In this document: in pieces, positions 1 to 64,000 of the stretch
How the letters are laid out: every line of letters starts with the position of its first letter
Numbering within the stretch: the first letter of the stretch is position 1
NCBI RefSeq assembly: GCF_029255285.1
Contig: NZ_JAPUVI010000023.1
Location: forward strand, 49,943 to 113,942
DNA length: 64,000 bases
Reading direction: 5' to 3'
From: Accumulibacter sp.
GTDB lineage: Bacteria > Pseudomonadota > Gammaproteobacteria > Burkholderiales > Rhodocyclaceae
Notes under the pieces: generated by a model
Told to the model about the DNA's origin: nothing
Seen by the model: only the letters and a program-made list of their open reading frames with translations
The model's database searches: none
Translations under genes and position numbers: made by a program

Positions 1-1185
1 AGCCTGGCCGGCAACCGCTTCCTGACCAGGATTCTCTCGTGGTTCCGCCGCAAGCCACTGGCCGACCCCGAGCCCGTGGCCGATCCGCTGCCGGCCCCGC
101 GCGCCGCCGCGCCGCGCGACCCGCGGCGCAGCACTACGCGGCCCAACCGCCGTGACGAGGCGCGCGAGCTTCCCGAAGCGCGCCTCGCCCGCGAGCCGAC
201 TGACGCCGCGCCGCCATCCTCCACCGCACCGAGCCGCGGAGAAGCCTCGAAGCCGCGCCAGCCACGCGACGCGCGCGAGCCGAGCGAGGCGCGCGAAGCG
301 CGCCGACCGCGCGCCGCACCACGCCCCGAACGCCGCGAACCGCCCGCCACGCCGGTGGTCGAGGCAAAGACCGTGGTCGCGCCGGCCGCCGCCGGCCCGG
401 CCAGCCTGCCGCTGGCCGACCCATCGCCCACGGGCGACGAGAGCGCCGGCACGGCGCGCCGTCGCGGGCGTCGCGGCGGGCGCCGTGAGCGCGGCGAAAG
501 GATGGAGAACGCTGGCGAGCTTCAGAACGGCGCAAGCGCCGCGACGACGACCAGCGGCAGTGGCCGACAAGCTTCCGTCTCAGCACCGCCGCCGCTTGCC
601 GCAGGCGAAGCGTCCAGCCAAGTCGCCACGCCCGCAGTGGACCAATCCAGCCCAGCGCTTGCTGCCGCGCAACCGGTAACCGTCGTCCCGGCCGCCGCGC
701 CGATCGTTTCCGTCGAGGCCCAAGCCACCAGCCCGGCGGCCCTTCCGGAGACCATGGTCGACGGCCCAGCCCGGCCGGCGTCTTCGCCAGACGTCGACCT
801 CCCCGCCAGCGCGGATACGCCAGCCCCGGTCGACGCCAGGACCAGCAGCGAAGCGTCGCCGATCGTCGAAACACGGCCGCTCGCCGAAGCGCCAGCGCTC
901 GCCGAAGTGGCGGTGGTCGACGAAGCTGCGGCCGTGAACCTGGCACCGACAGCAGCAGAGTCGCCAGATCCTGTCGAGCCGGAGAGCGTCATCGCGCCGC
1001 CCACGCTCGACATCCAGCGATTGATCGAGAGCAGCGGTCTGATCATGGTCGAAACGAGCCGCGACCAGGCTCGGACAAGCGCAGCGGAGGTTCTCGAAAA
1101 CACCGTTGCTCACCCGCCGCGGCGCAGGCGATCGCCGGTGGTCGTCGCCGACGAGCCACTGATCCTCGTCGAAACACAGAAGTAA
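1..1185 (+). CDS. rne: Ribonuclease E, C-terminal part (5' truncated by window edge)
   Basis: The reading frame is open from base 1, so the gene begins upstream of the window; about 394 residues are visible. The sequence is low-complexity and rich in Ala, Pro and Arg, with Arg clusters (for example ARRRGRRGGRRERGER near residue 150) and no folded catalytic motifs. It opens with an amphipathic stretch (SLAGNRFLTRILSWFRRK) and ends in LILVETQK. That pattern fits the disordered RNA-binding and degradosome-scaffold tail of proteobacterial RNase E, whose C-terminus often ends in a similar VET motif. The catalytic S1/RNase domain must lie upstream and cannot be checked here. Another Arg-rich RNA-binding tail is possible, so the name is an inference from tail composition and terminus. 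Confidence 0.65.
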   Translation, partial: SLAGNRFLTRILSWFRRKPLADPEPVADPLPAPRAAAPRDPRRSTTRPNRRDEARELPEARLAREPTDAAPPSSTAPSRGEASKPRQPRDAREPSEAREARRPRAAPRPERREPPATPVVEAKTVVAPAAAGPASLPLADPSPTGDESAGTARRRGRRGGRRERGERMENAGELQNGASAATTTSGSGRQASVSAPPPLAAGEASSQVATPAVDQSSPALAAAQPVTVVPAAAPIVSVEAQATSPAALPETMVDGPARPASSPDVDLPASADTPAPVDARTSSEASPIVETRPLAEAPALAEVAVVDEAAAVNLAPTAAESPDPVEPESVIAPPTLDIQRLIESSGLIMVETSRDQARTSAAEVLENTVAHPPRRRRSPVVVADEPLILVETQK

Positions 1186-1199
1186 GGCTGCACGGCACC

Positions 1200-1230
1200 T
1201 CCCGGTCGGACGAACGCCGTGCGACCGGGA
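1200..1230 (+). terminator. Hairpin after the RNase E gene
   Basis: A 9-bp perfect inverted repeat (TCCCGGTCG at 1200-1208, CGACCGGGA at 1222-1230) with a 13-base loop lies 15 bases past the stop. A second small hairpin follows (TTCCGG 1232-1237 / CCGGAA 1242-1247). Neither has a T-tract, so intrinsic termination is uncertain; an RNA 3'-end stabilising hairpin is equally possible. Confidence 0.3.
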
Positions 1231-1395
1231 ATTCCGGCCCTCCGGAAATCGGGCCCGGTGTTCAGTGAACCAAGGGAGCCGCCGATCCCGTGGCGGCTTC
1301 GGACCGCGACGCTACGGCACCGCCGCCACGAAGTTCGCGTCGATCGACTGTTTCACTTTGCTTGCCCGGTTCCAGTGGCGGGTCGGCACCCGCTT

Positions 1396-2526
1396 TCAGC
1401 GCATCGCCGCATCGAGCGCATCGGCCAGGCGGCGCACGCTGCGCTCCGGGTTGTGCAGCTTTTCGAGCCCGAACAGGCCGATCCGGAAGCTCCGGAAATC
1501 AGCCGGCTCGTTACATTGCAGGGGTACGCCGGCCGCCGTCTGCACGCCGACCGCAACGAATTTCCTTCCCGACTGGATGTCCGGGTCGTCGGTGTAGCTG
1601 ACGACCACACCCGGCGCCTGGAAGCCTTCGGCGGCGACGCTACGGAAACCCTTGCCGACCAGCATTTCGCGCACCCGTCGGCCGAGTTCCCGCTGTTCTT
1701 GGCGCACACGTTCGAAACCGTAGCTCTCGGTCTCCAGCATCACATCGCGCAAGGCGGCCAGGGCATCGGTCGGCATCGTTGCGTGATAGGCGTGACCGCC
1801 GTTCTCGAAAGCCTCCATGATCTGCATCCACTTTTTGAGGTCGCAGGCGAAACTGGTACTGCTGGTCGCGTCTATCCTGGCGCGCGCCCGCTCGCCGAGG
1901 ACGACCAGCGCACAGCACGGCGAGCCGGCCCAGCACTTTTGGGGGGCACTGATCAGCACGTCTACCCGGTTGGCGACCATGTCCACCCATAGCGCTCCGG
2001 AAGCCACGCAGTCGAGCACGAACAGCCCGTCCACCGCGCGCACCGCTTCACCGACAGCCTGCAGGTAGTCGTCCGGCAGAATCATCCCCGACGCGGTTTC
2101 GACGTGTGGCGCAAACACCAGCGCCGGCTTTTCGTCGCGAATGCAGGCGACGACCTCGGCGATCGGCGGCGGCGCGAACGGCGCCTGAGGCTCGTCGGCC
2201 AGCCGACGAGCCTGGAGCACGATGCTGGACGAAGGAATCCGCCCGCTCTCGAAAATCTGCGTCCAGCGGTAGCTGAACCAGCCGTTGCGAATCACCAGAC
2301 ACTTCCGGTCGGTGGCGAACTGGCGAGCCACCGCCTCCATGCCGAAAGTGCCGCTGCCGGGAACGATGATCGCCGTGTGGCCTTTGTAGACCGTTCTCAG
2401 AATGCGCGAAATATCCTTCATGACGCCCTGAAAGCGTTTCGACATGTGGTTCAGCGCCCGGTCGGTGTACACCACCGAGTATTCGAGCAGGCCGTCGGGA
2501 TCGGGTTGGGCTAGCAGAGCGGGCAC
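1396..2526 (-). CDS. Class V PLP-dependent aminotransferase (alanine-glyoxylate type)
   Basis: A 376-aa fold-type I aminotransferase. Near the N-terminus it has the acceptor region YTDRALNHMSKRF and a PGSGTFGMEA glycine-rich loop that contacts the PLP phosphate. Further on are the FVLDCVASG aspartate strand and the PLP-lysine motif SAPQKCWAG. Members interconvert alanine or serine with glyoxylate or pyruvate; the exact substrate cannot be read from sequence. The frame is open back to 2718, but the residues between are low-quality. The GTG at 2526 is preceded by GGAGG at 5-base spacing and gives the start expected for this subfamily (just ahead of LLAQPDPDGLLEYS). It is a single gene, convergent with the RNase E gene. 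Confidence 0.82.
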   Translation of the reverse strand: MPALLAQPDPDGLLEYSVVYTDRALNHMSKRFQGVMKDISRILRTVYKGHTAIIVPGSGTFGMEAVARQFATDRKCLVIRNGWFSYRWTQIFESGRIPSSSIVLQARRLADEPQAPFAPPPIAEVVACIRDEKPALVFAPHVETASGMILPDDYLQAVGEAVRAVDGLFVLDCVASGALWVDMVANRVDVLISAPQKCWAGSPCCALVVLGERARARIDATSSTSFACDLKKWMQIMEAFENGGHAYHATMPTDALAALRDVMLETESYGFERVRQEQRELGRRVREMLVGKGFRSVAAEGFQAPGVVVSYTDDPDIQSGRKFVAVGVQTAAGVPLQCNEPADFRSFRIGLFGLEKLHNPERSVRRLADALDAAMR

Positions 2527-2751
2527 GATTGCCTCCAGTGGGTCGAGCGAGTGGGTCGAATGCGTCGCGACGCGAGACGGGGAGGATAACCCCAAGACGC
2601 CGCACGGCGCCAGTCGGCGAGCACCGTCTCGACCGGCTGCGGACCAGCGCGGACCGGCGAAGCGAACGGACGACCCCTTTTCCACTAGAATTCGGCCCAT
2701 CCGCTCGCTGCCGCCCATGCGGCAGCGCCCAACTCAAGACCGGGAACCTCG

Positions 2752-3693
2752 ATGGCCGGAGCCAGCCTGCTTGCCCTGATAGACGACATTGCGACGATCC
2801 TCGACGACGTCGCTCTGATGACCAAGGTCGCTGCCAAGAAGACGGCCGGCGTACTGGGCGACGATCTGGCCTTGAACGCGCAACAGGTATCGGGCGTGCG
2901 CGCCGAGCGCGAGTTGCCCGTCGTCTGGGCAGTCGCCGTCGGATCGCTCAAGAACAAACTGATTCTGGTTCCGGCGGCGCTCGCCATCAGCCGCCTGCTG
3001 CCCTGGGCGGTCATACCGCTGCTCATGCTGGGCGGCCTCTACCTGTGCCTGGAGGGAGTCGAAAAACTGCTGCACCGCTGGCGGCATGCTGCCGCGCCCG
3101 GTGCCGCACCGCCCACTCGGGAAATGGCAGCGGTCGACGAAAGCATCGACCTCGCCGAACTGGAAGCCGACAGGATCAAGGGAGCGATCCGCACCGATTT
3201 CGTCCTCTCGGCCGAAATCGTCGTCATCGCCCTCGGCACGGTGGCCGAAGCGTCCTTTGCGACGCAGGCGGCGGTGCTTTCGGCCATTGGACTGCTGATG
3301 ACGGCCGGCGTCTATGGCGTCGTCGCGGGCATCGTCAAACTCGACGATCTGGGGCTCCATCTGCTGACCCGCCGCGGCGCGCTGGCGCACGCTGTCGGCC
3401 GCGGACTGCTGCTTGCCGCGCCGCGCCTGATGCGAGCGCTGACCGTAATCGGCACGGCAGCCATGTTCCTGGTCGGTGGCGGCATCCTGGCACACGGCAT
3501 CCCGCCAGTGCATCACTGGATCGCGCAGACAGCCGCGCTGGCCGGCGCCGCGGCGCCCGCTGGCGGCGTCCTCGAGGCCACCAGCGGGCTGCTGCTCGAG
3601 GCTGCCGTCGGGGCCGTCGGTGGCGGCCTGACGCTGCTCGTCGTGCAAGCGGCGACGGCGCTGCGCGCCAGGCTCGGCCGCGCAAAACCTTAG
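2752..3693 (+). CDS. yedI: DUF808 / YedI-family inner membrane protein
   Basis: A 313-aa protein. The N-terminal block (MAGASLLALIDDIATILDDV, then MTKVAAKKTAGVLGDDLALN) is the hallmark of the DUF808/YedI family. Several hydrophobic segments follow, including LILVPAALAISRLLPWAVIPLLML-like and IVVIALGTVAEA stretches, consistent with a multi-pass inner membrane protein. Length matches E. coli YedI (about 305 aa). The family's molecular function is unknown; transporter-like roles have been suggested without proof. It is a single-gene unit between two minus-strand aminotransferase genes. Confidence 0.88.
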   Translation: MAGASLLALIDDIATILDDVALMTKVAAKKTAGVLGDDLALNAQQVSGVRAERELPVVWAVAVGSLKNKLILVPAALAISRLLPWAVIPLLMLGGLYLCLEGVEKLLHRWRHAAAPGAAPPTREMAAVDESIDLAELEADRIKGAIRTDFVLSAEIVVIALGTVAEASFATQAAVLSAIGLLMTAGVYGVVAGIVKLDDLGLHLLTRRGALAHAVGRGLLLAAPRLMRALTVIGTAAMFLVGGGILAHGIPPVHHWIAQTAALAGAAAPAGGVLEATSGLLLEAAVGAVGGGLTLLVVQAATALRARLGRAKP

Positions 3694-3730
3694 ACAAGAC
3701 GGCCGGCCGCGCCGCTACCGGCCAGACCGC

Positions 3731-4654
3731 TCATCGGACCGCCGTCAGCCACTCCCGGTGACGCTCGTCCCGCCCGCCGACACAGTCGAAGTAGCGACGC
3801 TGCAGTTCCCGGGTCCACGGCCCCGGCGCACCACTGCCGATGCGTCGGCGGTCGATCTCGACGACCGGCGTGATCTCGGCGGCGGTTCCGGTGAACAGCA
3901 CTTCATCGGCGCAGTACAGTTCGTCGCGCGTGATGCGCCGCGCGACGACGGGGAGGCCCGCTTCGGCGGCCAACGTGAGAAGCGTCCGGCGCGTCACGCC
4001 GTCGAGCGCGGAGGTCATTTCCGGTTCATGGAGGATTCCCCGTTTGATCATGAAGACGTTCTCGCCGGCGCCTTCGGCGACGAAGCCCTGGGTGTCGAGG
4101 AGCAGCGCCTCGTCGTAGCCGTCGGCCTTCGCCTCCCGCGTCGCGAGAATCGAGTTCGCATAGGTCGACACCGACTTCGCGCGGCACATCTGCACATTGA
4201 CGTGATGGCGGGCGAAGGACGACACCTTGACGCGGATGCCCCTTTCCAGAGCGCCTTCGCCGAGGTAGGTCTGCCACGGCCAGGCGGCGACCACGGCATG
4301 CACCTCGGTGCCCAGCGGGTCGATGCCCAGCTTCTCGGCACCGAGGAATAAGAGCGGCCGGATGTAGCCCGCCAGCAGGCGGTTGCGGACCAGAACCTCG
4401 CGGCAGGCGGCGGCCAGCGCGGAGCGTTCGAAGCGATGAAGCAGACCGAGGATATGCGCCGAATCGAACAGCCGGTCGAGGTGATCGTCGAGCCGGAAGA
4501 TGGCCGCCCCGGCAGGGCCCTGGTAAGCGCGTATCCCCTCGAATACTCCGAGGCCATAGTGCAGCGTGTGGGTCAGCACATGCACCCTGGCTTCGCGCCA
4601 GGGAACGAAGCTGCCGTTCATCCAGATCCATCCGTCACGCTCTGCCATGTCCAT
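3731..4654 (-). CDS. ilvE: Branched-chain amino acid aminotransferase
   Basis: A 307-aa class IV (D-amino-acid transaminase fold) PLP enzyme that catalyses the last step of Ile, Leu and Val synthesis, transferring the amino group from glutamate to the branched 2-oxo acids. Visible landmarks are GWIWMNGSFVPW at the N-terminus, HYGLGVFEGIRAY, the lysine-containing segment AKSVSTYANSILATREAK, EGAGENVFMIK and the late FTGTAAEITPV motif. The ATG at 4654 gives the family length and has AGGAG about 7 bases upstream; the frame runs further upstream but without a ribosome site. Neighbours are unrelated, so it is probably transcribed alone. Confidence 0.92.
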   Translation of the reverse strand: MDMAERDGWIWMNGSFVPWREARVHVLTHTLHYGLGVFEGIRAYQGPAGAAIFRLDDHLDRLFDSAHILGLLHRFERSALAAACREVLVRNRLLAGYIRPLLFLGAEKLGIDPLGTEVHAVVAAWPWQTYLGEGALERGIRVKVSSFARHHVNVQMCRAKSVSTYANSILATREAKADGYDEALLLDTQGFVAEGAGENVFMIKRGILHEPEMTSALDGVTRRTLLTLAAEAGLPVVARRITRDELYCADEVLFTGTAAEITPVVEIDRRRIGSGAPGPWTRELQRRYFDCVGGRDERHREWLTAVR

Positions 4655-4913
4655 CCTTGTTCTCCTCGGGTCGCCATGGCGTGCAGCATCGCTTGTCCGC
4701 CGCGCGCCGGCAAACGAATTGATTGCATGACCGGATGAACGAAATTCACCGGCTGGAGACGAGCCGGCCACGCGGTGGCCCCGTCGCCGATACGGCGCCG
4801 AACCGTTCACCGAGCGATGAATTCGCTGCATCGGAGTCATGAAAAAGCCTCGCCCCAGACGCCCGCCGGGCGACCTAGGATAAGGCCTCGATTCCCACCG
4901 TCAGGAGAACAGC

Positions 4914-5294
4914 ATGGAAGACCAGCAAAACAAGGACCTCTTGTCTATCCCCGGCCTGGCCGTCCTCGGGGTGCTCAGCGGCGCTCTGTTCATCGCCGCC
5001 GGACAGGCCAACGACCAGAAGCGCCTGGTCGGCTTCGACGCGCAGCGCTCGCTGGTTGCCCATTGCCTCCCGGGCAAGGCCACCGTGTTCACCAATGGTG
5101 AACGCCAGGCGGTCTTCTTCGAAAGGCCGAACGGTCGTGTCGCCGCGCAACCGATCTTCCGCGACCCGGCGATCAGCCGCCTGCAATGCGACGCTGTGAA
5201 AGGCGAAGTGATCGTCACCACGGCGCGCGGCGAGGAAAGGCTGGCGCTCGCCCAGGTGCGCAGCGCCAGCCACACGCTGGCCATGATGCCCTGA
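4914..5294 (+). CDS. Small single-pass membrane protein of unknown function
   Basis: A 126-aa protein with one hydrophobic N-terminal segment (IPGLAVLGVLSGALFIAAG, about residues 12-30) and a polar C-terminal domain with two cysteines (AHCLPGK and LQCDAV). I recognise no family. The ATG follows a clear AGGAG (gtcaggagaacagc). The short N-terminal tail before the helix suggests an anchor with the C-terminal 95 residues in the periplasm, but topology is inferred. The gene converges on the LysR gene with four bases between stops. Confidence 0.7.
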   Translation: MEDQQNKDLLSIPGLAVLGVLSGALFIAAGQANDQKRLVGFDAQRSLVAHCLPGKATVFTNGERQAVFFERPNGRVAAQPIFRDPAISRLQCDAVKGEVIVTTARGEERLALAQVRSASHTLAMMP

Positions 5295-5298
5295 GCGC

Positions 5299-6198
5299 TC
5301 AGGCCTCGGCGGGCGAAGCGCCGGCCGGCCTGGCTGCGGCGATCAGCCAGTTGGCGAAAGCCATCACCCACGGCCGGTCGACCGACTCCGGAGTGAGCAC
5401 GACGTGGTAGCCGCGGTCTTGCGGTGCAAAAGGGAAAGGCATGATCAGGCTGCCGGCCGCGAGATAGGGCTCGACGAGTTTGCCCGGACTGAGCGCGACG
5501 CCGTTACCGGCGACGGCGGTTTCGATCATCATCACCGCATCGTCGAACTGCACGCCGCTGCCGGGTTCCGGCCAGTCGAGGCCCGCCGCGTCGAGCCAGG
5601 GCCGCCAGGGCAGGCTGGGGTGACGCAGCAGCCTGGCTTTGGCCAGATCGTCCGGCTTTTCCAGGCCGCCGACGCGCGCCGGATAGTCCGGGCTGCACAC
5701 CGCCACCAGCACTTCGTCGGTGAGTTTGTAGGCCACCAGGCCCGGCCAGTGGCCGAGGCCATAGCGCACGCCGACGTCGACCTCGCCGGACTTGATGTTG
5801 ACCAACTGGGTCGACGCCGAAAGAATGAGATCGATCTCCGGGTGCTGGCGCTGGAAGTCCGCCAGCCGGGCGACCAGCCACTTGCTGCCGATTGCCGGTG
5901 CGACGCTGATGCGCAGCGTATGGCGCACGGCGTGCGTCACGCCGCGTGTCGCCAACTCGATGTCGGCCAATGCCTTGCGGATCGCCCCGAGGTAGACCTC
6001 CCCTTGTGGCGTGAGCGCGATGTTGCGGCTGATGCGCAGGAAGAGCTTGACGCCGAGGTCGTCCTCGAGCTGCCGAATGCGATGGCTGATCGCCGACTGC
6101 GTGACGCACAGTTCGTCGGCCGCCTTGACGAAGGACTGGTGACGGGCGGCGGCCTCGAAGGCCACGAGGGCATGCAGCGGCGGCAGGCGGAAGGCCAT
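5299..6198 (-). CDS. LysR-family transcriptional regulator (GcvA-like)
   Basis: A 299-aa regulator. Residues 1-65 are a LysR winged helix-turn-helix (LPPLHALVAFEAAARHQSFV, then AADELCVTQSAISHRIRQLE). The rest is a type 2 periplasmic-binding-fold effector domain. The opening and the LTPQGEVYLGAIR segment resemble the GcvA subgroup, which control amino acid metabolism or beta-lactamase genes in other bacteria. It starts seven bases after the stop of the glxA-like gene on the same strand, so the two are probably cotranscribed. No target can be assigned. Confidence 0.88.
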   Translation of the reverse strand: MAFRLPPLHALVAFEAAARHQSFVKAADELCVTQSAISHRIRQLEDDLGVKLFLRISRNIALTPQGEVYLGAIRKALADIELATRGVTHAVRHTLRISVAPAIGSKWLVARLADFQRQHPEIDLILSASTQLVNIKSGEVDVGVRYGLGHWPGLVAYKLTDEVLVAVCSPDYPARVGGLEKPDDLAKARLLRHPSLPWRPWLDAAGLDWPEPGSGVQFDDAVMMIETAVAGNGVALSPGKLVEPYLAAGSLIMPFPFAPQDRGYHVVLTPESVDRPWVMAFANWLIAAARPAGASPAEA

Positions 6199-6204
6199 CG
6201 CGTG

Positions 6205-7245
6205 CTAGCGGCGACCGCGCAACTGGCCGGGTGCCAGGCGCAGGTTCTTGAGCGTCAGTTTTCTGAGCGCCGTGGCGTCGGCGTAGCCGACACGGCTCGC
6301 CACTTCGCTGATCGGCAAGCGCGTCGCCTCGAGCAGATGCTGGGCGTGTCGCAAACGGACAGACTGGATCACCGCCAGCGGCGTCTGGCCGGTAGCACGC
6401 CGCACCCGGCGGGCAAGCGTTTTTTCGGACACGTGCAGCGAATCGGCGAGAGCCGACAGCGACGGCACCTCCGGCAGGCTCTTCTCGATCAGCATCTCCA
6501 GCCGCCGCACCGTATCGTCGGTGCTTTGCAGGTGCGACCAGGCCATGTAGCGCGACTGGCTCGGCCGACCGTCGAGCAGCAGATAGCGCATCACCAGGTC
6601 GGCGACCTCGAGTCCGTAGTGCTCACCGATCAAGACCAGCATGAGGTCCATCTGAGCCAGCGCCGCGCCTGCCGTGAGAATGTTCCCGTCGCGCAACACC
6701 ATCTGCGTCGTATCGACCTTGCAGGCCGGGTAGCGCCGCTGGAGGTAAGCGTTGAGACGCCAGTGGGTGGTCGCCCGGCGGCCGGCCAACAGCCCGGCGG
6801 CGGCCAGTACCAGCACGCCGGAGCACGAGGCACTGACCAACTCGCCGCTCGCCGCCAGCGCCTGCGCCTTGGCCGCCAGGAGCTGCGCATCCGGCAGCTC
6901 GATCCGTCGGCCGACGAGATTCCCGTCGAAACGGCGGGCCGCGTCGGACGCGGCGGACGCTTCGCCGGCCGCGTCCAGCGACGGATGGTCGAGGCCCAGG
7001 CCGGGAATGATCAGCGTCGTCCGACCGAGTTCGGTTTCCGCCAGCAAGGGTTCGGCCGGCAACAGGAGGCCATTCGACAGCGGCACCGAAGCGCGGCTGC
7101 CGAGCACCCGCCACGCCAGCCGCCGCCGGCCCAGCGCCTCGGCCAGGCGATTCGCCGAGCGCAAGGCATCGAGCGTGACGGCCACGCTGGATGCCAGCGC
7201 CCAATCGAGAACCGCAACAGTGAACTCGGGTTCGGCAGCGCTCAC
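6205..7245 (-). CDS. GlxA-family AraC-type transcriptional regulator
   Basis: About 346 aa. The N-terminal half is a DJ-1/PfpI (class I glutamine amidotransferase-like) domain with the nucleophile-elbow sequence SASCSGVLVLAAAG. The C-terminal ~100 residues are an AraC double helix-turn-helix (LADSLHVSEKTLARRVRRAT, then ISEVASRVGYADATAL). GlxA-type proteins regulate catabolism of amino acids and quaternary amines in relatives. The frame reaches a TTG at 7266, but the GTG at 7245 has a GAGG upstream and gives the usual family start, so it was chosen. It forms a two-regulator unit with the downstream LysR gene and is divergent from the HD-domain gene at 7380. Confidence 0.85.
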   Translation of the reverse strand: MSAAEPEFTVAVLDWALASSVAVTLDALRSANRLAEALGRRRLAWRVLGSRASVPLSNGLLLPAEPLLAETELGRTTLIIPGLGLDHPSLDAAGEASAASDAARRFDGNLVGRRIELPDAQLLAAKAQALAASGELVSASCSGVLVLAAAGLLAGRRATTHWRLNAYLQRRYPACKVDTTQMVLRDGNILTAGAALAQMDLMLVLIGEHYGLEVADLVMRYLLLDGRPSQSRYMAWSHLQSTDDTVRRLEMLIEKSLPEVPSLSALADSLHVSEKTLARRVRRATGQTPLAVIQSVRLRHAQHLLEATRLPISEVASRVGYADATALRKLTLKNLRLAPGQLRGRR

Positions 7246-7379
7246 GTCTTTTTTCGCCTCAAACAAGTCGTATTGGACACTCGCATCATGAAGCGATCGC
7301 TGCTGAAATGCAAGCAGCCATCACGGTTGGAAAAAATAGTCGCTGTCTGGCACGCTCACCTTGAACGGAGAAGGGAATC

Positions 7380-8147
7380 ATGAAAAACACGGGATCTCTC
7401 GCCTGGTCGCGACGCACGGGTGGCGCCCTCAGTCCCGGTGACCGCCTGCACCTCGTCGTCCAGGCGCTGCTCGCCCGCCTGACGCGTCTGACGCCGCACA
7501 AGCCTCGGCGCATCGGTCTCGAGAGCGACGCCTGGCGCCGCTTCGACGTGGACAGCCTGCGCCTGCCCGATACCGCCGATGCGCGCCGGGCAGTCGAGCA
7601 CTCCGCCCTGCTCACCCCTGGCTGGCTCCACCAGCACAGCCTGCGCACCTATTTCTGGGCCGCCTTGCTGGGCAAGGCGCGTGGCGTCAGCTTCGACGAG
7701 GAACTCCTGCTCGTCGCCAGCGCACTCCACGACCTGGGCCTGGCCGAAAAACCATGCGGCTGTGACTTCGATCATGCCTGTTTCGCCGTCGAGAGCGCCA
7801 CGGCGGCAGGCCGCTTCGTCGACCGGCTCGGCTGGTCGGCCGAACGCCGCGACCGCGTCGCGGAAGCCATCACCTTGCACCTCAACATCCGCGTCGGCCT
7901 GTCGGCCGGCCCCGAAGCCCATCTGCTGCACGCCGGAGCGGCGCTCGATTGCGTCGGCAGCGGGTGGCACGAAATCCCGTCGCCACTCATCGCCCAGGTG
8001 CTCGCGCGCCACCCCCGGCAGAGCTTCAAGCAGCACATGAGCACCGTCATGGGCGATCAGGCGAGCGTCCGTTACGCCTCGCGCGCCGCTTTTCTCGGCA
8101 GCCAGGGGTTCACCCGTCTGATCCACGCGGCGCCCTTTGCCGAGTGA
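7380..8147 (+). CDS. HD-domain metal-dependent phosphohydrolase-like protein
   Basis: A 255-aa protein with the HD superfamily metal signature in order: an early histidine (HQHSLRTYFWAALLG, about residue 86), the HD pair in ALHDLGLAE (about residue 120), and a later histidine in ITLHLNIRVG (about residue 165). The layout resembles small HD hydrolases such as the cyanamide hydratase-like family rather than ppGpp hydrolases. The substrate is unknown. AAGGG precedes the ATG. It is divergent from the GlxA/LysR pair, so a regulatory link is possible but only inferred from position. Confidence 0.78.
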   Translation: MKNTGSLAWSRRTGGALSPGDRLHLVVQALLARLTRLTPHKPRRIGLESDAWRRFDVDSLRLPDTADARRAVEHSALLTPGWLHQHSLRTYFWAALLGKARGVSFDEELLLVASALHDLGLAEKPCGCDFDHACFAVESATAAGRFVDRLGWSAERRDRVAEAITLHLNIRVGLSAGPEAHLLHAGAALDCVGSGWHEIPSPLIAQVLARHPRQSFKQHMSTVMGDQASVRYASRAAFLGSQGFTRLIHAAPFAE

Positions 8148-8369
8148 TCGCCCCACCGACGGCGGCGGCTGGCCGGCCTCCGCCGTCGGCGTGCTGCGCA
8201 AGCGCAAGCGACGTTTGCCCGTCGCCTTTCGTCATTCAAAATCGCGGCCACCCGCCCTGGTTAGGCCTTGCAGGCCGGCCAGCACGTCACCGACGGGGCG
8301 ACGCGGCGCCATGCAACAGAGACCGACGCCTTCCTGCACAGCACTTCACTTGAGAAGCCTGGGACAAGC

Positions 8370-8573
8370 ATGAGCGCCAGCGTGACACCCCCCATGGTCG
8401 ACAACGTACGAGTCGTCGTCCCCGATTCTCTGGATTTGATCACGCCTTACGTCCTGCTGGAGCAACAGGACTGGTTCGAAGACGAAATCAAGTTTCTGCG
8501 ACGGCTCCTGCAACCTGAGCAAGCAGTCATCGACATCGGCCCAAGTGCCTGCTTATGGCCCCACCGCGCTTAG
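8370..8573 (+). pseudogene. 5' remnant of an FkbM-family SAM methyltransferase
   Basis: The 67 codons read VRVVVPDSLDLITPYVLLEQ, then DWFEDEIKFLRRLLQPEQ and AVIDIG. This matches the N-terminus of FkbM methyltransferases up to the first three residues of the SAM-binding glycine motif (normally VIDIGANxG). Directly after VIDIG the match is lost and a TAG stop follows ten codons later. No continuation is visible in any frame before the convergent TPR gene. The gene is therefore cut by a deletion or frameshift and cannot be an active methyltransferase. FkbM and TPR/O-GlcNAc-transferase genes often sit together, which fits a decayed glycan-modification locus. Confidence 0.65.
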
Positions 8574-8633
8574 CGGCTATGCAGGGCTATTACGGCAGCG
8601 AAATGGAACGTCCGCAGCGGCTGCGGGCGAAGG

Positions 8634-10619
8634 TCAAACCTGGACTTCTGGCCTACCGTTCGCCGAGAGCTCGGGCGTCGCGCCTCCGGGATCGAGCCTT
8701 GACTGTTGCCATCTGTCCCACATTCCGAAGTACACCCTTTCCAGCGAGCCAACGAAGCGCGGCATGTCGAAGAGCGGACAGCGGCTTTTCTCCTCGGCCA
8801 ATTTCATCCTCAGGCCCCGCAGTCGCTCGGGGTGGCGCGCCAGCGCCAGAGCCAATTCGTAGTATTCATCGGGCGAGCCGGCAATCAGTTCGCCAAGGCC
8901 CGCCGCCTGCAGCAGACTGGCACCCACCCGTCCGGGAAAGGTATCGCCGAGTAGTGCGACCATCGGCACGCCGGCCCACAAGATATCGACTCCGGTCGAA
9001 TGCGAGTTGTACGGAAACGGATCCAGCGCCAGATCGGCCAACTGCAGGCGCGTCAGGTGGTCAACCCGCGTCTCGACTCGCGGAGCGAAGATCAGGCGCG
9101 CCGGATCGACGCCGCGGACCTGCACCTCGCGCCGCAGACGTTCCGGAGCGGAGCCTGCCGGCAGACTCAACCACAGGTAACTGCCGTCGGACTCGCGCAG
9201 CAAGCGGCACCAGAGGTCGAAGACCTGCGGGTTAAACTTGTAACTGTTGTTGAACGAGCAGAAGACGAAGCCCTCGGCCGGCAGTCCAGCGTCACGTCGC
9301 GACGGTGGCCGACCGAGGGCGATCGTGCTGTCCGCCGGCAGATAGCAGTGCGGCAGATGCGCGATCGTCTCGGTGTAGTAAGGCGCCTGCGACAGAGGCG
9401 TGACCACCGGATCGCCGAGAAGATAATCGGCCAGCCTCGGGTGCCCGATCGTCCCTGCGTAACCCAGCCAGTTGACCTGGACTGGCGCACAGCGCAAGGC
9501 CAGCGCCTCGGGCCGGCCATCGGCCGTCCAGCCGCTGAGATCGATCAACAGGTCGATCGCGTCAGCCCGGATGCGCTCGGCGGTCTCGCTGACGCTGCAG
9601 TCGCGCAGATCGACGAAATGATCGAAAGCCGCTTCCAGGCGTCGTCGAACGTCGCTCTGGTCGTCTGGCCCCATCGAATAGCCGAACACCTCGACGCGCG
9701 CGCGGTCGTGCAACTCGATGACTTGCGGCATGATGAAGCCCACCGGATGATTGCGGTAATCGGCCGACAGATAGCCAAGCCGCAGACGCGCCGGTGCCGC
9801 CGCACACCTCTTGCGCTCCGTCCAATCGACTGCGGGCGCTTCGAGTATGCTCGCCGGAATGCTGTGGCGAGCGAAATTGGACGCCACCCGGCGCTGCTCC
9901 TCGGGACTTGCCCCGGGAAACGACAGGATGACGAAGGGGTTGTCACTCAGTTCCCGATAGCCCTGGCTCAGCGATCTCAGCCTCTCCAACCTTGGCTGCA
10001 GTTCCTCCCAGTCGCAGCGCTTGAGGCTCGCGCAAAGGAGCTGCGACAGGACGCCGGGGTTCGCCGGATCGTTCTTCCACAGCTCGTTGAGGCAGACCCA
10101 AGCCTCGTCGGTCCGATTGCTGCTGAGCAGTGCGGCGGCCAACTGCTCGATGGCCTCGACATAATCACCGGGATGAAACTCGATCGCCTTGAGGAAGTAC
10201 GGAACCGCTGCGTCCCACTTGTGCATGCGCACCAGCGCCACGCCGTAGTTCTTGAGCACCTCGGGGTCATCGGGTTTGAGTTCGATCGAACGGCTGAAGC
10301 AGGAGATGGACTCATCCCAGCGCATCATCGCCGAAAGCACGATACCGAGGTTGTTGTGCGCTTCCGGGTCCTCCGGGTGGCGGGTCACCGACAAGCGGGT
10401 GACCGGCAAGGCTTCTTCGTAACGCCCCTGCCCGATCAGGGCGAAGCCCAGGGCTTTCAGTGCCAGCGAATGATTCGGCTGCACGGCAAGTAGCCGCTTG
10501 GCCGCCGCCTCGACCTCGGGATACCGGAATGCCTCGACGAGACGCAGCAGGGCGATACTGTCCGGACTCAAGGTCCGCCGTCCGCCCCTTACGGTCGACT
10601 TCCTGCCCGAATGCTTCAT
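8634..10619 (-). CDS. TPR protein with SPINDLY-type O-GlcNAc transferase domain
   Basis: A 661-aa protein. Residues ~25-210 are tetratricopeptide repeats (PNHSLALKALGFALIGQGRY, then HPEDPEAHNNLGIVLSAMMR and KPDDPEVLKNYGVALVRM). Residues ~285-640 match the bacterial SPINDLY/O-GlcNAc transferase (GT41-like) catalytic region: RLGYLSADYRNHPVGF, DLLIDLSGWTADGR, VNWLGYAGT, FNNSYKFNPQVFDLW and the C-terminal DILWAGVPMVALLGDTFPGRVG-like donor-binding block. Such enzymes transfer sugars to proteins such as flagellin or pilin in other bacteria; the acceptor here is unknown. GGGGAG precedes the ATG. The gene converges on the broken FkbM gene. Confidence 0.85.
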   Translation of the reverse strand: MKHSGRKSTVRGGRRTLSPDSIALLRLVEAFRYPEVEAAAKRLLAVQPNHSLALKALGFALIGQGRYEEALPVTRLSVTRHPEDPEAHNNLGIVLSAMMRWDESISCFSRSIELKPDDPEVLKNYGVALVRMHKWDAAVPYFLKAIEFHPGDYVEAIEQLAAALLSSNRTDEAWVCLNELWKNDPANPGVLSQLLCASLKRCDWEELQPRLERLRSLSQGYRELSDNPFVILSFPGASPEEQRRVASNFARHSIPASILEAPAVDWTERKRCAAAPARLRLGYLSADYRNHPVGFIMPQVIELHDRARVEVFGYSMGPDDQSDVRRRLEAAFDHFVDLRDCSVSETAERIRADAIDLLIDLSGWTADGRPEALALRCAPVQVNWLGYAGTIGHPRLADYLLGDPVVTPLSQAPYYTETIAHLPHCYLPADSTIALGRPPSRRDAGLPAEGFVFCSFNNSYKFNPQVFDLWCRLLRESDGSYLWLSLPAGSAPERLRREVQVRGVDPARLIFAPRVETRVDHLTRLQLADLALDPFPYNSHSTGVDILWAGVPMVALLGDTFPGRVGASLLQAAGLGELIAGSPDEYYELALALARHPERLRGLRMKLAEEKSRCPLFDMPRFVGSLERVYFGMWDRWQQSRLDPGGATPELSANGRPEVQV

Positions 10620-10673
10620 CGACTCCCCGGCATTTTCTCCCGCCCGTGGCGGGCAAGTTCGCAGCGTGGCAAT

Positions 10674-11567
10674 TCAGGACTTTCCGACGGCGTGCATGAA
10701 CGCGACTTCGAGCGACAGCGTCGGGCGCACCTCGAGCAGCACGTGCCCGGCCTGGCGCAGCGCTTCGAGACGCGGCCACAGATCGGCACGCGGCACTTCG
10801 CCGATCCAGCGTCCGGAAAAATCCTCGCGCATCCCGGCCACCGGCACCTGGCCGAAGGTGCGGACGAGCACCTGTTCCTGATCGCCGCTGAGTTCGGCCG
10901 GCGCGCGCACGGCACGCAGCACGCCCTCGTGAATCAGGCCGAAACGGTCGGCGAGTCGCTCGACGTCATGCAGCACGTGCGAGGTAAAGAAGAGGGTTCC
11001 GCCGCTACGCTTGTAGTCGGAAAGAATCTCGACGACATCGCGCCGGCCGATCGGGTCGAGGCCGGACAAAGGCTCGTCGAGCACCAGCAGGCGCGGCTGG
11101 AGGCACAGTGCCTGGGCGATCGCCACGCGCTGCGTCATCCCTTTGGAAAAGGAGCGGATCGGCTTGCCAGCCACCGCCGCCAGCCCGAGGCGTTCCAGCC
11201 ATTGGCGACAGTGCGCTTCGAGCCGGTCGATCTTGACCCGATGCAAACGCATGCCCATCGCCAGGATTTCGAGCGGCGTCAGGTAGTCGTAAAGATAGGG
11301 GTTCTCGGGCACGTAGCCCAACCCCAGCCGCGAGCGCGGGTCGTCCACCGGAACGCCGAAGATCTGCGCGCTGCCGGCACTGGCGCGGATCAGTCCGATG
11401 AGGATCTTGATCGTCGTGCTCTTTCCCGCGCCGTTTGCGCCGATAAAACCGAAGGCCTCGCCGGCCTCGACGGTCAGCGAAACGCCGCGCAGCGCCAACA
11501 CCGACGACGGCGTCCATTTCTTGCGATACGACTTGTCGAGCCGCTCGATAATGATGGCGTTGGTCAT
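10674..11567 (-). CDS. ABC transporter ATP-binding protein (ABC-2 type)
   Basis: A 297-aa ATPase with Walker A GANGAGKST, Q-loop YVPENPYLYD, signature SFSKGMTQR, Walker B LLVLDEPLSGLDP and the switch histidine in FFTSHVLHD. The C-terminal ~80 residues are the extension typical of ABC-2 exporters. It pairs with the permease at 12409-13221. The ATG at 11567 overlaps the stop of the preceding gene by four bases (ATGA), so the three genes are translationally coupled. The operon lies directly downstream of the pilin and its secreted partner, suggesting a role in pilus or surface assembly; that role is inference. Confidence 0.9.
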   Translation of the reverse strand: MTNAIIIERLDKSYRKKWTPSSVLALRGVSLTVEAGEAFGFIGANGAGKSTTIKILIGLIRASAGSAQIFGVPVDDPRSRLGLGYVPENPYLYDYLTPLEILAMGMRLHRVKIDRLEAHCRQWLERLGLAAVAGKPIRSFSKGMTQRVAIAQALCLQPRLLVLDEPLSGLDPIGRRDVVEILSDYKRSGGTLFFTSHVLHDVERLADRFGLIHEGVLRAVRAPAELSGDQEQVLVRTFGQVPVAGMREDFSGRWIGEVPRADLWPRLEALRQAGHVLLEVRPTLSLEVAFMHAVGKS

Positions 11568-12409
11568 GGCTTCGCCTGTGCCGTCGGCGTATTGAACACC
11601 GGCCATCCGGACGGATCGAGAGCGAACCCGACGCCCAGCGGATCCTGCGGGATCTCGGTCAGCAAACCCGCCTCGACCAGCTCGTCGAGCCGAGCCACAC
11701 CCTGGCCGTGGCGTTCGCGGTACTGCGTCACGGCGTTCTGCAGGCGCTCGAGATCGCGCAGCCGGCTAGCCCTGACTTGCAGATACCTGCGGAAGTTGCC
11801 CGCCGGCGAACCCGCCGCCATCGCCTCGACCATGCCGGCCGCATCACCGGTCTGGTAACCCTTCTCGATCCACAGCGCGGCCATGTTTTGCAGCGCCCAC
11901 TGGTCCTGAACGCTATCGGTCACTCGCGGCACGCCCTGCAGCAACCAATGCGCCCCGGTCGCCGGGTCGCGGCGAAAATGGTAAAAAAGAAATCCGTAGT
12001 GAAAGAGCGGATACCAGTCGAAAGTCCGCGCTGCCGAGGCCCGGCCCAAGACGTACTGCGCGGCGTCGAGCTGGCCATTCCAGGGAAGTATCGCGGCCGC
12101 GATGTAATAATTGTCGGCGTGCATCGGGTTGAACCAGGCAATGTCGCGCTGCAGTTTCGCCTGCACCGCGTAGTCCGCTGGCGCCATCCGCCCCGTGTCG
12201 GCCACCAGAACGCGAAAGCCGGCCAGATTGGCCGCCAGGTAGCGATCGCCGCCGGCCATCAAGACCTGCGCAAAGCGCGGCAGAGAGATCAGCAGTTCGG
12301 GCTCGGTGCGATCCCTGGCAAGACCGGACAGGCGCTGCTGAGCCAGGCCGTAGACCAACAGCGACAAGACCCCGGCCAGCCAAATCAAGGCGCCCAGCGA
12401 GCGATGCAT
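11564..12409 (-). CDS. Membrane-anchored protein between ABC permease and ATPase, unknown function
   Basis: A 281-aa protein with an N-terminal hydrophobic helix (LGALIWLAGVLSLLVYGLAQ) acting as an anchor or signal. The soluble region is rich in aromatic residues (WFNPMHADNYYIAAAILPWN, then TFDWYPLFHYGFLFYHFRRD) and predicted helical, looking like degenerate TPR-type repeats. The start overlaps the permease stop as TGATG and the stop overlaps the ATPase start as ATGA, so it is an integral part of the ABC set. I know of no assigned function. A role as periplasmic partner of the transporter is inferred from coupling alone. Confidence 0.75.
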   Translation of the reverse strand: MHRSLGALIWLAGVLSLLVYGLAQQRLSGLARDRTEPELLISLPRFAQVLMAGGDRYLAANLAGFRVLVADTGRMAPADYAVQAKLQRDIAWFNPMHADNYYIAAAILPWNGQLDAAQYVLGRASAARTFDWYPLFHYGFLFYHFRRDPATGAHWLLQGVPRVTDSVQDQWALQNMAALWIEKGYQTGDAAGMVEAMAAGSPAGNFRRYLQVRASRLRDLERLQNAVTQYRERHGQGVARLDELVEAGLLTEIPQDPLGVGFALDPSGWPVFNTPTAQAKP

Positions 12410-13221
12410 CAGGAAAACTCCCGACGTGCGAAGAGCAGGCTGGCGCCGCTTAACAGCAGGGCAATGTAGGCCACGGCCATGCTCACCGACCATATGATCG
12501 CCTCGTTACCCGGCGGTACCTGATACATTGCCCATTCGCGCCAGTCGAGGCGCGACAGGTCTGGTAACACCCGCTGGATCAGATCAATCGTCGGTTGGTA
12601 AGTACCGAGCAATTGTTGATCGCCGTCGGCACCGCGCGCCAAGTAGTCGACCGTTGCGCCCAGCGCCTTTCCCGCCACCGCGAAAGCCGCCCCAAGCGCC
12701 AGAGGCAAAACGGAAACGGTGGACAGCGCGGCGATGCACAGCGAAAAAGCGCCGACCACAGCGGCATCGAGGGTAAGGCCGGCGATCGTGCTCCAGAACG
12801 GCAGGCCCAGCGCGGGCGGGAACTCCTGCGCATATCCGCCGCCGGCCAGCAACACGGACAGCAAGAGCAGCAAACCGAGCACCGTCGCCGCCAGCGTCGA
12901 CAAAATCATGATCGCGACCAAGCGACCGGTCAGGAAAGCGGCACGCGAAACCGGATAGGCAAGCGAGAAGAGGATGACCCGCCGGTCGATCTCGCGTGCC
13001 ACCAGCTCCTGCACCCAGAACAGGTTCATCAGGATGAGCGAGAATCTGACCCCGGAAAACCCGACGTCCAGCGCCACGGTCTGCGGCTGACGCGGTGAAA
13101 AGAACCCCGAAAGATAGGCGACGCCGATCAACAGAACACCGAGGACGAAAACCGCCTGGAAACTTCTCCCCCGCAAGCCGGAACGCAGCCCCGAGACGAT
13201 GAACTCACGCATGGATGGCAT
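12409..13221 (-). CDS. ABC-2 type transporter permease
   Basis: A 270-aa integral membrane protein with about six hydrophobic segments, including FQAVFVLGVLLIGVAYLSGF near the N-terminus, LVAIMILSTLAATVLGLLLL and MAVAYIALLLSGASLLF near the C-terminus. The arrangement fits ABC-2 permeases. The first methionine (13221) and a second at 13212 are both possible starts; neither has a strong ribosome site. It is the first gene of the permease-anchored protein-ATPase set and follows the secreted partner of the pilin by 63 bases. Confidence 0.82.
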   Translation of the reverse strand: MPSMREFIVSGLRSGLRGRSFQAVFVLGVLLIGVAYLSGFFSPRQPQTVALDVGFSGVRFSLILMNLFWVQELVAREIDRRVILFSLAYPVSRAAFLTGRLVAIMILSTLAATVLGLLLLLSVLLAGGGYAQEFPPALGLPFWSTIAGLTLDAAVVGAFSLCIAALSTVSVLPLALGAAFAVAGKALGATVDYLARGADGDQQLLGTYQPTIDLIQRVLPDLSRLDWREWAMYQVPPGNEAIIWSVSMAVAYIALLLSGASLLFARREFS

Positions 13222-13284
13222 CCAGCAAAGGGGCGCACCCGCGGGTGCGCCCCGATTTCGAAGCCGTACTGGAAAAAGCGTCGA

Positions 13285-13680
13285 CTAGGTCGCCGGACAA
13301 GTGGTTGTCGCTGGAGTTGCCGATTGTGCAGTCACTTCCGCCGCCGTTGCCGCAGTCGTCAGGGCAGCGGTACAGCCGCTAGAAGGGCAGTCACTTGCCG
13401 CGGCAAGCGCGCAGACGGCCCCGCCGTTGCTCGAGCCGACGAACAGCTTCTTGCCCTTGGCCGATCCCGCACCGACGACAAACAGTGTGCTGCTGGAGTC
13501 AACACCGTCCACGAAAGTATTCGCCGAGCACTTCGGTGTGAAGGACACTTGGACGAAACTGCCCGTGGCGACCGACGCCCCATCCTTGGCAGGCCCCCCG
13601 GCACAAATGGTCGCGGCATTGGCCGACATTGACGCTACCGCAGCGATGGCAAACACTGCACCAAGAACGATCTTCTTCAT
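13285..13680 (-). CDS. Small secreted cysteine-containing protein, candidate separate pilin globular domain
   Basis: A 131-aa protein with a clean Sec signal peptide (MKKIVLGAVFAIAAVASMSA, cleavage expected at ANA-A). The mature part is Ala, Ser, Thr and Gly rich with six cysteines (TICAGG, TPKCSAN, AVCALA, DCPSSGC, TTCPAT), suited to disulfides in the periplasm. AGGAG lies upstream of the ATG. It starts 30 bases after the stop of the 60-aa pilin on the same strand. In Geobacter the pilin is split into a short PilA-N and a separately encoded secreted PilA-C. The same gene order and sizes make this a PilA-C-like candidate, although I see no direct sequence match. Confidence 0.75.
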   Translation of the reverse strand: MKKIVLGAVFAIAAVASMSANAATICAGGPAKDGASVATGSFVQVSFTPKCSANTFVDGVDSSSTLFVVGAGSAKGKKLFVGSSNGGAVCALAAASDCPSSGCTAALTTAATAAEVTAQSATPATTTCPAT

Positions 13681-13710
13681 GTCATATCTCCTGTCATCAT
13701 TCCGTGTCGG

Positions 13711-13893
13711 TTAGCGGGTCGAGTTGCCGATGGCGGCAGTCAACAAGTTGCGAGCGTCCGACTGCGCCGACTTGTCTTCACCTTTCTTGGTGTACTCCGA
13801 GAACTGCGGAATGGCAATGGCCGCGAGAATGCCGATGATCGCGACAACGATCATCAGTTCGATCAGGGTGAAACCCTTTTGCAGCTTTTTCAT
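13711..13893 (-). CDS. pilA: Very short type IV pilin (PilA-N-like)
   Basis: A 60-aa prepilin: leader MKKLQKG, then mature [20 protein letters not shown] with Phe1 and Glu5 conserved, and only about 30 residues after the hydrophobic helix ([20 protein letters not shown], then [13 protein letters not shown]). Ordinary type IVa pilins have about 150 residues, so the globular domain is absent. The helix and the IPQFSxY...SDxRNLxTA pattern closely resemble Geobacter PilA-N. The ATG at 13893 is preceded by AAGGAG at 9 bases. A sigma-54-like promoter lies at 13947-13962. The gene is followed within 30 bases by the secreted cysteine protein. Confidence 0.88.
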
Positions 13894-13946
13894 ATGAATG
13901 AACTCCTTCGCGTTGAGTGCAACGGACAATCCGTCGAACGAGTACT

Positions 13947-13962
13947 ATCAAGTTCCGTGCCA
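13947..13962 (-). promoter_or_regulatory. Sigma-54 (RpoN) -24/-12 promoter for the short pilin
   Basis: The minus strand reads TGGCACGGAACTTGAT, matching the -24 element TGGCAC and the -12 TTG(C/A) with correct spacing (consensus TGGCACG-N4-TTGC). The expected start site falls about 40 bases before the pilin ATG. Pilin genes are RpoN/PilR-controlled in Pseudomonas and Geobacter, which supports the assignment. Confidence 0.6.
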
Positions 13963-14156
13963 AGATGGAATCTTCGAAAAACCTCGGCTTTTCGCTTCGT
14001 TTGATATCACCGACTGCCCATTGGCGTCACCTGCCTGACGAAAAGCGTCAGCACATCCGATGTCGAAGCCTTCCGCAACCAACCTCGAACTCGGATTTAA
14101 CAGTCGATGTGGCTGTGACGAACCGGTCGTCGGCGCCCGCCGATCAGCGATGACCA

Positions 14157-14342
14157 CTACGGCCGAAAACTGGCGATCGTCGCCGCCGTTAATAGATTCC
14201 TCGCATCGGACTGCGCCCCCTTGTCCTCACTCTTCTTCATGTACTCGGAGAACTGAGGCATCGCGACGGCGGCGAGGATGCCGATGATCGCCACGACGAT
14301 CATCAACTCGATCAGGGTGAAACCTCGTTGTGGCATCTGCAT
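14157..14342 (-). CDS. Second very short type IV pilin (paralogue)
   Basis: A 61-aa prepilin paralogous to the one at 13711-13893: leader ending QRG, mature [20 protein letters not shown], then [20 protein letters not shown] and [14 protein letters not shown]. It too lacks a globular domain. The two proteins match almost residue for residue through [10 protein letters not shown] and diverge only in the last ten residues, which points to tandem duplication. No strong ribosome site is visible at either methionine (14342 or 14336). A sigma-54-like sequence lies about 58 bases upstream. No secreted partner gene directly follows it; the next gene downstream is the first short pilin. Confidence 0.82.
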
Positions 14343-14399
14343 GGATTCAAGAACTTTCCGGTAGATGCGACGGCCAATCGGTCGCGTCGTTGGTTATCC

Positions 14400-14414
14400 A
14401 CAAATTGTACGCCA
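14400..14414 (-). promoter_or_regulatory. Sigma-54-like promoter for the second short pilin
   Basis: The minus strand reads TGGCGTACAATTTGT: TGGC at -24 and TTG at -12 with the standard spacing, but two mismatches in the -24 element (GT for AC). Its distance to the pilin start (about 58 bases) is close to that of the better match in front of the other pilin (about 54 bases). Confidence 0.42.
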
Positions 14415-14458
14415 TAGCCAAGAGCCAGCGACACGGCCCGCATCTGCTTCTGTGGAAT

Positions 14459-14500
14459 TTGACACGAGTCAATTCGCCGCCGGCTTCCGGCCAATATAAT
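14459..14500 (+). promoter_or_regulatory. FNR/Crp-family box and -10 element of the cytochrome b operon
   Basis: TTGAC-ACGA-GTCAA at 14459-14472 is a perfect 5-bp inverted repeat of the FNR/FixK/DNR type (core TTGA-N6-TCAA). A perfect TATAAT lies at 14495-14500. With a start site near 14507, the box centre sits at about -41.5, the class II activator position. There is no good -35 hexamer, as expected of an activator-dependent promoter. Confidence 0.58.
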
Positions 14501-14543
14501 CAACGGCTAATAGTTACCGCCGAAACGGGTCCAGGATCTTTCC

Positions 14544-16115
14544 TTGAGTTTCCACGCGACATTGCGCCAGGGCGTGAGCAGCGTCTTGCGGCGCATCGAA
14601 GAAGCTCTCGATGCTCCCTTTGGCGGCGAGGACAATCCGCTACGCCACCTCGGGGCGGTGGGGCTTTATCTGCTATGGATCGTGGTCGGCACGGGTCTCT
14701 ATCTGTATACCGTCCTCGACACCGGCATCGACGCGGTCTACCGCTCGATCGGCTACCTGTCGCTCGAACAGTGGTATCTCGGCGGCGTGCTGCGCAGCCT
14801 GCACCGCTATGCGTCGGACGGTTTCATGCTGATCATGCTGCTGCATCTGCTGCGCGAATGGTCGTATGGGCGCTACCACGGCTTCCGCCTTTATTCGTGG
14901 ATGACCGGCGTGCCGCTGATCTGGCTGGCCTACGCGGCGGGAATAGGCGGCTACTGGATCGTCTGGGATCAACTGGCGCAGTTGTCGGCTACGGCGACCA
15001 CGGAACTGCTCGACTGGCTGCCGATCTTCAGCGAACCGGCGGCACGCAACTTCCTGGCCCCCGACTCGATTACCGACCGCTTCTTCACGATGCTGATCTT
15101 CATCCATATCGGCCTGCCGCTGCTGCTGATCCTCGGCCTGTGGGCACATGTCCACCGCATCGCGCACGTCGACTACCTGCCATCGCGGCGCGTCATGCTC
15201 GGTACGCTGGCCGCGCTGCTGGTGCTCGCGCTGCTGCGGCCGGCGCTCAGCCATCCGCCGGCGAATCTGGCGACGGTGCCGGGCGCGCTCGCTTTCGACT
15301 GGTTCATCCTGTTCATCCATCCGTTGACCGACCTCACGTCGCCGGCCATCGTCTGGGCGCTGCTCTTCAGCGTCACGGCGCTGCTCTTCGCGCTACCGCT
15401 GCTGCCGCACCCGGCGCCGGCACCGGTCGCCGTGGTCGACGCCGCGCACTGCACCGGCTGCGACCGCTGCCTCGCCGACTGCCCGTACGCGGCGATCGGC
15501 ATGGCGCCGCACCCGACGCGGCCCGGCGTGAAACTCGCCGTGGTCGACGCCGATCTGTGCGCCGCTTGCGGGATCTGCGCCGGCTCCTGCCCCTCGTCGA
15601 CGCCTTTTCGCCGACGCGAGACGCTCGTCACCGGCATCGACCTGCCGCAACGGCCAGTCGATGCCTTGCGCAAGCAGCTCGAGAAGGCGCTGGCGGAACT
15701 CACCGGCCGCTGCCGGATCGTCGTTTTCGCCTGCGCGCGCGGCGCGCCGGCGAAGGCGCTGGCGGCCGACGACACGGCAGTGATCGATCTCCTCTGCAGC
15801 GCCCAATTGCCGCCCGCTTTCGTCGAATACGCCTTGCGCAGTGGCGCCGACGGGGTGCTCGTCGCCGCTTGCCGTGTCGGCGGCTGCGAATTCCGCCTCG
15901 GCGAGCGCTGGACCGCCAAACGCCTGCTCGGCGAACGCGAGCCGCACCTGCGCCGGACGGTTCCGCTGGCGCGCCGGCAACTCGTCTTCGCCGCGGCGCC
16001 AGACACCGCTGCGCTGGCCGCCGCGCTGGCCGAATTCAGAAGCCGGCTGGAGAGACAGCCGGCGGATAGCGACCGCCTTCCAACCTACCTGCGGAGAACT
16101 TCCGATCATGCCTAA
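14544..16115 (+). CDS. Cytochrome b - 2x[4Fe-4S] ferredoxin - MvhD-like fusion protein
   Basis: A 523-aa fusion. Residues 1-~290 are a cytochrome b/b6 membrane domain with both heme-ligand pairs (H87-x13-H101 in LHRYASDGFMLIMLLH; second pair in FIHIGLPLLLILGLWAH). Residues ~302-350 hold two 4Fe-4S clusters (CTGCDRCLADCP and CAACGICAGSCP). Residues ~390-465 resemble the hydrogenase/heterodisulfide reductase delta subunit MvhD/FlpD (PPAFVEYALRSGADGVLVAA, then CRVGGCEFR). The first MvhD CxxC appears reduced to a single Cys. It would move electrons between membrane quinone or heme b and soluble iron-sulfur partners. Start is TTG with AGGA upstream. It overlaps the next gene by 8 bases. Confidence 0.82.
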   Translation: MSFHATLRQGVSSVLRRIEEALDAPFGGEDNPLRHLGAVGLYLLWIVVGTGLYLYTVLDTGIDAVYRSIGYLSLEQWYLGGVLRSLHRYASDGFMLIMLLHLLREWSYGRYHGFRLYSWMTGVPLIWLAYAAGIGGYWIVWDQLAQLSATATTELLDWLPIFSEPAARNFLAPDSITDRFFTMLIFIHIGLPLLLILGLWAHVHRIAHVDYLPSRRVMLGTLAALLVLALLRPALSHPPANLATVPGALAFDWFILFIHPLTDLTSPAIVWALLFSVTALLFALPLLPHPAPAPVAVVDAAHCTGCDRCLADCPYAAIGMAPHPTRPGVKLAVVDADLCAACGICAGSCPSSTPFRRRETLVTGIDLPQRPVDALRKQLEKALAELTGRCRIVVFACARGAPAKALAADDTAVIDLLCSAQLPPAFVEYALRSGADGVLVAACRVGGCEFRLGERWTAKRLLGEREPHLRRTVPLARRQLVFAAAPDTAALAAALAEFRSRLERQPADSDRLPTYLRRTSDHA

Positions 16116-16605
16116 ACCCGCCGCCATCGTCGGCCAGGTGATCCTCTACGGCGCCTTTGCCGCTTTCATCGGCACCTTTGCCAGTTGGCCGAAGTACCGC
16201 CAGATCCCGGACGACGTCGCGCTGATCAAGCTGTCGATCAGTCACCTCGGCGACCGCGAATGCCGCAAGCGAAGCCCGGAAGAATTGGCGAAGCTGCCGC
16301 CGAACATGCGCGCGCCGATGGACTGCCCGCGCGAACGCTCCGACATCCGCCTCGAAGTCGACCTCGACGGCCAGCCCATCCTGCGCACCGTGATGCATCC
16401 GACCGGCCTCTACAAGGACGGTGTATCGACGGTTTACAAGCGTTTCGAGGTGCCGGCCGGAACGCACCGGCTGGCGGTCAGGATGGACGACAACCTCGTG
16501 CGACCCGGCTTCGACTACGTGAAGGACGAGCCGATCACGCTTGCCCCGGCGCAGGTGATGGTGGTCGACTTCAATCCGGACCGCGGCGGCCTGTTCTTCA
16601 AGTGA
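16108..16605 (+). CDS. Single-pass periplasmic protein of the cytochrome b operon, unknown function
   Basis: A 165-aa protein with one N-terminal hydrophobic segment (AAIVGQVILYGAFAAFIGTF) and a soluble domain ending GGLFFK. It has two cysteines (DRECRKRSPE, PMDCPRERSD) and a beta-rich second half (IRLEVDLDGQPILRTVMHPT), presumably periplasmic. The ATG lies inside the last codons of the preceding cytochrome b fusion (8-base overlap), so it is translationally coupled and likely an accessory subunit or assembly factor. I cannot assign a family. Confidence 0.78.
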   Translation: MPKPAAIVGQVILYGAFAAFIGTFASWPKYRQIPDDVALIKLSISHLGDRECRKRSPEELAKLPPNMRAPMDCPRERSDIRLEVDLDGQPILRTVMHPTGLYKDGVSTVYKRFEVPAGTHRLAVRMDDNLVRPGFDYVKDEPITLAPAQVMVVDFNPDRGGLFFK

Positions 16606-16698
16606 GCGCCCCTTCCGCCACGCGACGCCAGGCTGGCGGCCGACTCCACGCCACACCGGCCAGCCGCGACGCTTCACCCATTTCCTGAGCCGACATCC

Positions 16699-18612
16699 AT
16701 GGTCAAACTGCTGCAACGCCTCCTGCGCTGGCTGTTCATGCGCATCGAGAATGTCTTCAACGTCGCTTTCGGCGACAAGCTGAACCCCTTCTACCATCTC
16801 GGAACGATCAGCTTCTGGCAATTCTGGCTGCTCGTCGGCTCCGGGCTCTATCTCTACATTTTCGCCGATACCGGCGTCCACGACGCTTTCGACTCGGTCG
16901 AACGGATCACGCACGACCAATGGTGGGCCGGCGGCATTCTGCGCAGCATTCACCGTTACGCGACCGACGGGATGATTCTGACGATGCTGCTGCACATGCT
17001 GCGACACTTCGCCTACGACCGCTATCGCGGCTTCCGCTCGTTCTCCTGGCTGACCGGCGTCGCCTTGCTGTGGCTGGTCTACGTGGCCGGCGTCAACGGC
17101 TTCATGCTGGTCTGGGACAAGCTCGCCCAGTTCGTCGTCATCGCCACGGCCGAGTGGTTCGACATCCTGCCGATGTTCAACGGCACGCTGATCCGCAACT
17201 TCCTCTACCTCGAAACGGTCAATAGCCGCCTGTTCACGCTGCTCGCTTTCATCCACATCGGCGTGCCGCTGATCGTCGCGATCATCATGTGGGTGCACGT
17301 GCAGCGTGTGCCGCGCGCGCACATCAACCCGCCGCGGCCGATCGCCATCGCCGTGACGCTGATGTTTCTCCTGCTCTCGCTGGTCAAGCCGATTCTCAGC
17401 CAGGGCGGCGAGGCCGACATGGCGGTCGTGCCGACCGGCATCGAGTTCGACTGGTTCGAACTGCCGGTACTGGCACTGGTGTACGTGCTGCATCCACTGC
17501 ACGTCTGGTACTGGGTGCTCGGTCTCACGGCGCTGCTCTTCCTGGTCCCCTGGCTGCCGCCGAAGCGACTCGGTTCGGCCAAGGCGCTGACCACGATCAC
17601 TTTCCACCCCGACCAGCGATCGGTCAGCGCACGCTTCGACGAAACCTTGCTCGACGCCGGCCTGCGGCAGGAAATCGACCTGCCCTACGAATGCCGCAAC
17701 GGGGGTTGCGGCGTCTGCAAGTGCACCGTCCTGCAGGGCAAGGTCGACCCCGGCCTCTACCAGCCAAGCGCGCTGTCGGCCGAGGAACTGGCCCAGGGCA
17801 AAGTGCTGATGTGCTGCGCCTCCGCCCTCGAGGACGCCGTCGTCGAGTACGAGGCCGGCGCTTTCGCCCGCAGTTTCCAGGAATACCGCGCGCGCGTCGT
17901 CGGCCTCGAGAAGCTTACCCACGACGTCATGCGCGTTCTGCTCAAGTTGCCGGACGGCCAGCAAATCCGCTTCAAGGCCGGGCAGTACGTGAACATCCTC
18001 CTCGACGACGGGCAACGGCGTGCCTTCTCGTTTGCCAATCCGCCGCACGAGGACGAATTCGTCGAACTGCAGATCCGTCTGATGCCCGGCGGCCGCTTCA
18101 CGACGCATGTCTTCGAACACATGAAGGAAGGCGACGAAGTCCGCTTCGAGGGGCCGATCGGCGACTTTTCGCTGCGCGAGTCGGAGCGGCCGATCGTTTT
18201 CGTTGCCGGCGCCACCGGCTTCGCGCCGGTCAAGAGCATGGTCGAGGACGCTTTCGCACGCGGGCTGAAGCGTGAAATCCATCTCTACTGGGGAGTCAGG
18301 AGCCTGCGCGACCTCTACCTGCCCGAACTGCCGACGCGCTGGGCGCGCGAGCACGCCAACTTCCACTTCATCCCGGTGCTCTCCGAACCGGCACCCGACG
18401 ACCACTGGAACGGACGCACCGGTCTCGTCCACGAAGCGATTCTCGAGGATTTCCCGGAGCTCAAGCAGCACGAGATCTACGCCTGCGGTTCGGTGCGCAT
18501 GGTCGAGGCGATTTTTCCCTTCCTCAAGCAGCACGGGGCGGAAGACGGCGCCTGCTTCTCCGACGCCTTCAGCGTCTCGGCGCGCTCGCTGGCTTTCCAG
18601 CCAAGAAAGTAG
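16699..18612 (+). CDS. Cytochrome b fused to 2Fe-2S ferredoxin and FAD/NAD(P) reductase domains
   Basis: A 637-aa membrane flavo-cytochrome. Residues 1-~290 are cytochrome b/b6 with H85-x13-H99 (IHRYATDGMILTMLLH) and a second pair (FIHIGVPLIVAIIMWVH). Residues ~300-390 are a plant-type 2Fe-2S domain (CRNGGCGVCKC, then a distant cysteine in VLMCCAS). Residues ~395-630 are a ferredoxin-NADP reductase-like module with the FAD motif RAFSFANPP and the NAD(P) motif GATGFAPVKSM. It should pass electrons between NAD(P)H and the membrane quinone/heme b site, in either direction. Such a fusion has, to my recollection, been discussed for Accumulibacter as a way to reoxidise carriers anaerobically. It is third in the operon. 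Confidence 0.85.
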   Translation: MVKLLQRLLRWLFMRIENVFNVAFGDKLNPFYHLGTISFWQFWLLVGSGLYLYIFADTGVHDAFDSVERITHDQWWAGGILRSIHRYATDGMILTMLLHMLRHFAYDRYRGFRSFSWLTGVALLWLVYVAGVNGFMLVWDKLAQFVVIATAEWFDILPMFNGTLIRNFLYLETVNSRLFTLLAFIHIGVPLIVAIIMWVHVQRVPRAHINPPRPIAIAVTLMFLLLSLVKPILSQGGEADMAVVPTGIEFDWFELPVLALVYVLHPLHVWYWVLGLTALLFLVPWLPPKRLGSAKALTTITFHPDQRSVSARFDETLLDAGLRQEIDLPYECRNGGCGVCKCTVLQGKVDPGLYQPSALSAEELAQGKVLMCCASALEDAVVEYEAGAFARSFQEYRARVVGLEKLTHDVMRVLLKLPDGQQIRFKAGQYVNILLDDGQRRAFSFANPPHEDEFVELQIRLMPGGRFTTHVFEHMKEGDEVRFEGPIGDFSLRESERPIVFVAGATGFAPVKSMVEDAFARGLKREIHLYWGVRSLRDLYLPELPTRWAREHANFHFIPVLSEPAPDDHWNGRTGLVHEAILEDFPELKQHEIYACGSVRMVEAIFPFLKQHGAEDGACFSDAFSVSARSLAFQPRK

Positions 18613-18767
18613 CCGAACCGCCGCAGCGAGGCGGCGAAACCCAGTCACCGCCGGCACCTCGGTGCGACCCGTCGTCGGGCGACGCGCCGGGCGCACGGCT
18701 TCCCGCCAGTCGACCCGCGTCCCGCCGTGGAAGCGACGGTTTGCCTGCGGCAACACGACGGTGAGGC
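18613..18767. other. Intergenic region after the cytochrome operon
   Basis: No gene is visible between the cytochrome fusion stop and the ArsR-side promoter. A weak GC hairpin (CCGCC / GGCGG near 18618-18634) without a T-tract is the only structure seen. Confidence 0.4.
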
Positions 18768-18804
18768 TTGACTTCTATATCGATACACCTACACTGGTCG
18801 ATAC
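18768..18804 (+). promoter_or_regulatory. Sigma-70 promoter with direct-repeat operator ahead of the ArsR gene
   Basis: TTGACT (18768-18773) and TACACT (18790-18795) are separated by 16 bases, a good sigma-70 promoter. Two copies of TCGATAC (18780-18786 and 18798-18804) lie 18 bp apart, one in the spacer and one just past the -10. This is a plausible operator for the ArsR-type repressor encoded downstream. Confidence 0.5.
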
Positions 18805-18944
18805 GTTTTTGAGTGGAGTTATGCTGATCGGCTGGTGCGGCCGCGCAGTGGTCGGCGAGGATGGCGGCCGGCGCGGCGCCAAGCCAACGCATGAAGCCCG
18901 CGGAGCGGCGCAGCGACAACACTCTCGGGTTGGAAAGGGAAAGC

Positions 18945-19256
18945 ATGCGGCGTGATTACGGCCGGACGATTCCGGCGGAGTGGCAGGCCATGTCGAAGGT
19001 TTTTGCGGCGCTCGGCGACGAGCACCGGCAGCGCATCGTGCTGCTGTTCGAGGACGGCGAGCGTCTGAACGTCGGGCAGATAGCCGAGGTGTCCACGCTC
19101 GCGCGATCGACCGTTTCGCATCATCTCAAGACCTTGCGCGAAGCGCAGGTGTTGTGCTCGGAAAAGGTCGGCAAGGAGGTCTTCTTCTGGGTGAATAAGG
19201 CTTTCCTCGAAGACTGCCTGAGCCGCGTTCTCGGCTACCTGCAGGAATCGGTCTGA
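18945..19256 (+). CDS. ArsR-family transcriptional regulator
   Basis: A 103-aa winged-helix repressor (MSKVFAALGDEHRQRIVLLF, then VGQIAEVSTLARSTVSHHLK and TLREAQVL). The typical metal-binding ELCVCDL motif is absent and a lone Cys follows (VLCSEK), so it may sense something other than arsenic-type metals. The ATG at 18945 has an AAGGGA site. The frame continues upstream to 18861 but without a better site. The gene heads a plus-strand run to 25669 in which several genes overlap as ATGA. Autoregulation through the repeats at 18780-18804 is likely. Confidence 0.83.
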   Translation: MRRDYGRTIPAEWQAMSKVFAALGDEHRQRIVLLFEDGERLNVGQIAEVSTLARSTVSHHLKTLREAQVLCSEKVGKEVFFWVNKAFLEDCLSRVLGYLQESV

Positions 19257-19286
19257 TGCCAGCCTCGTCTGCGGCCTGGAAATGAG

Positions 19287-20522
19287 ATGAGCCCGCGGCG
19301 TCGTCGGCTGCTGCTCGGTGGTCTGGCGCTGGGCGGCGTCGGGCTGTCGGCCTTCGTCGCCGATCGCTCGCCGACCGTCTTCAATAGCTGCCTGGCGAGT
19401 CTGCCGCAGAGCGCGGCGGTGGACGATCTGGTCGCCGAAGCCTGGTCCGGCATCAGCGCGCAACGCTTCCTCGATTGCCACGTGCATCTGGTGGGCACCG
19501 GCGATTCGGGTAGCGGCATCGAAATCAATCCGCAGATGGAAAGCCTTTTCCACCCGCTGCAATACGCGCAGCGCCTGTTCTATCTCAACGCCGGCTGCGT
19601 CCATGACGCTCCCGGACAGGTGGACGAAAGCTACGTCGAGCGGATGCAGAACCTGGTCGACGGTCTGCGGCCGGGAGCCCGGCTGCTGCTCTTCGCCTTC
19701 GACCGCTACCACACGGCCGACGGCCGTGCCGATCCCGAGCGGAGTTCGTTCTACACGCCCAACGCCTACGCGCGCGCCGTCGCCGCGCGCCACCCGCGGT
19801 ACTTCGAATGGGCGGCGTCGATCCATCCGTATCGTCCCGACTGCGTCGACGAGCTGGCGGCCGCCGTCGCCGGCGGCGCGCGGGCGCTGAAGTGGCTGCC
19901 GCCGGCGATGGGAATCGACCCCTCGTCGCCACTCTGCGACCGCTTCTACGCCGCGCTCGCCAGCCACGACCTGCCACTGATCAGCCACGCCGGCGAGGAA
20001 AAAGCCGTGCATGGCGGCGACCAGCAGGCGCTGGGCAATCCGCTGCTCCTGCGGCGCGCGCTGGACCACGGCGTACGGGTGGTGGTGGCGCACTGCGCTT
20101 CGCTCGGCAGCGCCGTCGACCTCGACCGCGGCGGGACGCTCGTTCCCTGTTTCGACCTCTTTGCCCGCCTGATGGGCGAAGCGCGTTACGAAAAACGGCT
20201 GTTCGGCGACATCTCGGCGCTGACGCAACGCAATCGCAGCGAAGAGACACTGCGCGTCCTGCTCGAGCGCCGCGAATGGCATCCGCGCCTGCTCAACGGT
20301 TCGGACTATCCCTTGCCTGGCATCGTGCCGCTGATTTCGCCCGACGAATTCGCCGCCCGCGGCCTGCTGCCGGCCCCGGCGGCGGCGGTACTCGAGCGCA
20401 TCAGGCAGCACAATCCGCTGCTCTTCGACTTCGTCCTCAAGCGACATCTGTCGTCGCGCGGTCAGCGCTTTTCCCCGACCGTCTTCGAAACACGCGCCTT
20501 CTTCGAAAGGAAGACCGTATGA
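19287..20522 (+). CDS. Amidohydrolase-family protein, probably exported or lipid-anchored
   Basis: A 411-aa protein with a twin-arginine-like, Arg-rich N-terminus and hydrophobic core (MSPRRRRLLLGGLALGGVGL). The mature part is a TIM-barrel amidohydrolase: metal-binding DCHVHLVGTG, the segment GARALKWLPPAMGIDP carrying a candidate bridging lysine, LISHAGEEKAV, VVVAHCASLGSA and the late aspartate in LLNGSDYPLP. The substrate is not evident; the layout resembles the amidohydrolase-2 group (decarboxylases and lactonases). It overlaps the next gene as ATGA. Confidence 0.8.
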   Translation: MSPRRRRLLLGGLALGGVGLSAFVADRSPTVFNSCLASLPQSAAVDDLVAEAWSGISAQRFLDCHVHLVGTGDSGSGIEINPQMESLFHPLQYAQRLFYLNAGCVHDAPGQVDESYVERMQNLVDGLRPGARLLLFAFDRYHTADGRADPERSSFYTPNAYARAVAARHPRYFEWAASIHPYRPDCVDELAAAVAGGARALKWLPPAMGIDPSSPLCDRFYAALASHDLPLISHAGEEKAVHGGDQQALGNPLLLRRALDHGVRVVVAHCASLGSAVDLDRGGTLVPCFDLFARLMGEARYEKRLFGDISALTQRNRSEETLRVLLERREWHPRLLNGSDYPLPGIVPLISPDEFAARGLLPAPAAAVLERIRQHNPLLFDFVLKRHLSSRGQRFSPTVFETRAFFERKTV

Positions 20523-22399
20523 GTTCCCAATTTGGTCTGCTCCAGACCCGCCGCTTCGCCCCCTTCTTCGGCACGCAGTTTCTCGGCGCCTTCAACGACA
20601 ACCTGTTCAAGAACGCCCTGATCGTCCTGCTCACCTTCCAGGCGGCAAAGTGGACGGCGATCCCGCCCGAGGTCCTGACCAACTTGGCCGCCGGCATCTT
20701 CATTCTGCCCTTCTTCCTGTTTTCCGCCACCGCCGGGCAACTCGCCGACAAGTACGACAAGGCCAAGCTGGCGCGCCTCGTCAAGCTGCTCGAAATCGTC
20801 ATCATGGGCGTCGCCTGGCTGGGTTTCTCGGCACACAGCCTGCCGCTGCTGCTCGGCGCGCTGTTTCTGCTCGGCCTGCATTCGACGCTGTTCGGGCCGG
20901 TAAAGTACGCGATCCTGCCGCAGCATCTGCGCGAAAACGAACTCGTCGGCGGCAACGCGCTGGTCGAAGCCGGCACATTCGTCGCCATCCTGATCGGCAC
21001 GCTCGCCGGCGGCCTGCTGGCCGGCGCGGCCGATCATCCAACCTGGGTTGCCTACGCCGGACTGCTGGTCGCCGTTCTCGGCTACCTGGCCAGCCGGGGC
21101 ATTCCGGCAGCACCGGCGCCGGCGCCAGGCCTGGTGGTCAACCTCAACCCCTTGTCGGAAACCTGGCGCAATATCGGCTTCGCGCGCGAGAACCGAACAG
21201 TCTTCCTGTCGATTCTCGGCATCTCCTGGTTCTGGCTCTACGGCGCGTTGTTCCTGGCGCAGTTTCCGGCCTACGCGAAGAACGTCCTGGGCGGCAGCGA
21301 AAGCTCCGTCACGCTCCTGCTCGCGGTGTTTACGATCGGCATCGGCCTCGGGTCGCTGCTCTGCGAGCGGCTGTCGGCCGGACACATCGAAATCGGCCTG
21401 GTACCCTTCGGCTCGATCGGCCTGACGATCTTCGGCATCGACCTGGCGTTCGCCTCGCCCGACCTGCTGCCAGCCGGCGCACCGCTGGCACTGAGCGGGC
21501 TGCTCGCGCTGTACGGAACCTGGCGCGTCCTGTTCGATCTTTTCGCGCTGGGTCTGTTCGGCGGCTTCTTCATCGTCCCGCTGTACGCCCTGATCCAGAT
21601 CCGCAGTGCGCCGGAGCAGCGCGCGCGGATCATCGCCGCCAACAACATCCTCAATGCCTTGTTCATGGTCGTCGGCTCGCTGGCCGCCGCCGGGCTGCTC
21701 GGCGACGGTCTGTCGATTGCCGCGCTGTTCGGCGTCGCCGCGGTGTGCAATGCGGCCGTGGCGGTCTACATCTACAGTCTGGTTCCCGAGTTCATGCTGC
21801 GTTTCATTGCCTGGCTGCTCGTCCACTCGGTTTACCGCCTGCAGCAGAAGGGGCTGCAGAACATTCCCGAAGAAGGGGCGGCGGTTCTCATCTGCAATCA
21901 CGTCAGTTTCGTCGATCCGCTGGTCATCGCAGCCGCCAGCCGGCGACCGATCCGCTTCGTGATGGACCACCGGATCTACCGCCGCCCGCTGATCAGCGTC
22001 GTTTTCCGCCACATGCACGCCATCCCCATTGCGCCTGCCAAGGAAGATCCGGCGATGATGGAAGCGGCCTTCGAAGAAGTGGCGCGCGCGCTCGCCGCGG
22101 GCGAACTGGTGGCGATCTTCCCGGAAGGCAGGATCACCGACACCGGCGAACTCTATCCCTTCCGCCCCGGCGTGCAGCGCATCGTCACACGCACTCCGGT
22201 GCCTGTGATTCCGATGGCACTGCAAGGTCTGTGGGGCAGCTTCTTCAGCCGCAAGGACGGGCCGGCGATGAGCAAGCCGCTGCGCCGCGGAATGTTCTCG
22301 CAAATCGCGCTGACCGTCGGCGCGCCGGTGACGCCGGAAGCGGCGACTCCCGAGCATCTGCAAGCGATCGTCGCCAGCCTGCGCGGCGACTGGCGTTAG
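20519..22399 (+). CDS. MFS lysophospholipid transporter fused to acyltransferase (LplT-PlsC type)
   Basis: A 626-aa fusion. Residues 1-~425 are a 12-helix major facilitator domain of the LplT type (FFGTQFLGAFNDNLFKNALI at the start). Residues ~430-626 are a PlsC/LPLAT acyltransferase with NHVSFVDPL (about 459) and FPEGRITDTGEL (about 533), the catalytic HX4D and substrate-binding motifs. This matches Aas-like proteins lacking the acyl-ACP synthetase domain. It would flip lysophospholipids inward and reacylate them. The ATG at 20519 overlaps the preceding stop (ATGA) and has an AAGGA site. Confidence 0.88.
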   Translation: MSSQFGLLQTRRFAPFFGTQFLGAFNDNLFKNALIVLLTFQAAKWTAIPPEVLTNLAAGIFILPFFLFSATAGQLADKYDKAKLARLVKLLEIVIMGVAWLGFSAHSLPLLLGALFLLGLHSTLFGPVKYAILPQHLRENELVGGNALVEAGTFVAILIGTLAGGLLAGAADHPTWVAYAGLLVAVLGYLASRGIPAAPAPAPGLVVNLNPLSETWRNIGFARENRTVFLSILGISWFWLYGALFLAQFPAYAKNVLGGSESSVTLLLAVFTIGIGLGSLLCERLSAGHIEIGLVPFGSIGLTIFGIDLAFASPDLLPAGAPLALSGLLALYGTWRVLFDLFALGLFGGFFIVPLYALIQIRSAPEQRARIIAANNILNALFMVVGSLAAAGLLGDGLSIAALFGVAAVCNAAVAVYIYSLVPEFMLRFIAWLLVHSVYRLQQKGLQNIPEEGAAVLICNHVSFVDPLVIAAASRRPIRFVMDHRIYRRPLISVVFRHMHAIPIAPAKEDPAMMEAAFEEVARALAAGELVAIFPEGRITDTGELYPFRPGVQRIVTRTPVPVIPMALQGLWGSFFSRKDGPAMSKPLRRGMFSQIALTVGAPVTPEAATPEHLQAIVASLRGDWR

Positions 22400-22400
22400 A

Positions 22401-23303
22401 ATGACCGGCATGGAAACCTGGTCAAGACTGGGCGAGCGGATCGACCGCTACGAAAAACTGATGCGCCTCGACCGGCCGATCGGCATCCTGCTGCTGCTCT
22501 GGCCGACGCTCTGGGCGCTCTGGCTGTCGGCACGCGGCGAACCGAACTGGCTGGTGGCCTGGATCTTCGTTCTCGGAACGGTTTTGATGCGCTCGGCTGG
22601 CTGCGTGATCAACGATCTCGCCGACCGCGATTTCGATCCGCACGTGGCGCGCACCCGCAACCGGCCCCTCGCCGCCGGTCAGGTATCGGTCAGGGAAGCC
22701 TGGCTGCTCTTTGGCGTCCTGATCGTCCTCGCCTTTTTGCTCGTCCTGCTCTTCTGGAACTGGCTGATGGTCGGACTTTCCGCCGCCGCGCTGTTCCTCG
22801 CCGCCAGCTACCCGTTCACCAAGCGCTTTCTCGCCGTGCCGCAGGCCTACCTCGGCCTCGCCTTCGGCTTCGGCATTCCCATGGCCTATGCGGCGCAACT
22901 CGGCAGGGTGCCGACGGAAGCCTGGTGGCTGCTGCTGGCCAACGTCTTCTGGGCGATCGCCTACGACACCGAATACGCGATGGTCGACCGGGCCGACGAT
23001 CTCAAGATCGGCATCCGGACGTCGGCCATCACTTTCGGCCAGGCCGACGTGGCGGCGGTGATGATCTGCTACGCCCTGGCGCTCGGGCTGCTCGCCGCCA
23101 TCGGCACGCGCATCGGTCTGGGCGGCTTCTTCTACGGCGGACTGGCCGGCGCGGCGGCGATCGCCACCTATCACTACACGCTGATCCGGCACCGCCTTCC
23201 CGAACGCTGTTTCAAGGCTTTCTTGCACAACAACTGGCTGGGTGCCAGCGTTTTTGCCGGCATCGCCATCGATTTCTCCGTTGCGAAAGGACTGTTTGCA
23301 TGA
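22401..23303 (+). CDS. ubiA: 4-hydroxybenzoate polyprenyltransferase
   Basis: A 300-aa polytopic prenyltransferase that attaches the polyprenyl tail to 4-hydroxybenzoate in ubiquinone synthesis. Both Mg-pyrophosphate aspartate motifs are present: NDLADRDFD (about residue 70) and [12 protein letters not shown] (about residue 190). [19 protein letters not shown] near the N-terminus is typical. Starts at 22401 or at the methionine three codons later are both possible. It overlaps the following cytochrome gene as ATGA and lies close to ubiD, so the cluster covers two successive steps of the ubiquinone pathway. Confidence 0.95.
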
Positions 23304-23728
23304 AAATCCTGCTTCCCGCCTGGCTGGCGCTGTTTGCCGGCGCTCCGCAGGCGGCCGAGGACACGCGCCAACTGGTAGCCATGCCGGCCGCGGCGGACGC
23401 CAACCTGCGCAGCGAAATGCGCGCCAGCCTGCTGGCGCTGAACGAGATTCTCGGGCTGGTGGTGGCCGGCAAGCTCAAGGAAGCCGGCGAGATGGCCGAG
23501 AAGGAGTTGGGCCTGTCAGCCATGGGCAAGCATCGCCAGCAGCCCTTCGACGCCCGTCCGGGGCCGCACATGCCACCCGCCATGCACCGCCTCGGCATCG
23601 ACGGCCACCAGGCGGCAAGCGAGTTTGCGCGCCTCGCGGCGAGCGGCGACCGCGAGCGAACGATCGCCGCGCTGCCTTCACTGACCGCCGCCTGCGTCGC
23701 CTGCCACTATTCGTACCGGATTCGATGA
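23300..23728 (+). CDS. Cytochrome c'-like monoheme protein
   Basis: A 142-aa protein with a signal peptide ([19 protein letters not shown]) and a single heme-attachment motif CVACH at the extreme C-terminus. That placement is typical of cytochrome c'/c556-type four-helix bundles. The region between ([20 protein letters not shown]) is helical. It is probably a periplasmic electron carrier or a gas/NO-binding protein. It overlaps ubiA and ubiD at its two ends as ATGA, an odd place for a periplasmic cytochrome and a sign of strict coexpression with quinone synthesis. Confidence 0.75.
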
Positions 23729-25188
23729 AGTACCACGACCTGCGCGACTTCATCGCGCAACTCGAAGCCCTGGGCGAGCTCAGGCGTATCGGCGTCGAGG
23801 TCGACCCGCGGCTCGAGATGACCGAAATCTGCGATCGCGTTCTGCGCGCCGCGGGCCCGGCTCTGCTTTTCGAGAATCCACGCGGCCATTCGATACCGGT
23901 CCTCGCCAACCTGTTCGGAACCGCACGCCGCGTGGCGCTGGGCATGGGACAGGAATCGGTGCTGGCGCTGCGCGAAGTCGGCAAACTGCTCGCCTACCTC
24001 AAGGAACCCGAACCGCCGAAAGGTCTGCGCGACGCCTGGGACAAGCTGCCGGTCCTCAAACAGGTGCTCAACATGGCGCCCCGCCTGCGCTCGTCGGCGC
24101 CCTGTCAGGAAATCGTCCGCGAGGGCCGCGACGTCGACCTCGCCAGCCTGCCGATCCAGCTTTGCTGGCCGGGCGACGCCGCGCCGCTGATCACCTGGGG
24201 ACTGACGGTGACGCGCGGACCGCGCAAGACGCGCCAGAATCTGGGCATCTACCGCCAGCAGGTGATCGGCCCGAACAAGGTGATCATGCGCTGGCTGGCC
24301 CACCGCGGCGGGGCGCTCGATTTTCGCGAGCACTGCCTGGCCAATCCCGGCCAGCCTTTTCCGGTCGCCGTGGCCCTCGGCGCCGATCCGGCGACGATTC
24401 TCGCCGCCGTCACGCCGATCCCCGACACGCTCTCCGAATACCAGTTTGCCGGTCTGCTGCGCGGCGCCAAGACCGAACTGGTGAACTGCCTGGGCTCGGA
24501 GCTGCAGGTGCCGGCGTCCGCCGAGATCGTTCTCGAGGGCGTCATCGATCCGGCCGAGAGCGCGCTCGAAGGACCGTATGGCGACCATACGGGCTATTAC
24601 AACGAGCAGGCGCGTTTTCCGGTGTTCACCATCGAGCGTCTGACCAGTCGTGCAAAGCCGATCTATCACAGCACCTACACGGGCAAACCGCCCGACGAAC
24701 CAGCGATGCTCGGCGTCGCGCTGAACGAAGTCTTCGTGCCGCTTCTGCAGAAGCAGTTCCCGGAGATCGTCGACTTCTATCTGCCGCCCGAAGCTTGCTC
24801 GTACCGCCTGGCGACGGTCAGCCTGCGCAAGCAGTACCCCGGCCACGCCAAGCGCGTCATGTTCGGCATCTGGAGCTTCCTGCGCCAGTTCATGTATACC
24901 AAGTTCATCATCGTGGTCGACGACGACGTGAACATACGCGACTGGAAAGAGGTCATCTGGGCAATGACGACGCGCGTCGACCCGGCGCGCGACACGCTGA
25001 TCGCCGACAATACGCCGATCGACTATCTCGATTTCGCCAGCCCGGTCGCCGGCCTGGGCAGCAAGATGGGGCTGGACGCGACCAACAAGTGGCCCGGCGA
25101 GACGAATCGCGAGTGGGGAACGCCGATCGTCATGGATGCCGCCGTGAAACAGCGCATCGACGCGCTGTGGAACGATTTGGGTGTGTGA
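23725..25188 (+). CDS. ubiD: 3-octaprenyl-4-hydroxybenzoate carboxy-lyase
   Basis: A 487-aa prenylated-FMN-dependent decarboxylase acting after UbiA in ubiquinone synthesis. Family landmarks: [20 protein letters not shown] at the start, [19 protein letters not shown] (cofactor/metal region), [20 protein letters not shown] with the catalytic acidic residues, and [14 protein letters not shown] near the end. Length agrees with E. coli UbiD (about 497). It overlaps the cytochrome gene by four bases. A UbiX flavin prenyltransferase is needed but is not in the window. Confidence 0.95.
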
Positions 25189-25270
25189 GTGACAGACTGC
25201 CGATACGGCCCCGGCAAGCGACCGACGATCGATCGCTCGCGCCGCTGCGCCAACCATCCTGGAGAAAGTG

Positions 25271-25669
25271 ATGAACGACCAGTTGATTCCCTACACCAAC
25301 CTTGACGGCGCACGCGCCTGGTGCCATGTCATCTACGGCCTGCATGCGCTGGCCGTGGTGATCGGCGTGACCGGCGCGGCGACGGTAGCCGGCGCCTTCG
25401 TTTTTGGCGTTCCGTCGCTGCTTGCCGTCATTCTCAACTACGTCAAGCGCGGCGAGGTCGCCGGGAGCTGGCTCGACAGCCACTATCGCTGGCAGATCCG
25501 GACCTTCTGGTTCACCCTGCTGTGGCTGCTGGTCTATGGCCTGCTGGTGATCACCCTGATCGGCATCCCGATCGCCTGGGTACTGATCGTCATCCTCGGC
25601 CTGTGGGTCGCCTATCGCGTCATCCGCGGCTGGCTGGCGCTCGCCGACCGACGGCCGGTCGGTCGCTGA
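25271..25669 (+). CDS. DUF4870-type small membrane protein
   Basis: A 132-aa protein with three to four hydrophobic helices (LHALAVVIGVTGAATVAGAF, FWFTLLWLLVYGLLVITLIG, IAWVLIVILGLWVAYRVIRG). The conserved HYRWQIRTFW segment between them is characteristic of DUF4870 membrane proteins. Function unknown. The ATG at 25271 follows GGAGA; the GTG one codon earlier is a less likely start. It sits 82 bases after ubiD and may be the last gene of that operon. Confidence 0.8.
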   Translation: MNDQLIPYTNLDGARAWCHVIYGLHALAVVIGVTGAATVAGAFVFGVPSLLAVILNYVKRGEVAGSWLDSHYRWQIRTFWFTLLWLLVYGLLVITLIGIPIAWVLIVILGLWVAYRVIRGWLALADRRPVGR

Positions 25670-25749
25670 ACGGCACTCCGCTGTCCACCATCGACCGAGC
25701 GTCGCATCGATCGACTGCCCGCACGGGCCTGCTGCGGTATTGTCTTCTC

Positions 25750-28700
25750 GTGTTGTTCGGAATCACCGCGGCACTCCTGACGAGTTCCGGCGCCGCCGGC
25801 GAAAGCCCCCACCAGACCACGCCGCCGCGCCTGCTGCGGGTAGCCATCGACGACAACTATCCGCCCTACGTCTTTCGCGATGCCAGCGGCGCGCTGACCG
25901 GTTATCTGGTCGAACTGTGGCGGCTCTGGGAAACGAAGACCGGCGTTCGCGTCGAGCTACTCGGCAGCGACTGGGCGACGGCGCAGCAGCGCATGGCCGA
26001 CCGCCAGACAGAAGTCATCGATACGGTTTTCCGGACACCGGAACGTGAGAAGACGCTCGACTTCTCGCCACCCTACGAAAACATCCCGGTGTCGATCTAC
26101 AGCCAGGCCGGCATCGGCGGCATCGTGGACATCGACACCCTGCATGGCTTTCTGGTCGGCGTGAAGGCGGGTGATGCCTGCGTCGACACGCTCGCCGAAG
26201 CCGGCCTGACCACCATCCAGCCGTTCGCCAGCTACGAAGATCTGGTTCGCGGGGCGGTCGAGGGCAAGGTCCGGGTCTTCTGCCTGGACGAGCCGCCAGC
26301 CAATTACCTGCTTTATCGCAAGCGGGCCGAGCACCAGTTCAACCGGGCCTTCACGCTCTATTCCGGCGAGTTCCATCGCGCTGTCCACAAAGGCAATCGT
26401 TCTACCCTGGCGCTGCTGGAAAGCGGTTACGCGGCCATTCCCGCCAGCGAATTGCGAGCCTTGCGACAGAAATGGATGGGCACCCCGGTCGCCTCATCGC
26501 CGGCGACGCGCTTGCTCGGCTACGCCTTGCTGGTTGGCTCGCTGGTGGCGGTGCTGCTGCTGGTCTGGGTAGTCACCTTGCGGCGCATCGTCCGGCAACG
26601 AACGACGACGCTGAAAGCGACGCTCGAGGCGATTCCCGACCCGATGTTCGAACTCGGACTCGATGGTCGTTACTACGAATGCCATTCGCCGCGCCGCGAT
26701 CTGCTTGCCGCCGCACCGGACCGCCTGATCGGCCGACGGGTTTCCGATGTCCTGCCCGAGCAAGCGTCGGCCGTCTGTCTGTCGGCCTTGCGCGAAGCCC
26801 AGGAAAGCGGCTACTCGACCGGCCGACAGTTCGAACTGTCGCTACCCGGCGGCAAGCACTGGTTCGAGCTGTCGGTCGCCCGAAAACCGACTGGCGAGGG
26901 TCAGGAAGCGCGCTTCGTCGTACTTTCGCGCGACATCACCGCACGCAAGTGGGCCGAGGCGGCGCTGCGGCGGCGCAGCGAGCAGCTCGAACTGCTGTCG
27001 GCGGCCGGCCAGGAGATCAACCGCCGGCTCGACGTTCCGGTCATCCTGCGGCGGCTCGTCGGCGCTGCGCTGAAGCTCACCCGCGCCACCGGCGGCGCCG
27101 CGGCGCGCTTGTCGGCCGGGCAAATGGTGTTCACCGAGTATTACCGGAACGGCCAGTGGCTGCCGGTCGACTACCGCTTCGCTGCCGGCCACGGCGTGCC
27201 GGGCCGGGTGATGCAGACGCGCCGCTTCCATCTGAGCAACGACGCGGGAAGCGATCCGTGGGTCGTACCCGAGATTCGTCAGGCGATCGGCTTCGACAAC
27301 CTGCTCGACATGCCCATCGTCAGCCGCCACGGCGATCTGCTCGGCTGCTTCGAGATCCACGACAAGCCGGGCGGCTTCGACGAGAGTGACGCGCGTCTGC
27401 TGCAGGGTTTGGCGGCCAGCGCCGCGGTGGCGATCGAAAACACCGCCCTCCTCGCCCAGCGTGGTCAGGCGGAACAGGCGCTGCGTGCCAGCGAAGCGCT
27501 CAAGGCATCGGTCCTCGCCAACGCCGCCTGCGGCATCGTAGCGACCGACCCGCGGGGACTGATCACGGTCTTCAACCCCGGCGCCGAAGCCATTTTTGGC
27601 TACCTGGCCGACGAGGTCGTCGGCCAGGTGACGCCGACCCTGTGGCACGACAGCGACGAAATCGCCGCTACGGCCGCGACGCTGAGCCGGGATCTCGGCT
27701 TCCACGTCGAGCCCGGTTTCGACGCCCTGGTCGCCCGGGCGCGCAACAGCGGCGAAGCCGACGAGCGCGAGATGATCGGGGTGCGCAAGGATGGACGGCG
27801 CATCACCATTCGCCTGGCGGTGACGGTGATGCGCGACGCCCAGGGAACGCTCGGCGGCTACCTGGCGACCATCGTCGACATCACGCAACACAAGGACGCC
27901 GAGGCGAGCATCCAGCGCCTGGCGCATTTCGATTCGCTGACCGGGCTGCCGAACCGCAGCCTGCTCGCCGAACGGGCGAGACACGATCTGGCGCGTGCGC
28001 AACGCGGTCGCGAGGCGCTGGCGCTGATGTTCCTGGACCTCGACCGCTTCAAGAACGTCAATGACTCGCTGGGCCACCGGATCGGCGACGCGCTGCTGAT
28101 CCAGCTTGCCGAGCGACTGCGGCGTGCGGTGCGCGACGAGGACACGGTATCGCGCCTGGGCGGCGACGAGTTCATCGTCCTGCTGCCCAACACCGACGCC
28201 GACGGTGCAGCGCATGTCGCGGCCAAGCTGCTCGACATCACGGCGCCTGCCTATCGCATCGAGCAGCATGAGCTGAACTGCACCTTGTCGGTCGGCATCG
28301 CCATCTACCCGGCCGATGGCAAGAGCTTCGAGGCCTTGTCGATGAGCGCCGACACGGCGATGTATCGCGCCAAGCAGCGCGGCCGCAACGGCTATTGTTT
28401 CTTTACGCCCGAGATGCAGGAGAAGTCGGCGCGCAACCTGCAGATCGAAAACGACCTGCGGCGGGCGCTCGACAAGGATGAGTTGCACCTGCACTTTCAG
28501 GCGCAGTTCGCCCTCGCCGACCGCCGGCTGGTCGGCGCCGAAGCGCTGCTGCGCTGGCAGCATCCGCAACTCGGCGCCATCCCGCCGACCGAGTTCATTC
28601 CGATCGCCGAGGAGTCGGGGCTGATTCTGACGATCGGCGAATGGGCGCTGCGCGCCGCCGCCCGTCAAGCGCGCCAGTGGCAGCACAGCGGCCTGCCGCC

Positions 28701-29223
28701 GATGACCGTCGCCGTCAACCTCTCGGCGGTACAGTTCCGGCAGGCGAACCTGACCGACAGGCTGTCGTGCATCCTCGACGAGGAGCAAATGCCGGCGCAG
28801 TTTCTCGAGCTCGAACTGACCGAAAGCGCGGCCATGGACAACCCGCTGGCCGCCATCGCGACGATGGACAAGCTGCGCGCGCGCGGCGTACGCATGGCGA
28901 TCGACGACTTCGGCACCGGCTATTCGTCGATGAGCTACCTCAGGCGCTTCCACGTACACAAGCTCAAGATCGACCGCTCCTTCGTCGCCGACCTGGCGGC
29001 CGATCCGGAAGACGAAGCGATCGTCGCGGCGACCATCAGCCTGGCGCGCAACCTCGGCCTGCAGACGCTGGCCGAGGGCGTCGAAAACGAGGCACAACTG
29101 GCTTTTCTGCGCGACAAGGGTTGCGATGAAGCGCAGGGCTACCTGTTCAGCGAACCGCTCCCGGCAGCGCAGTTCGAAGCCTTCGTGCGCGACCACGCCA
29201 AACCTGCCGTGTCTCGGCCATGA
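25750..29223 (+). CDS. SBP-PAS-GAF-PAS-GGDEF-EAL sensor, c-di-GMP cyclase/phosphodiesterase
   Basis: About 1157 aa. Order: short hydrophobic export segment; a periplasmic amino-acid-binding (SBP_bac_3) domain (RLLRVAIDDNYPPYVFRDAS); a TM helix (LGYALLVGSLVAVLLLVWVV); PAS; GAF; a second PAS; GGDEF (SRLGGDEFIVLL) with an intact inhibitory RDED five residues before it; and EAL (GAEALLRW, LELTES, IDDFGTGYSS, AEGVENEAQL). Both catalytic sites look intact. The periplasmic domain should bind a small solute and tune c-di-GMP turnover. Start is problematic: no ATG, GTG or TTG precedes GTG 25750 once the upstream gene ends, yet the best signal peptide (with RTGLLR) lies upstream of it. Confidence 0.85.
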   Translation: MLFGITAALLTSSGAAGESPHQTTPPRLLRVAIDDNYPPYVFRDASGALTGYLVELWRLWETKTGVRVELLGSDWATAQQRMADRQTEVIDTVFRTPEREKTLDFSPPYENIPVSIYSQAGIGGIVDIDTLHGFLVGVKAGDACVDTLAEAGLTTIQPFASYEDLVRGAVEGKVRVFCLDEPPANYLLYRKRAEHQFNRAFTLYSGEFHRAVHKGNRSTLALLESGYAAIPASELRALRQKWMGTPVASSPATRLLGYALLVGSLVAVLLLVWVVTLRRIVRQRTTTLKATLEAIPDPMFELGLDGRYYECHSPRRDLLAAAPDRLIGRRVSDVLPEQASAVCLSALREAQESGYSTGRQFELSLPGGKHWFELSVARKPTGEGQEARFVVLSRDITARKWAEAALRRRSEQLELLSAAGQEINRRLDVPVILRRLVGAALKLTRATGGAAARLSAGQMVFTEYYRNGQWLPVDYRFAAGHGVPGRVMQTRRFHLSNDAGSDPWVVPEIRQAIGFDNLLDMPIVSRHGDLLGCFEIHDKPGGFDESDARLLQGLAASAAVAIENTALLAQRGQAEQALRASEALKASVLANAACGIVATDPRGLITVFNPGAEAIFGYLADEVVGQVTPTLWHDSDEIAATAATLSRDLGFHVEPGFDALVARARNSGEADEREMIGVRKDGRRITIRLAVTVMRDAQGTLGGYLATIVDITQHKDAEASIQRLAHFDSLTGLPNRSLLAERARHDLARAQRGREALALMFLDLDRFKNVNDSLGHRIGDALLIQLAERLRRAVRDEDTVSRLGGDEFIVLLPNTDADGAAHVAAKLLDITAPAYRIEQHELNCTLSVGIAIYPADGKSFEALSMSADTAMYRAKQRGRNGYCFFTPEMQEKSARNLQIENDLRRALDKDELHLHFQAQFALADRRLVGAEALLRWQHPQLGAIPPTEFIPIAEESGLILTIGEWALRAAARQARQWQHSGLPPMTVAVNLSAVQFRQANLTDRLSCILDEEQMPAQFLELELTESAAMDNPLAAIATMDKLRARGVRMAIDDFGTGYSSMSYLRRFHVHKLKIDRSFVADLAADPEDEAIVAATISLARNLGLQTLAEGVENEAQLAFLRDKGCDEAQGYLFSEPLPAAQFEAFVRDHAKPAVSRP

Positions 29224-29284
29224 TCTTGCCTCAGCCTCGGGTAGTGCTTCCTTCCAGCCAGGGTGGACTCGCCGTCTCCGTAGC

Positions 29285-29425
29285 CGTCACGATTCGGCCT
29301 CCGGCGCCGTTGAGCCGGCCTTTTCCCGCCGCCGCCTCGATCCTGTTGCGCAACGTCTCGTCGCTCCGCCCCGGTTCCCGGCAAACCGCGCCGAAGCTTT
29401 GCCCGTCCTTCATTCTCAAGACCCG
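29285..29425 (-). mobile_element. Remnant of an IS3-family transposase OrfA
   Basis: On the minus strand, immediately past the tpm stop region, the frame reads MKDGQSFGAVCREPGRSDET, then LRNRIEAAAGKGRLNGAGGR and IVT. This resembles the N-terminal helix-turn-helix and following segment of IS3-type OrfA proteins (pattern AVCRELGLSDQTLRNWV ... GKLNGAGxKVVT). Only about 45 codons survive, with no start context, no OrfB and no terminal repeats recognised. It is a relic. Confidence 0.48.
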
Positions 29426-30063
29426 CGCCCTCGCCCCAGCTGCCAAACGCTCTCCTTTGCCGGAATTTTCCCCTTGAAGCCTCCCGGGATTTCTTCTGAC
29501 GACAGCAGGCTCACGGTGTAGTGATCGCGGTAATGCCGCGCGACTTCGTCGGCGAAGATCGGGAATGGCGGCCCGGGCATCAGGTGGGGTTCGTACTCGA
29601 AGCAGATCAGGAGTTGCGGTGCGCACGCGGTGATCGCCCTCAGGTGAGCAGCGTATCGCCCGCGCATCGGTTCCGGCAGCGCGACCAGCGCGGCGCGATC
29701 GTAGGTCGCGTCGACGAGGCCGAGCAGTTCGGCCGTGAGCGCGAAGAAGTCGCCGAGGTAGACGTCGAGGTCGGGAACGCTGTAGCGCTGGAGCCGCCCG
29801 CAGGAGGTGATGTCCGGTTCGGCCCCGAGTTCGCTGAACAGCTGCTCGACGGCGAGCGGGCTCAGTTCGACGCCGACCACCGGGTGGCCCTTGTCGAGCA
29901 GCCAGTGGATGTCGAGCGTCTTGCCACACAGCGGCACGAAGACGCGCGCGCCGTCCCCCAGCCCGAGCGCCGGGAAGTGCCGCACCAACAGGGGGTTGGC
30001 CTCGCTCTCGTGAAACCCGATCTCGTTTTGCGCCCACTTGCCGTGCCAGAAATCCGCGTCCAT
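29416..30063 (-). CDS. tpm: Thiopurine S-methyltransferase
   Basis: A 215-aa SAM-dependent methyltransferase of the TPMT family, known for methylating thiopurines and, in bacteria, selenium and tellurium compounds. Landmarks: MDADFWHGKWAQNEIGFHES, FVPLCGKTLDIHWLLDKGH (SAM-binding), VVGVELSPLAVEQLF and DRAALVALPEPMRGRYAAHL. The ATG at 30063 has GGAGA upstream. Typical members end near VWxLQ; here VWQLGRGRGS adds a short foreign tail that runs into the IS3 relic, suggesting the original stop was lost when the IS inserted. Activity need not be affected. Confidence 0.9.
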   Translation of the reverse strand: MDADFWHGKWAQNEIGFHESEANPLLVRHFPALGLGDGARVFVPLCGKTLDIHWLLDKGHPVVGVELSPLAVEQLFSELGAEPDITSCGRLQRYSVPDLDVYLGDFFALTAELLGLVDATYDRAALVALPEPMRGRYAAHLRAITACAPQLLICFEYEPHLMPGPPFPIFADEVARHYRDHYTVSLLSSEEIPGGFKGKIPAKESVWQLGRGRGS

Positions 30064-30159
30064 CGTCCGTTCTCCATAAGGTGTCGCCGGACCAGCCAAA
30101 GCCGGCCCGACGCCCAGGATTGATATTCGCCGCGCCCTGGCGCGGCCCCTCGTGCTCCG

Positions 30160-33100
30160 CTACCGCCCCATCCCTTCCCACATCGTCTTCAGTCGCTTCA
30201 CCGAGACCGGCACCGGCGTACGCAGTTCCTGCGCGTAGAGCTGCACGCGCAGTTCCTCGAGCAGCCAGCGGTACTGCTCGAGTTCCTCGTCGATCACACC
30301 GGCCTTGGCGAGCTGGCCGGCGCGGCGCTCGTAGTGCGTCCACAGCGGTCCGTACTCGGCCATCGCCGCGGCGTCGCGGGCGGCGTTGGTGCGCAGCTTG
30401 TCGAGGCGCATCTGTGCGGCCTTCAGGTAACGCGGCAGGTGGTTCAGGCGCTCGAAGGGCAACTCGGCAAGAAAGCGCTTGTGCACCAGGCGGCCAACCT
30501 GCTTCTCGATGTCGGCGACGGCCTGAGGAAACGCCTTGGCGAAGGGCGGCAGCTTCTTTTGCAGAGCCGCCCATTCGGTGAGAATGGCGAGCGCAAGGCG
30601 CGCGATCTCCTGCAGCACGAGCCCGAGGCGCGGCTTGGCGTCGGCGCAGCGCTGGCGGAAGCCGGCCTCGTCGGTCGGCCACGGTTCGACCAGGCAGGCG
30701 CGCGCGAAGGCGAGGTCGATCAGTTGGCGCTTCAGTTCCTCGGTGGTGCCGAGGGCCATGAACAGCAGGCCCATCGGCGTGCGGTTGGGCACGTTCTTCG
30801 CGAAGTACTTGATCTGCTCGCGGAAGTGGATCAGGAACAGGCGTTGCAGTCCCTTGGCATGCGCGACCTTCGCTTCCTCGGGCGAGTCGTAGACGCGCAG
30901 CGTGACGGTGCCCTGCTCGGGGCCATCGTCCGACAGCCCGGGGTAACCGATCACACTCTGGCCGCCGGCCTGGACTTCCATCAGCTCGGGCAGCGCGCCA
31001 AAAGTCCAATCGGTGACGCCCGCGTGCTGCGCCGGCGTTTCGTGCAGGCCGGCGAATTCCTGCTTGGCCTCGCGACCCCACTCGGCGCGCAGGTCGGTGA
31101 GGCTGCGCGACAGGTCGAGTTGGCGTTGGTGCTCATCGACCAGCTTGAAGTTCATCGACAGGTGCGGCGGCAGCGCATCGGGGCGGAAGGCGTCCGGCGT
31201 CACCGCCCAGCCGCGCGCGTGCAGGGCGCGCGTGTCGAGGATGAACTGCACGAGCGCCGGCACGACGCCGGCCTGCCGCAGATTGGCGCCGGCGCCGCCT
31301 TCGGCGACCTTGGCGTCCATCCAGTCGACGAACTCCTGCGCGAACTCGGGCACCGGCACCAGCTTGGCGCGCAGCTTCTGCGGCAGTGTCTTCACGAGCT
31401 GGACGACCTTCTCCTTGAGCAGGCCGGGCACCAGCCATTCGCAGCGCGCCGGGGTGATCTGGTTGAGCTGCGCGAGGGGTAGCGTCAGCGTCACGCCGTC
31501 CTTCGGGCTGCCGGGTTCGTGGTGGTAAGTGAGCGCGTAGTCGATGCCGGAGAGGCGGATCGACGACGGGAAGGCGTCGGTCGTGATGCCGGCGGCCTCG
31601 TGCCGCATCAGGTCTTCGCGCCGCAGGTGCAGGAGCTGCGGGTTGGCGCGCTCGGCCTCGCGCCGCCAGTGCTCGAAGGCCGCGCCGTTGTGCAGGCCCA
31701 GCGCCGGGTCGTCGGGGATGTGGGCGTCGTAGAAGGCGGCGATCAGTTCGTCATCGACCAGCACGTCGGGCCGGCGCGACTTGTGTTCGAGCTTCTCGAT
31801 CTCCTCGATCAGCTTGCGGTTGTGCTGCCAGAACGCCCACTGCCGAGCGTAGACCTCGTCGATCTCACCGCCAACCAAGCCCTGGCGAATGAAGATGTGG
31901 CGCGCCTCGGACGGGTTCAGCGGTCCGTAGTGGATACGCCGCCTGGCGTAGATGACGAGGCCGTGCAGCGTCGCGCGTTCCCAGGCCGAAACCTGCATCG
32001 GTTTCTGCTCCCAATGCGGATCGAAGGTCGATTTGCGGATCAGGTGGGCGCCGACTTCCTCCAGCCATTCGGGCTCGATGCGCGCCACACAGCGCGCGTA
32101 GAGCTTGGTGGTCTCGACCAGCTCGGCGCAGACGATCCACTTGCCGGCATTCTTGGCGAGCGCCGACGAGGGATGTACCAGGTACTTCATGCCGCGCGCG
32201 CCGAGGTAGTAGCCGGATTCTTCGCTCTTGCAGCCGATGTTGCCGAGCAGGCCGCAGAGCAGGGCCTTGTGGACGCTGGCGTAATCCGCCGGCTGTTCGT
32301 TTTCGCGCCAGCCGAGCTCGCCGACCATGCCGTGCAACTGGCCGTGCAACTCGCGCCATTCGCGCAGGCGCAGCGGCGAGAGAAACCGCCTTCGTAACTC
32401 CTCGGCCAGCAGGCGGTTCGACTTCTTGTGCTGCAGCGCCTCGGCGTACCATTGCCAGAGCTTCACCCAGGCCAGGAATTCGGAGCGCGGCGGCGCCGAG
32501 CCGTCGTTCCCGGTCGCCTTGCCAATCCAGAAGCCATGCGCCTGGTCGGCGGCCTGCTGTTTCTCCTGCGGCCGTTCGCGCGGGTCCTGTACCGAGAGCG
32601 CGCTGGCGATGACCAGCATTTCCTTCAGGCAGCCGTACTGCTTCGCCGCCGCGATCATGCGCGCGACGCGCGGGTCGATCGGCAGGCGAGCGATCTCGCG
32701 GCCGGTCGGCGTCAGCTCGTTCCGCGCGTCGAGCGCGCCGAGTTCCTGCAGCAGCGCGTAACCGTCGGCGATGGACTTCGGCTGGGGGCGTTCGAGGAAG
32801 GGAAAGTCCTCGACCTTGCCGAGGTTGAGCGCCTTCATGCGCAGGATCACGCCGGCCAGCGAGGAGCGCAGGATCTCCGGGTCGGTGAAATTCGCGCGCT
32901 GCTTGAAGTCGGCCTCGTCGTAGAGGCGGAGGCAGACGCCGGCGGCGACGCGGCCGCAGCGCCCGGCGCGCTGGTTGGCCGAGGCGCGCGAGATCTTCTC
33001 GATCTGCAGTTGCTCGACCTTGTTGCGATACGAGTAGCGCTTGACGCGCGCCAGGCCCGTGTCGACGACGTAGCGGATTCCCGGCACGGTGAGCGAGGTC

Positions 33101-34191
33101 TCGGCGACGTTGGTCGCCAGCACGATGCGGCGGCCGGTGTGGGAGGCGAAGACGCGGTCCTGCTCGGCGGCGGTGAGGCGCGAGAAGAGCGTCAGGATTT
33201 CGGTGTGCGGCGGGTGGTGTTTGCGCAGGGTCTCGGCCGCCTCGCGGATTTCTCTTTCGCCTGGGAGGAAGACGAGGATGTCGCCCTGACCCAAGCGCGC
33301 GAGTTCGTCGCAAGCGTCGGCGATCGCGTCGAAGAGGTCGCGCTCTTCGCCCGCTGTTTCGTACATGGCTTCGACGTCGTCGTCTGGCCGGGTAACCGGT
33401 CGGTAGCGCACCTCGACCGGGTAGAGCCGGCCAGAGACCTCGATCACCGGCGCCGGCACCGGCTTGTCTCCGCCCTGCGCGAAGTGCTGCGCGAAGCGTT
33501 CGGCGTCGATGGTCGCCGAGGTGACGACGACCTTGAGGTCGGGCCGCTTCGGCAGGAGCTGCTTCAGGTAGCCGAGCAGGAAGTCGATGTTGAGGCTGCG
33601 CTCGTGCGCTTCGTCGATGATGATCGTGTCGTACTTCGAGAGGAGGCGATCCGACTGCGTCTCGGCGAGCAGGATGCCGTCGGTCATCAGCTTGAGGTAG
33701 GCTTCGTCGCGCGTCTGGTCCTGGAAGCGGACCTTGACGCCGACGCCCTGCCCGACCGAGGTCTTCAGCTCCTGCGCCAGGCGGGCGGCGACCGAGCGCG
33801 CAGCCAGGCGCCGCGGCTGCGTGTGGCCGATCAGGCCGCGCGCGCCACGCCCGAGTTCGAGGCAGATCTTCGGGAGCTGTGTCGTCTTGCCGGAGCCCGT
33901 CTCGCCGCAGACGATGACGACCTGGTGCGCGTCGATCAGCCGGGCGATCTCCGCGCGCCGCGCGTTGACCGGCAGATCTTCGGAATACCCGGGCGTCGGC
34001 AGGCGGGCGCGACGCTCGGCGCAGGCGGTCGTCGACTTCGCCAGCAGCGCCGCGAGGTCGGCCTCGAGCTTCGTTCGCTTCTCGCCAGCGCTGCGCTCGG
34101 CGTTCTTCTTGAGACTCAGCAGACGGCCGACATCGGACGACAGGCAGTCGTCGAAGGGCCGGCGGCGTGGGCGAACAGGGGCAGAAGACAT
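30160..34191 (-). CDS. hrpA: ATP-dependent RNA helicase HrpA
   Basis: A 1343-aa DEAH-box helicase. N-terminal helicase core: Walker A GETGSGKTTQ, QPRRLAARSVA, DEAH in IIIDEAHERSLN, SATI, and motif VI QRAGRCGR. It is followed by the HA2/OB-fold region and the long HrpA-specific C-terminal domain (DUF3418), which places it with full-length HrpA (about 1300 aa) rather than HrpB. In E. coli it takes part in mRNA processing of fimbrial operons and in ribosome rescue. It is transcribed away from the defence-like island that begins at 34426, and marks the conserved flank. Confidence 0.95.
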   Translation of the reverse strand: MSSAPVRPRRRPFDDCLSSDVGRLLSLKKNAERSAGEKRTKLEADLAALLAKSTTACAERRARLPTPGYSEDLPVNARRAEIARLIDAHQVVIVCGETGSGKTTQLPKICLELGRGARGLIGHTQPRRLAARSVAARLAQELKTSVGQGVGVKVRFQDQTRDEAYLKLMTDGILLAETQSDRLLSKYDTIIIDEAHERSLNIDFLLGYLKQLLPKRPDLKVVVTSATIDAERFAQHFAQGGDKPVPAPVIEVSGRLYPVEVRYRPVTRPDDDVEAMYETAGEERDLFDAIADACDELARLGQGDILVFLPGEREIREAAETLRKHHPPHTEILTLFSRLTAAEQDRVFASHTGRRIVLATNVAETSLTVPGIRYVVDTGLARVKRYSYRNKVEQLQIEKISRASANQRAGRCGRVAAGVCLRLYDEADFKQRANFTDPEILRSSLAGVILRMKALNLGKVEDFPFLERPQPKSIADGYALLQELGALDARNELTPTGREIARLPIDPRVARMIAAAKQYGCLKEMLVIASALSVQDPRERPQEKQQAADQAHGFWIGKATGNDGSAPPRSEFLAWVKLWQWYAEALQHKKSNRLLAEELRRRFLSPLRLREWRELHGQLHGMVGELGWRENEQPADYASVHKALLCGLLGNIGCKSEESGYYLGARGMKYLVHPSSALAKNAGKWIVCAELVETTKLYARCVARIEPEWLEEVGAHLIRKSTFDPHWEQKPMQVSAWERATLHGLVIYARRRIHYGPLNPSEARHIFIRQGLVGGEIDEVYARQWAFWQHNRKLIEEIEKLEHKSRRPDVLVDDELIAAFYDAHIPDDPALGLHNGAAFEHWRREAERANPQLLHLRREDLMRHEAAGITTDAFPSSIRLSGIDYALTYHHEPGSPKDGVTLTLPLAQLNQITPARCEWLVPGLLKEKVVQLVKTLPQKLRAKLVPVPEFAQEFVDWMDAKVAEGGAGANLRQAGVVPALVQFILDTRALHARGWAVTPDAFRPDALPPHLSMNFKLVDEHQRQLDLSRSLTDLRAEWGREAKQEFAGLHETPAQHAGVTDWTFGALPELMEVQAGGQSVIGYPGLSDDGPEQGTVTLRVYDSPEEAKVAHAKGLQRLFLIHFREQIKYFAKNVPNRTPMGLLFMALGTTEELKRQLIDLAFARACLVEPWPTDEAGFRQRCADAKPRLGLVLQEIARLALAILTEWAALQKKLPPFAKAFPQAVADIEKQVGRLVHKRFLAELPFERLNHLPRYLKAAQMRLDKLRTNAARDAAAMAEYGPLWTHYERRAGQLAKAGVIDEELEQYRWLLEELRVQLYAQELRTPVPVSVKRLKTMWEGMGR

Positions 34192-34425
34192 CGAGGGAGC
34201 GCCAAGCGGCGAGAGGTACGAGAGGCACGCATTGTGCCATCGTCCCCGTCGCCGGGTGGAGCGCTTGCACGCCCCTGGCCGGAGAATCGCTCCTCGGCTT
34301 CCTGCATCCCCACTGTGGCTCGCCCCTTCAAGCTATGATGGCAGGCGGCGGCGAGTTGCCCAAATGCCGCGTGGCGCCGGCCTGCGCGGCCTCACTTGAC
34401 GATTCGACCGGGTCCAGCACGACGC

Positions 34426-37308
34426 ATGAAAGACTTCTTCCTTTCGTACAACCAGGCCGACAGGGACTGGGCCGAGTGGATCGCCTGGCAGTTGGAAGAG
34501 GCCGGCTACTCGACGGTGATCCAGGCCTGGGATTTCGCGGCCGGCGGCAACTTCGTGCTGGAAATGGACCGCGCGGCCAAGGAAGCGCGCGGCACTGTCG
34601 CGGTCCTGTCCGAAAACTACTTTTCCGCGCTCTACACCCAGCCAGAATGGGCGGCTGCCTTCGCGCAAGACCCCACGGGCGCGCAGCGCCAGCTCATTCC
34701 CGTGCGCGTGCGCGAGTGCACGCCCGCGGGCCTGCTCGCGGCGATCACCTACATCGACCTGGTGGGGCTGGAACCCGCCGGGGCAAAGACGCAATTGCTC
34801 GCCGGCATCCAGGAAAAGCGTCTCAAGCCCGCTCGTGAGCCGCCGTTCCCGGGCGGCGCAGCCGGCCAAGGCGCCGCGCCACCGGCTTTCCCGGCGTCGC
34901 CATTGCCACCAATCGACCTCTCCCACCTTCCCGCCGGCGCGCCGCACTTCCTCGGCCGGCAAGCGGAACTGGCCGCCCTCGACCAGGCCTGGGCGGAAAC
35001 CGGCCGCACCCCCATCGTGCAACTGATCGCCCCCGGCGGCACCGGCAAGACGTCGCTGATGACGCGCTGGGTGGACAGGCTGCGCGCGGAAAACTGGCGC
35101 GGCGCGAAGCGGGTATTCGCCTGGAGCTTCTACAGCCAGGGCAGCGGCGAAGACCGTCGGGCGTCCGAAGACGGCTTTCTGGACGCGGCGATCCGATTTT
35201 TCGGCGTGACCGTAGAGGCTGCCGCCTCGCCCTGGGACAAGGGCGAACAACTGGCTACCACCGTGGCGGCGTACCGCAGCCTGCTCATCCTGGACGGCCT
35301 GGAGCCCTTGCAATACCCGCCGGGCCACGCGCTCGCCGGGGAACTCAAGGCGCCTGGCGTGCAAACTCTGCTCAAGCGGCTGGCCGCGCGCGGCCAGCGC
35401 GGACTGGTCCTGATCACCAGCCGCGAACACCTGGCCGATCTAGCCGACCGGGCGCGCGACGCCGAGCGCCCGGATGCCGGCGTGCTGCTGCTCGACCTGG
35501 ACAACCTGGTGGATTCCGACGGCGCCCGGCTGCTGTACAGGCTGGGCGTCCGGCGCGCCGGCGCGGCGGCCATCGCCGAGCACGCCGCCGCCACCGACGC
35601 CGAACTGCAGGCGGCGAGCCGGGAAGTCGAAGGCCATGCGCTGACGCTCGCCCTCCTGGGCAGCTACCTCGCGCGCGCCTGGGGCGGCGACGCGCGCAAG
35701 CGCGACATGGTCGATTTTGCCCGCGCCAACGAGCGCACCCACCGCGGCCACGCCTTCCGCGCCATCGCCGCCTACGAAACCTGGTTTACGCGCGAGGGCG
35801 CGGCCGGCGAGCGCGCCCTGGCCGCGCTCCGGCTGGTCGGCTTTTTCGACCGCCCGGCAAGCCGCGCCAACCTCGCCGCTTTGCGCCAACCGCCGGCCAT
35901 CGCCGGGCTCACCGAAGCGCTGGTCGGCCTCGACGAGCCGGACTGGCACGGCACGCTCGCCGACCTGGCGCACGCCGGTCTGCTGCGTTTCGACGCCGGC
36001 AGCGGCAGCGTCGATGCCCATCCGCTGCTGCGCGAGTATTTCGCGCAGCGCCTGCGGCACGACCTGCCCGCCGCCTGGCGCGAAGGCCACCGGCGCCTCT
36101 ACGAACAGATCAAGACCGACACCCCGTACCGCCCGGACGGACTGGCCGGCCTGCAGCCGCTCTACCAGGCCGTCGCCCACGGCTGCCAGGCGGGACTGGT
36201 CCAGGAGGCCTGCGACGAGGTATACCGCGAGCGCATCCTGCGGGGCACCGGGCTCGACGGCTTTTACAGCGCCAAGAAGCTCGGCGCCTTCGGCGCCGAC
36301 CTGGGGGCGTTGGCCTGCTTTTTCGACCCGCCCTGGCGGCGGCCGGTGCCGCAACTGGAGGAGGCCAACCAGGCGTGGCTGCTCAACGAAGCCGCCATCC
36401 GCCTGCGCGCGCTCGGCCGGCTCGCCGAGGCGCTGGAGCCCGTGCGCGCGGGGGCAAAAATGCGCGTGCGCCAGAATGTCTGGAATAACGCCGCCGCAAG
36501 CTACAACAACCTCAGCGAACTGCAACTCAGCCTGGGCCAAATCGACGCCGCCGTGCAGGAGGCGGCACTCGCGGTGGAGTACGCCGACCGCAGCGGCGAT
36601 ACGTTTTTGCGCATGGTCATGCGTACCGCCCTGGCCAACGCCCGACAGCAGCAGGGCGAGAGCGAGCTGGCGCGGCAGGGCTTCGCCGAGGCCGAGGGCA
36701 TGCAGGCCGAATGGCAGCCCGAGTACCCGCTGCTTTATTCGCTGCGAGGCTTCCAGTATGGCGAACGGCTGCTGGCCGCGGCCGAGCGCGCGGCCTGGCG
36801 CGGCGCGGGGGATGCGGCGACGCTGGCGGCCTGTGCCGGGGTGGCGCAGCGGGCGACGCAGACGCTAGAGTGGATCAAAGGCAAGCTCGGGCTACTCGAT
36901 GAGGCCCTCGACCACCTCACCCTGGCCCGCTGTGCCCTCTACGCCGACCTGCTGCAAGACCAGCCCCCCGGCGCCGACGCCCGCGGCGAATGCGAAGCCG
37001 CCGTATCCGGCCTGCGCGCCGCCGGAACGCAGCACGAACTTCCCCGCGGCCTGCTCACGCGCGCCTGGCTGCGCCACGCCTGCGGCGACGCCGACGGCGC
37101 CCGCGCCGATCTGGCGGAAGTGGAGACTCTCGCCAGCCGCGGCGGCATGAAACTGTTTCTCGCCGACCTGGCGCTGACCCGCGCCCGCCTGTTCCGCGAC
37201 CGCGCCCAACTGCAGCTCGCCCGCGAACTGATCGACGAATGCGGCTACGGCCGCCGCCGGCCGGAACTGCAGGACGCCGAGCAGCAGGCCGAGCGGGATG
37301 ACGGGTAG
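34426..37308 (+). CDS. TIR-STAND NTPase-TPR protein (bacterial NLR-like)
   Basis: A 960-aa protein. Residues 1-~140 form a TIR domain (FFLSYNQADRDWAEWIAWQL) with the putative catalytic Glu74 in YTQPEWAAAF, the residue TIR NADases use. Residues ~170-520 are a STAND/NB-ARC-like NTPase: Walker A APGGTGKTS (about 200-209), Walker B LLILDGLEPLQ (about 287), SREHL sensor and a DAHPLLREYF winged-helix-like end. Residues ~620-960 are helical TPR-like repeats (NNAAASYNNLSELQLSLGQI). This is the layout of antiphage sensors that oligomerise on ligand recognition and deplete NAD. The start at 34426 gives the TIR start directly. No signal peptide is present. Confidence 0.82.
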   Translation: MKDFFLSYNQADRDWAEWIAWQLEEAGYSTVIQAWDFAAGGNFVLEMDRAAKEARGTVAVLSENYFSALYTQPEWAAAFAQDPTGAQRQLIPVRVRECTPAGLLAAITYIDLVGLEPAGAKTQLLAGIQEKRLKPAREPPFPGGAAGQGAAPPAFPASPLPPIDLSHLPAGAPHFLGRQAELAALDQAWAETGRTPIVQLIAPGGTGKTSLMTRWVDRLRAENWRGAKRVFAWSFYSQGSGEDRRASEDGFLDAAIRFFGVTVEAAASPWDKGEQLATTVAAYRSLLILDGLEPLQYPPGHALAGELKAPGVQTLLKRLAARGQRGLVLITSREHLADLADRARDAERPDAGVLLLDLDNLVDSDGARLLYRLGVRRAGAAAIAEHAAATDAELQAASREVEGHALTLALLGSYLARAWGGDARKRDMVDFARANERTHRGHAFRAIAAYETWFTREGAAGERALAALRLVGFFDRPASRANLAALRQPPAIAGLTEALVGLDEPDWHGTLADLAHAGLLRFDAGSGSVDAHPLLREYFAQRLRHDLPAAWREGHRRLYEQIKTDTPYRPDGLAGLQPLYQAVAHGCQAGLVQEACDEVYRERILRGTGLDGFYSAKKLGAFGADLGALACFFDPPWRRPVPQLEEANQAWLLNEAAIRLRALGRLAEALEPVRAGAKMRVRQNVWNNAAASYNNLSELQLSLGQIDAAVQEAALAVEYADRSGDTFLRMVMRTALANARQQQGESELARQGFAEAEGMQAEWQPEYPLLYSLRGFQYGERLLAAAERAAWRGAGDAATLAACAGVAQRATQTLEWIKGKLGLLDEALDHLTLARCALYADLLQDQPPGADARGECEAAVSGLRAAGTQHELPRGLLTRAWLRHACGDADGARADLAEVETLASRGGMKLFLADLALTRARLFRDRAQLQLARELIDECGYGRRRPELQDAEQQAERDDG

Positions 37309-37572
37309 CCGCCTTGCGCGGCGAGTCCTGGGCACGCAAACCGGAACGAACAAATGGCAAGGATTACCGTCCTCGGATGACTCGTAGCACGCGCGCACGA
37401 GGAGCCGTTGGAAGTCGCGGGAGGGCATCGCAACGCGATCACCTTGCGATTGGGAGAAGGGCAAGGCCGAACGAACAGACTGCCGCGTGGTCTTGCTTTC
37501 TAGAGGATTTCTTCATCGCTCCGGATTTCCGCGCCGCGTGCGCCATCGCGGCCAGATGACAGGAGGACGGCC
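37309..37572. other. Intergenic region in the TIR-unknown-PLD cassette
   Basis: 264 bases between the TIR gene and the 984-codon gene. No convincing gene, terminator or sigma-70 promoter was seen. An AGGAGG ribosome site precedes the next ATG. Confidence 0.35.
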
Positions 37573-40527
37573 ATGCAACCGGAAGAGCTGTTTCGCTTCG
37601 TCGCCTTGCGCGCGCCACGTGCGCGCCGGCAGCGACTGGATCTGGGGTTTTCGACTGGCTCGACACCCTTCATGCGCGAACTGCTGGACGACCTGCGCCA
37701 GCCCGACGCGTCGGCGCGCGCACTGGCGCGCGCCGACGCGCTGCTCGCGGGTGACAGCGTCCCGCGCGACCCCGCGCAAAACCCGCAGTTCGAGCGGCTC
37801 GAGCGCTTCCTTGCGCGCTATCGGCGCCACCCACCGGCGGACGTGGCCACGGCGAACGCGTTGGCCGTCGATGTCTTCGGCCGTGATGCAGCGGCGGTCA
37901 TCGCCAACCGCCGCTTCGGCGCGGCGGAGCGGAACGCCCGCGACGCCGTCGTCGCCCTGAAACTGCGTTCGGCCGGCCGGGCGGGCTTGCTTGCCCGCTA
38001 TACGCGCATCGTGCAGTGCGCGGACTTTCTGCGCCGGCTGGCGCGCGACCCGGAAGGCATCGACTTCGCGCGCCCGTCCGCCGCGCTCGCGCGCACGCTG
38101 AGCCTGCCGGTCGAATTCGCGGCGCTTGCCGTGCGCGCCGGCCCGCCGACCGATACGCCCGAGGAACCCACGGAGGAAGGCGACGCCGCCGGGGCCGGGC
38201 GCGAGATCGAAAGCCGCGTCTCCGCCCTCGATCGTGCCCTGGTCGAACTTTCCGCCAACGCCACCCAGCTCGAACGGCGCACGGCCACGACGCCTGCCGC
38301 GCAAGCGGCGCTGGTGCTCTCCGCCCGGGCGCGCGAGCGCCTTTCCGCGCCGACGCGCGCGCTGCTCGCGAGCGAGCGGATCAACCTCGCCACGACCGCG
38401 TTCGGCGAGGCGATCGACGCCCTGCACGGAGCCCGGGCCGCGCTGGTGGCGGCCTTGCCTGCCGGCGACGGCGATGTGGACGCGGGCGACGGCGACCAGG
38501 CGCGCACGGCGATCGCCGCGCTGGTGCTGCCGCAACCGGCGGCGCAACCGTCGATTCCGCTCGACCCGGCGTTCGTCGATCCGGGAACGATGCCGCCGAC
38601 CACGGTCGGGCCGCTGCGGCCGACCGGCGTGGGCCAGCTTCTCATCGTGCGCCAGCAACTCCTGCGCTACGAGGCGGCCGACATCAGCCACGTACACAAC
38701 GTCATGCGCTCCGAAACGCAGTCGCGCAGCACGCGGCGCCTGACGCGCAGCGAAGAAACTTTCCAGACCGAAGAAGAGAGAAGCAGCGAAGAGGAACGCG
38801 ACCTGCAAAGCACGGAGCGCTTCGGGCTGCGTACGGAAATCGAAAATACCCTCGCCAACACGCGCCAGTTCAATGTGGGCGCGTCCGTGTCGGCCGGCTA
38901 CGGCCCGTTCGTGCAGGTCGAGGCTTCGACCCAGTTCGAAACCTCGGCCTCGTCCGAACAGGCGGAATCCTCGGCCACCGAATATGCGCGCGAGGTCACC
39001 GAAAGCACGGCCAAGCGCGTCGCGCATCGCGTGCGTACGCAGCAGACGCGTACCACGCTCGAAGAATTCGAGGAAAACAACAGTCACGGCTTCGACAACA
39101 GCGCTGGCGACAGCCACGCGGTCGGCATCTATCAATGGCTCAATCGCGTCTATCGGATGCAGATTTACGACTATGGCGTGCGCCTGCTGCTCGAATGCAC
39201 GGTGCTGGAGCCGGCGGCCCTCTACCTCAATGCGCTGAAGTCGCAGATCGTCAAGCCGGCCGGGCTCAACCAACCGAAGCCGCTGACGATCAGGCCCGAC
39301 CAGATCACTACGGGCAACTATCGCCAGCACGTCGCCACTTATCGTGCCGAGGACGTGAAGGCGCCACCGCCCGAGCGGCGCACGGTCGCGCACACCTTTT
39401 CCCACAATTCGCCAGACGGCACGCGCGTCGAACACGCCGCCGAAACGAACCTGATCGTACCCGAAGGTTACCGTGCCTACGAGGTACGCGCCGCGATCGT
39501 CATGGACCCGCCCGTGGCGCCAGCGCTGCCGCCGGATTTCGGCGGTGACGACGGCGGCGGTCCGGCGTTGGCCGACGACCCGACCAACCGCGTCGACATC
39601 CTCGTCGCGCACCAGCGCGTCTTCCGGCACCAGGCCGTCGACGGCGGCAGCGTCACTGTCACGGAAGACCAATACGATCCGCTGGACCTGCCCGAAGGCG
39701 AGGTGCCGGTCGCCGTCAATGCCGTGAACGTGCGCTCCTATGCGGCCACGGTAACGGTCGTCTGCGTGCGCACCGCGCACGGCTTCGAGAAATGGCAGCT
39801 CGACACCTACGCGGCGCTGGCGCGCGCCTACGCCGCGCGCAAGACCGAATACGAAGAAAAGCTCGCGTCGCTCGCTGCCGCGCAGGGGGTCACCCCCGAA
39901 GGGCGCAACCCGGCCATGAACCGCATCCTGGAGCGCAACGAAATGAAACGCCTCGCGATCATGATGCTGAGCGGTCAGCGCTTCAGGTCGACGGCCGTGC
40001 CGCTGTCGCCGCAGGCTGCGGAATTCGATTTCGACCGCATGCTGCGCGCCGGCCGCTACGCGCGCTTCTGGGAAAGCGTGATCGACTGGCGCAATCTCGA
40101 TTACGAATTCCTGCCCTACTACTGGGCGCGCCAGTCGACCTGGGGCCGGCTGTTGACCGAGGGCGAAGACCCGCTGCACGCGCAGTTCATCGCCGCCGGC
40201 GCAGCGACGATACGGCTCGCCGCGACGCCAGGCATGGAAGCGGCTCTGCTGCACTTTTTCGAGACGGGTGAAATCTGGGATGGCGGCGAATTGCCCGCTG
40301 TCACGCGCGACGATTTTGTCGCCTTCCTGGAAGAGATTGCCGAGCGCCGGCCCGACCCGGTCGATGCGGGCGTGGCACCGCTGGGCGGCATGCCGTCCGT
40401 GGAAATTCCGGTCGGCGACCCCTGGGAAGTCACGCTGCCGACCACCCTGGTACGGCTGCGCCCGGACAACACGCTGCCGCAGTGGCAGCAGGAGGCCGAC
40501 GGACGCTGGGTCGAGGCGGAAGCCTAG
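37573..40527 (+). CDS. Large protein of unknown family, upstream of phospholipase D
   Basis: A 984-aa protein with no signal peptide and no membrane helix. Residues 1-~360 are Ala/Arg-rich and helical. A distinctive central block follows: LRYEAADISHVHNVMRSETQ (about 364), a charged STE-rich stretch (EETFQTEEERSSEEERDLQS), an alternating Ser/hydrophobic segment FNVGASVSAGYGPFVQVEAS (about 433), a basic helix (AREVTESTAKRVAHRVRTQQ), and FDNSAGDSHAVGIYQWLNRVY (about 507). The C-terminal ~400 residues look mixed alpha/beta with WRNLDYEFLPYYWAR. I have an impression of a wider bacterial family sharing the central block but cannot name it. AGGAGG precedes the ATG. The PLD gene begins 13 bases after the stop, so the two are coupled. 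Confidence 0.8.
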   Translation: MQPEELFRFVALRAPRARRQRLDLGFSTGSTPFMRELLDDLRQPDASARALARADALLAGDSVPRDPAQNPQFERLERFLARYRRHPPADVATANALAVDVFGRDAAAVIANRRFGAAERNARDAVVALKLRSAGRAGLLARYTRIVQCADFLRRLARDPEGIDFARPSAALARTLSLPVEFAALAVRAGPPTDTPEEPTEEGDAAGAGREIESRVSALDRALVELSANATQLERRTATTPAAQAALVLSARARERLSAPTRALLASERINLATTAFGEAIDALHGARAALVAALPAGDGDVDAGDGDQARTAIAALVLPQPAAQPSIPLDPAFVDPGTMPPTTVGPLRPTGVGQLLIVRQQLLRYEAADISHVHNVMRSETQSRSTRRLTRSEETFQTEEERSSEEERDLQSTERFGLRTEIENTLANTRQFNVGASVSAGYGPFVQVEASTQFETSASSEQAESSATEYAREVTESTAKRVAHRVRTQQTRTTLEEFEENNSHGFDNSAGDSHAVGIYQWLNRVYRMQIYDYGVRLLLECTVLEPAALYLNALKSQIVKPAGLNQPKPLTIRPDQITTGNYRQHVATYRAEDVKAPPPERRTVAHTFSHNSPDGTRVEHAAETNLIVPEGYRAYEVRAAIVMDPPVAPALPPDFGGDDGGGPALADDPTNRVDILVAHQRVFRHQAVDGGSVTVTEDQYDPLDLPEGEVPVAVNAVNVRSYAATVTVVCVRTAHGFEKWQLDTYAALARAYAARKTEYEEKLASLAAAQGVTPEGRNPAMNRILERNEMKRLAIMMLSGQRFRSTAVPLSPQAAEFDFDRMLRAGRYARFWESVIDWRNLDYEFLPYYWARQSTWGRLLTEGEDPLHAQFIAAGAATIRLAATPGMEAALLHFFETGEIWDGGELPAVTRDDFVAFLEEIAERRPDPVDAGVAPLGGMPSVEIPVGDPWEVTLPTTLVRLRPDNTLPQWQQEADGRWVEAEA

Positions 40528-40540
40528 AGCGGCGGGCAAG

Positions 40541-42388
40541 ATGGCACGGGAGAGCCCCGCCGACCGCTATTTTCTGGACGAGGTTGCGAGCAGCGATCCG
40601 TTTTTCCGCGCGCCGATGCGGCGCTCATGCCTGGTCGAACCGCTGGTGGACCGTGCTCCGGCGCTGGCGGCCATCGAACGCGCGATAGCGGCGGCCCGCC
40701 GGAGCGTCATGCTCGCGGGTTGGGTGTTTCTGCCCGCGACGCCGCTGCTCGATGCGGGCGTGGGCAAGCTGACGCGCGGGCGAACCTGGCTCGACCTGGT
40801 CGAATTCGTGCTCACCCAAGCGGAGCCGGTCAACGTTCGCCTCATCGTGACCGATTTCGACCCCTTGTTCGAAGCCGGCAATCACCGCCTGTGCTGGAGC
40901 GCGCTCTCCGAATTCGCCAGGCTGCGGGCGCGCCTGCCTGCGGACCGGCGAGCCAACTTCGAATTCATAGGCAGCCTGCACGGATTCTTCCTGACGCCAT
41001 CCTTCCTCACCCTGGGTTTCCTGTCGCTGACCGAGCAGATAAAGGTGCTGGTCGCCGAATACAACAAAGCGAAGTTCGTGACCGCCCTGGCGCGCTATAG
41101 ACGCACGCCGGGCCACTGGTCGAGCATCGACGTGGACGAAGGGAAACGCCGCTTCGCGATGAGCGGCACGCCGGAGACGCGTGTGTTCCTGGCCAGCCAC
41201 CATCAGAAGACCTGCGTCGTCGACGGCGAGGTCGCCTTTTGCGGAGGCATGGATATCACTCCGCTGGCGCTCGACAATCCGACGCACGCGACGCGCCGCC
41301 ATCCCTTCCGCAAGGGCGAAAACGACCTGTCGTGGCACGACCTGCACGCGCGCCTGGAAGGCGACGTCGTCATCGACCTCGAACGCAACTTCCGCGAGCG
41401 CTGGAATCTGGAACTGTTGGCCTTCAGCGCGCGCATCGGCGGCTTCGCGGCCGTCATGCCCGCGAAAGGGGAACTGCCGTTCTCTGCGCTGACCCCGATC
41501 CGCGACCCTGGCCGCCGCACGGGCCGGACGCCGGGCACCGACGCCGCCCAGGTGCTGCGCACGATCAGCGCCGACAAGGCCGGGCAGTTCGTGCCGGAAA
41601 TCAAGCGCGAAGACATCTTCGAGGCCTATGCCAGGGCGATCGGCGGGGCCGAGCAATACGTCTACCTGGAAAACCAGTATTTCCGTTCGACGCCGCTCAC
41701 CGACGCCATCATCGCCCGTCACGCCGAAGCACCGCGACTCCAGGTGATCCTGGTCATTCCGGTGGCGCCGGAAGAGCTGACCGATCTGGCCGCCGCCGAC
41801 CCCAAGGCGCTGCACCCCGTGGCCGTGCAGATCAAGGAACTCAAGCGCCTGCAGGCGGCGTTGGGACCGAATTTCGGCGTGTTCTCGCTGGTGCTGCCGC
41901 AACGCGCGCGACGCAGGAAATTCACCGACGTCGCCGGCAGTCCGCAGCTCTACGTGCACAGCAAGATTTGCATCGTCGATGACGAATTCGCGACCATAGG
42001 CTCCGCCAACGCCAATGGCCGCAGCTTCGCGATGGACACGGAACTGAACGTCGGCTGGTTCCAGCGTTCGCACGTCAAGCGCTTCCGGATCGACCTGTGG
42101 CGCCATCTGCTCGGCCGCGCGGCCGCGGACGTCGATACCTGGCCCGCCACCGCGTTCACTGCCACATGGCGCGCCATCGCCACCACCAATCTCCTCGCTC
42201 CGCCCGCCGCCCGCTCCGGCTTCGTCGTTCCCCACGACTTCGCGGCGCTGGACGCCGTGGCCAAGGAAATGCCGCTGGTGCCGCCAACCTTCATCGATAT
42301 CGCGGACATCCTGCCGGAATCGGCCTCGCCCGACCTCGTTTCCGCCGACGAATCGCGCGACGAGCTGGCGGCTGCGCCGCTGAGCTGA
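40541..42388 (+). CDS. Phospholipase D-superfamily protein (two HKD motifs)
   Basis: A 615-aa protein with two complete PLD catalytic motifs: HHQKTCVVDGEVAFCGGMD (about residue 220) and VHSKICIVDDEFATIGSANA (about residue 471). The H-x-K-x4-D-x6-G(G/S) form and the overall size resemble phospholipases rather than small nucleases such as Nuc. The segment YVYLENQYF before the second motif is also typical of phospholipase D. No signal peptide. It could act on phospholipid or nucleic acid; in defence context PLD domains act as nuclease or membrane effectors, and PLDs also serve as interbacterial toxins. It starts 13 bases after the 984-aa gene. The start is taken at 40541; the frame is open further upstream. 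Confidence 0.85.
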   Translation: MARESPADRYFLDEVASSDPFFRAPMRRSCLVEPLVDRAPALAAIERAIAAARRSVMLAGWVFLPATPLLDAGVGKLTRGRTWLDLVEFVLTQAEPVNVRLIVTDFDPLFEAGNHRLCWSALSEFARLRARLPADRRANFEFIGSLHGFFLTPSFLTLGFLSLTEQIKVLVAEYNKAKFVTALARYRRTPGHWSSIDVDEGKRRFAMSGTPETRVFLASHHQKTCVVDGEVAFCGGMDITPLALDNPTHATRRHPFRKGENDLSWHDLHARLEGDVVIDLERNFRERWNLELLAFSARIGGFAAVMPAKGELPFSALTPIRDPGRRTGRTPGTDAAQVLRTISADKAGQFVPEIKREDIFEAYARAIGGAEQYVYLENQYFRSTPLTDAIIARHAEAPRLQVILVIPVAPEELTDLAAADPKALHPVAVQIKELKRLQAALGPNFGVFSLVLPQRARRRKFTDVAGSPQLYVHSKICIVDDEFATIGSANANGRSFAMDTELNVGWFQRSHVKRFRIDLWRHLLGRAAADVDTWPATAFTATWRAIATTNLLAPPAARSGFVVPHDFAALDAVAKEMPLVPPTFIDIADILPESASPDLVSADESRDELAAAPLS

Positions 42389-42467
42389 GACGGCGCGAGG
42401 AAATCGTCGCGCGCAGGCCGAGATGCCAGCAGCCTGCCGGACTTGCGGCTGGCTCGTTGCCTGACAT

Positions 42468-42625
42468 GTAAGCGTCCATCCGCCCCACCGGTAAAACACT
42501 GGCGATCTTGTTCACTCTTCGGGTTTTCGACAGGAGACCGAGATGGACAAGAGTGGGGAACGGGAAGCGTACTGGCGAGAGCAGGTGGACGCCTGGCGGG
42601 CAAGCGGCGGGCCATTGAACACCGA
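42468..42625 (+). mobile_element. Left end of an IS66-family element (truncated)
   Basis: GTAAGCGTC at 42468-42476 matches the terminal inverted-repeat start of IS66 elements. About 66 bases in, an AGGAG-preceded ATG (42543) opens a frame reading EREAYWREQVDAWRASGGPL, which resembles the first ~25 residues of the IS66 accessory protein TnpA. The match ends near 42622, after which the sequence belongs to the helicase fragment on the other strand. TnpB, TnpC and the right end are missing. Confidence 0.55.
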
Positions 42626-42641
42626 TACGGTATCGCGGCGA

Positions 42642-42782
42642 TCAATCCACCTTGTGGAAACTCATGCCGGGGCTGGCAGGGTTCAACTGCAAGTCGAATG
42701 CTGTCGCCTCGACAGCCTTCTGCTCGTCGCCCGTCAGGCGCCCCAAACTGTCGGTGAAGGTGTCGGCAATGCGGAATTTCAT
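42642..42782 (-). pseudogene. N-terminal fragment of a RelE-like/UvrD-type helicase
   Basis: 46 codons read MKFRIADTFTDSLGRLTGDE, then QKAVEATAFDLQLNPASPGM and SFHKVD, then stop. This matches the RelE-like N-terminus of a group of UvrD/DEAD-type helicases found in betaproteobacteria (family form ends HKLDxAKDKNFWS). The match is cut exactly where IS66-derived sequence begins, and TGA is created at the joint. It starts 16 bases after the DUF4276 stop on the same strand, so the defence operon once continued into a helicase gene. Confidence 0.58.
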
Positions 42783-42798
42783 GGGAGAGTCGGTCGGA

Positions 42799-43443
42799 TC
42801 AGGCAATCAAACGCAAGATTCCGTCGCGGAACTTGGCGAAACTGGGGGACTTGTTCTTTCCCAAATTCATGTGGCGCGAAATGGCTTCGGCCCATTCGTG
42901 CTTGACTTGCCCAGGCAAGGGGCCGCCGATTCTGCGTATTGCCGCGCTTCCTCCCGGAAACACCGCATCAGCGAGGCGTTCCCATGTGCCGCAAATGCTG
43001 TCTTGCTCATAGCGATCCAGCACAGCCACTTTCGCTCTTGGGTAAGCCAAAAGGATCGCCTCTCTGTCACCTAGAAGCCAGGCTTCCATCTCTTCGATTG
43101 CCAATCGGAAAAGCGTATTTGGGACGGGATTGCACTGCGCCAGAAGCGCTTTCAACTCCGCTAGAAATGCCTTGCAATCCCGATGGTCAGTGTCGACTAC
43201 AACCACAACAGCGTCGACACCAGGGGTCTTGCCGTATCCAGCCAACAATCTTGGAAGCCGATTGAGCAGGGCACGCTTTGCAGGGTCACCCCCAGCGGCC
43301 AGATTGGGTGGCAGGCGCCCTATCCCCTTGTACGGATGAATGCGCCAAGTATGTGGCTCATCATAGTTCCCGATCAAAGCAGGCAGCAAGGTCTCGATCA
43401 ACTTGGCTCCCGAGCCGTCCTCCACAAGCACTTCGATATGCAT
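42799..43443 (-). CDS. DUF4276 / TOPRIM-like partner of the AAA ATPase
   Basis: A 214-aa protein with a TOPRIM-like pattern: an acidic first motif in IEVLVEDGSGAKLIETLL, a DxD-type motif in VVVVVDTDHRDCKAFL, and a conserved IEEMEAWLLGD helix. This is the DUF4276 layout, commonly encoded next to COG4637-type ATPases. By analogy with ATPase/TOPRIM defence pairs (OLD, Gabija, PARIS), it may be the nuclease or effector half; that is inference. It begins three bases after the stop of the ATPase gene. Confidence 0.78.
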   Translation of the reverse strand: MHIEVLVEDGSGAKLIETLLPALIGNYDEPHTWRIHPYKGIGRLPPNLAAGGDPAKRALLNRLPRLLAGYGKTPGVDAVVVVVDTDHRDCKAFLAELKALLAQCNPVPNTLFRLAIEEMEAWLLGDREAILLAYPRAKVAVLDRYEQDSICGTWERLADAVFPGGSAAIRRIGGPLPGQVKHEWAEAISRHMNLGKNKSPSFAKFRDGILRLIA

Positions 43444-43446
43444 GGT

Positions 43447-44682
43447 TCAGTTCGCGTCCAGATAGTCGCTGTACCAGAGGCTACCGAGCGGCAAACCCTC
43501 ATCGACCAGATTCCTCACCAATGCTAGGTCGGATACGCGTTGCACCGTCGAGTAACCGTCCGCGCCCTTTTTCAGTATCCAGACTTCCTGGGGAGTCAGC
43601 GCGTCCACGAAGTAAGGCTGATGCGTCGTCACGAAAATCTGCGGCGCGTTCTTCTTTCCAGTCGCGTGGTTTCGCAATTCGGTGGCGAGCGTATCCAGCA
43701 ACCTGTGATACAGCCCGTTTTCCGGTTCTTCGATGCAAATGAACGGAGGTGGCTCCGGGTCTTCCATCAACAAGAGGTAAGCAAATATCTTCAATGTGCC
43801 GTCCGACATCTGCCCCGCATAAAACGGATCGGCGAACGCCCCGTCATTGAATTGCAGCAGTACCCGCTTGTCCTCCGTCACCAGGGTCTTGATGCGCTGG
43901 ATACCGGGGATTTTTGCCGCGATCCGGTCAAGAATCGACTGGAAGCGCTCCTTGTGCTCCCGTTCCATGTATTGCACGACGTTGCCGATGTTGTCGCCAT
44001 GCATGTTCAGGTGACGCTGCGCGCCGGCGGATGGAATAGAGCGTGCCGCGTCGGGGTGGAAGTACGACAGAAACCAGCCTTTCAGAAAATCCCTGAACCG
44101 TTTGATACGCGGATGCTCCTTGAGGGTTCCCAGGGTGGCGATCCCCAGTTGCCGGAGATCGGTGAGGGTGACGTCCATCTTCGTATTCGGCTCTTCGTCG
44201 CCCTCGCCTTCCAGAGCGGTGTCTCCCGCCCATGCCGTCCCCGAGCCCTGCGTCAAGCGCAGAAAGGGATAAGGCCGACCGAAGCGCTGGCCTTTTCGGC
44301 GTTGTCCGAGAAACTCGTAACGCACATAGGGACGACACGATTCATCCAGATCGATGTGCAGATCGTAGGTGATTGGCCGCTCACTCGTTGACTCGCGGTA
44401 GTAAATCTCGAAGCAGATCGGTTCGCTCGTGGCGAGCGAGCGCATCCGCTCGAATCCGCCACGCTGTTTTGCATCGCAGGCCGTTTCCAGGTCGGTGGAA
44501 AGACAATCGGCGACGAAGCCGAAAGCATCGAACAACGTGCTCTTGCCCACACCGTTCTTGCCGATCACCACGGTGAAGGGCGTCAGAGCTTCGGCCTGCT
44601 GCTGTCCGGTCGACAATTTGCCCAGCGTCACGTCGCGGAGCGCCCGGTAATTCCTCACCCGAAATCCTTCGATCAACGCCAT
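43447..44682 (-). CDS. AAA (SMC/OLD-like) ATPase, COG4637 type
   Basis: A 411-aa ABC-type ATPase of the OLD/RecF kind: N-terminal IEGFRVRNYRALRDV strand, Walker A GKNGVGKST, signature-like GQMSDGTLKIFAYLLLME, Walker B FICIEEPENGL and the switch histidine FVTTHQPYFVD. No coiled-coil insert long enough for a true SMC is present. GGAGG precedes the ATG at 44682 with ideal spacing. It is coupled to the TOPRIM-like gene downstream and lies 37 bases after the type III methyltransferase. Such pairs often act as phage sensors and effectors; its sequence appears less GC-rich than the chromosome around it. Confidence 0.85.
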   Translation of the reverse strand: MALIEGFRVRNYRALRDVTLGKLSTGQQQAEALTPFTVVIGKNGVGKSTLFDAFGFVADCLSTDLETACDAKQRGGFERMRSLATSEPICFEIYYRESTSERPITYDLHIDLDESCRPYVRYEFLGQRRKGQRFGRPYPFLRLTQGSGTAWAGDTALEGEGDEEPNTKMDVTLTDLRQLGIATLGTLKEHPRIKRFRDFLKGWFLSYFHPDAARSIPSAGAQRHLNMHGDNIGNVVQYMEREHKERFQSILDRIAAKIPGIQRIKTLVTEDKRVLLQFNDGAFADPFYAGQMSDGTLKIFAYLLLMEDPEPPPFICIEEPENGLYHRLLDTLATELRNHATGKKNAPQIFVTTHQPYFVDALTPQEVWILKKGADGYSTVQRVSDLALVRNLVDEGLPLGSLWYSDYLDAN

Positions 44683-44719
44683 TTTGTTCCTCCAAAAACG
44701 CCCAGCCACTTAAGCATCG

Positions 44720-47605
44720 TTACACCCTGAACACCTTCATCACCTCATCCCCCAGGTGATTGATGACCTTCACCGCGATTCGCCCGGATTTCGGTTTCTC
44801 GAATGGGCGCGAGGTGTCGCTGTTGAGCGAGGCCCAGGCTTCGGCGTCGATCTCGGCCTTCAGCGTGGTCTTCAATGCGCGGTAGGGGTCGTTGGCGCCG
44901 AGGAAGTAGGCATGGCGGACGAAGAAGCTTTCCTCGTTGTAGTCCGTGTCGACGAACCAGCAGGCGATGCCGTCGGCGCCATCGCTGATGACCTCGCCGG
45001 TCTGCGGCTTGAACACGTCGACACCATTCACCTTCACGCGTAGGGTGTCGTGGTCTTCCCGGATCAGCGTGATGTCCGGCTCGCCGAAAATCACGAACAG
45101 GTTGCCCTTGCCGGTGTTCTTGAGGTCTTCGGCCATGTGCAGGTCGGCGTTCATGCGCGCCTTGAGCACCGGCAGCTTGCCGAGCTTGGAAAACTCCGTG
45201 GTGTGCGCCTCGAAGTTGAAGGCGCAGGCGATCAGCACGTCGAAACCGGCATCGGCGGCCTCGCGTGCCGCCTCGACCAGATCGGCGCGCTGCACGGTGC
45301 CGAATTCGGGGCCGATGAAGATGGCGGCACGCTTTTCCACGCCTTCCGCTTCCAGGTAGCGGCCTTCCGCACAGACCATGTCACCCGGCCAGGCGACCAG
45401 CGAAATGAAGGCAATGCGGTCGGCCTTGTGCGCCTGCTGCACGCCGGCGGTCTTGAGGTTGTCCAGAATCATCTGCGGGAAAGACTGCTTGACCGCATAC
45501 TTGGCCTCCTGCTGGCGCAGAGTGTCGATCAGTTCGTCGTCTTCATCGACGCCCAATACGCGATGCGGACTCAGGCTCTCGACGGTGAACGGCCCCGCCA
45601 CGCGCACCGCCTTCCTGTTCTCGTAGGGCTTGTCGTAGAGATACTCGAATTCGGCTTTGGCGGCGATGGAGGCGTCGATTTCCTTCTGCCGCGCGATACG
45701 CGCCTGCCACCAGTCGGCGTGGAGCTTCTTCGTCGCGTCCGGCCAGTTCGCATCGGCCTCGCGAGGAATTTCCCATTCCTGCCAGCACTTCTTCAGCGCG
45801 GCATTCATTGACTCGCGCAGAGGCTCCAACTTGGCCTGCCATTGCTCCCAGATCACGTCGATCTCCGCATTGTTGGCGATTGATCCTGACGTAATGTAGG
45901 CACAACGGCGATAGACAAAGCCGTGGCGGATGTTGCCATGGGTCGGCTGCGAACTGGGCGCCGTACGCGTGACTTCGGCCTCCTTCCATTGGCCTTCGCG
46001 GGAATCGGCGAGCAGGTAGTAGGGATAGCGGGTGCCCATGATGCGGGCACGAGCCAGCGCCAACGCGACGCGCGAAGTGTCGATGGTGATCCAGCGACGA
46101 CCCCATTGTTCTGCAACCGTGGCGGCGGTGCCGGAACCGCAAGTGGGGTCGAGGACGAGGTCGCCGGGGTCAGTCGCCATCAAGATACAGCGTTCCACAA
46201 TGCGCTCGTTCGTCTGCACGACATAGACTTGATCGGATGCTCCGCCAAGTCCATCCCACCAATTTGAAATGCCTTTGTATGGGAAGTCGTCCAAATAGCG
46301 CTTGAAGTCAAGGCTCGATCGCGAGCGAACCAACCTTCCAGCAACCAAGTTGCGCATCATCCCACTCAAACCTATTGCTGGCGTCTTAGACGTATGGCTC
46401 CAACATCGCCCTTTGGGGGGATGGGTCAATTCGCCATCTAGGCGTATAGGGTCCATCTGCGAAGCTCTCTCGCCACCATTGGTAACCGGCCATGGTCGGA
46501 AGAGGCGACCACCGGGGAACTGTTGGTCAATCCGTCTTGGGTAAGCACGGAAATCGAGTTTTTCACCCGACGAGTCAGTGAAGCTCTTTAAGTTCACCGT
46601 CTTTCCAGTCGGTAGCTCGATTCGCGAAAACTCGTCGATAGTCTCACTGTCGAGCATCCGCGCTTCGTAGAGCGTCCTGAACTTCGTTATCCCGTCGGCA
46701 CGCTTGGACTTCGAGTACCACAGAATGAAGTCGTTTACGGGGTCCATCAATGAAGATTTTTGGCTTCCCTTTTTCTTTACGAGAATCTCGGTTACTACGT
46801 TTTTGTCCCCAAACACCTCATCCATCACCGCCCTCACCCGATGCACATTCTCATCGCCAATCTGCACAAAGATCGACCCCGAATCCGTCAGCAGATCGCG
46901 CGCCACCGTCAGCCGGTCGCGCAGGTAGGTGAGGTAGGAATGAATCCCGTCGCGCCAAGTATCGCGAAACGCCTTGACCTGCTCCGGTTCGCGGGTGATG
47001 TGACTGGCATTACCGTCCTTGACGTCGCGGCTGGTCGTTGACCACTGGAAGTTGCTGTTGAATTTGATGCCGTAGGGTGGATCGAAATAGATGCACTGCA
47101 CCTTGCCGCGCAGCCCCTCACGCTCGGCAAGGCTGGCCATGACCTGAAGGCTGTCGCCGAGGATCATGCGGTTGCTCCAGTTCTGGTCGTGCTGATAGAA
47201 CTCGGTCTTGTCGACGCCCTGCGGAATGCCGTTGAAATCGGCGAAGAGGTCGGGCGTCGTCTGCCCCGCTTCGTGCTGGCGTTCCTTCGATGTGCGCAGC
47301 AGGTCGTCGATCAGCGCCTTGGGATGCACCTTCTCCTGAATGTAGAGCGGCGGCGCATGGACGACGAGATCGCTCCAGTCCTGTTCGTCCTTGCCGCGCC
47401 AGACCAGTTGCGGGTCGAGGTCGCGGTTTCTGGACGACGCTTCCGCAGACAGCGCAGAAACGTCGGGGCGCGGGTAGCGCACCTGCCTGGGGTTTTTCTG
47501 CGCGTCGTCGAGCACCGACTGGTATTCGGCGGTGGGGATGTTCTTGCGCTTGGCGTCGTCGTGCTTGATCGCGTCGACGGATTTGGAGGCGGGTGGTTTG
47601 GCCAT
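44720..47605 (-). CDS. mod: Type III restriction-modification methyltransferase (Mod)
   Basis: A 961-aa beta-class adenine methyltransferase. Catalytic motif IV DPPYG occurs at about residue 174 (CIYFDPPYGIKFN) and the SAM-binding motif I at about 485 (VLDPTCGSGTAATVAEQWGR), the IV-TRD-I order typical of Mod. The region between (about 258-470) is the target-recognition domain and is visibly AT-richer than the rest. A long C-terminal extension (about 550-961) of unclear role follows, larger than usual for Mod (~650). The ATG at 47605 follows GGGAG and is four bases after the Fic stop. It works with Res at 48789-51842. Confidence 0.9.
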   Translation of the reverse strand: MAKPPASKSVDAIKHDDAKRKNIPTAEYQSVLDDAQKNPRQVRYPRPDVSALSAEASSRNRDLDPQLVWRGKDEQDWSDLVVHAPPLYIQEKVHPKALIDDLLRTSKERQHEAGQTTPDLFADFNGIPQGVDKTEFYQHDQNWSNRMILGDSLQVMASLAEREGLRGKVQCIYFDPPYGIKFNSNFQWSTTSRDVKDGNASHITREPEQVKAFRDTWRDGIHSYLTYLRDRLTVARDLLTDSGSIFVQIGDENVHRVRAVMDEVFGDKNVVTEILVKKKGSQKSSLMDPVNDFILWYSKSKRADGITKFRTLYEARMLDSETIDEFSRIELPTGKTVNLKSFTDSSGEKLDFRAYPRRIDQQFPGGRLFRPWPVTNGGERASQMDPIRLDGELTHPPKGRCWSHTSKTPAIGLSGMMRNLVAGRLVRSRSSLDFKRYLDDFPYKGISNWWDGLGGASDQVYVVQTNERIVERCILMATDPGDLVLDPTCGSGTAATVAEQWGRRWITIDTSRVALALARARIMGTRYPYYLLADSREGQWKEAEVTRTAPSSQPTHGNIRHGFVYRRCAYITSGSIANNAEIDVIWEQWQAKLEPLRESMNAALKKCWQEWEIPREADANWPDATKKLHADWWQARIARQKEIDASIAAKAEFEYLYDKPYENRKAVRVAGPFTVESLSPHRVLGVDEDDELIDTLRQQEAKYAVKQSFPQMILDNLKTAGVQQAHKADRIAFISLVAWPGDMVCAEGRYLEAEGVEKRAAIFIGPEFGTVQRADLVEAAREAADAGFDVLIACAFNFEAHTTEFSKLGKLPVLKARMNADLHMAEDLKNTGKGNLFVIFGEPDITLIREDHDTLRVKVNGVDVFKPQTGEVISDGADGIACWFVDTDYNEESFFVRHAYFLGANDPYRALKTTLKAEIDAEAWASLNSDTSRPFEKPKSGRIAVKVINHLGDEVMKVFRV

Positions 47606-47609
47606 GGTG

Positions 47610-48698
47610 TCACTCCCGCGCGGCCGGCAAGGCTTCGCCGGTGAGGATGCCGTAGAGCGGCATGTTGATGTAGTAGTTATTGCGACCGACCTTGCGCTTG
47701 GCGAGAAAGCCGCCGGCCACCAGCGCATCCAGATACTTGGTGGCGGTCAGGCGCGAGACTTTGAGATCGTGCTCGATGAATTCGATCTTGGTATAGGGAT
47801 GGGAGAACAGGTTGTTGATCAGGTCCTGGCTGTAGAAGCGATGCCCGGCGCGGATGCGATGCTTGGTGTCCATGAGCAGTGCCTTGATGGCCTGGATGGT
47901 GGCGATGCCTTCGGCGGCGGTGTGCTCGACGGCCGCCAGCATGTAGCGCACCCAGTCTTCCCAGGCGTCGCGGTCGCGCACTTCCTGCAACAGGCGGTAG
48001 TAATCGGACTTGGTGCGGACGATGTGGCGGCTCATGTAGAGCACCGGGATGTCGAGCAGGCCCTGCTTGACGAGATACAGCACATTGACGATGCGGCCGG
48101 TGCGGCCGTTGCCGTCGTAGAAGGGGTGGATGCTCTCGAACTGGTGGTGGATGAGCGCCATCCTGATCAGGGGGTCGGCATCGAACAGGCTGCCGTCGTT
48201 GATGAAGCGTTCGAGGTCGGCCATCAGCGCGAGAATATCGTCGGGATTCTGTGGCGGGGTATAGACGGTGCGGCCCCCTTCGCCCTTGAGCGCCGTGCCA
48301 GGCAGCTTGCGGAAGCCGGCGTGATTCTTTTCGAGTTCGGCCTGGATTTGCAGGATGTGGTTGCTGGTCAGCAGGCCGGTGCTGCGCACCGCCTCAAAGC
48401 CCACGTGCAGCGCCTGGCGGTAGCGCGCCACTTCCTTGGCGGCGGCGCTGCCGGCGCCCTCGGGGAAGGCCGCCTCGCGGAACAGCTCGTCGTGGGTGGT
48501 GACGATGTTCTCGATCTCGGAACTGTCCTTGGCTTCCTGCAGGCCCAGGGTGCTGATCAGGATGCCCTGGTTCGGCATCGAAGCGGCGACTCCCTTGAGC
48601 TCGGCCAGCCTGCGGCTGGCAGCGTTGAGCTGCTTGAGGATGTCCGGCCTGTCGAAGCGCTCCGATCGCAGTTTCGTCAGCGGCTGAATTGAGGTCAT
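47610..48698 (-). CDS. Fic-domain protein with self-inhibitory helix and winged-helix C-terminus
   Basis: A 362-aa AMPylator-type protein. The catalytic motif HPFYDGNGRTGR (about residue 190) is intact. An N-terminal inhibitory motif of the S-x-x-x-E-N form (SSEIEN, about residue 58) marks it as a self-inhibited class II Fic. A winged helix follows at the C-terminus (IEFIEHDLKVSRLTATKYLD, then VGRNNYYIN). Fic genes recur in type III and type I restriction operons, where they may modify or guard the system. It is placed between res and mod, with only four bases to mod. Confidence 0.88.
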   Translation of the reverse strand: MTSIQPLTKLRSERFDRPDILKQLNAASRRLAELKGVAASMPNQGILISTLGLQEAKDSSEIENIVTTHDELFREAAFPEGAGSAAAKEVARYRQALHVGFEAVRSTGLLTSNHILQIQAELEKNHAGFRKLPGTALKGEGGRTVYTPPQNPDDILALMADLERFINDGSLFDADPLIRMALIHHQFESIHPFYDGNGRTGRIVNVLYLVKQGLLDIPVLYMSRHIVRTKSDYYRLLQEVRDRDAWEDWVRYMLAAVEHTAAEGIATIQAIKALLMDTKHRIRAGHRFYSQDLINNLFSHPYTKIEFIEHDLKVSRLTATKYLDALVAGGFLAKRKVGRNNYYINMPLYGILTGEALPAARE

Positions 48699-48705
48699 TT
48701 GTTTA

Positions 48706-48765
48706 CATGTCCCGATTGACGCGTATAGATATATGCGATTTTATATGCACAATATGCGGGACATG
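48706..48765 (-). promoter_or_regulatory. Inverted-repeat operator and AT-rich promoter region of the Fic-mod unit
   Basis: CATGTCCCG (48706-48714) and CGGGACATG (48757-48765) are a perfect 9-bp inverted repeat flanking a 42-base AT-rich tract just before the Fic start. The tract holds three ATATGC repeats (48731, 48743, 48752). On the minus strand a TTGTGC at 48752-48747 could serve as -35, but the -10 is poor. The arrangement suggests a looped or dimeric repressor site. Confidence 0.45.
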
Positions 48766-48788
48766 CCAACCGTAGGCGTGAACGGCAT

Positions 48789-51700
48789 TCATTTCCCCGC
48801 CACGGCGCCGATCATTCTGGCGAACTCGGCTTCCACCTTCCTGGCGAAGTCGTCCTGCATCTGGAACACGTCGGTGAACTCGGCGAACGCCCAGCGTCCA
48901 TAGGCGCCGAGGTGATTGACGCCAGGCACCCAGTAGGTGTCCATGGTCGATTTCTTTTCCTTGGCGTCCTCGCGCCGGTAACCCTTGATTTCGACGAGCA
49001 GTCGCAGCAGGTCATGCGGCCCCTTGCCGTCGTCGACCAGCACGATGAAATCGGGCAGGTATTTGCGCGTTTCCGAGCCGTAGCGGTAAGGCACCTCGAA
49101 GCCCAGGCCGTGGTTCTTCACGTAGGCGCGCACCTTTGGATGCGCTTCGGCCACCCGGCAGAATTCGCCTTCCCAGTCACTGTCGAGCACCACCCAGTTG
49201 ATATGACAGTGCCGGGAACTGGTTTGCCAGCGGTTGGGTTTCGAGGTATTGAAGCGCACATGCCTCGTCGAGCCGCTGGGGTTGTAGGGGTCGAGCAGCG
49301 CCTTGATTGGTCGTTCGCCGAGAAACTGTCGAGTGATGGCGGCGGTGATCCTGTTGCACGCCATGTCGGCCAATTGCAAATACATGAGCTGGGCGGGACA
49401 GGTGCCGCCCTTGCACTCCAGATGATGGTCCAGCCATGCCTTCGCGATGCGCTTGAGCTGCCCGAACAGGTGCAGCTTCGGCGGCTCTCCAGGATCGCGC
49501 CAGTGGGTATAAACCAGCCGGCGAGTGAGGTGGTAGAGCAGGCTGGAGGAACGAACGTCGCTCAGGTGATCGACAGTCAGGTTGACGCCTTCGCCGATGA
49601 TGCCCTCGTTCCGAGTTTCGCAGGGACCCACCAGGTCGGGGGTCAGGATGAGCGTTGAGTCGTCATTGAATTTGGCCTGCAATCGCTCTTCCGGCAACTC
49701 GATGCGGTAGCCTTCGACGCGCGGGAAGGTGATTTCGAGGGCATCGCGGTCGGGGCGAATCGCCTTGACCTGTACCGTTTCGCGCGGCGGTTGCGGTTTG
49801 GCGATGACCGGCTTGGCGGTGAAGTCGAAGGGGATGCCGAACACGTCGGCGTATTCGACGTTGAACTGGCCTTCCTCGTTGAGTTCGTAGGACTGACGGC
49901 GCAAGGCGCGGCCGATCACCTGTTCGCACAACAGTTGCGTGCCGAAGGCGCGAATGCCGAGCACGTGGGTGACGGTGTTGGCATCCCAGCCTTCGGTCAG
50001 CATCGAGACCGACACCACGCAGCGGATCGAGCCGCCGAGCTGCCCCGCCTTGCCGACCGTGTTCATGACTTCGCGCAGCAGTTCCTGGTCGGTGAGCTTG
50101 TCGCCGGCGCGGGCATCGCCGGACCGCTCGACGATCTCGCGGCGGAAGCGATCGATTTCGTCGGCGGCCATGTCGTGGAACTTGTCGTCGAGCGCATCGC
50201 CGGCTTCGAGCTGCTCGCTGTCGATCAGCAGGGTGTTGGGGCGCGGCAGGGGGTTGCCGGTGGTTTCGTCGAAGTTGCGGAACAGCGGCAGTCGGCCGTT
50301 TTCGAGCGTGCTGCTGCCGTCGTCGTTCTTGCGCTGGAAGCCGGAAATGAAGTCATAGACGAGCTTCGAGATTGCGGTGTTCTGGCAGACGACGATGAAG
50401 CATGGGGGCACCTTGATAGCGGCGTCCTGCCAGAGTTTGAAGGTCTTTTCGTAGTGACCGTAGAGTGCTTGCAGTGCCGTTTGCAGCCGGGTCGGCAGCT
50501 TGAGCGGGTCGAGTTCCTGATTCGAGCCGCGTCCCTTCTTCGGCATGTCCTGGCTAATGTTCTTCCACAGATCGCGGAAGACCGGCAGTTCGTCGCCAGG
50601 GATGTTCTCGGCCACCGGCACGCGAGGCAGCTTGACGATGCCGCATTCGATGGCGTCCATCAGCGAGAAATCGCTCATCGTCCAAGGGAACAGCGTGCCC
50701 TCGGCGTAACCCGAGCCGCGCAGGAAGAACGGCGTGGCCGAGAGGTCGATGACACGGGACAAGCCAAGCTTGCGCTTGACGGCTTCAAGCCCGGAGATCC
50801 ACAACCGGGCAGCCTCGTTGTTCTTCTCGGCTTCCTTCTTGTCGTCGCCTTTCAGTTCCTCGTCGTCGATCTCCTGCGGTTTTTCGCGGTAGCAGTGGTG
50901 GGCTTCGTCGTTGATGGCCAGAATGTTCTTCATGCCCATCAGGTCGGGCATGACGCGCTGGATCATCTGGCCTTCGGTTTCGACGGTGATGATTTCGTCG
51001 CCTGTGCGGCCCTTCAGCAGTTGCCGCCCGCCTTTGGAAATCTCGACGCGCTCGCGCGGTTTGAACGCGTGGTAATTGGTAATGACGATCTTGGCGCGGC
51101 CCATGTCGTCGAGCAGGTCGCTCGGCACCAGTCCCCGTTCCTTGTAGTAGCTGTCAGGGTCGCTGGGCTGGAGGACGCGCAAGCGGTCCTTGATGGTGAG
51201 GCCCGGCGCACAAATCAGGAAGCCGCGCGTGAATTGCTTGGCTCCGGGGCGGCGCACGGCGTTGATCGTCTGCCAGGCAATCAACATCGCCATCACGGTC
51301 GTTTTGCCCGCCCCCGTGGCCAGCTTGAGCGCGAGCCGCATCAACTCGGGATTGGCATCCTTGTTGGCTGCCGCAAGGTGTTCGAGCAGCCGCTTGCCGT
51401 ATTTGGTGCCGGGCGCAACCTCGGTCAGCCAGATCGCCGTTTCGACCGCCTCGACCTGACAGAAGAAAGGACGAACGCCACTGAACCCGTGATGGCGCCA
51501 GTGCTGAAGGAGTCGCGCGGTCTCGGGGGTCACCTGCCATTGGCTCGGACTCGGGAGCGCACGCCACGTGTCGACGTGATTCCGCACCTCGTTGATGATC
51601 GAGGTGGGGTCGTACTGCTGCGTATTGCTGGATAGCCCCTCGCCCTCGTCGAAGATGAAGACTTCCTGCCTGGGTGTCTTCCTTTGCTTCTTCGGCTTCG

Positions 51701-51842
51701 GGATCGGCGTGATGAACTCGGCGCGACGACGCGTTTCCAGAACTTGTTGCGTCGGTTGACCCGACTCGTCCAACTCCCAATGCCGAGCCGGACGCTCATA
51801 GGGAGAGTTCAGGATTGGATGATCGAAGAAGGGGTTCGACAT
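48789..51842 (-). CDS. res: Type III restriction endonuclease (Res)
   Basis: A 1017-aa SF2 translocase-nuclease. Helicase motifs: Walker A LATGAGKTTVM, DEAH-type box INDEAHHCYREK, motif III DLSATPFFLRG and motif VI QVIGRALRRQ. The C-terminus has a PD-(D/E)xK nuclease signature (YLPDFIVLVDDG, then LLVEIKGY). It cleaves DNA with Mod after head-to-head site recognition. The N-terminal ~190 residues before the helicase are typical for this Res subgroup. It is the first gene of the minus-strand island and is separated from the Fic gene by 90 bases that carry their own promoter-like sequence. Confidence 0.92.
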   Translation of the reverse strand: MSNPFFDHPILNSPYERPARHWELDESGQPTQQVLETRRRAEFITPIPKPKKQRKTPRQEVFIFDEGEGLSSNTQQYDPTSIINEVRNHVDTWRALPSPSQWQVTPETARLLQHWRHHGFSGVRPFFCQVEAVETAIWLTEVAPGTKYGKRLLEHLAAANKDANPELMRLALKLATGAGKTTVMAMLIAWQTINAVRRPGAKQFTRGFLICAPGLTIKDRLRVLQPSDPDSYYKERGLVPSDLLDDMGRAKIVITNYHAFKPRERVEISKGGRQLLKGRTGDEIITVETEGQMIQRVMPDLMGMKNILAINDEAHHCYREKPQEIDDEELKGDDKKEAEKNNEAARLWISGLEAVKRKLGLSRVIDLSATPFFLRGSGYAEGTLFPWTMSDFSLMDAIECGIVKLPRVPVAENIPGDELPVFRDLWKNISQDMPKKGRGSNQELDPLKLPTRLQTALQALYGHYEKTFKLWQDAAIKVPPCFIVVCQNTAISKLVYDFISGFQRKNDDGSSTLENGRLPLFRNFDETTGNPLPRPNTLLIDSEQLEAGDALDDKFHDMAADEIDRFRREIVERSGDARAGDKLTDQELLREVMNTVGKAGQLGGSIRCVVSVSMLTEGWDANTVTHVLGIRAFGTQLLCEQVIGRALRRQSYELNEEGQFNVEYADVFGIPFDFTAKPVIAKPQPPRETVQVKAIRPDRDALEITFPRVEGYRIELPEERLQAKFNDDSTLILTPDLVGPCETRNEGIIGEGVNLTVDHLSDVRSSSLLYHLTRRLVYTHWRDPGEPPKLHLFGQLKRIAKAWLDHHLECKGGTCPAQLMYLQLADMACNRITAAITRQFLGERPIKALLDPYNPSGSTRHVRFNTSKPNRWQTSSRHCHINWVVLDSDWEGEFCRVAEAHPKVRAYVKNHGLGFEVPYRYGSETRKYLPDFIVLVDDGKGPHDLLRLLVEIKGYRREDAKEKKSTMDTYWVPGVNHLGAYGRWAFAEFTDVFQMQDDFARKVEAEFARMIGAVAGK

Positions 51843-52059
51843 AGCGACGGCTTACACGCTGGCGTTATTCTTGTTGATCGAGTGGGAGGCATTGTCCAGC
51901 AAAAGCGATATTTGGGCCATTGCGTAAGCGTCAGGCCTCGACTCGCGCCGCCGAGAACGACTCCCCGCGCGACGGCAGCCGGCAGCGGCAGCCGATCGGG
52001 CCAGGCCAGACGCGGGGTTTTCAGCCAGGGGAGCTTTCGGCCTGCTCGCGACGATTTCT

Positions 52060-52536
52060 TCACCAGCTCCCGGTCAACAACTGCCCGAGCGCAAAGCCGA
52101 GATGGAGATCGTCGAGCCGGCCGAAGTGGTGCAGGCGAATCCGTCCGTGGCGGTCGAGCAGTACGGTGGAGGGAGTTCCGCGCAGCCCCAGCTTCTCCAT
52201 CGTCAGCGGCACCGGGCCGTCTGCCGCGGGTTCGTCTACGCCGATCGGAAAGCTCAGACGGTACTCGTGGATGAACGCGGCGAGTGCCTGCGGCGACATC
52301 GCTGCGTGGTGTTCGAAGACGGTGTGCAGGCCGACCACGGCGAGATCGTCGCCGGCAAAGGCGTCGCGCACGCGCTGCGTCTGCGGCAGGCCGTGCGCGA
52401 CGCAGGCCGGGCAGAGCATCTGAAACGCGTGGATCAGCACGACGCGGCCGCGCAAGTCACCGACGCGCAAGGGGCGCTCGCTGTTGAACCACTGCGATAC
52501 CTGCCATTCGGCCATCGTCCCCGGCGATTCCGGCAT
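52060..52536 (-). CDS. TlpA/peroxiredoxin-like thioredoxin-fold protein
   Basis: A 158-aa cytoplasmic thioredoxin-fold protein: the redox motif CPAC in HAFQMLCPACVAHGLPQ, cis-proline region LRGTPSTVLLDRHGRIRLHHFG, and no signal peptide. Members reduce peroxides or disulfides; which applies is unclear. The start at 52536 has an AAGGGG site; a methionine seven codons later is possible. It follows the DUF1622 gene on the same strand by 61 bases. Between it and the res start (51843-52059) no gene was seen. Confidence 0.78.
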   Translation of the reverse strand: MPESPGTMAEWQVSQWFNSERPLRVGDLRGRVVLIHAFQMLCPACVAHGLPQTQRVRDAFAGDDLAVVGLHTVFEHHAAMSPQALAAFIHEYRLSFPIGVDEPAADGPVPLTMEKLGLRGTPSTVLLDRHGRIRLHHFGRLDDLHLGFALGQLLTGSW

Positions 52537-52597
52537 TTACGCTACCCCTTCGCAGTCCGCTGACGCGCTCGACGAGACCGCCGACCCGCCGTGCGGT

Positions 52598-52933
52598 TCA
52601 CTTGTCTTCCGATGACTTGAGCTCGCGCTCGAGGAAATAGTTCAGCGCCGTGCGCAAGGTGGCGATCGCCGCCAGCTGGCCGATGTCGTTCCAGTTCGGA
52701 GCGACGGCGGTGCGCAGGATGTCGGCGCCGAGCAGAAACTCGAGCGCCAGGGCCAGCGACTTGCCGAGGTTGAGCCGAATCAGCAGGCGCGGCGTGTAGC
52801 CGGCCGACCGCAGGCTGCTGTCGCGGACAAACTGGACGAAGGCCTTGAGCGAGGCGAGACAGATGATGGCCGCCGCCATGACTTCGATCAGTTGCGCCAG
52901 TTGCAGCGTCGCCGTCTTGATCAGTTCTTCCAT
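52598..52933 (-). CDS. DUF1622 membrane protein
   Basis: A 111-aa protein with two hydrophobic segments (LIEVMAAAIICLASLKAFVQ and SLALALEFLLGADILRTAV). The conserved pattern RLNLGKSLALALEFLLGADI ... ATLRTALNYFLERE is diagnostic of DUF1622. Function unknown. It precedes the TlpA-like gene in a likely two-gene unit. Confidence 0.88.
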   Translation of the reverse strand: MEELIKTATLQLAQLIEVMAAAIICLASLKAFVQFVRDSSLRSAGYTPRLLIRLNLGKSLALALEFLLGADILRTAVAPNWNDIGQLAAIATLRTALNYFLERELKSSEDK

Positions 52934-53136
52934 CGCGTTGCTCCGGGTGAACGTCCGGCAATGATCGCACGAATCGGCGGCTACGCCGGTGTCGCCGAAA
53001 GATCGCGGATCCCGCCCACCGCGCGCGTTCGCGCATCCGTCTTTCGCTGGCGTGCGTATTCGTCACCAGGGAGTCCGTACGGGCGCCCGAGCAAACAGAG
53101 CTTTCCCACCCAAACGTTTCTCGACTGAAAGGATCC

Positions 53137-53727
53137 ATGATGCTGATCGAAACCCTGCGTCCGCCCTACGCCGCCCGTCGCAACTTCTTTGCTCGCGGTT
53201 CCGGGCTTGCTCTCTCGGCGACAGCCTTCGCGCTGCTCGCCGGCAACTCGCGACTCGCGGTCGCGGAAGCCAAACCGATGGCCGACGTCAATATCCTCAA
53301 CGTCGCCCTGGGCCTCGAGCACGAGGCGATCGCCGCCTATCAGCTCGGTGCCGAAAGCGGGCTGCTGCAGAAGCCGGTGCTGGATACGGCGGTGCTTTTC
53401 CAGAGCCACCACAAGGCGCATCGCGACGCTCTGCTGGCGACGATAGAGAAACTCGGCGGCAAGCCGGTGGCGGCGAAGTCGAACGGTGACTATGCTGCCG
53501 CGCTCGGTGCCGGCGGCCTGAAGTCGCAGACGGACGTGCTCGATCTCGCGGCCCGGCTCGAACTCGGCGCCGCCAACGCCTATCTCGGCGTCATCCCGTC
53601 GTTCGCCGAGAAGAACCTGGCCAAGGTCGCCGCGCGGCTGGCCGCGGACGAGACGATGCACTGGTCGCTGCTCGCCAACGCGCTGGGCAAACCGGTGCCG
53701 CAAGCGGCACTGACTTTCGGCGCCTGA
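53137..53727 (+). CDS. Tat-exported ferritin-like (DUF4439-type) protein
   Basis: A 196-aa protein with a twin-arginine signal (ARRNFFARGSGLALSATAFA). The four-helix ferritin-like domain carries di-iron-type Glu and His residues (VALGLEHEAIAAYQLGAESG, LFQSHHKAHRDALLATIEKL, LELGAANAYLGVIPSF, LAADETMHWSLL). It may be a periplasmic iron or oxidative-stress protein. GAAAGGA precedes the ATG. It ends two bases before the cytochrome c gene, so the two are coupled, and are possibly partners in iron or peroxide redox. Confidence 0.83.
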   Translation: MMLIETLRPPYAARRNFFARGSGLALSATAFALLAGNSRLAVAEAKPMADVNILNVALGLEHEAIAAYQLGAESGLLQKPVLDTAVLFQSHHKAHRDALLATIEKLGGKPVAAKSNGDYAAALGAGGLKSQTDVLDLAARLELGAANAYLGVIPSFAEKNLAKVAARLAADETMHWSLLANALGKPVPQAALTFGA

Positions 53728-53729
53728 GC

Positions 53730-54098
53730 ATGCGTGCTGGCGACCACTTGCTGGCGGCGACGCTGCTGGTCACTGCCGGCGTTGCCAGCGCGGCGGGCGA
53801 CGCCGCGCGCGGTGCGCTGCTCTACGAGGCGCGCTGTGGCGCCTGCCATAGCATCGACGCCCACCGCGTCGGGCCGCTGCACCGTGGCGTCGTCGGCCGC
53901 CGCGCCGGTTCGGCGCCCGGCTACGACTACTCGCCGGCGCTCGCCGCCGCCGGCTTCGTCTGGGATGCGAGCCGCCTCGCCGCCTGGCTACGGGATCCGG
54001 AAGCGCTGGTTCCCGGCCAGCGCATGGCTTATTCGGTGCCGGAGGCGGCGGATCGCAACGACCTCGTCGCCTACCTGAAAAGCGTCTCGTCTCCCTGA
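53730..54098 (+). CDS. Class I cytochrome c (periplasmic)
   Basis: A 122-aa protein: signal peptide (HLLAATLLVTAGVASA), heme motif CGACH, HRVGPLHRGVVGRRAGSAPG loop typical of cytochrome c2-like proteins, and a Met ligand in PGQRMAYSVP. It is probably a mobile periplasmic electron carrier. It starts two bases after the ferritin-like gene. Confidence 0.88.
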   Translation: MRAGDHLLAATLLVTAGVASAAGDAARGALLYEARCGACHSIDAHRVGPLHRGVVGRRAGSAPGYDYSPALAAAGFVWDASRLAAWLRDPEALVPGQRMAYSVPEAADRNDLVAYLKSVSSP

Positions 54099-54295
54099 AC
54101 CGGCTTCGCGTCGATCAAGGCAGTCGATGCCTGGCAGCCGACATTCCGGGCACCTGGCGGTGATCGATCCCGCATGGCCAGCAGCCCGCCACGCACCCGA
54201 CGGGGCGGCGCGGCGACGAAGTCGTGCCGCGGAGCAAGGTCGGCGACGCCGTTCCCACCCGGCCGACGCCCCCGTGCGGACGCGCTGTGCGGTGC
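54099..54295. other. Intergenic region between cytochrome c and PBP4 genes
   Basis: 197 bases between convergent genes. GC-rich, with no gene or clear T-tract terminator seen. Confidence 0.3.
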
Positions 54296-55774
54296 TCAGC
54301 GCCTGGCCAGCCAGAGCAGCAGCGCGTCGATGGCCGGCTTGCCAAGCCCGGCTTTCGGATCGTTGATCAGGCAGACGACGATCCAGCGCTTGCCGCCGTT
54401 GTCGAGCAGGTAGCCGGCGATCGCCCGCACGCCGTCGAGATAGCCGGTCTTCAGATGCGCACGGCCGATCGTCGCCCGGTCGCCGAGGCGTTTGCGCAAA
54501 GTCCCATCGACCCCGGCCAGCGGCAGCGAGGCCATCAGCTCGGGCATTACCGGGCTTTGCCAGGCGGCACGCAGCAACTGCGCCAGCCCATCGGCTGAAA
54601 TCCGCTCGCGGCGCGACAATCCCGAACCGTTGTCGAGCACCAGTTCCGGCAACGCCATTCCCTTCTCCCGCAGCCAGCCGGCGATCTGGCGACGTGCTCC
54701 GTCGGGCGTCGCCGGACGCTCGCTGTCGAGGCTCAGGAACAATTGGCGGGCCATCACGTTGTTGCTGTACTTGTTGATGTCGCGCACGATCTCGCCCAGC
54801 GTCGGCGACTCGTGGACCGCCAGCGGAAGCGCGGTCACCGGCGTCCGGCCTTCGCGTACGCGGCCGCTGAAGCGACCGCCGAGTTCTCGCCACAGGGCGC
54901 GGAACAGGCCGTCGACCTGAACGTCGGCTGTCCACGGGGCCAGATGCAGCGCCTTCTCGCCACAGGCGGTGGAAAAACTGCCCTTCAGATCGATCGTCAG
55001 GCCGCTGGCCGTCGGTCTGATCTGCTCCCGCCAGTCACCGCAGGAATCCCGCCCAAGCGTCAGGTGATTGTCGATCCGCAAGCCTTCGCCCGGCGTTTCG
55101 ACGATCACCCGGACGGCCTTGCGCGCCGGGTCCGGCTGCAAGGTCAGGCGTATGCTCTTGAGGTTGACCAGCAGCGCGTCGGGGCCAGCGTTGTAAGGAC
55201 GCAGCGGGGCGTTGTCGAACTCGCCGGGATCGTGCGGCGGCAGCGCAAAGGCACTGCGATCGAGGATCAGATCGCCGCCGATCTCGCTCAAGCCACGCGC
55301 GCGCAGCTGGCGAAGCAGCAGCCAGAAGTGTTCGAGCGCCAACTTGGGATCGCCACTGCCGCGCAAATAGAGATTGCCGTCGAGTCGTCCGCCGTTCGGT
55401 TTGCCCTCGGCAAGCACTTCCGTACGCCAGGTGTGGGCCGGGCCGAGCAATTCGAGGCCGGCGTAGGTGGTGACCAGCTTCATCGCCGAAGCCGGGTTCA
55501 TCGCCTGTTGGGAATTGTGGCTGACGAGTGGCGGCCCGCCGTCCACCGCCTGCACGACGACGGCGACCGAACGCGCCGGGATCCCGGCCTCCAGCAGCGC
55601 CTCGCCGACCACCGGCGGCAGCTCGCCGGAAGCGGCTGCCGGCCGAACGGCGCCGAGAAGCACCGCCAGGGCCAGGCAAAGCAGTCCACCCGGCCAGCCG
55701 AAGCGGCGCCGACCGAGCGGCGCCAGCCACGGGCAACGATTCGCCGTCAGTGCCGGTTTCCGCTCATCCGCCAA
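54296..55774 (-). CDS. dacB: D-alanyl-D-alanine carboxypeptidase/endopeptidase (PBP4)
   Basis: A 492-aa periplasmic class C penicillin-binding protein that trims and cleaves peptidoglycan cross-links. Motifs: SxxK in NPASAMKLVTTYAGLELLG, SxN in YSNNVMARQLF, and KTG in LKTGYLDGVRAIAG. An N-terminal signal/anchor (GGLLCLALAVLLGAVRPAAA) is present. The start appears to be TTG at 55774, directly after GGAGG with tight spacing. It lies 26 bases downstream of the CYTH-CHAD gene on the same strand. Confidence 0.9.
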   Translation of the reverse strand: MADERKPALTANRCPWLAPLGRRRFGWPGGLLCLALAVLLGAVRPAAASGELPPVVGEALLEAGIPARSVAVVVQAVDGGPPLVSHNSQQAMNPASAMKLVTTYAGLELLGPAHTWRTEVLAEGKPNGGRLDGNLYLRGSGDPKLALEHFWLLLRQLRARGLSEIGGDLILDRSAFALPPHDPGEFDNAPLRPYNAGPDALLVNLKSIRLTLQPDPARKAVRVIVETPGEGLRIDNHLTLGRDSCGDWREQIRPTASGLTIDLKGSFSTACGEKALHLAPWTADVQVDGLFRALWRELGGRFSGRVREGRTPVTALPLAVHESPTLGEIVRDINKYSNNVMARQLFLSLDSERPATPDGARRQIAGWLREKGMALPELVLDNGSGLSRRERISADGLAQLLRAAWQSPVMPELMASLPLAGVDGTLRKRLGDRATIGRAHLKTGYLDGVRAIAGYLLDNGGKRWIVVCLINDPKAGLGKPAIDALLLWLARR

Positions 55775-55800
55775 TGCCTCCCCCCGGCCGGGCGCATCGT

Positions 55801-57279
55801 TCAGCCGTGCTCCCAGGGCGGCTGGTGGCTCAGGAACTCGCCGAGCAGGGAGTCGAGCTGGCTGAGCATCAGATGGCTTCGTCCGGTCAGCCAGGCCCGC
55901 ACGAGATCGCTATGATGGCCAGGCAGTGCCTGGATGGCCAATTGTTCGGCGACCACCGAATCGTTCATGCGGCCGAGCAGGTCGAGCAGGCCGGCCGCAC
56001 TCTCGTGATAGCGCTGCAGGCGGCGGGCCGGAAAGAGCGGGGCAAAAAATTCGAGCGCGTAACGCAGCCGCTTCAAGGCGACGCGCAAGGCATGCCGCGC
56101 TTCCGGATTCGAATCCTTGGTTTCGCTCGCCAGCGCCGCCACCCGCTTGGCGCGCTTGTTGAGCGAGCGCGGCGCGAAAGCGGTAATCGGCGGCTTCTTG
56201 CTTTCCGGCAGGGCGACCGTCGCCGCCGAGAACTCGAGCAGCAATCGCGAGTAGTCCGGCGAAGCGATCGCCGCCTTGGCCAGCTTGCGACAGGCCGCGA
56301 GGTGCGTCTTCGCTTCGCCGGCCAGCCGCTTCACATCGCCGTGCTCGGGAAACGCCTGCTGGATCGGCGGCAGGATCTCGGTGATGAAAACGTCCCAATT
56401 GCGGGTATCGCCGAGCTGATTGGCCAGCGCCCGCCAACGCGGGTCGAAGTTGCTCACGTAATCGGCCGGCAGCAGCGGTCGCCAGAGCCGGATCGCCGAG
56501 CGCAGGCGGCGCATCGCGACGCGCGCCTGGTGGATGAATTCTGGCGCATCGCTCTCGCGCACACCTCGCTCGTTGCCCTGCAGTTGTCCCAGACACGAAA
56601 AGGCCGTGCTGCGGAACACGCCGACGCTGCTCATTCCCATTTCCAGCGTCGCATTGGTCGCCCGAACCGGTACCAGAGGAGTCTCGGCGGCCAGCCGGTA
56701 GCCGCGCTCGGCCTTGCTGGCGGCTTCCGGGTGCAGGGGCAGATCGCCCTGCAGCGCCAGCGCGGCGGCGAAAAGGTCTCCCACCGGGCCATCGAGCAGT
56801 TCGAGTTCGAGCTCGCAGATGACTTCGCTGCGCTCGCCGGCGACGATCTTGCCGCGGTCCAGCGCGACCTCGATGCGTGTCCCTTCCTGCGGCGTCAGCA
56901 GCCATTGACTGCGCGTGAAGTCGGTCGTGAACACCGGCACCAGCTCGGGCGTCACCGATTCGAGAAAGCGGCGCAGCTTCGGGTTGTCGACATGCGAAAA
57001 GTCGAATTCGCCAGGCTGCCCGGCCACCTCCCATTCCCGGCGCTGGGCCAGGCCGCCGGGCGACGGCGCGTCGCTCTTGACGGTCAACAGCCACTCGCCA
57101 CCCTTCTGGCGATAGCGTACGGCCAGCCGTTTGCGCTGCAGACGCCGGTCGGGGGTATCGTAGTAGGTATTGACCAGTTTCTGCCGCAAGGGCTGGCTGC
57201 CGGCCAGCAAGGGCTGGGCCGGCACGCGACGGGCGGCGCCCGCCGGCAGGCTCAGCTTGATCTCGGTTTCCAATGCCAT
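55801..57279 (-). CDS. CYTH-CHAD protein (inorganic triphosphatase/polyphosphate-binding)
   Basis: A 492-aa two-domain protein. Residues 1-~205 are CYTH (ETEIKLSLP, TYYDTPDRRLQRKRLAVRYR, VICELELELL, AASKAERGYRL), a tunnel-fold triphosphatase like E. coli YgiF. Residues ~220-492 are CHAD (REHP-like helical repeats with conserved His and Arg, FIHQARVAMRRLRSAIRLWR, ARHALRVALKRLRYALEFFA), a polyphosphate-binding domain. ATG at 57279 gives the CYTH start. A polyphosphate-linked role fits a polyphosphate-accumulating relative but is inference. It follows the Crp/Fnr gene by 48 bases. Confidence 0.9.
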   Translation of the reverse strand: MALETEIKLSLPAGAARRVPAQPLLAGSQPLRQKLVNTYYDTPDRRLQRKRLAVRYRQKGGEWLLTVKSDAPSPGGLAQRREWEVAGQPGEFDFSHVDNPKLRRFLESVTPELVPVFTTDFTRSQWLLTPQEGTRIEVALDRGKIVAGERSEVICELELELLDGPVGDLFAAALALQGDLPLHPEAASKAERGYRLAAETPLVPVRATNATLEMGMSSVGVFRSTAFSCLGQLQGNERGVRESDAPEFIHQARVAMRRLRSAIRLWRPLLPADYVSNFDPRWRALANQLGDTRNWDVFITEILPPIQQAFPEHGDVKRLAGEAKTHLAACRKLAKAAIASPDYSRLLLEFSAATVALPESKKPPITAFAPRSLNKRAKRVAALASETKDSNPEARHALRVALKRLRYALEFFAPLFPARRLQRYHESAAGLLDLLGRMNDSVVAEQLAIQALPGHHSDLVRAWLTGRSHLMLSQLDSLLGEFLSHQPPWEHG

Positions 57280-57327
57280 TCCTGGTGTCTCCTCTGTGTC
57301 AGTGTAGGTGTGGTGGGTGAGCACGCT

Positions 57328-58020
57328 TCAGTGATCGTGGATGCGCAGTCTTTCGACATCCGGGATGTGGATTCTTCGACCCTCGACGACAATCAGACCC
57401 TTCTCGGAAAGCTCGTGCAGTATGCGCGAGAAGTGCTCCTGTGTCAGGTTGAGGCGCGAGGCGATGACGCCCTTGTTGGTCGGCAGCGTCACGGTGATCG
57501 TCTTTTCCCCGTCGGCGACCTGTTCGCGCAGCAGGTAGCCGATGATCCGCTGACGGCCCGAATGCAGCGAATACGATTCGACATCGGTAATCAGGTGATG
57601 CAGGCGCATCGACAGCCCGGCGATCATTCGGCGGCCAAGTTTCGGATCCCTGTCGAGTTCCTCGATGATCGCCGTCTTCGAGATGTGCAGCAGCAGCGAA
57701 TCGGCCAGCGCCTGCGCATAGACCATGAACGGGCGATCCATGAACATGACGGCCTCGCCAAAGGTTTGCCCCTGGCCGAGGATGTCGACGACCTTCTCGC
57801 CGCCCTGCGGCGAAGTGAACGCCAGTTTCACCTGTCCGTAGACGATCAGGTAGAAACCGGCCGGCGTGTCGCCCTTGTGAAAAAGGATATCGCCACGCGC
57901 CGCGCTCACTTCGCGCGTACCGCGGGCCAGACGCGCGATTTCGTCGGTCTGGAGTTCGTTGAACAGCGGTACGTGCGTCAACAGCGCCTCGATGTTAACG
58001 CCGTGTGGGTGCAAGTGCAT
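57328..58020 (-). CDS. Crp/Fnr-family transcriptional regulator
   Basis: About 230 aa. Cyclic-nucleotide-binding-like beta-roll (VPLFNELQTDEIARLARGTR, then GDILFHKGDTPAGFYLIVYG and GQTFGEAVMFMDRP). A C-terminal helix-turn-helix follows with NKGVIASRLNLTQEHFSRIL. No cysteine cluster is present, so it is not an oxygen-sensing FNR proper; a DNR-type heme/NO sensor or another effector is possible. The ATG at 58020 gives the usual family start; the frame is open to 58119. It is divergent from the oxidase-like gene and could regulate it; the FNR-type box at 14459 is another conceivable target. Confidence 0.85.
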   Translation of the reverse strand: MHLHPHGVNIEALLTHVPLFNELQTDEIARLARGTREVSAARGDILFHKGDTPAGFYLIVYGQVKLAFTSPQGGEKVVDILGQGQTFGEAVMFMDRPFMVYAQALADSLLLHISKTAIIEELDRDPKLGRRMIAGLSMRLHHLITDVESYSLHSGRQRIIGYLLREQVADGEKTITVTLPTNKGVIASRLNLTQEHFSRILHELSEKGLIVVEGRRIHIPDVERLRIHDH

Positions 58021-58186
58021 GTCGCATGCGGTTTCCGTTAAACAGCGGCCCGAAGCGGGCCAAAGGTCGCCAATATTCGCATTTGTAATCACCCTGGGCA
58101 AGCCCGTCACAGAATTCACTGCACATTCGCCGCTCGCCTGCCGAATCCACAGCGGCCACGGCCGAGGCGGACGGCGCTAGCGGCAG

Positions 58187-58216
58187 TTGTCATATTCGGC
58201 AGCCAGACCCTATACT
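58187..58216 (+). promoter_or_regulatory. Sigma-70 promoter of the oxidase-like gene
   Basis: TTGTCA (58187-58192) and TATACT (58211-58216) are separated by 18 bases, about 30 bases before the GTG start. A good match to the consensus. Confidence 0.5.
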
Positions 58217-58245
58217 GGCGCGTTTTTTTTCCACCCGAGGCCGCC

Positions 58246-59610
58246 GTGGATTCGCCAACGACAACCCTTTCTTCGCCCATGCCCGGGCGGCCGACGATCG
58301 CCGACGGAACTCCGGTTCGACTGGCGCGCGCCTGGTTGTGGCTGGGAGTCATGGCGCTCATCGGTTCCGGTCTGCTCGCCGTGCTGCTCGTCCTCTCGAG
58401 AACGCCCGGCGTACAGGATATCTTTCCGCTCAAGGACTTGTTCCGTGCTGCCCTGGTCGTGCACGTCGATCTTTCGGTCGCCGTCTGGTTCATGGCCTTT
58501 GCCGCCGTGATCTGGTCGGCCATCGGCTGCGCCGGACTGGCCGGACTCGGCTGGACGGGTTTCGGACTGGCGGCACTGGCCACCGCGCTGATGAGCGTTT
58601 CCCCGTTTTTCCCGGCCGCCGACCCGGTGCTCAACAACTACATCCCGGTCCTCCGGCAACCGCTGTTCTTCGCCGCGCTGTGGATGTTCGCCGCCGGCCT
58701 GAGCCTGACCGTGCTGCGCGCGCTGCTCACCACCTGGCCGGCACGCGGGCTCGCCGAGCCGCTGCGTCTCGGCGCCCTGCTCGGCGCCGTCGCCGGCGGC
58801 CTGGCGCTGCTCGCCTTCTTCTGGTCCTGGTCGATGGTGCCCTGGATCGAGGAAACCAATTACTACGAAGTCCTGTTCTGGGGCGGCGGTCACACACTGC
58901 AGTTCCAGCATGCGCTACTGATGGTCGTCGCCTGGCTGTGGATCGCGGCGCAGCTCGGCCGGCCGTCGCCAGCCTCGCCGCGCGCCGTTTCCGTTCTCTT
59001 CCTGGTCGCCGCCGTACCGCTGCTGGCCGTTCCGGCGATCTACCTGCTCGTACCGGCGGGTTCGCTGCCACACATGGAACTGTTCGCCAAGCTGATGCTC
59101 TGGGGACATCCCTACATGGGACCGCTGATCCTGCTCGGCGCCCTGTCGCTGTGGAGCCTGCGCGGCGTGCCGGCCGACCCGGCCAAATCGGCCTACGTCG
59201 CGTCCTTCACCCTGTTCGCCCTGGGCGGCGTTCTCGGCTACCTGATCCACGGCGTCAACGTCGTCATCCCGGCGCATTACCACGGGTCGACGGTCGGCGT
59301 CACGCTGGCGTTCATGGGGCTGGCCTACGTCCTGCTGCCGGAACTCGGTTTCGCACCCGCGGCCGGCCGGATGGCGGTCTGGCAACCCTACGTCTATGGT
59401 TTCGGACAGCTCGTCCATGTTCTCGGCCTGGCGTGGTCGGGCGGCTACGGCGTGCAGCGCAAGGTGGCCGGCGCCGACCAGTTGCTGACCACGCTGCCGC
59501 AGAAGATCGGCATGGGGATGATGGGCCTCGGCGGCCTGATCGCCGTTATCGGCGGGCTGCTGTTCGTCGTCGTCTGCCTGCGCGCGATGACGCGCCGCGC
59601 GCCGCGATGA
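58246..59610 (+). CDS. Heme-copper oxidase subunit I-like membrane protein
   Basis: A 454-aa protein with about 12 hydrophobic helices and histidines placed as in heme-copper oxidase/NO reductase subunit I: AALVVHVDLSVAVWFM, WGGGHTLQFQHA, PAHYHGSTVGVTLAFMG and QLVHVLGLAWSGGYGVQRK. It probably binds heme and may reduce oxygen or NO, but the exact terminal activity is unclear and no subunit II is adjacent. Start is GTG with GAGG upstream. It overlaps the TlpA-like gene as ATGA. Confidence 0.78.
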   Translation: MDSPTTTLSSPMPGRPTIADGTPVRLARAWLWLGVMALIGSGLLAVLLVLSRTPGVQDIFPLKDLFRAALVVHVDLSVAVWFMAFAAVIWSAIGCAGLAGLGWTGFGLAALATALMSVSPFFPAADPVLNNYIPVLRQPLFFAALWMFAAGLSLTVLRALLTTWPARGLAEPLRLGALLGAVAGGLALLAFFWSWSMVPWIEETNYYEVLFWGGGHTLQFQHALLMVVAWLWIAAQLGRPSPASPRAVSVLFLVAAVPLLAVPAIYLLVPAGSLPHMELFAKLMLWGHPYMGPLILLGALSLWSLRGVPADPAKSAYVASFTLFALGGVLGYLIHGVNVVIPAHYHGSTVGVTLAFMGLAYVLLPELGFAPAAGRMAVWQPYVYGFGQLVHVLGLAWSGGYGVQRKVAGADQLLTTLPQKIGMGMMGLGGLIAVIGGLLFVVVCLRAMTRRAPR

Positions 59611-60191
59611 AACCGCAAACGGCACTCGCCCTGGCTGTCGCGGCCGGCCTGCTGACACTGGCCAGCATCGCTTTCCTGGCTTATCGCCTGCTCGAACAGA
59701 CCCGCTCGCCGATCGGCGGCCGGCCCGCCGACCTGATCTCGTCGCCGCAGTTGAACCCGCCCGACGGCCAGGCGGCGGCCGACGCCATCATGAAACTCAC
59801 GCTGCCCGACCTCGCAGGCCGGCCGCAAGCCCTTGCGCAGTGGCGAGGGAAGATCCTGGTGGTCAACTTCTGGGCCAGTTGGTGCACCCCCTGCGTCGAG
59901 GAAATGCCGGCTTTCTCGCGGCTGCACAGCCAGTATGCCGGTCGCGGCGTGCAGTTCGTCGGCATCGGCATCGACGAGCCGGACAAGCTGCGCGCCTTCG
60001 TCGAAACGCGGCCCGTGTCCTATCCGCTGCTCGCCGCGACGCCGGCGATCAGCCAGACGCCTGGCCTCGAGATCAGGGGCCTGCCGTACACGCTGGTCAT
60101 CGGCCGGCGCGGCGCCATCGAGCTGAGCCGCCTGGGCCGGCTCGACGAGGCGAAGCTGGAACCCGTCCTGCAGCGTCTGACGCTGCCGTAG
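59607..60191 (+). CDS. TlpA/ResA-like membrane-anchored thioredoxin
   Basis: A 194-aa protein with an N-terminal anchor (LALAVAAGLLTLASIAFLAY) and a periplasmic thioredoxin fold: active site WASWCTPC, then GIRGLPYTLVIGRRG-type cis-proline region (text reads EIRGLPYTLVIGRRG). It likely reduces cysteines for cytochrome maturation or metal insertion. Coupling by ATGA to the oxidase-like gene suggests assembly of that protein. Confidence 0.88.
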   Translation: MKPQTALALAVAAGLLTLASIAFLAYRLLEQTRSPIGGRPADLISSPQLNPPDGQAAADAIMKLTLPDLAGRPQALAQWRGKILVVNFWASWCTPCVEEMPAFSRLHSQYAGRGVQFVGIGIDEPDKLRAFVETRPVSYPLLAATPAISQTPGLEIRGLPYTLVIGRRGAIELSRLGRLDEAKLEPVLQRLTLP

Positions 60192-60209
60192 GCCGACCGG
60201 CCGGCCGTC

Positions 60210-61850
60210 TCAGGCCTCGCCGGCCGGCGCATCGACGCTCGCTTCGGCGTACCAGGCAGCGCGCGGCAAGAGGATCGAGACCTCGGTGCCCTGGCCAGCC
60301 CGACTGACGATCAGCAGGTGTCCGGCGTAGAGGTGGGTCAGCCCGTGGACCACGGCCAGTCCCTTGCCACCCTCCGAAGGTACGGCCGCCAGCGAGAAGA
60401 AGGGGGCGAAAATGCGTCCCTGGAGCTTCTCCGGAAACCCTTCGCCGTCGTCGCTCACGGCCAGGCAGACGAACTCGCCGGAAAATTCCCGGTGGCACGA
60501 AGTGCAGGTCTGGGCGACAGCGAACACCTGGCGGCGCGCGCTGAGCACGACCGAACCCCGGTCGCCGGCCGCGTGGCCGGCGTTGAGGCAGAGGTTGACC
60601 AGCATGCTCTGCAGGTGCGAAGGGTCGATGGCCAGCGCCGGCAAGTCGTCGGCCAGGCGCAGCGCGATACCAAGCGTCGTCGGCAAGGACGCCGCCGCGA
60701 CCGTGACCGCTTCCTGCAGCGCCGCCGGCAGCGTCACGCGCGTCAGCGGCAAGGGGTCGCCGCGCGCCAGCACCAGCCACTGCAGGATCAGGCTGCGCAA
60801 GCGCTGGCCGGCGCTCTCGATTCTCGCGAAGTACGTCGCGGCGCGCGGGTCGCCGTCCTGACCGGCAAAGATCGTCCTGCCCAGCTCGGCGTAGCCGAGA
60901 AGGCCGACCAGGAGGTTGTTGAAGTCATGCGTCAGGGTGCGTGCCATCGCCGACATCACTTCCAGGCGCTGCACCCGCTCGAGGCGAGCCTGCAACTGCT
61001 CGGTCAGCTCGTCGCGTGGCGGCCGGGTGCGCTGCCAGAACAGCAGAGCGCCGGCCGACAGGCCGGCCAGCGCCAGCAGGAGCCCGCCCTGACGCAGGGC
61101 CAGCGGACGCCAGTCGGCGCCCACCGCCGAGCGCGGACGCGAGACGCTGACGCGCAGCGGCCGCAGGGCGCCGATGCCGCTCACGGCAAGGTCTTGCGAG
61201 GCGCTGATCAGATCGTCGTCGGCCGCCGTCGCCGGCAGCGTGGCAAGCGGCACGCCTTCGCCGTCGACCAGCGCCACCTGCACGTCCGGTGCGTAGCGCA
61301 CGGCCGCCAGCGCGCCCTGCAGGCTCGGCCGGTCGAAGACGACGATGGCCGCCGCCGGTCGCTCCCCGCCGCCGTCGGCAATCGTGCGCAGCAAGGCCGG
61401 CGCTGCCGCCACCGGCGCCTCCAGGCGCAACAGGTGCGCCCCGGACGAGCGCAGCGCGGTCGCCAGGTCCAGATCCCCGCCGTACTCCCGACCGACCCAT
61501 TCCGGGCGGCTGGCGGCGCTCACGCGCCCCGCGCGGTCGACGATCATCATGCCGCCGCTGCCGGCCAGGGCGCGCAGACGAACTGGCCAAAGGTCACTGG
61601 AATAGCCGTCGCCGGGCGGCGCCGAAGCCGCGTCGACGGCCAGCATCGCCAGCGCTCGTTCGCCGGCCGCCAAGCGCCCGCCGACGATTTCGCCCAGCGC
61701 CTGCGCTGCGGCGCGCAGACGATCGCCCTCCAGGGCCTCGACCCGCCGCTGATACTGCAGCAGAGGATAGCCGAGGCAAGCGCCGAGCAACAGCCAAGCG
61801 GCCAGCAGAGCAAACCAGAGCGACCGGGAAGAGCGGCGGGCGGTCGCCAT
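60210..61850 (-). CDS. Membrane histidine kinase with CxxC insert in the ATPase domain
   Basis: A 546-aa kinase: two TM helices (about residues 10-30 and 285-305) around a periplasmic sensor domain, then an H-box ARTLTHDFNNLLVGLLGYAEL, an N-box NLCLNAGHAAGD, and G-boxes SDDGEGF and EGGKGLAVVHGL. Between the N- and G1-boxes sits QTCTSCHREFSGEFVCLAVS, a CxxC-type insert known from some kinases; it also reads as CxxCH but lies on the cytoplasmic side, so heme attachment is unlikely. The start at 61850 places MATARRSSRSLWF before the first helix. Divergent from the response regulator at 62075. Confidence 0.87.
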   Translation of the reverse strand: MATARRSSRSLWFALLAAWLLLGACLGYPLLQYQRRVEALEGDRLRAAAQALGEIVGGRLAAGERALAMLAVDAASAPPGDGYSSDLWPVRLRALAGSGGMMIVDRAGRVSAASRPEWVGREYGGDLDLATALRSSGAHLLRLEAPVAAAPALLRTIADGGGERPAAAIVVFDRPSLQGALAAVRYAPDVQVALVDGEGVPLATLPATAADDDLISASQDLAVSGIGALRPLRVSVSRPRSAVGADWRPLALRQGGLLLALAGLSAGALLFWQRTRPPRDELTEQLQARLERVQRLEVMSAMARTLTHDFNNLLVGLLGYAELGRTIFAGQDGDPRAATYFARIESAGQRLRSLILQWLVLARGDPLPLTRVTLPAALQEAVTVAAASLPTTLGIALRLADDLPALAIDPSHLQSMLVNLCLNAGHAAGDRGSVVLSARRQVFAVAQTCTSCHREFSGEFVCLAVSDDGEGFPEKLQGRIFAPFFSLAAVPSEGGKGLAVVHGLTHLYAGHLLIVSRAGQGTEVSILLPRAAWYAEASVDAPAGEA

Positions 61851-62074
61851 CAGCCGTTCACCCACGGTGTCCGGTGACGATCGCCGACGGCGATGGCATT
61901 CACGAGGCGGTGCATGGCTATCCCTGGAAGCATTTTCGAGCGGGCCCACCGCCCTGCGGCGACGGCGAGGATACGGCTTTCTCCCTGCTATTGTCCGTAT
62001 TTTCCCGGAGACGCGATAGAATAATCGGCGCTCGGCATATCGCCACCGCCAGCCAATACGACATTTCGACATTC

Positions 62075-62695
62075 ATGACATCACCCCAGAACCGGACCGT
62101 TTGCATCGTCGACGACGATGCGCAGGTCTGCCGCTTCCTGGTCGAAGTATTGTCCAGCATCGGCCTTTCCGCGCAGGTCTTTTCCAGCGGCGAGGACTTC
62201 ATGCGCCGCTGGCGACCCGAGGGCACCGGCTGCGTGCTGCTCGACATCCGCATGCCGCGCATCACCGGACCGGAACTTCACGACTGGTTGCGCGAGCACA
62301 ACCCGGAGGTACCGGTAATCTTCCTCTCCGGCTTCGCCGACGTGTCGACCGCCGTCCGTGCGATGCATCTGGGCGCTTTCGACTTTCTCGAAAAACCCTT
62401 TAACGTCCAGTACTTGATCGAACGCGTCAACGCCGCCGTACGGCTGGCCGAGGAAAGACGCAACGGTCTCCAGAGCGCCGGACAAGGCGACTGGCCGCAC
62501 TCGCTGACGGCGCGCGAACGGGAAATCCTGCTCGCCCTGGTGGGCGGCAAACGCAACAAGCAGATTGCCGCCGAACTCGGTATCAGCGAGCGCACGGTCG
62601 AAAGCCACCGCGCCAGCGTGATGAGCAAGGCCAACGCCGGAAATCTCGCCGAACTGGTGACGCTGTACTTCGCCACCCACGGCAAACCACAGTAG
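62075..62695 (+). CDS. FixJ/NarL-type response regulator
   Basis: A 206-aa regulator. Receiver domain with phospho-Asp in GCVLLDIRMPRITGP and the acidic pair CIVDDDAQV; PVIFLSGFADVSTAVRAMHL is typical of the FixJ/TtrR group. A LuxR-type helix-turn-helix follows (LTAREREILLALVGGKRNKQ, then IAAELGISERTVESHRASVM). It is divergent from the histidine kinase across 224 bases, so the two form a cognate pair. Confidence 0.92.
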   Translation: MTSPQNRTVCIVDDDAQVCRFLVEVLSSIGLSAQVFSSGEDFMRRWRPEGTGCVLLDIRMPRITGPELHDWLREHNPEVPVIFLSGFADVSTAVRAMHLGAFDFLEKPFNVQYLIERVNAAVRLAEERRNGLQSAGQGDWPHSLTAREREILLALVGGKRNKQIAAELGISERTVESHRASVMSKANAGNLAELVTLYFATHGKPQ

Positions 62696-62765
62696 ACAGT
62701 AGGCGGCGCGCCGGCCAGAGCCGCGCCCGGCGCCCTCGCAGCGCTCTGCGGCACCCGCCGCCGGC

Positions 62766-62830
62766 TACGTAGTTCTACCCATCCCCCCGTATATCTCCGG
62801 ATTGTTGCGCTTCCGGCGCGACCGTAGGAT
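62766..62830 (+). promoter_or_regulatory. Candidate promoter and operator of the CheY-like gene
   Basis: TTGTTG (62802-62807) and TAGGAT (62825-62830) are 17 bases apart. About 65 bases before the expected start lies TACGTAGTTCTAC (62766-62778), combining a TACGTA palindrome and a GTAG-N2-CTAC repeat. It could bind the LuxR-type regulator encoded just upstream. Confidence 0.38.
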
Positions 62831-62905
62831 GCGTTCCGTCGAAGCGCAGGCGCTGGGCTTGCAGAGTTTCCCGACACAGATCTTCCACGAGGGGGAATTA
62901 ACGAG

Positions 62906-63274
62906 ATGTCCAAAACCATTTTCCTGGTCGACGATTCGGCGACCATTCTGCTCAGTGTGTCGAGCATTCTCGGCAAGGCCGGATTCGCGGTCGAAAAGGC
63001 GTCGAATGGCGAAGAAGCGCTGAAGAAGCTCAACGGCGGACTGAAGATCGATCTGTTGATCACCGACCTCAACATGCCGGGCATGAACGGCATCGAGCTG
63101 ATCAAGAAAGTCCGCACGCTGGGCGCCTATCGTTTCGTCCCGATCCTCTTCCTGACCACCGAATCGCAACAGAGCCGCAAGCTGGAAGCCAAGGCGGCCG
63201 GCGCCTCGGGCTGGATCGTCAAACCGGCGAGCGCCGACGACCTGCTCAACACCATCAAGCTGGTCCTCCACTGA
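62906..63274 (+). CDS. CheY-like single-domain response regulator
   Basis: A 122-aa receiver: FLVDDSATI with the acidic pair, phospho-Asp in LLITDLNMPGMNGIEL, Thr in FLTTES and Lys in WIVKPAS. No output domain. The chemoreceptor-like gene begins 117 bases downstream, so a chemotaxis or motility signalling role is likely. Confidence 0.92.
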   Translation: MSKTIFLVDDSATILLSVSSILGKAGFAVEKASNGEEALKKLNGGLKIDLLITDLNMPGMNGIELIKKVRTLGAYRFVPILFLTTESQQSRKLEAKAAGASGWIVKPASADDLLNTIKLVLH

Positions 63275-63391
63275 GAGGCGTTGGCCAGGCGGCCGCCAAC
63301 ACGACAATAACCACTGGATCCCCTTAAACCAGAGAGTTATTTATTGTCGGAGTAAGATTCCGCCTTTTCCCGACCCGCTCCGAGGTATCCC

Positions 63392-64000
63392 ATGACCACA
63401 CCGCCCCCCCCCGCGCTTCGCCAATACCGCCAGCGCGCCTGGCTCACCGGCCTGCTGGCTGGCGCCGCCCTGCTGCTCGTCGTCTTCGGCGCGCACGCGC
63501 TGATCGGCGAGGCCCTGGGCGAAGCGCTCGGCCGCTCGGCGGCTGGCGCCCTACTCGCCCTGGCCGGTCTGCTGAGCTACCTCGGCGTGCGCCGCGCCGC
63601 CTCGCAACTCCTCTACCACGACGGCGCCCTGGGCTTCGCCGAGCGCCTGCAGGACGAGCGCTACCGCTGCCCGTCGAACAAAGTCTGCCAGCGCGTCGCC
63701 CTGCCCGAGCTGAACGACGTCCCGCGCTACAACCAGGTGCTCGTCGGCCAGTTGCACAGCGTCGTCGAGCAGACCGAAAAAGCCGCCTACGACGTCACCT
63801 CGCGCCTGCAGACGATCGACGAAGTCGTCACCGAACTCAACCGCTTCGTCAAGGAGACCACCGCCGAATCGACCCAGCTGGCCAGCGAATCGGAAAAGCA
63901 ACTGGCCGACAACCGCCAGCTCATCGACCGGCTCGAAGCCTTCATCGCCCAGCGCAGCGCAGAAAGCCAGCTCGACCAGCAGCGCAGCGCCGAAGCCGTC
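63392..64000 (+). CDS. Methyl-accepting-chemotaxis-like sensory transducer (3' truncated)
   Basis: 203 codons are visible before the window ends. Two N-terminal hydrophobic helices (WLTGLLAGAALLLVVFGAHA and SAAGALLALAGLLSYLGVRR) are followed by a cytoplasmic helical coiled coil rich in Gln and Glu (TTAESTQLASESEKQLADNR). The two helices are too close for a periplasmic sensor, so sensing is probably cytoplasmic or membrane-based. The signalling tip is beyond the edge, so the family call rests on layout, coiled-coil style and the adjacent cheY. Confidence 0.65.
   Translation, partial: MTTPPPPALRQYRQRAWLTGLLAGAALLLVVFGAHALIGEALGEALGRSAAGALLALAGLLSYLGVRRAASQLLYHDGALGFAERLQDERYRCPSNKVCQRVALPELNDVPRYNQVLVGQLHSVVEQTEKAAYDVTSRLQTIDEVVTELNRFVKETTAESTQLASESEKQLADNRQLIDRLEAFIAQRSAESQLDQQRSAEAV

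Follow-up and report, generated by a model that had tools for sequence, protein, structure and literature searches.

Patatins and phospholipases D (PLDs) are effector types of known defence systems. In binary (A-B) toxins, two genes provide a protein with long strands and an amphipathic hairpin and one enzyme that goes with it; the former, the B component, forms a pore or translocates and so takes the enzyme into target cells, and the components bear a secretion signal. The polymorphic toxin systems, as laid out in the available part of PMC3482391, join a conserved part to an exchangeable C-terminal toxin domain, and the umbrella toxin particles of Streptomyces are antibacterial multi-protein complexes with variable toxin parts, for the UmbC protein of which ALF repeats, a TAT signal and partner subunits are described (PMC11062931, available part). 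Here we describe two adjacent genes in the window, that is the 64,000-nucleotide stretch of Accumulibacter sp. DNA that was analysed as a whole: a gene for a 984-aa protein, referred to below as the hub, and the PLD gene that follows it (Table 1). Comparison with 99 further hub loci supports the view that this pair is one case of a widespread module, in which a conserved hub is usually accompanied by one exchangeable enzyme encoded directly downstream.

Table 1. Features of the hub locus, with positions counted from the first letter of the window.
Feature	Positions	Strand	Basis	Remarks
TIR-STAND-TPR gene	34426..37308	+	Pfam	960 aa; neighbour, judged to lie outside the two-gene module
Hub gene	37573..40527	+	ORF	984 aa, unnamed family; leads the two-gene module
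Hub conserved core	38608..39372	+	Alignments; models of the window hub and the L050 core	Residues 346-600
Hub amphipathic beta-hairpin with YGP turn	38866..38955	+		Residues 432-461; possible membrane-inserting stem
Hub jelly-roll-like domain	39373..39774	+		Residues 601-734; evolves faster than the core; possible recognition domain
PLD gene	40541..42388	+	Pfam, motifs, PDB relatives	615-aa phospholipase D; exchangeable partner, putative payload gene
First HxKx4D motif of PLD	41201..41224	+		PLD residues 221-228
Second HxKx4D motif of PLD	41957..41980	+		PLD residues 473-480

An earlier note on this DNA had described three genes on the same strand, the first encoding a TIR-STAND-TPR protein, and all three open reading frames (ORFs) were indeed found at their positions on the plus strand. 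The note had also placed a PLD with two HKD motifs 13 bases behind the 984-aa gene, with which the coordinates and both HxKx4D motifs agree. Values for GC3 amount to 0.86 for the TIR ORF and 0.84 for the hub ORF. The PLD frame, which was outscored by minus-strand ORFs in the rough gene list, was accepted because its Pfam match settles the reading frame. The protein matches PLDc_2 and PLDc and retains both motifs inside the PLD domains; its relatives in the PDB are the phospholipases D1, D2 and D alpha 1 as well as a 1099-aa 'Phospholipase D', which we take to be the Pseudomonas T6SS effector PldA. PADLOC returned weak DrmC matches alone for the PLD (best E 1.4e-5). Downstream of it lies a defence-type island with DUF4276, AAA_21, type III Mod, Fic and Res genes according to Pfam, in line with the adjoining type III restriction island proposed in the note. 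The IS66 end suggested as one border was not borne out, as the 412 bp 3' of the PLD gene gave just short 70-73% matches in five plasmids, which are annotated differently. On the minus strand lies a gene at 30160-34191, hrpA-like by its earlier label, for which 28 of 31 genomes contain a relative at E<=1e-200. When 19 window genes were compared with the regions of eight relatives (<=19.9 kb each, one of 6.2 kb), this gene alone was recovered, and with a single shared gene no insertion boundary can be drawn beside hrpA.

Searches with the window hub in Pfam, PADLOC, NCBIfam and PHROGs were all empty at E<=1, in keeping with the earlier statement that the 984-aa protein cannot be assigned. Against PDB sequences, the best match of the hub had an E value of 0.014, with nothing below E 0.01, and a hub profile made from 85 sequences reached E 0.24 at best; nine further hubs were without a Pfam match above cut-off. 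A literature search by title and start of abstract, whose coverage excludes preprints and most subscription papers, retrieved no paper describing the hub family, and literature and database searches turned up no described defence system of such composition, as the note had held. By tblastn, relatives with 26-37% identity were detected on 12 plasmids, with Sinorhizobium, Ensifer, Cupriavidus, Tsukamurella, Streptomyces, Chryseobacterium and the archaeon Natronorubrum as hosts. A scan of species genomes confirmed 504 hub relatives, the best 80 of which were kept and gave, together with the other sources, 100 hub loci including the window. The 79 of the 99 non-window loci that could be placed fall into 14 phylum-level groups of bacteria and some archaea: Actinomycetota (29), Pseudomonadota (23), Bacteroidota (8) and eleven others with one to three loci each, including Methanobacteriota (2). 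Close to its source the hub is rare, being present in 2/61 relatives, 7/369 genomes of the class and 6/398 of the phylum, counts that each include the own genome. It was absent from all 50,697 phage records and present on four IMG/VR contigs.

Usable same-strand ORFs following the hub were available in 89 of the 100 loci. Five loci had no partner or one of <100 aa (L011, L023, L076, L077, L113) and six were discarded because the hub was split or the ORF was short or uncertain (L030, L031, L043, L075, L099, L112), while seven partner ORFs were corrected by hand in frame or start (L005, L010, L012, L039, L044, L057, L110). L042 and L054 repeat L026 and L027 and are counted among the 89, which form 87 groups at 99% and 80 groups at 90% identity. 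The distance from hub stop to partner start stays within +-60 nt in 78/89 loci, with a median of 18, and upon merging of hubs that are >=90% identical it does so in 69/80; thus, the idea that the unknown protein and the PLD form a unit has gained support. Of the co-occurrences to be looked for according to the note, the one with PLD was found in the four loci of a single partner cluster, and the one with a relative of the TIR-STAND protein in none of the 99 other loci. Gene order is not absolute, since L011 and L089 have a related gene 5' of the hub, and L009, L024 and L025 carry a patatin-like gene 5' and a different gene 3' of it.

The 89 partners fall into 31 unrelated clusters, 16 of them singletons, and all 31 survive merging at 90%; members without a Pfam test were placed by phmmer linkage only. 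Pfam assigned a PLD to all four members of the window's own cluster (window, L036, L038, L106). Further clusters comprise six patatins (3/3 tested), four PhoD phosphatases (3/3 tested, one below cut-off), five protein-arginine deiminases (PAD; 2/2 tested), LodA oxidases in five loci, two of which are repeats (1/1 tested, L026), four M23 peptidases from Micromonospora (1/1 tested) and four Rv2525c-like hydrolases (1/1 tested, just below cut-off). Single partners include an amidase with a SPOR domain (Amidase_3+SPOR, L088) and a Mur ligase (L028). In a twelve-member cluster one of three tested proteins matched a pre-toxin TG domain and two, L007 and L107, matched none. A cluster of six is invariant in HxxxDxxxH and NxxE, which form part of the signature of the toxin HET-C in the available text of PMC3482391; one of its members gave a sub-threshold match to Pfam Het-C (E 0.03) and another none. 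For a nine-member cluster, there was no Pfam match in the two proteins tested. Its profile and those of two further partner clusters were compared with the PDB, where no hit had an E value under 0.2. Altogether, 37 of the 89 partners sit in clusters without an assigned domain.

To follow partners along the hub phylogeny, a tree of 74 hub cores was computed by a quick method, 62 rows of which carry one of 15 partner labels. The partner changes 29 times on this tree, which is above the possible minimum of 14 and below the mean of 46.9 obtained upon shuffling of the labels (0/200 shuffles as low), indicating that partners are inherited for a while and often replaced. Hubs whose cores are 73-80% identical can carry unrelated enzymes, as exemplified by L050 and L053, which encode a member of the pre-toxin cluster and a patatin, respectively, next to cores of 80% identity. 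The window hub groups with L036 (PLD, Microbacterium) and L034/L035 (PhoD, Roseobacter) with a support of 100, and L038 (PLD, Polyangium) joins this group at 95. The type of N-terminal domain showed no clear co-variation with the type of partner. As judged from these sequences, repeated exchange of partners is well supported.

The core of the hub is predicted to consist of very long strands in antiparallel arrangement, into which a helix-hairpin-helix segment is inserted. In the model of the L050 core there are four strands of 25-28 residues each, and the insert is located between strands 2 and 3. The conserved hairpin lies between very long predicted strands, and both of its arms are frequently amphipathic at p<=0.05 (arm 1 in 68/74 rows, arm 2 in 58/74; random 11-mers 5.7%). 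The N- and C-terminal parts of the hub are helical, and between L050 and L053 identity is 0.80 in the core as compared to 0.39 in the N-terminal domain and 0.47 in the jelly-roll. A structure search with the L050 core domain yielded 41 rows at E<=10, none of them significant; 34 of these rows represent chains from pore-forming toxins or from translocases of binary toxins, many being copies of the same protein, and include aerolysin, lysenin, protective antigen, CDTb and iota Ib, whereas the remaining seven are phage tail, portal or flagellar-ring proteins. The model of the whole hub matched nothing among PDB structures at E<=0.001 (best 1.0e-2). Two viral structure matches, to a phage tail protein (E 5.5e-4) and an unnamed one (E 8.1e-4), were set aside as uninformative, with query TM values of 0.11 and 0.08. 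A hydrophobic 15-mer resembling a signal peptide (KD>2, first 60 residues) was present in 0/100 hubs and 0/89 partners with mechanically picked starts, and none of the 100 hubs is fused to an enzyme or contains similarity to a partner.

The partners include phospholipases, wall hydrolases and toxin-type domains that would act in differing compartments and are exchanged, and hence the hub most likely docks or delivers them, whereas the amphipathic hairpin suggests a ring that inserts into membranes. We therefore tentatively favour a reading, built on sequences and fold models, in which the hub may be a carrier of the pore-forming type for an exchangeable toxin enzyme. That is, the hub would oligomerize and insert its long strands and the amphipathic hairpin into a target membrane, and its faster-evolving jelly-roll and perhaps the N-terminal domain would recognize the target. 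The enzyme could thereby reach the envelope of a different cell or pass through it, and would then attack lipids, peptidoglycan, protein or nucleic acid; in case of the window, the payload would be a phospholipase D cutting membrane phospholipids. Neither protein shows a signal-peptide-like start, and both may be released from the producer by lysis. A bolder version, which we regard as rather doubtful, is that the hub is the founding member of a new superfamily, whose pore-forming translocators in bacteria and archaea would send unrelated enzymes of some ten or more families as separate, exchangeable payloads into other cells, akin to binary toxins and independently of known secretion machines.

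A different function, the main rival to the carrier although we consider it unlikely, would be that of an intracellular anti-phage-like sensor with an exchangeable effector, the hub sensing infection and the enzyme killing the infected cell. A conserved first protein with swapped effectors is what such a system would look like, patatin and PLD occur among its partners, the absence of signal-peptide-like starts from hubs and partners agrees with action inside the cell, and the pair in the window lies near a type III restriction island. In addition, L011 has a SIR2_2 gene close downstream, and one flanking gene, which is probably the patatin encoded 5' of the hub in L024, matches the phospholipase effector models of PADLOC (E 5.4e-61). 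However, partners acting on peptidoglycan (amidase, M23) would have nothing to do in the cytosol, those of the pre-toxin TG and HET-C-like kinds are indicative of polymorphic toxins, and the nine further hubs lack a sensor domain in Pfam. Moreover, among 121 flanking genes, a random subset of 230 from 69 loci, each PADLOC family had two matches at most, a count that stands without a background rate, and the same upper limit applied to Pfam families; the PADLOC scan of partners covered the window PLD only. Thus, of the two observations that according to the earlier note would speak against a defence system, the absence of TIR genes was indeed seen, in that no relative of the TIR-STAND protein was found in the 99 other hub loci, whereas for a location outside of defence islands the picture is divided between these flanking genes on the one hand and the island beside the pair in the window and the SIR2_2 gene of L011 on the other.

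Equally in the range of the unlikely is a role as cage, fibre or envelope scaffold that would hold or store the enzyme for lipid, wall or redox work of the producer itself, with no part in conflict. Jelly-rolls are found in scaffolds too, and 46 of 50 genomes contain a single hub; where second copies exist (4/50), the genes next to them show no similarity to the 89 partners (E<=1e-4). Likewise compatible with a scaffold are the hub neighbours, which are mixed and largely housekeeping, and the clustering of the flanks of 90 loci (10 near-duplicates left out; mechanical ORFs of >=80 aa), in which no family of immunity genes recurs, at least among ORFs of this size and given that immunity genes vary. 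Nor is there a recurrent third component in these 90 loci, with ABC ATPases in 10/90 and other families in <=4/90. On the other hand, the enzyme types of the partners share no common pathway, and their frequent exchange together with the faster evolution of jelly-roll and N-terminal domain fits conflict better.

As the repertoire of partners resembles that of T6SS and eCIS effectors, the hub might also be an adaptor and the enzyme an effector carried by a contractile injection system (eCIS, T6SS or tailocin), which we regard as improbable. In the own genome, one sheath gene passes the Pfam cut-off and a second contig holds a weaker match, a sheath match is present in 19/50 hub genomes, and by eye a sheath-like ORF lies near the hub on the IMG/VR contig L025. 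In contrast, 31/50 hub genomes, whose completeness is not told, have no sheath match, making a requirement for a contractile system unlikely; no such family recurs beside the hub, and T6SS as delivery route was dismissed as the own genome has no VipA match.

The neighbouring TIR protein matches TIR_2 (E 1.6e-33), whereas AAA_16 (E 3.1e-5) and TPR_8 (E 0.2) stay below their cut-offs; hence, of the TIR-NTPase-repeat layout proposed earlier the TIR part is firm and the other two are weaker. Neither tblastn (E<=1e-4) nor phmmer (E<=1e-2) detected a relative in the 99 other hub loci, which are 4.7 to 26 kb long and extend <5 kb upstream of the hub in 18 and <5 kb downstream in 12 cases. Among 61 genomes, nine including the own one match the TIR protein at E<=1e-30, mostly just in the TIR part; in G009 and G026 the match spans almost the entire protein, and in G016 it covers residues 151-953. 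A three-gene defence cassette of TIR-STAND, hub and PLD, as put forward in the note on grounds of shared strand and adjacency in this one genome, is most improbable in view of the loci without a TIR-STAND relative, of the hub not being found in G009, G016 and G026 by a single-protein query, and of the 264-nt gap before the hub as compared to 13 nt behind it. The TIR-STAND-TPR gene appears, by its sequence relatives, to be an independent NLR-like gene of the defence type, as the note had allowed for in calling it a possible stand-alone system.

Taken together, the hub defines a family of ~1000-aa proteins in 14 phylum-level groups, whose tested members have no Pfam or NCBIfam match above cut-off and which is tied to exchangeable enzymes. 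If the hub is a delivery protein, it would represent a natural mix-and-match carrier for unrelated enzymes and could guide the search for new toxin families among the 37 partners without an assigned domain; if it is a sensor, it would be a new modular immune hub. Either reading renders the role of many orphan enzymes testable, including some LodA-type oxidases and bacterial arginine deiminases.

How does the module compare with known systems? Among defence systems, the hub corresponds to no known model and the PLD weakly to DrmC only (E 1.4e-5). The neighbour shares TIR, an AAA_16-type NTPase and weak TPR with TIR-STAND NLR-like defence proteins; PADLOC models match it over its TIR part only, and it lies outside the hub module. 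In L026 and L027 a LodA gene is followed, by eye, by a FAD-protein-like ORF in the place of LodB, as in LodA/LodB oxidase operons, whereas the available part of PMC4417212 names no large protein before lodA. The umbrella particles are antibacterial complexes (PMC11062931, available part), whose variable toxin parts resemble the exchangeable, putatively toxic partners of the hub, but the hub has neither any Pfam match nor a signal-like start. With polymorphic toxin systems, as far as the available part of PMC3482391 describes them, the module shares the combination of a conserved and an exchangeable part, the toxin role of the hub partners being deduced, as well as pre-toxin TG and HET-C-like proteins. 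It differs in that the putative toxin is encoded by a separate gene rather than forming a C-terminal domain, in that no immunity gene recurs among ORFs of >=80 aa and in that tested hubs have no Pfam trafficking domain. Binary toxins are similar in the two genes, the protein with long strands, predicted ones in case of the hub, and an amphipathic hairpin, and the single enzyme, and the structural ranking of the hub core, weak and non-significant as it is, points in the same direction; they are dissimilar in that the hub showed no sequence relation to them, no significant fold match and no signal-like start at the mechanically picked starts, and in that its module is far wider in enzymes and hosts. 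We rate the hub module as belonging with the exchangeable-toxin systems, and there is a real chance that it forms a kind of its own.

Sequence comparison of the exchangeable partner genes, which usually lie directly downstream of the gene for the 984-aa hub protein, revealed nine related proteins of about 360 aa each (loci L005, L039, L040, L041, L044, L051, L052, L057 and L058). They share 44-90% identity with the L005 reference and numerous invariant residues. Pfam scans of L005 and L041 gave no match, nor did a profile search of this partner type against the PDB. The nine partners constitute an orphan, enzyme-like family. At two further hub loci, both from MAGs (L026 and L027), the directly downstream gene encodes LodA, and an ORF resembling FAD proteins by eye accompanies the pair. 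No large protein upstream of LodA is named in the part of PMC4417212 consulted.

The hub/phospholipase D module of the window adjoins a compact, defence-type island (see table), in which the DUF4276 and AAA_21 genes form a pair and a Fic-domain gene separates Mod from Res of the type III restriction system. One hub on an Ensifer adhaerens plasmid (L011, 0-19 kb) is likewise located in a defence-like neighbourhood, with DrmB-like and helicase-like ORFs upstream (by eye) and a SIR2_2 gene downstream.

Coordinates of the island and the sheath locus
Feature	Location	Strand	Content
Defence-type island	window 42799-51842	minus	DUF4276 + AAA_21 pair; type III restriction Mod, Fic, Res genes
Sheath locus, own genome (L141)	G000:C22:251000-270288		sheath matches at about 8.2-12.6 kb within locus

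Two distant hub relatives, L031 and L137, are each followed by small ORFs whose start resembles KFNVxMDVxxMxGKTVLVFLKPQNPQ, and an ECF-sigma-like ORF precedes the hub in L137 (all by eye). Two IMG/VR hub loci (L024 and L025) are similar to the Chryseobacterium plasmid locus L009, both have a patatin-like gene upstream of the hub, and L025 additionally contains an ORF that looks sheath-like by eye. The own genome has two contractile-sheath matches, separated by a short ORF and one of them above the Pfam cut-off, at a locus that is perhaps eCIS- or tailocin-like.
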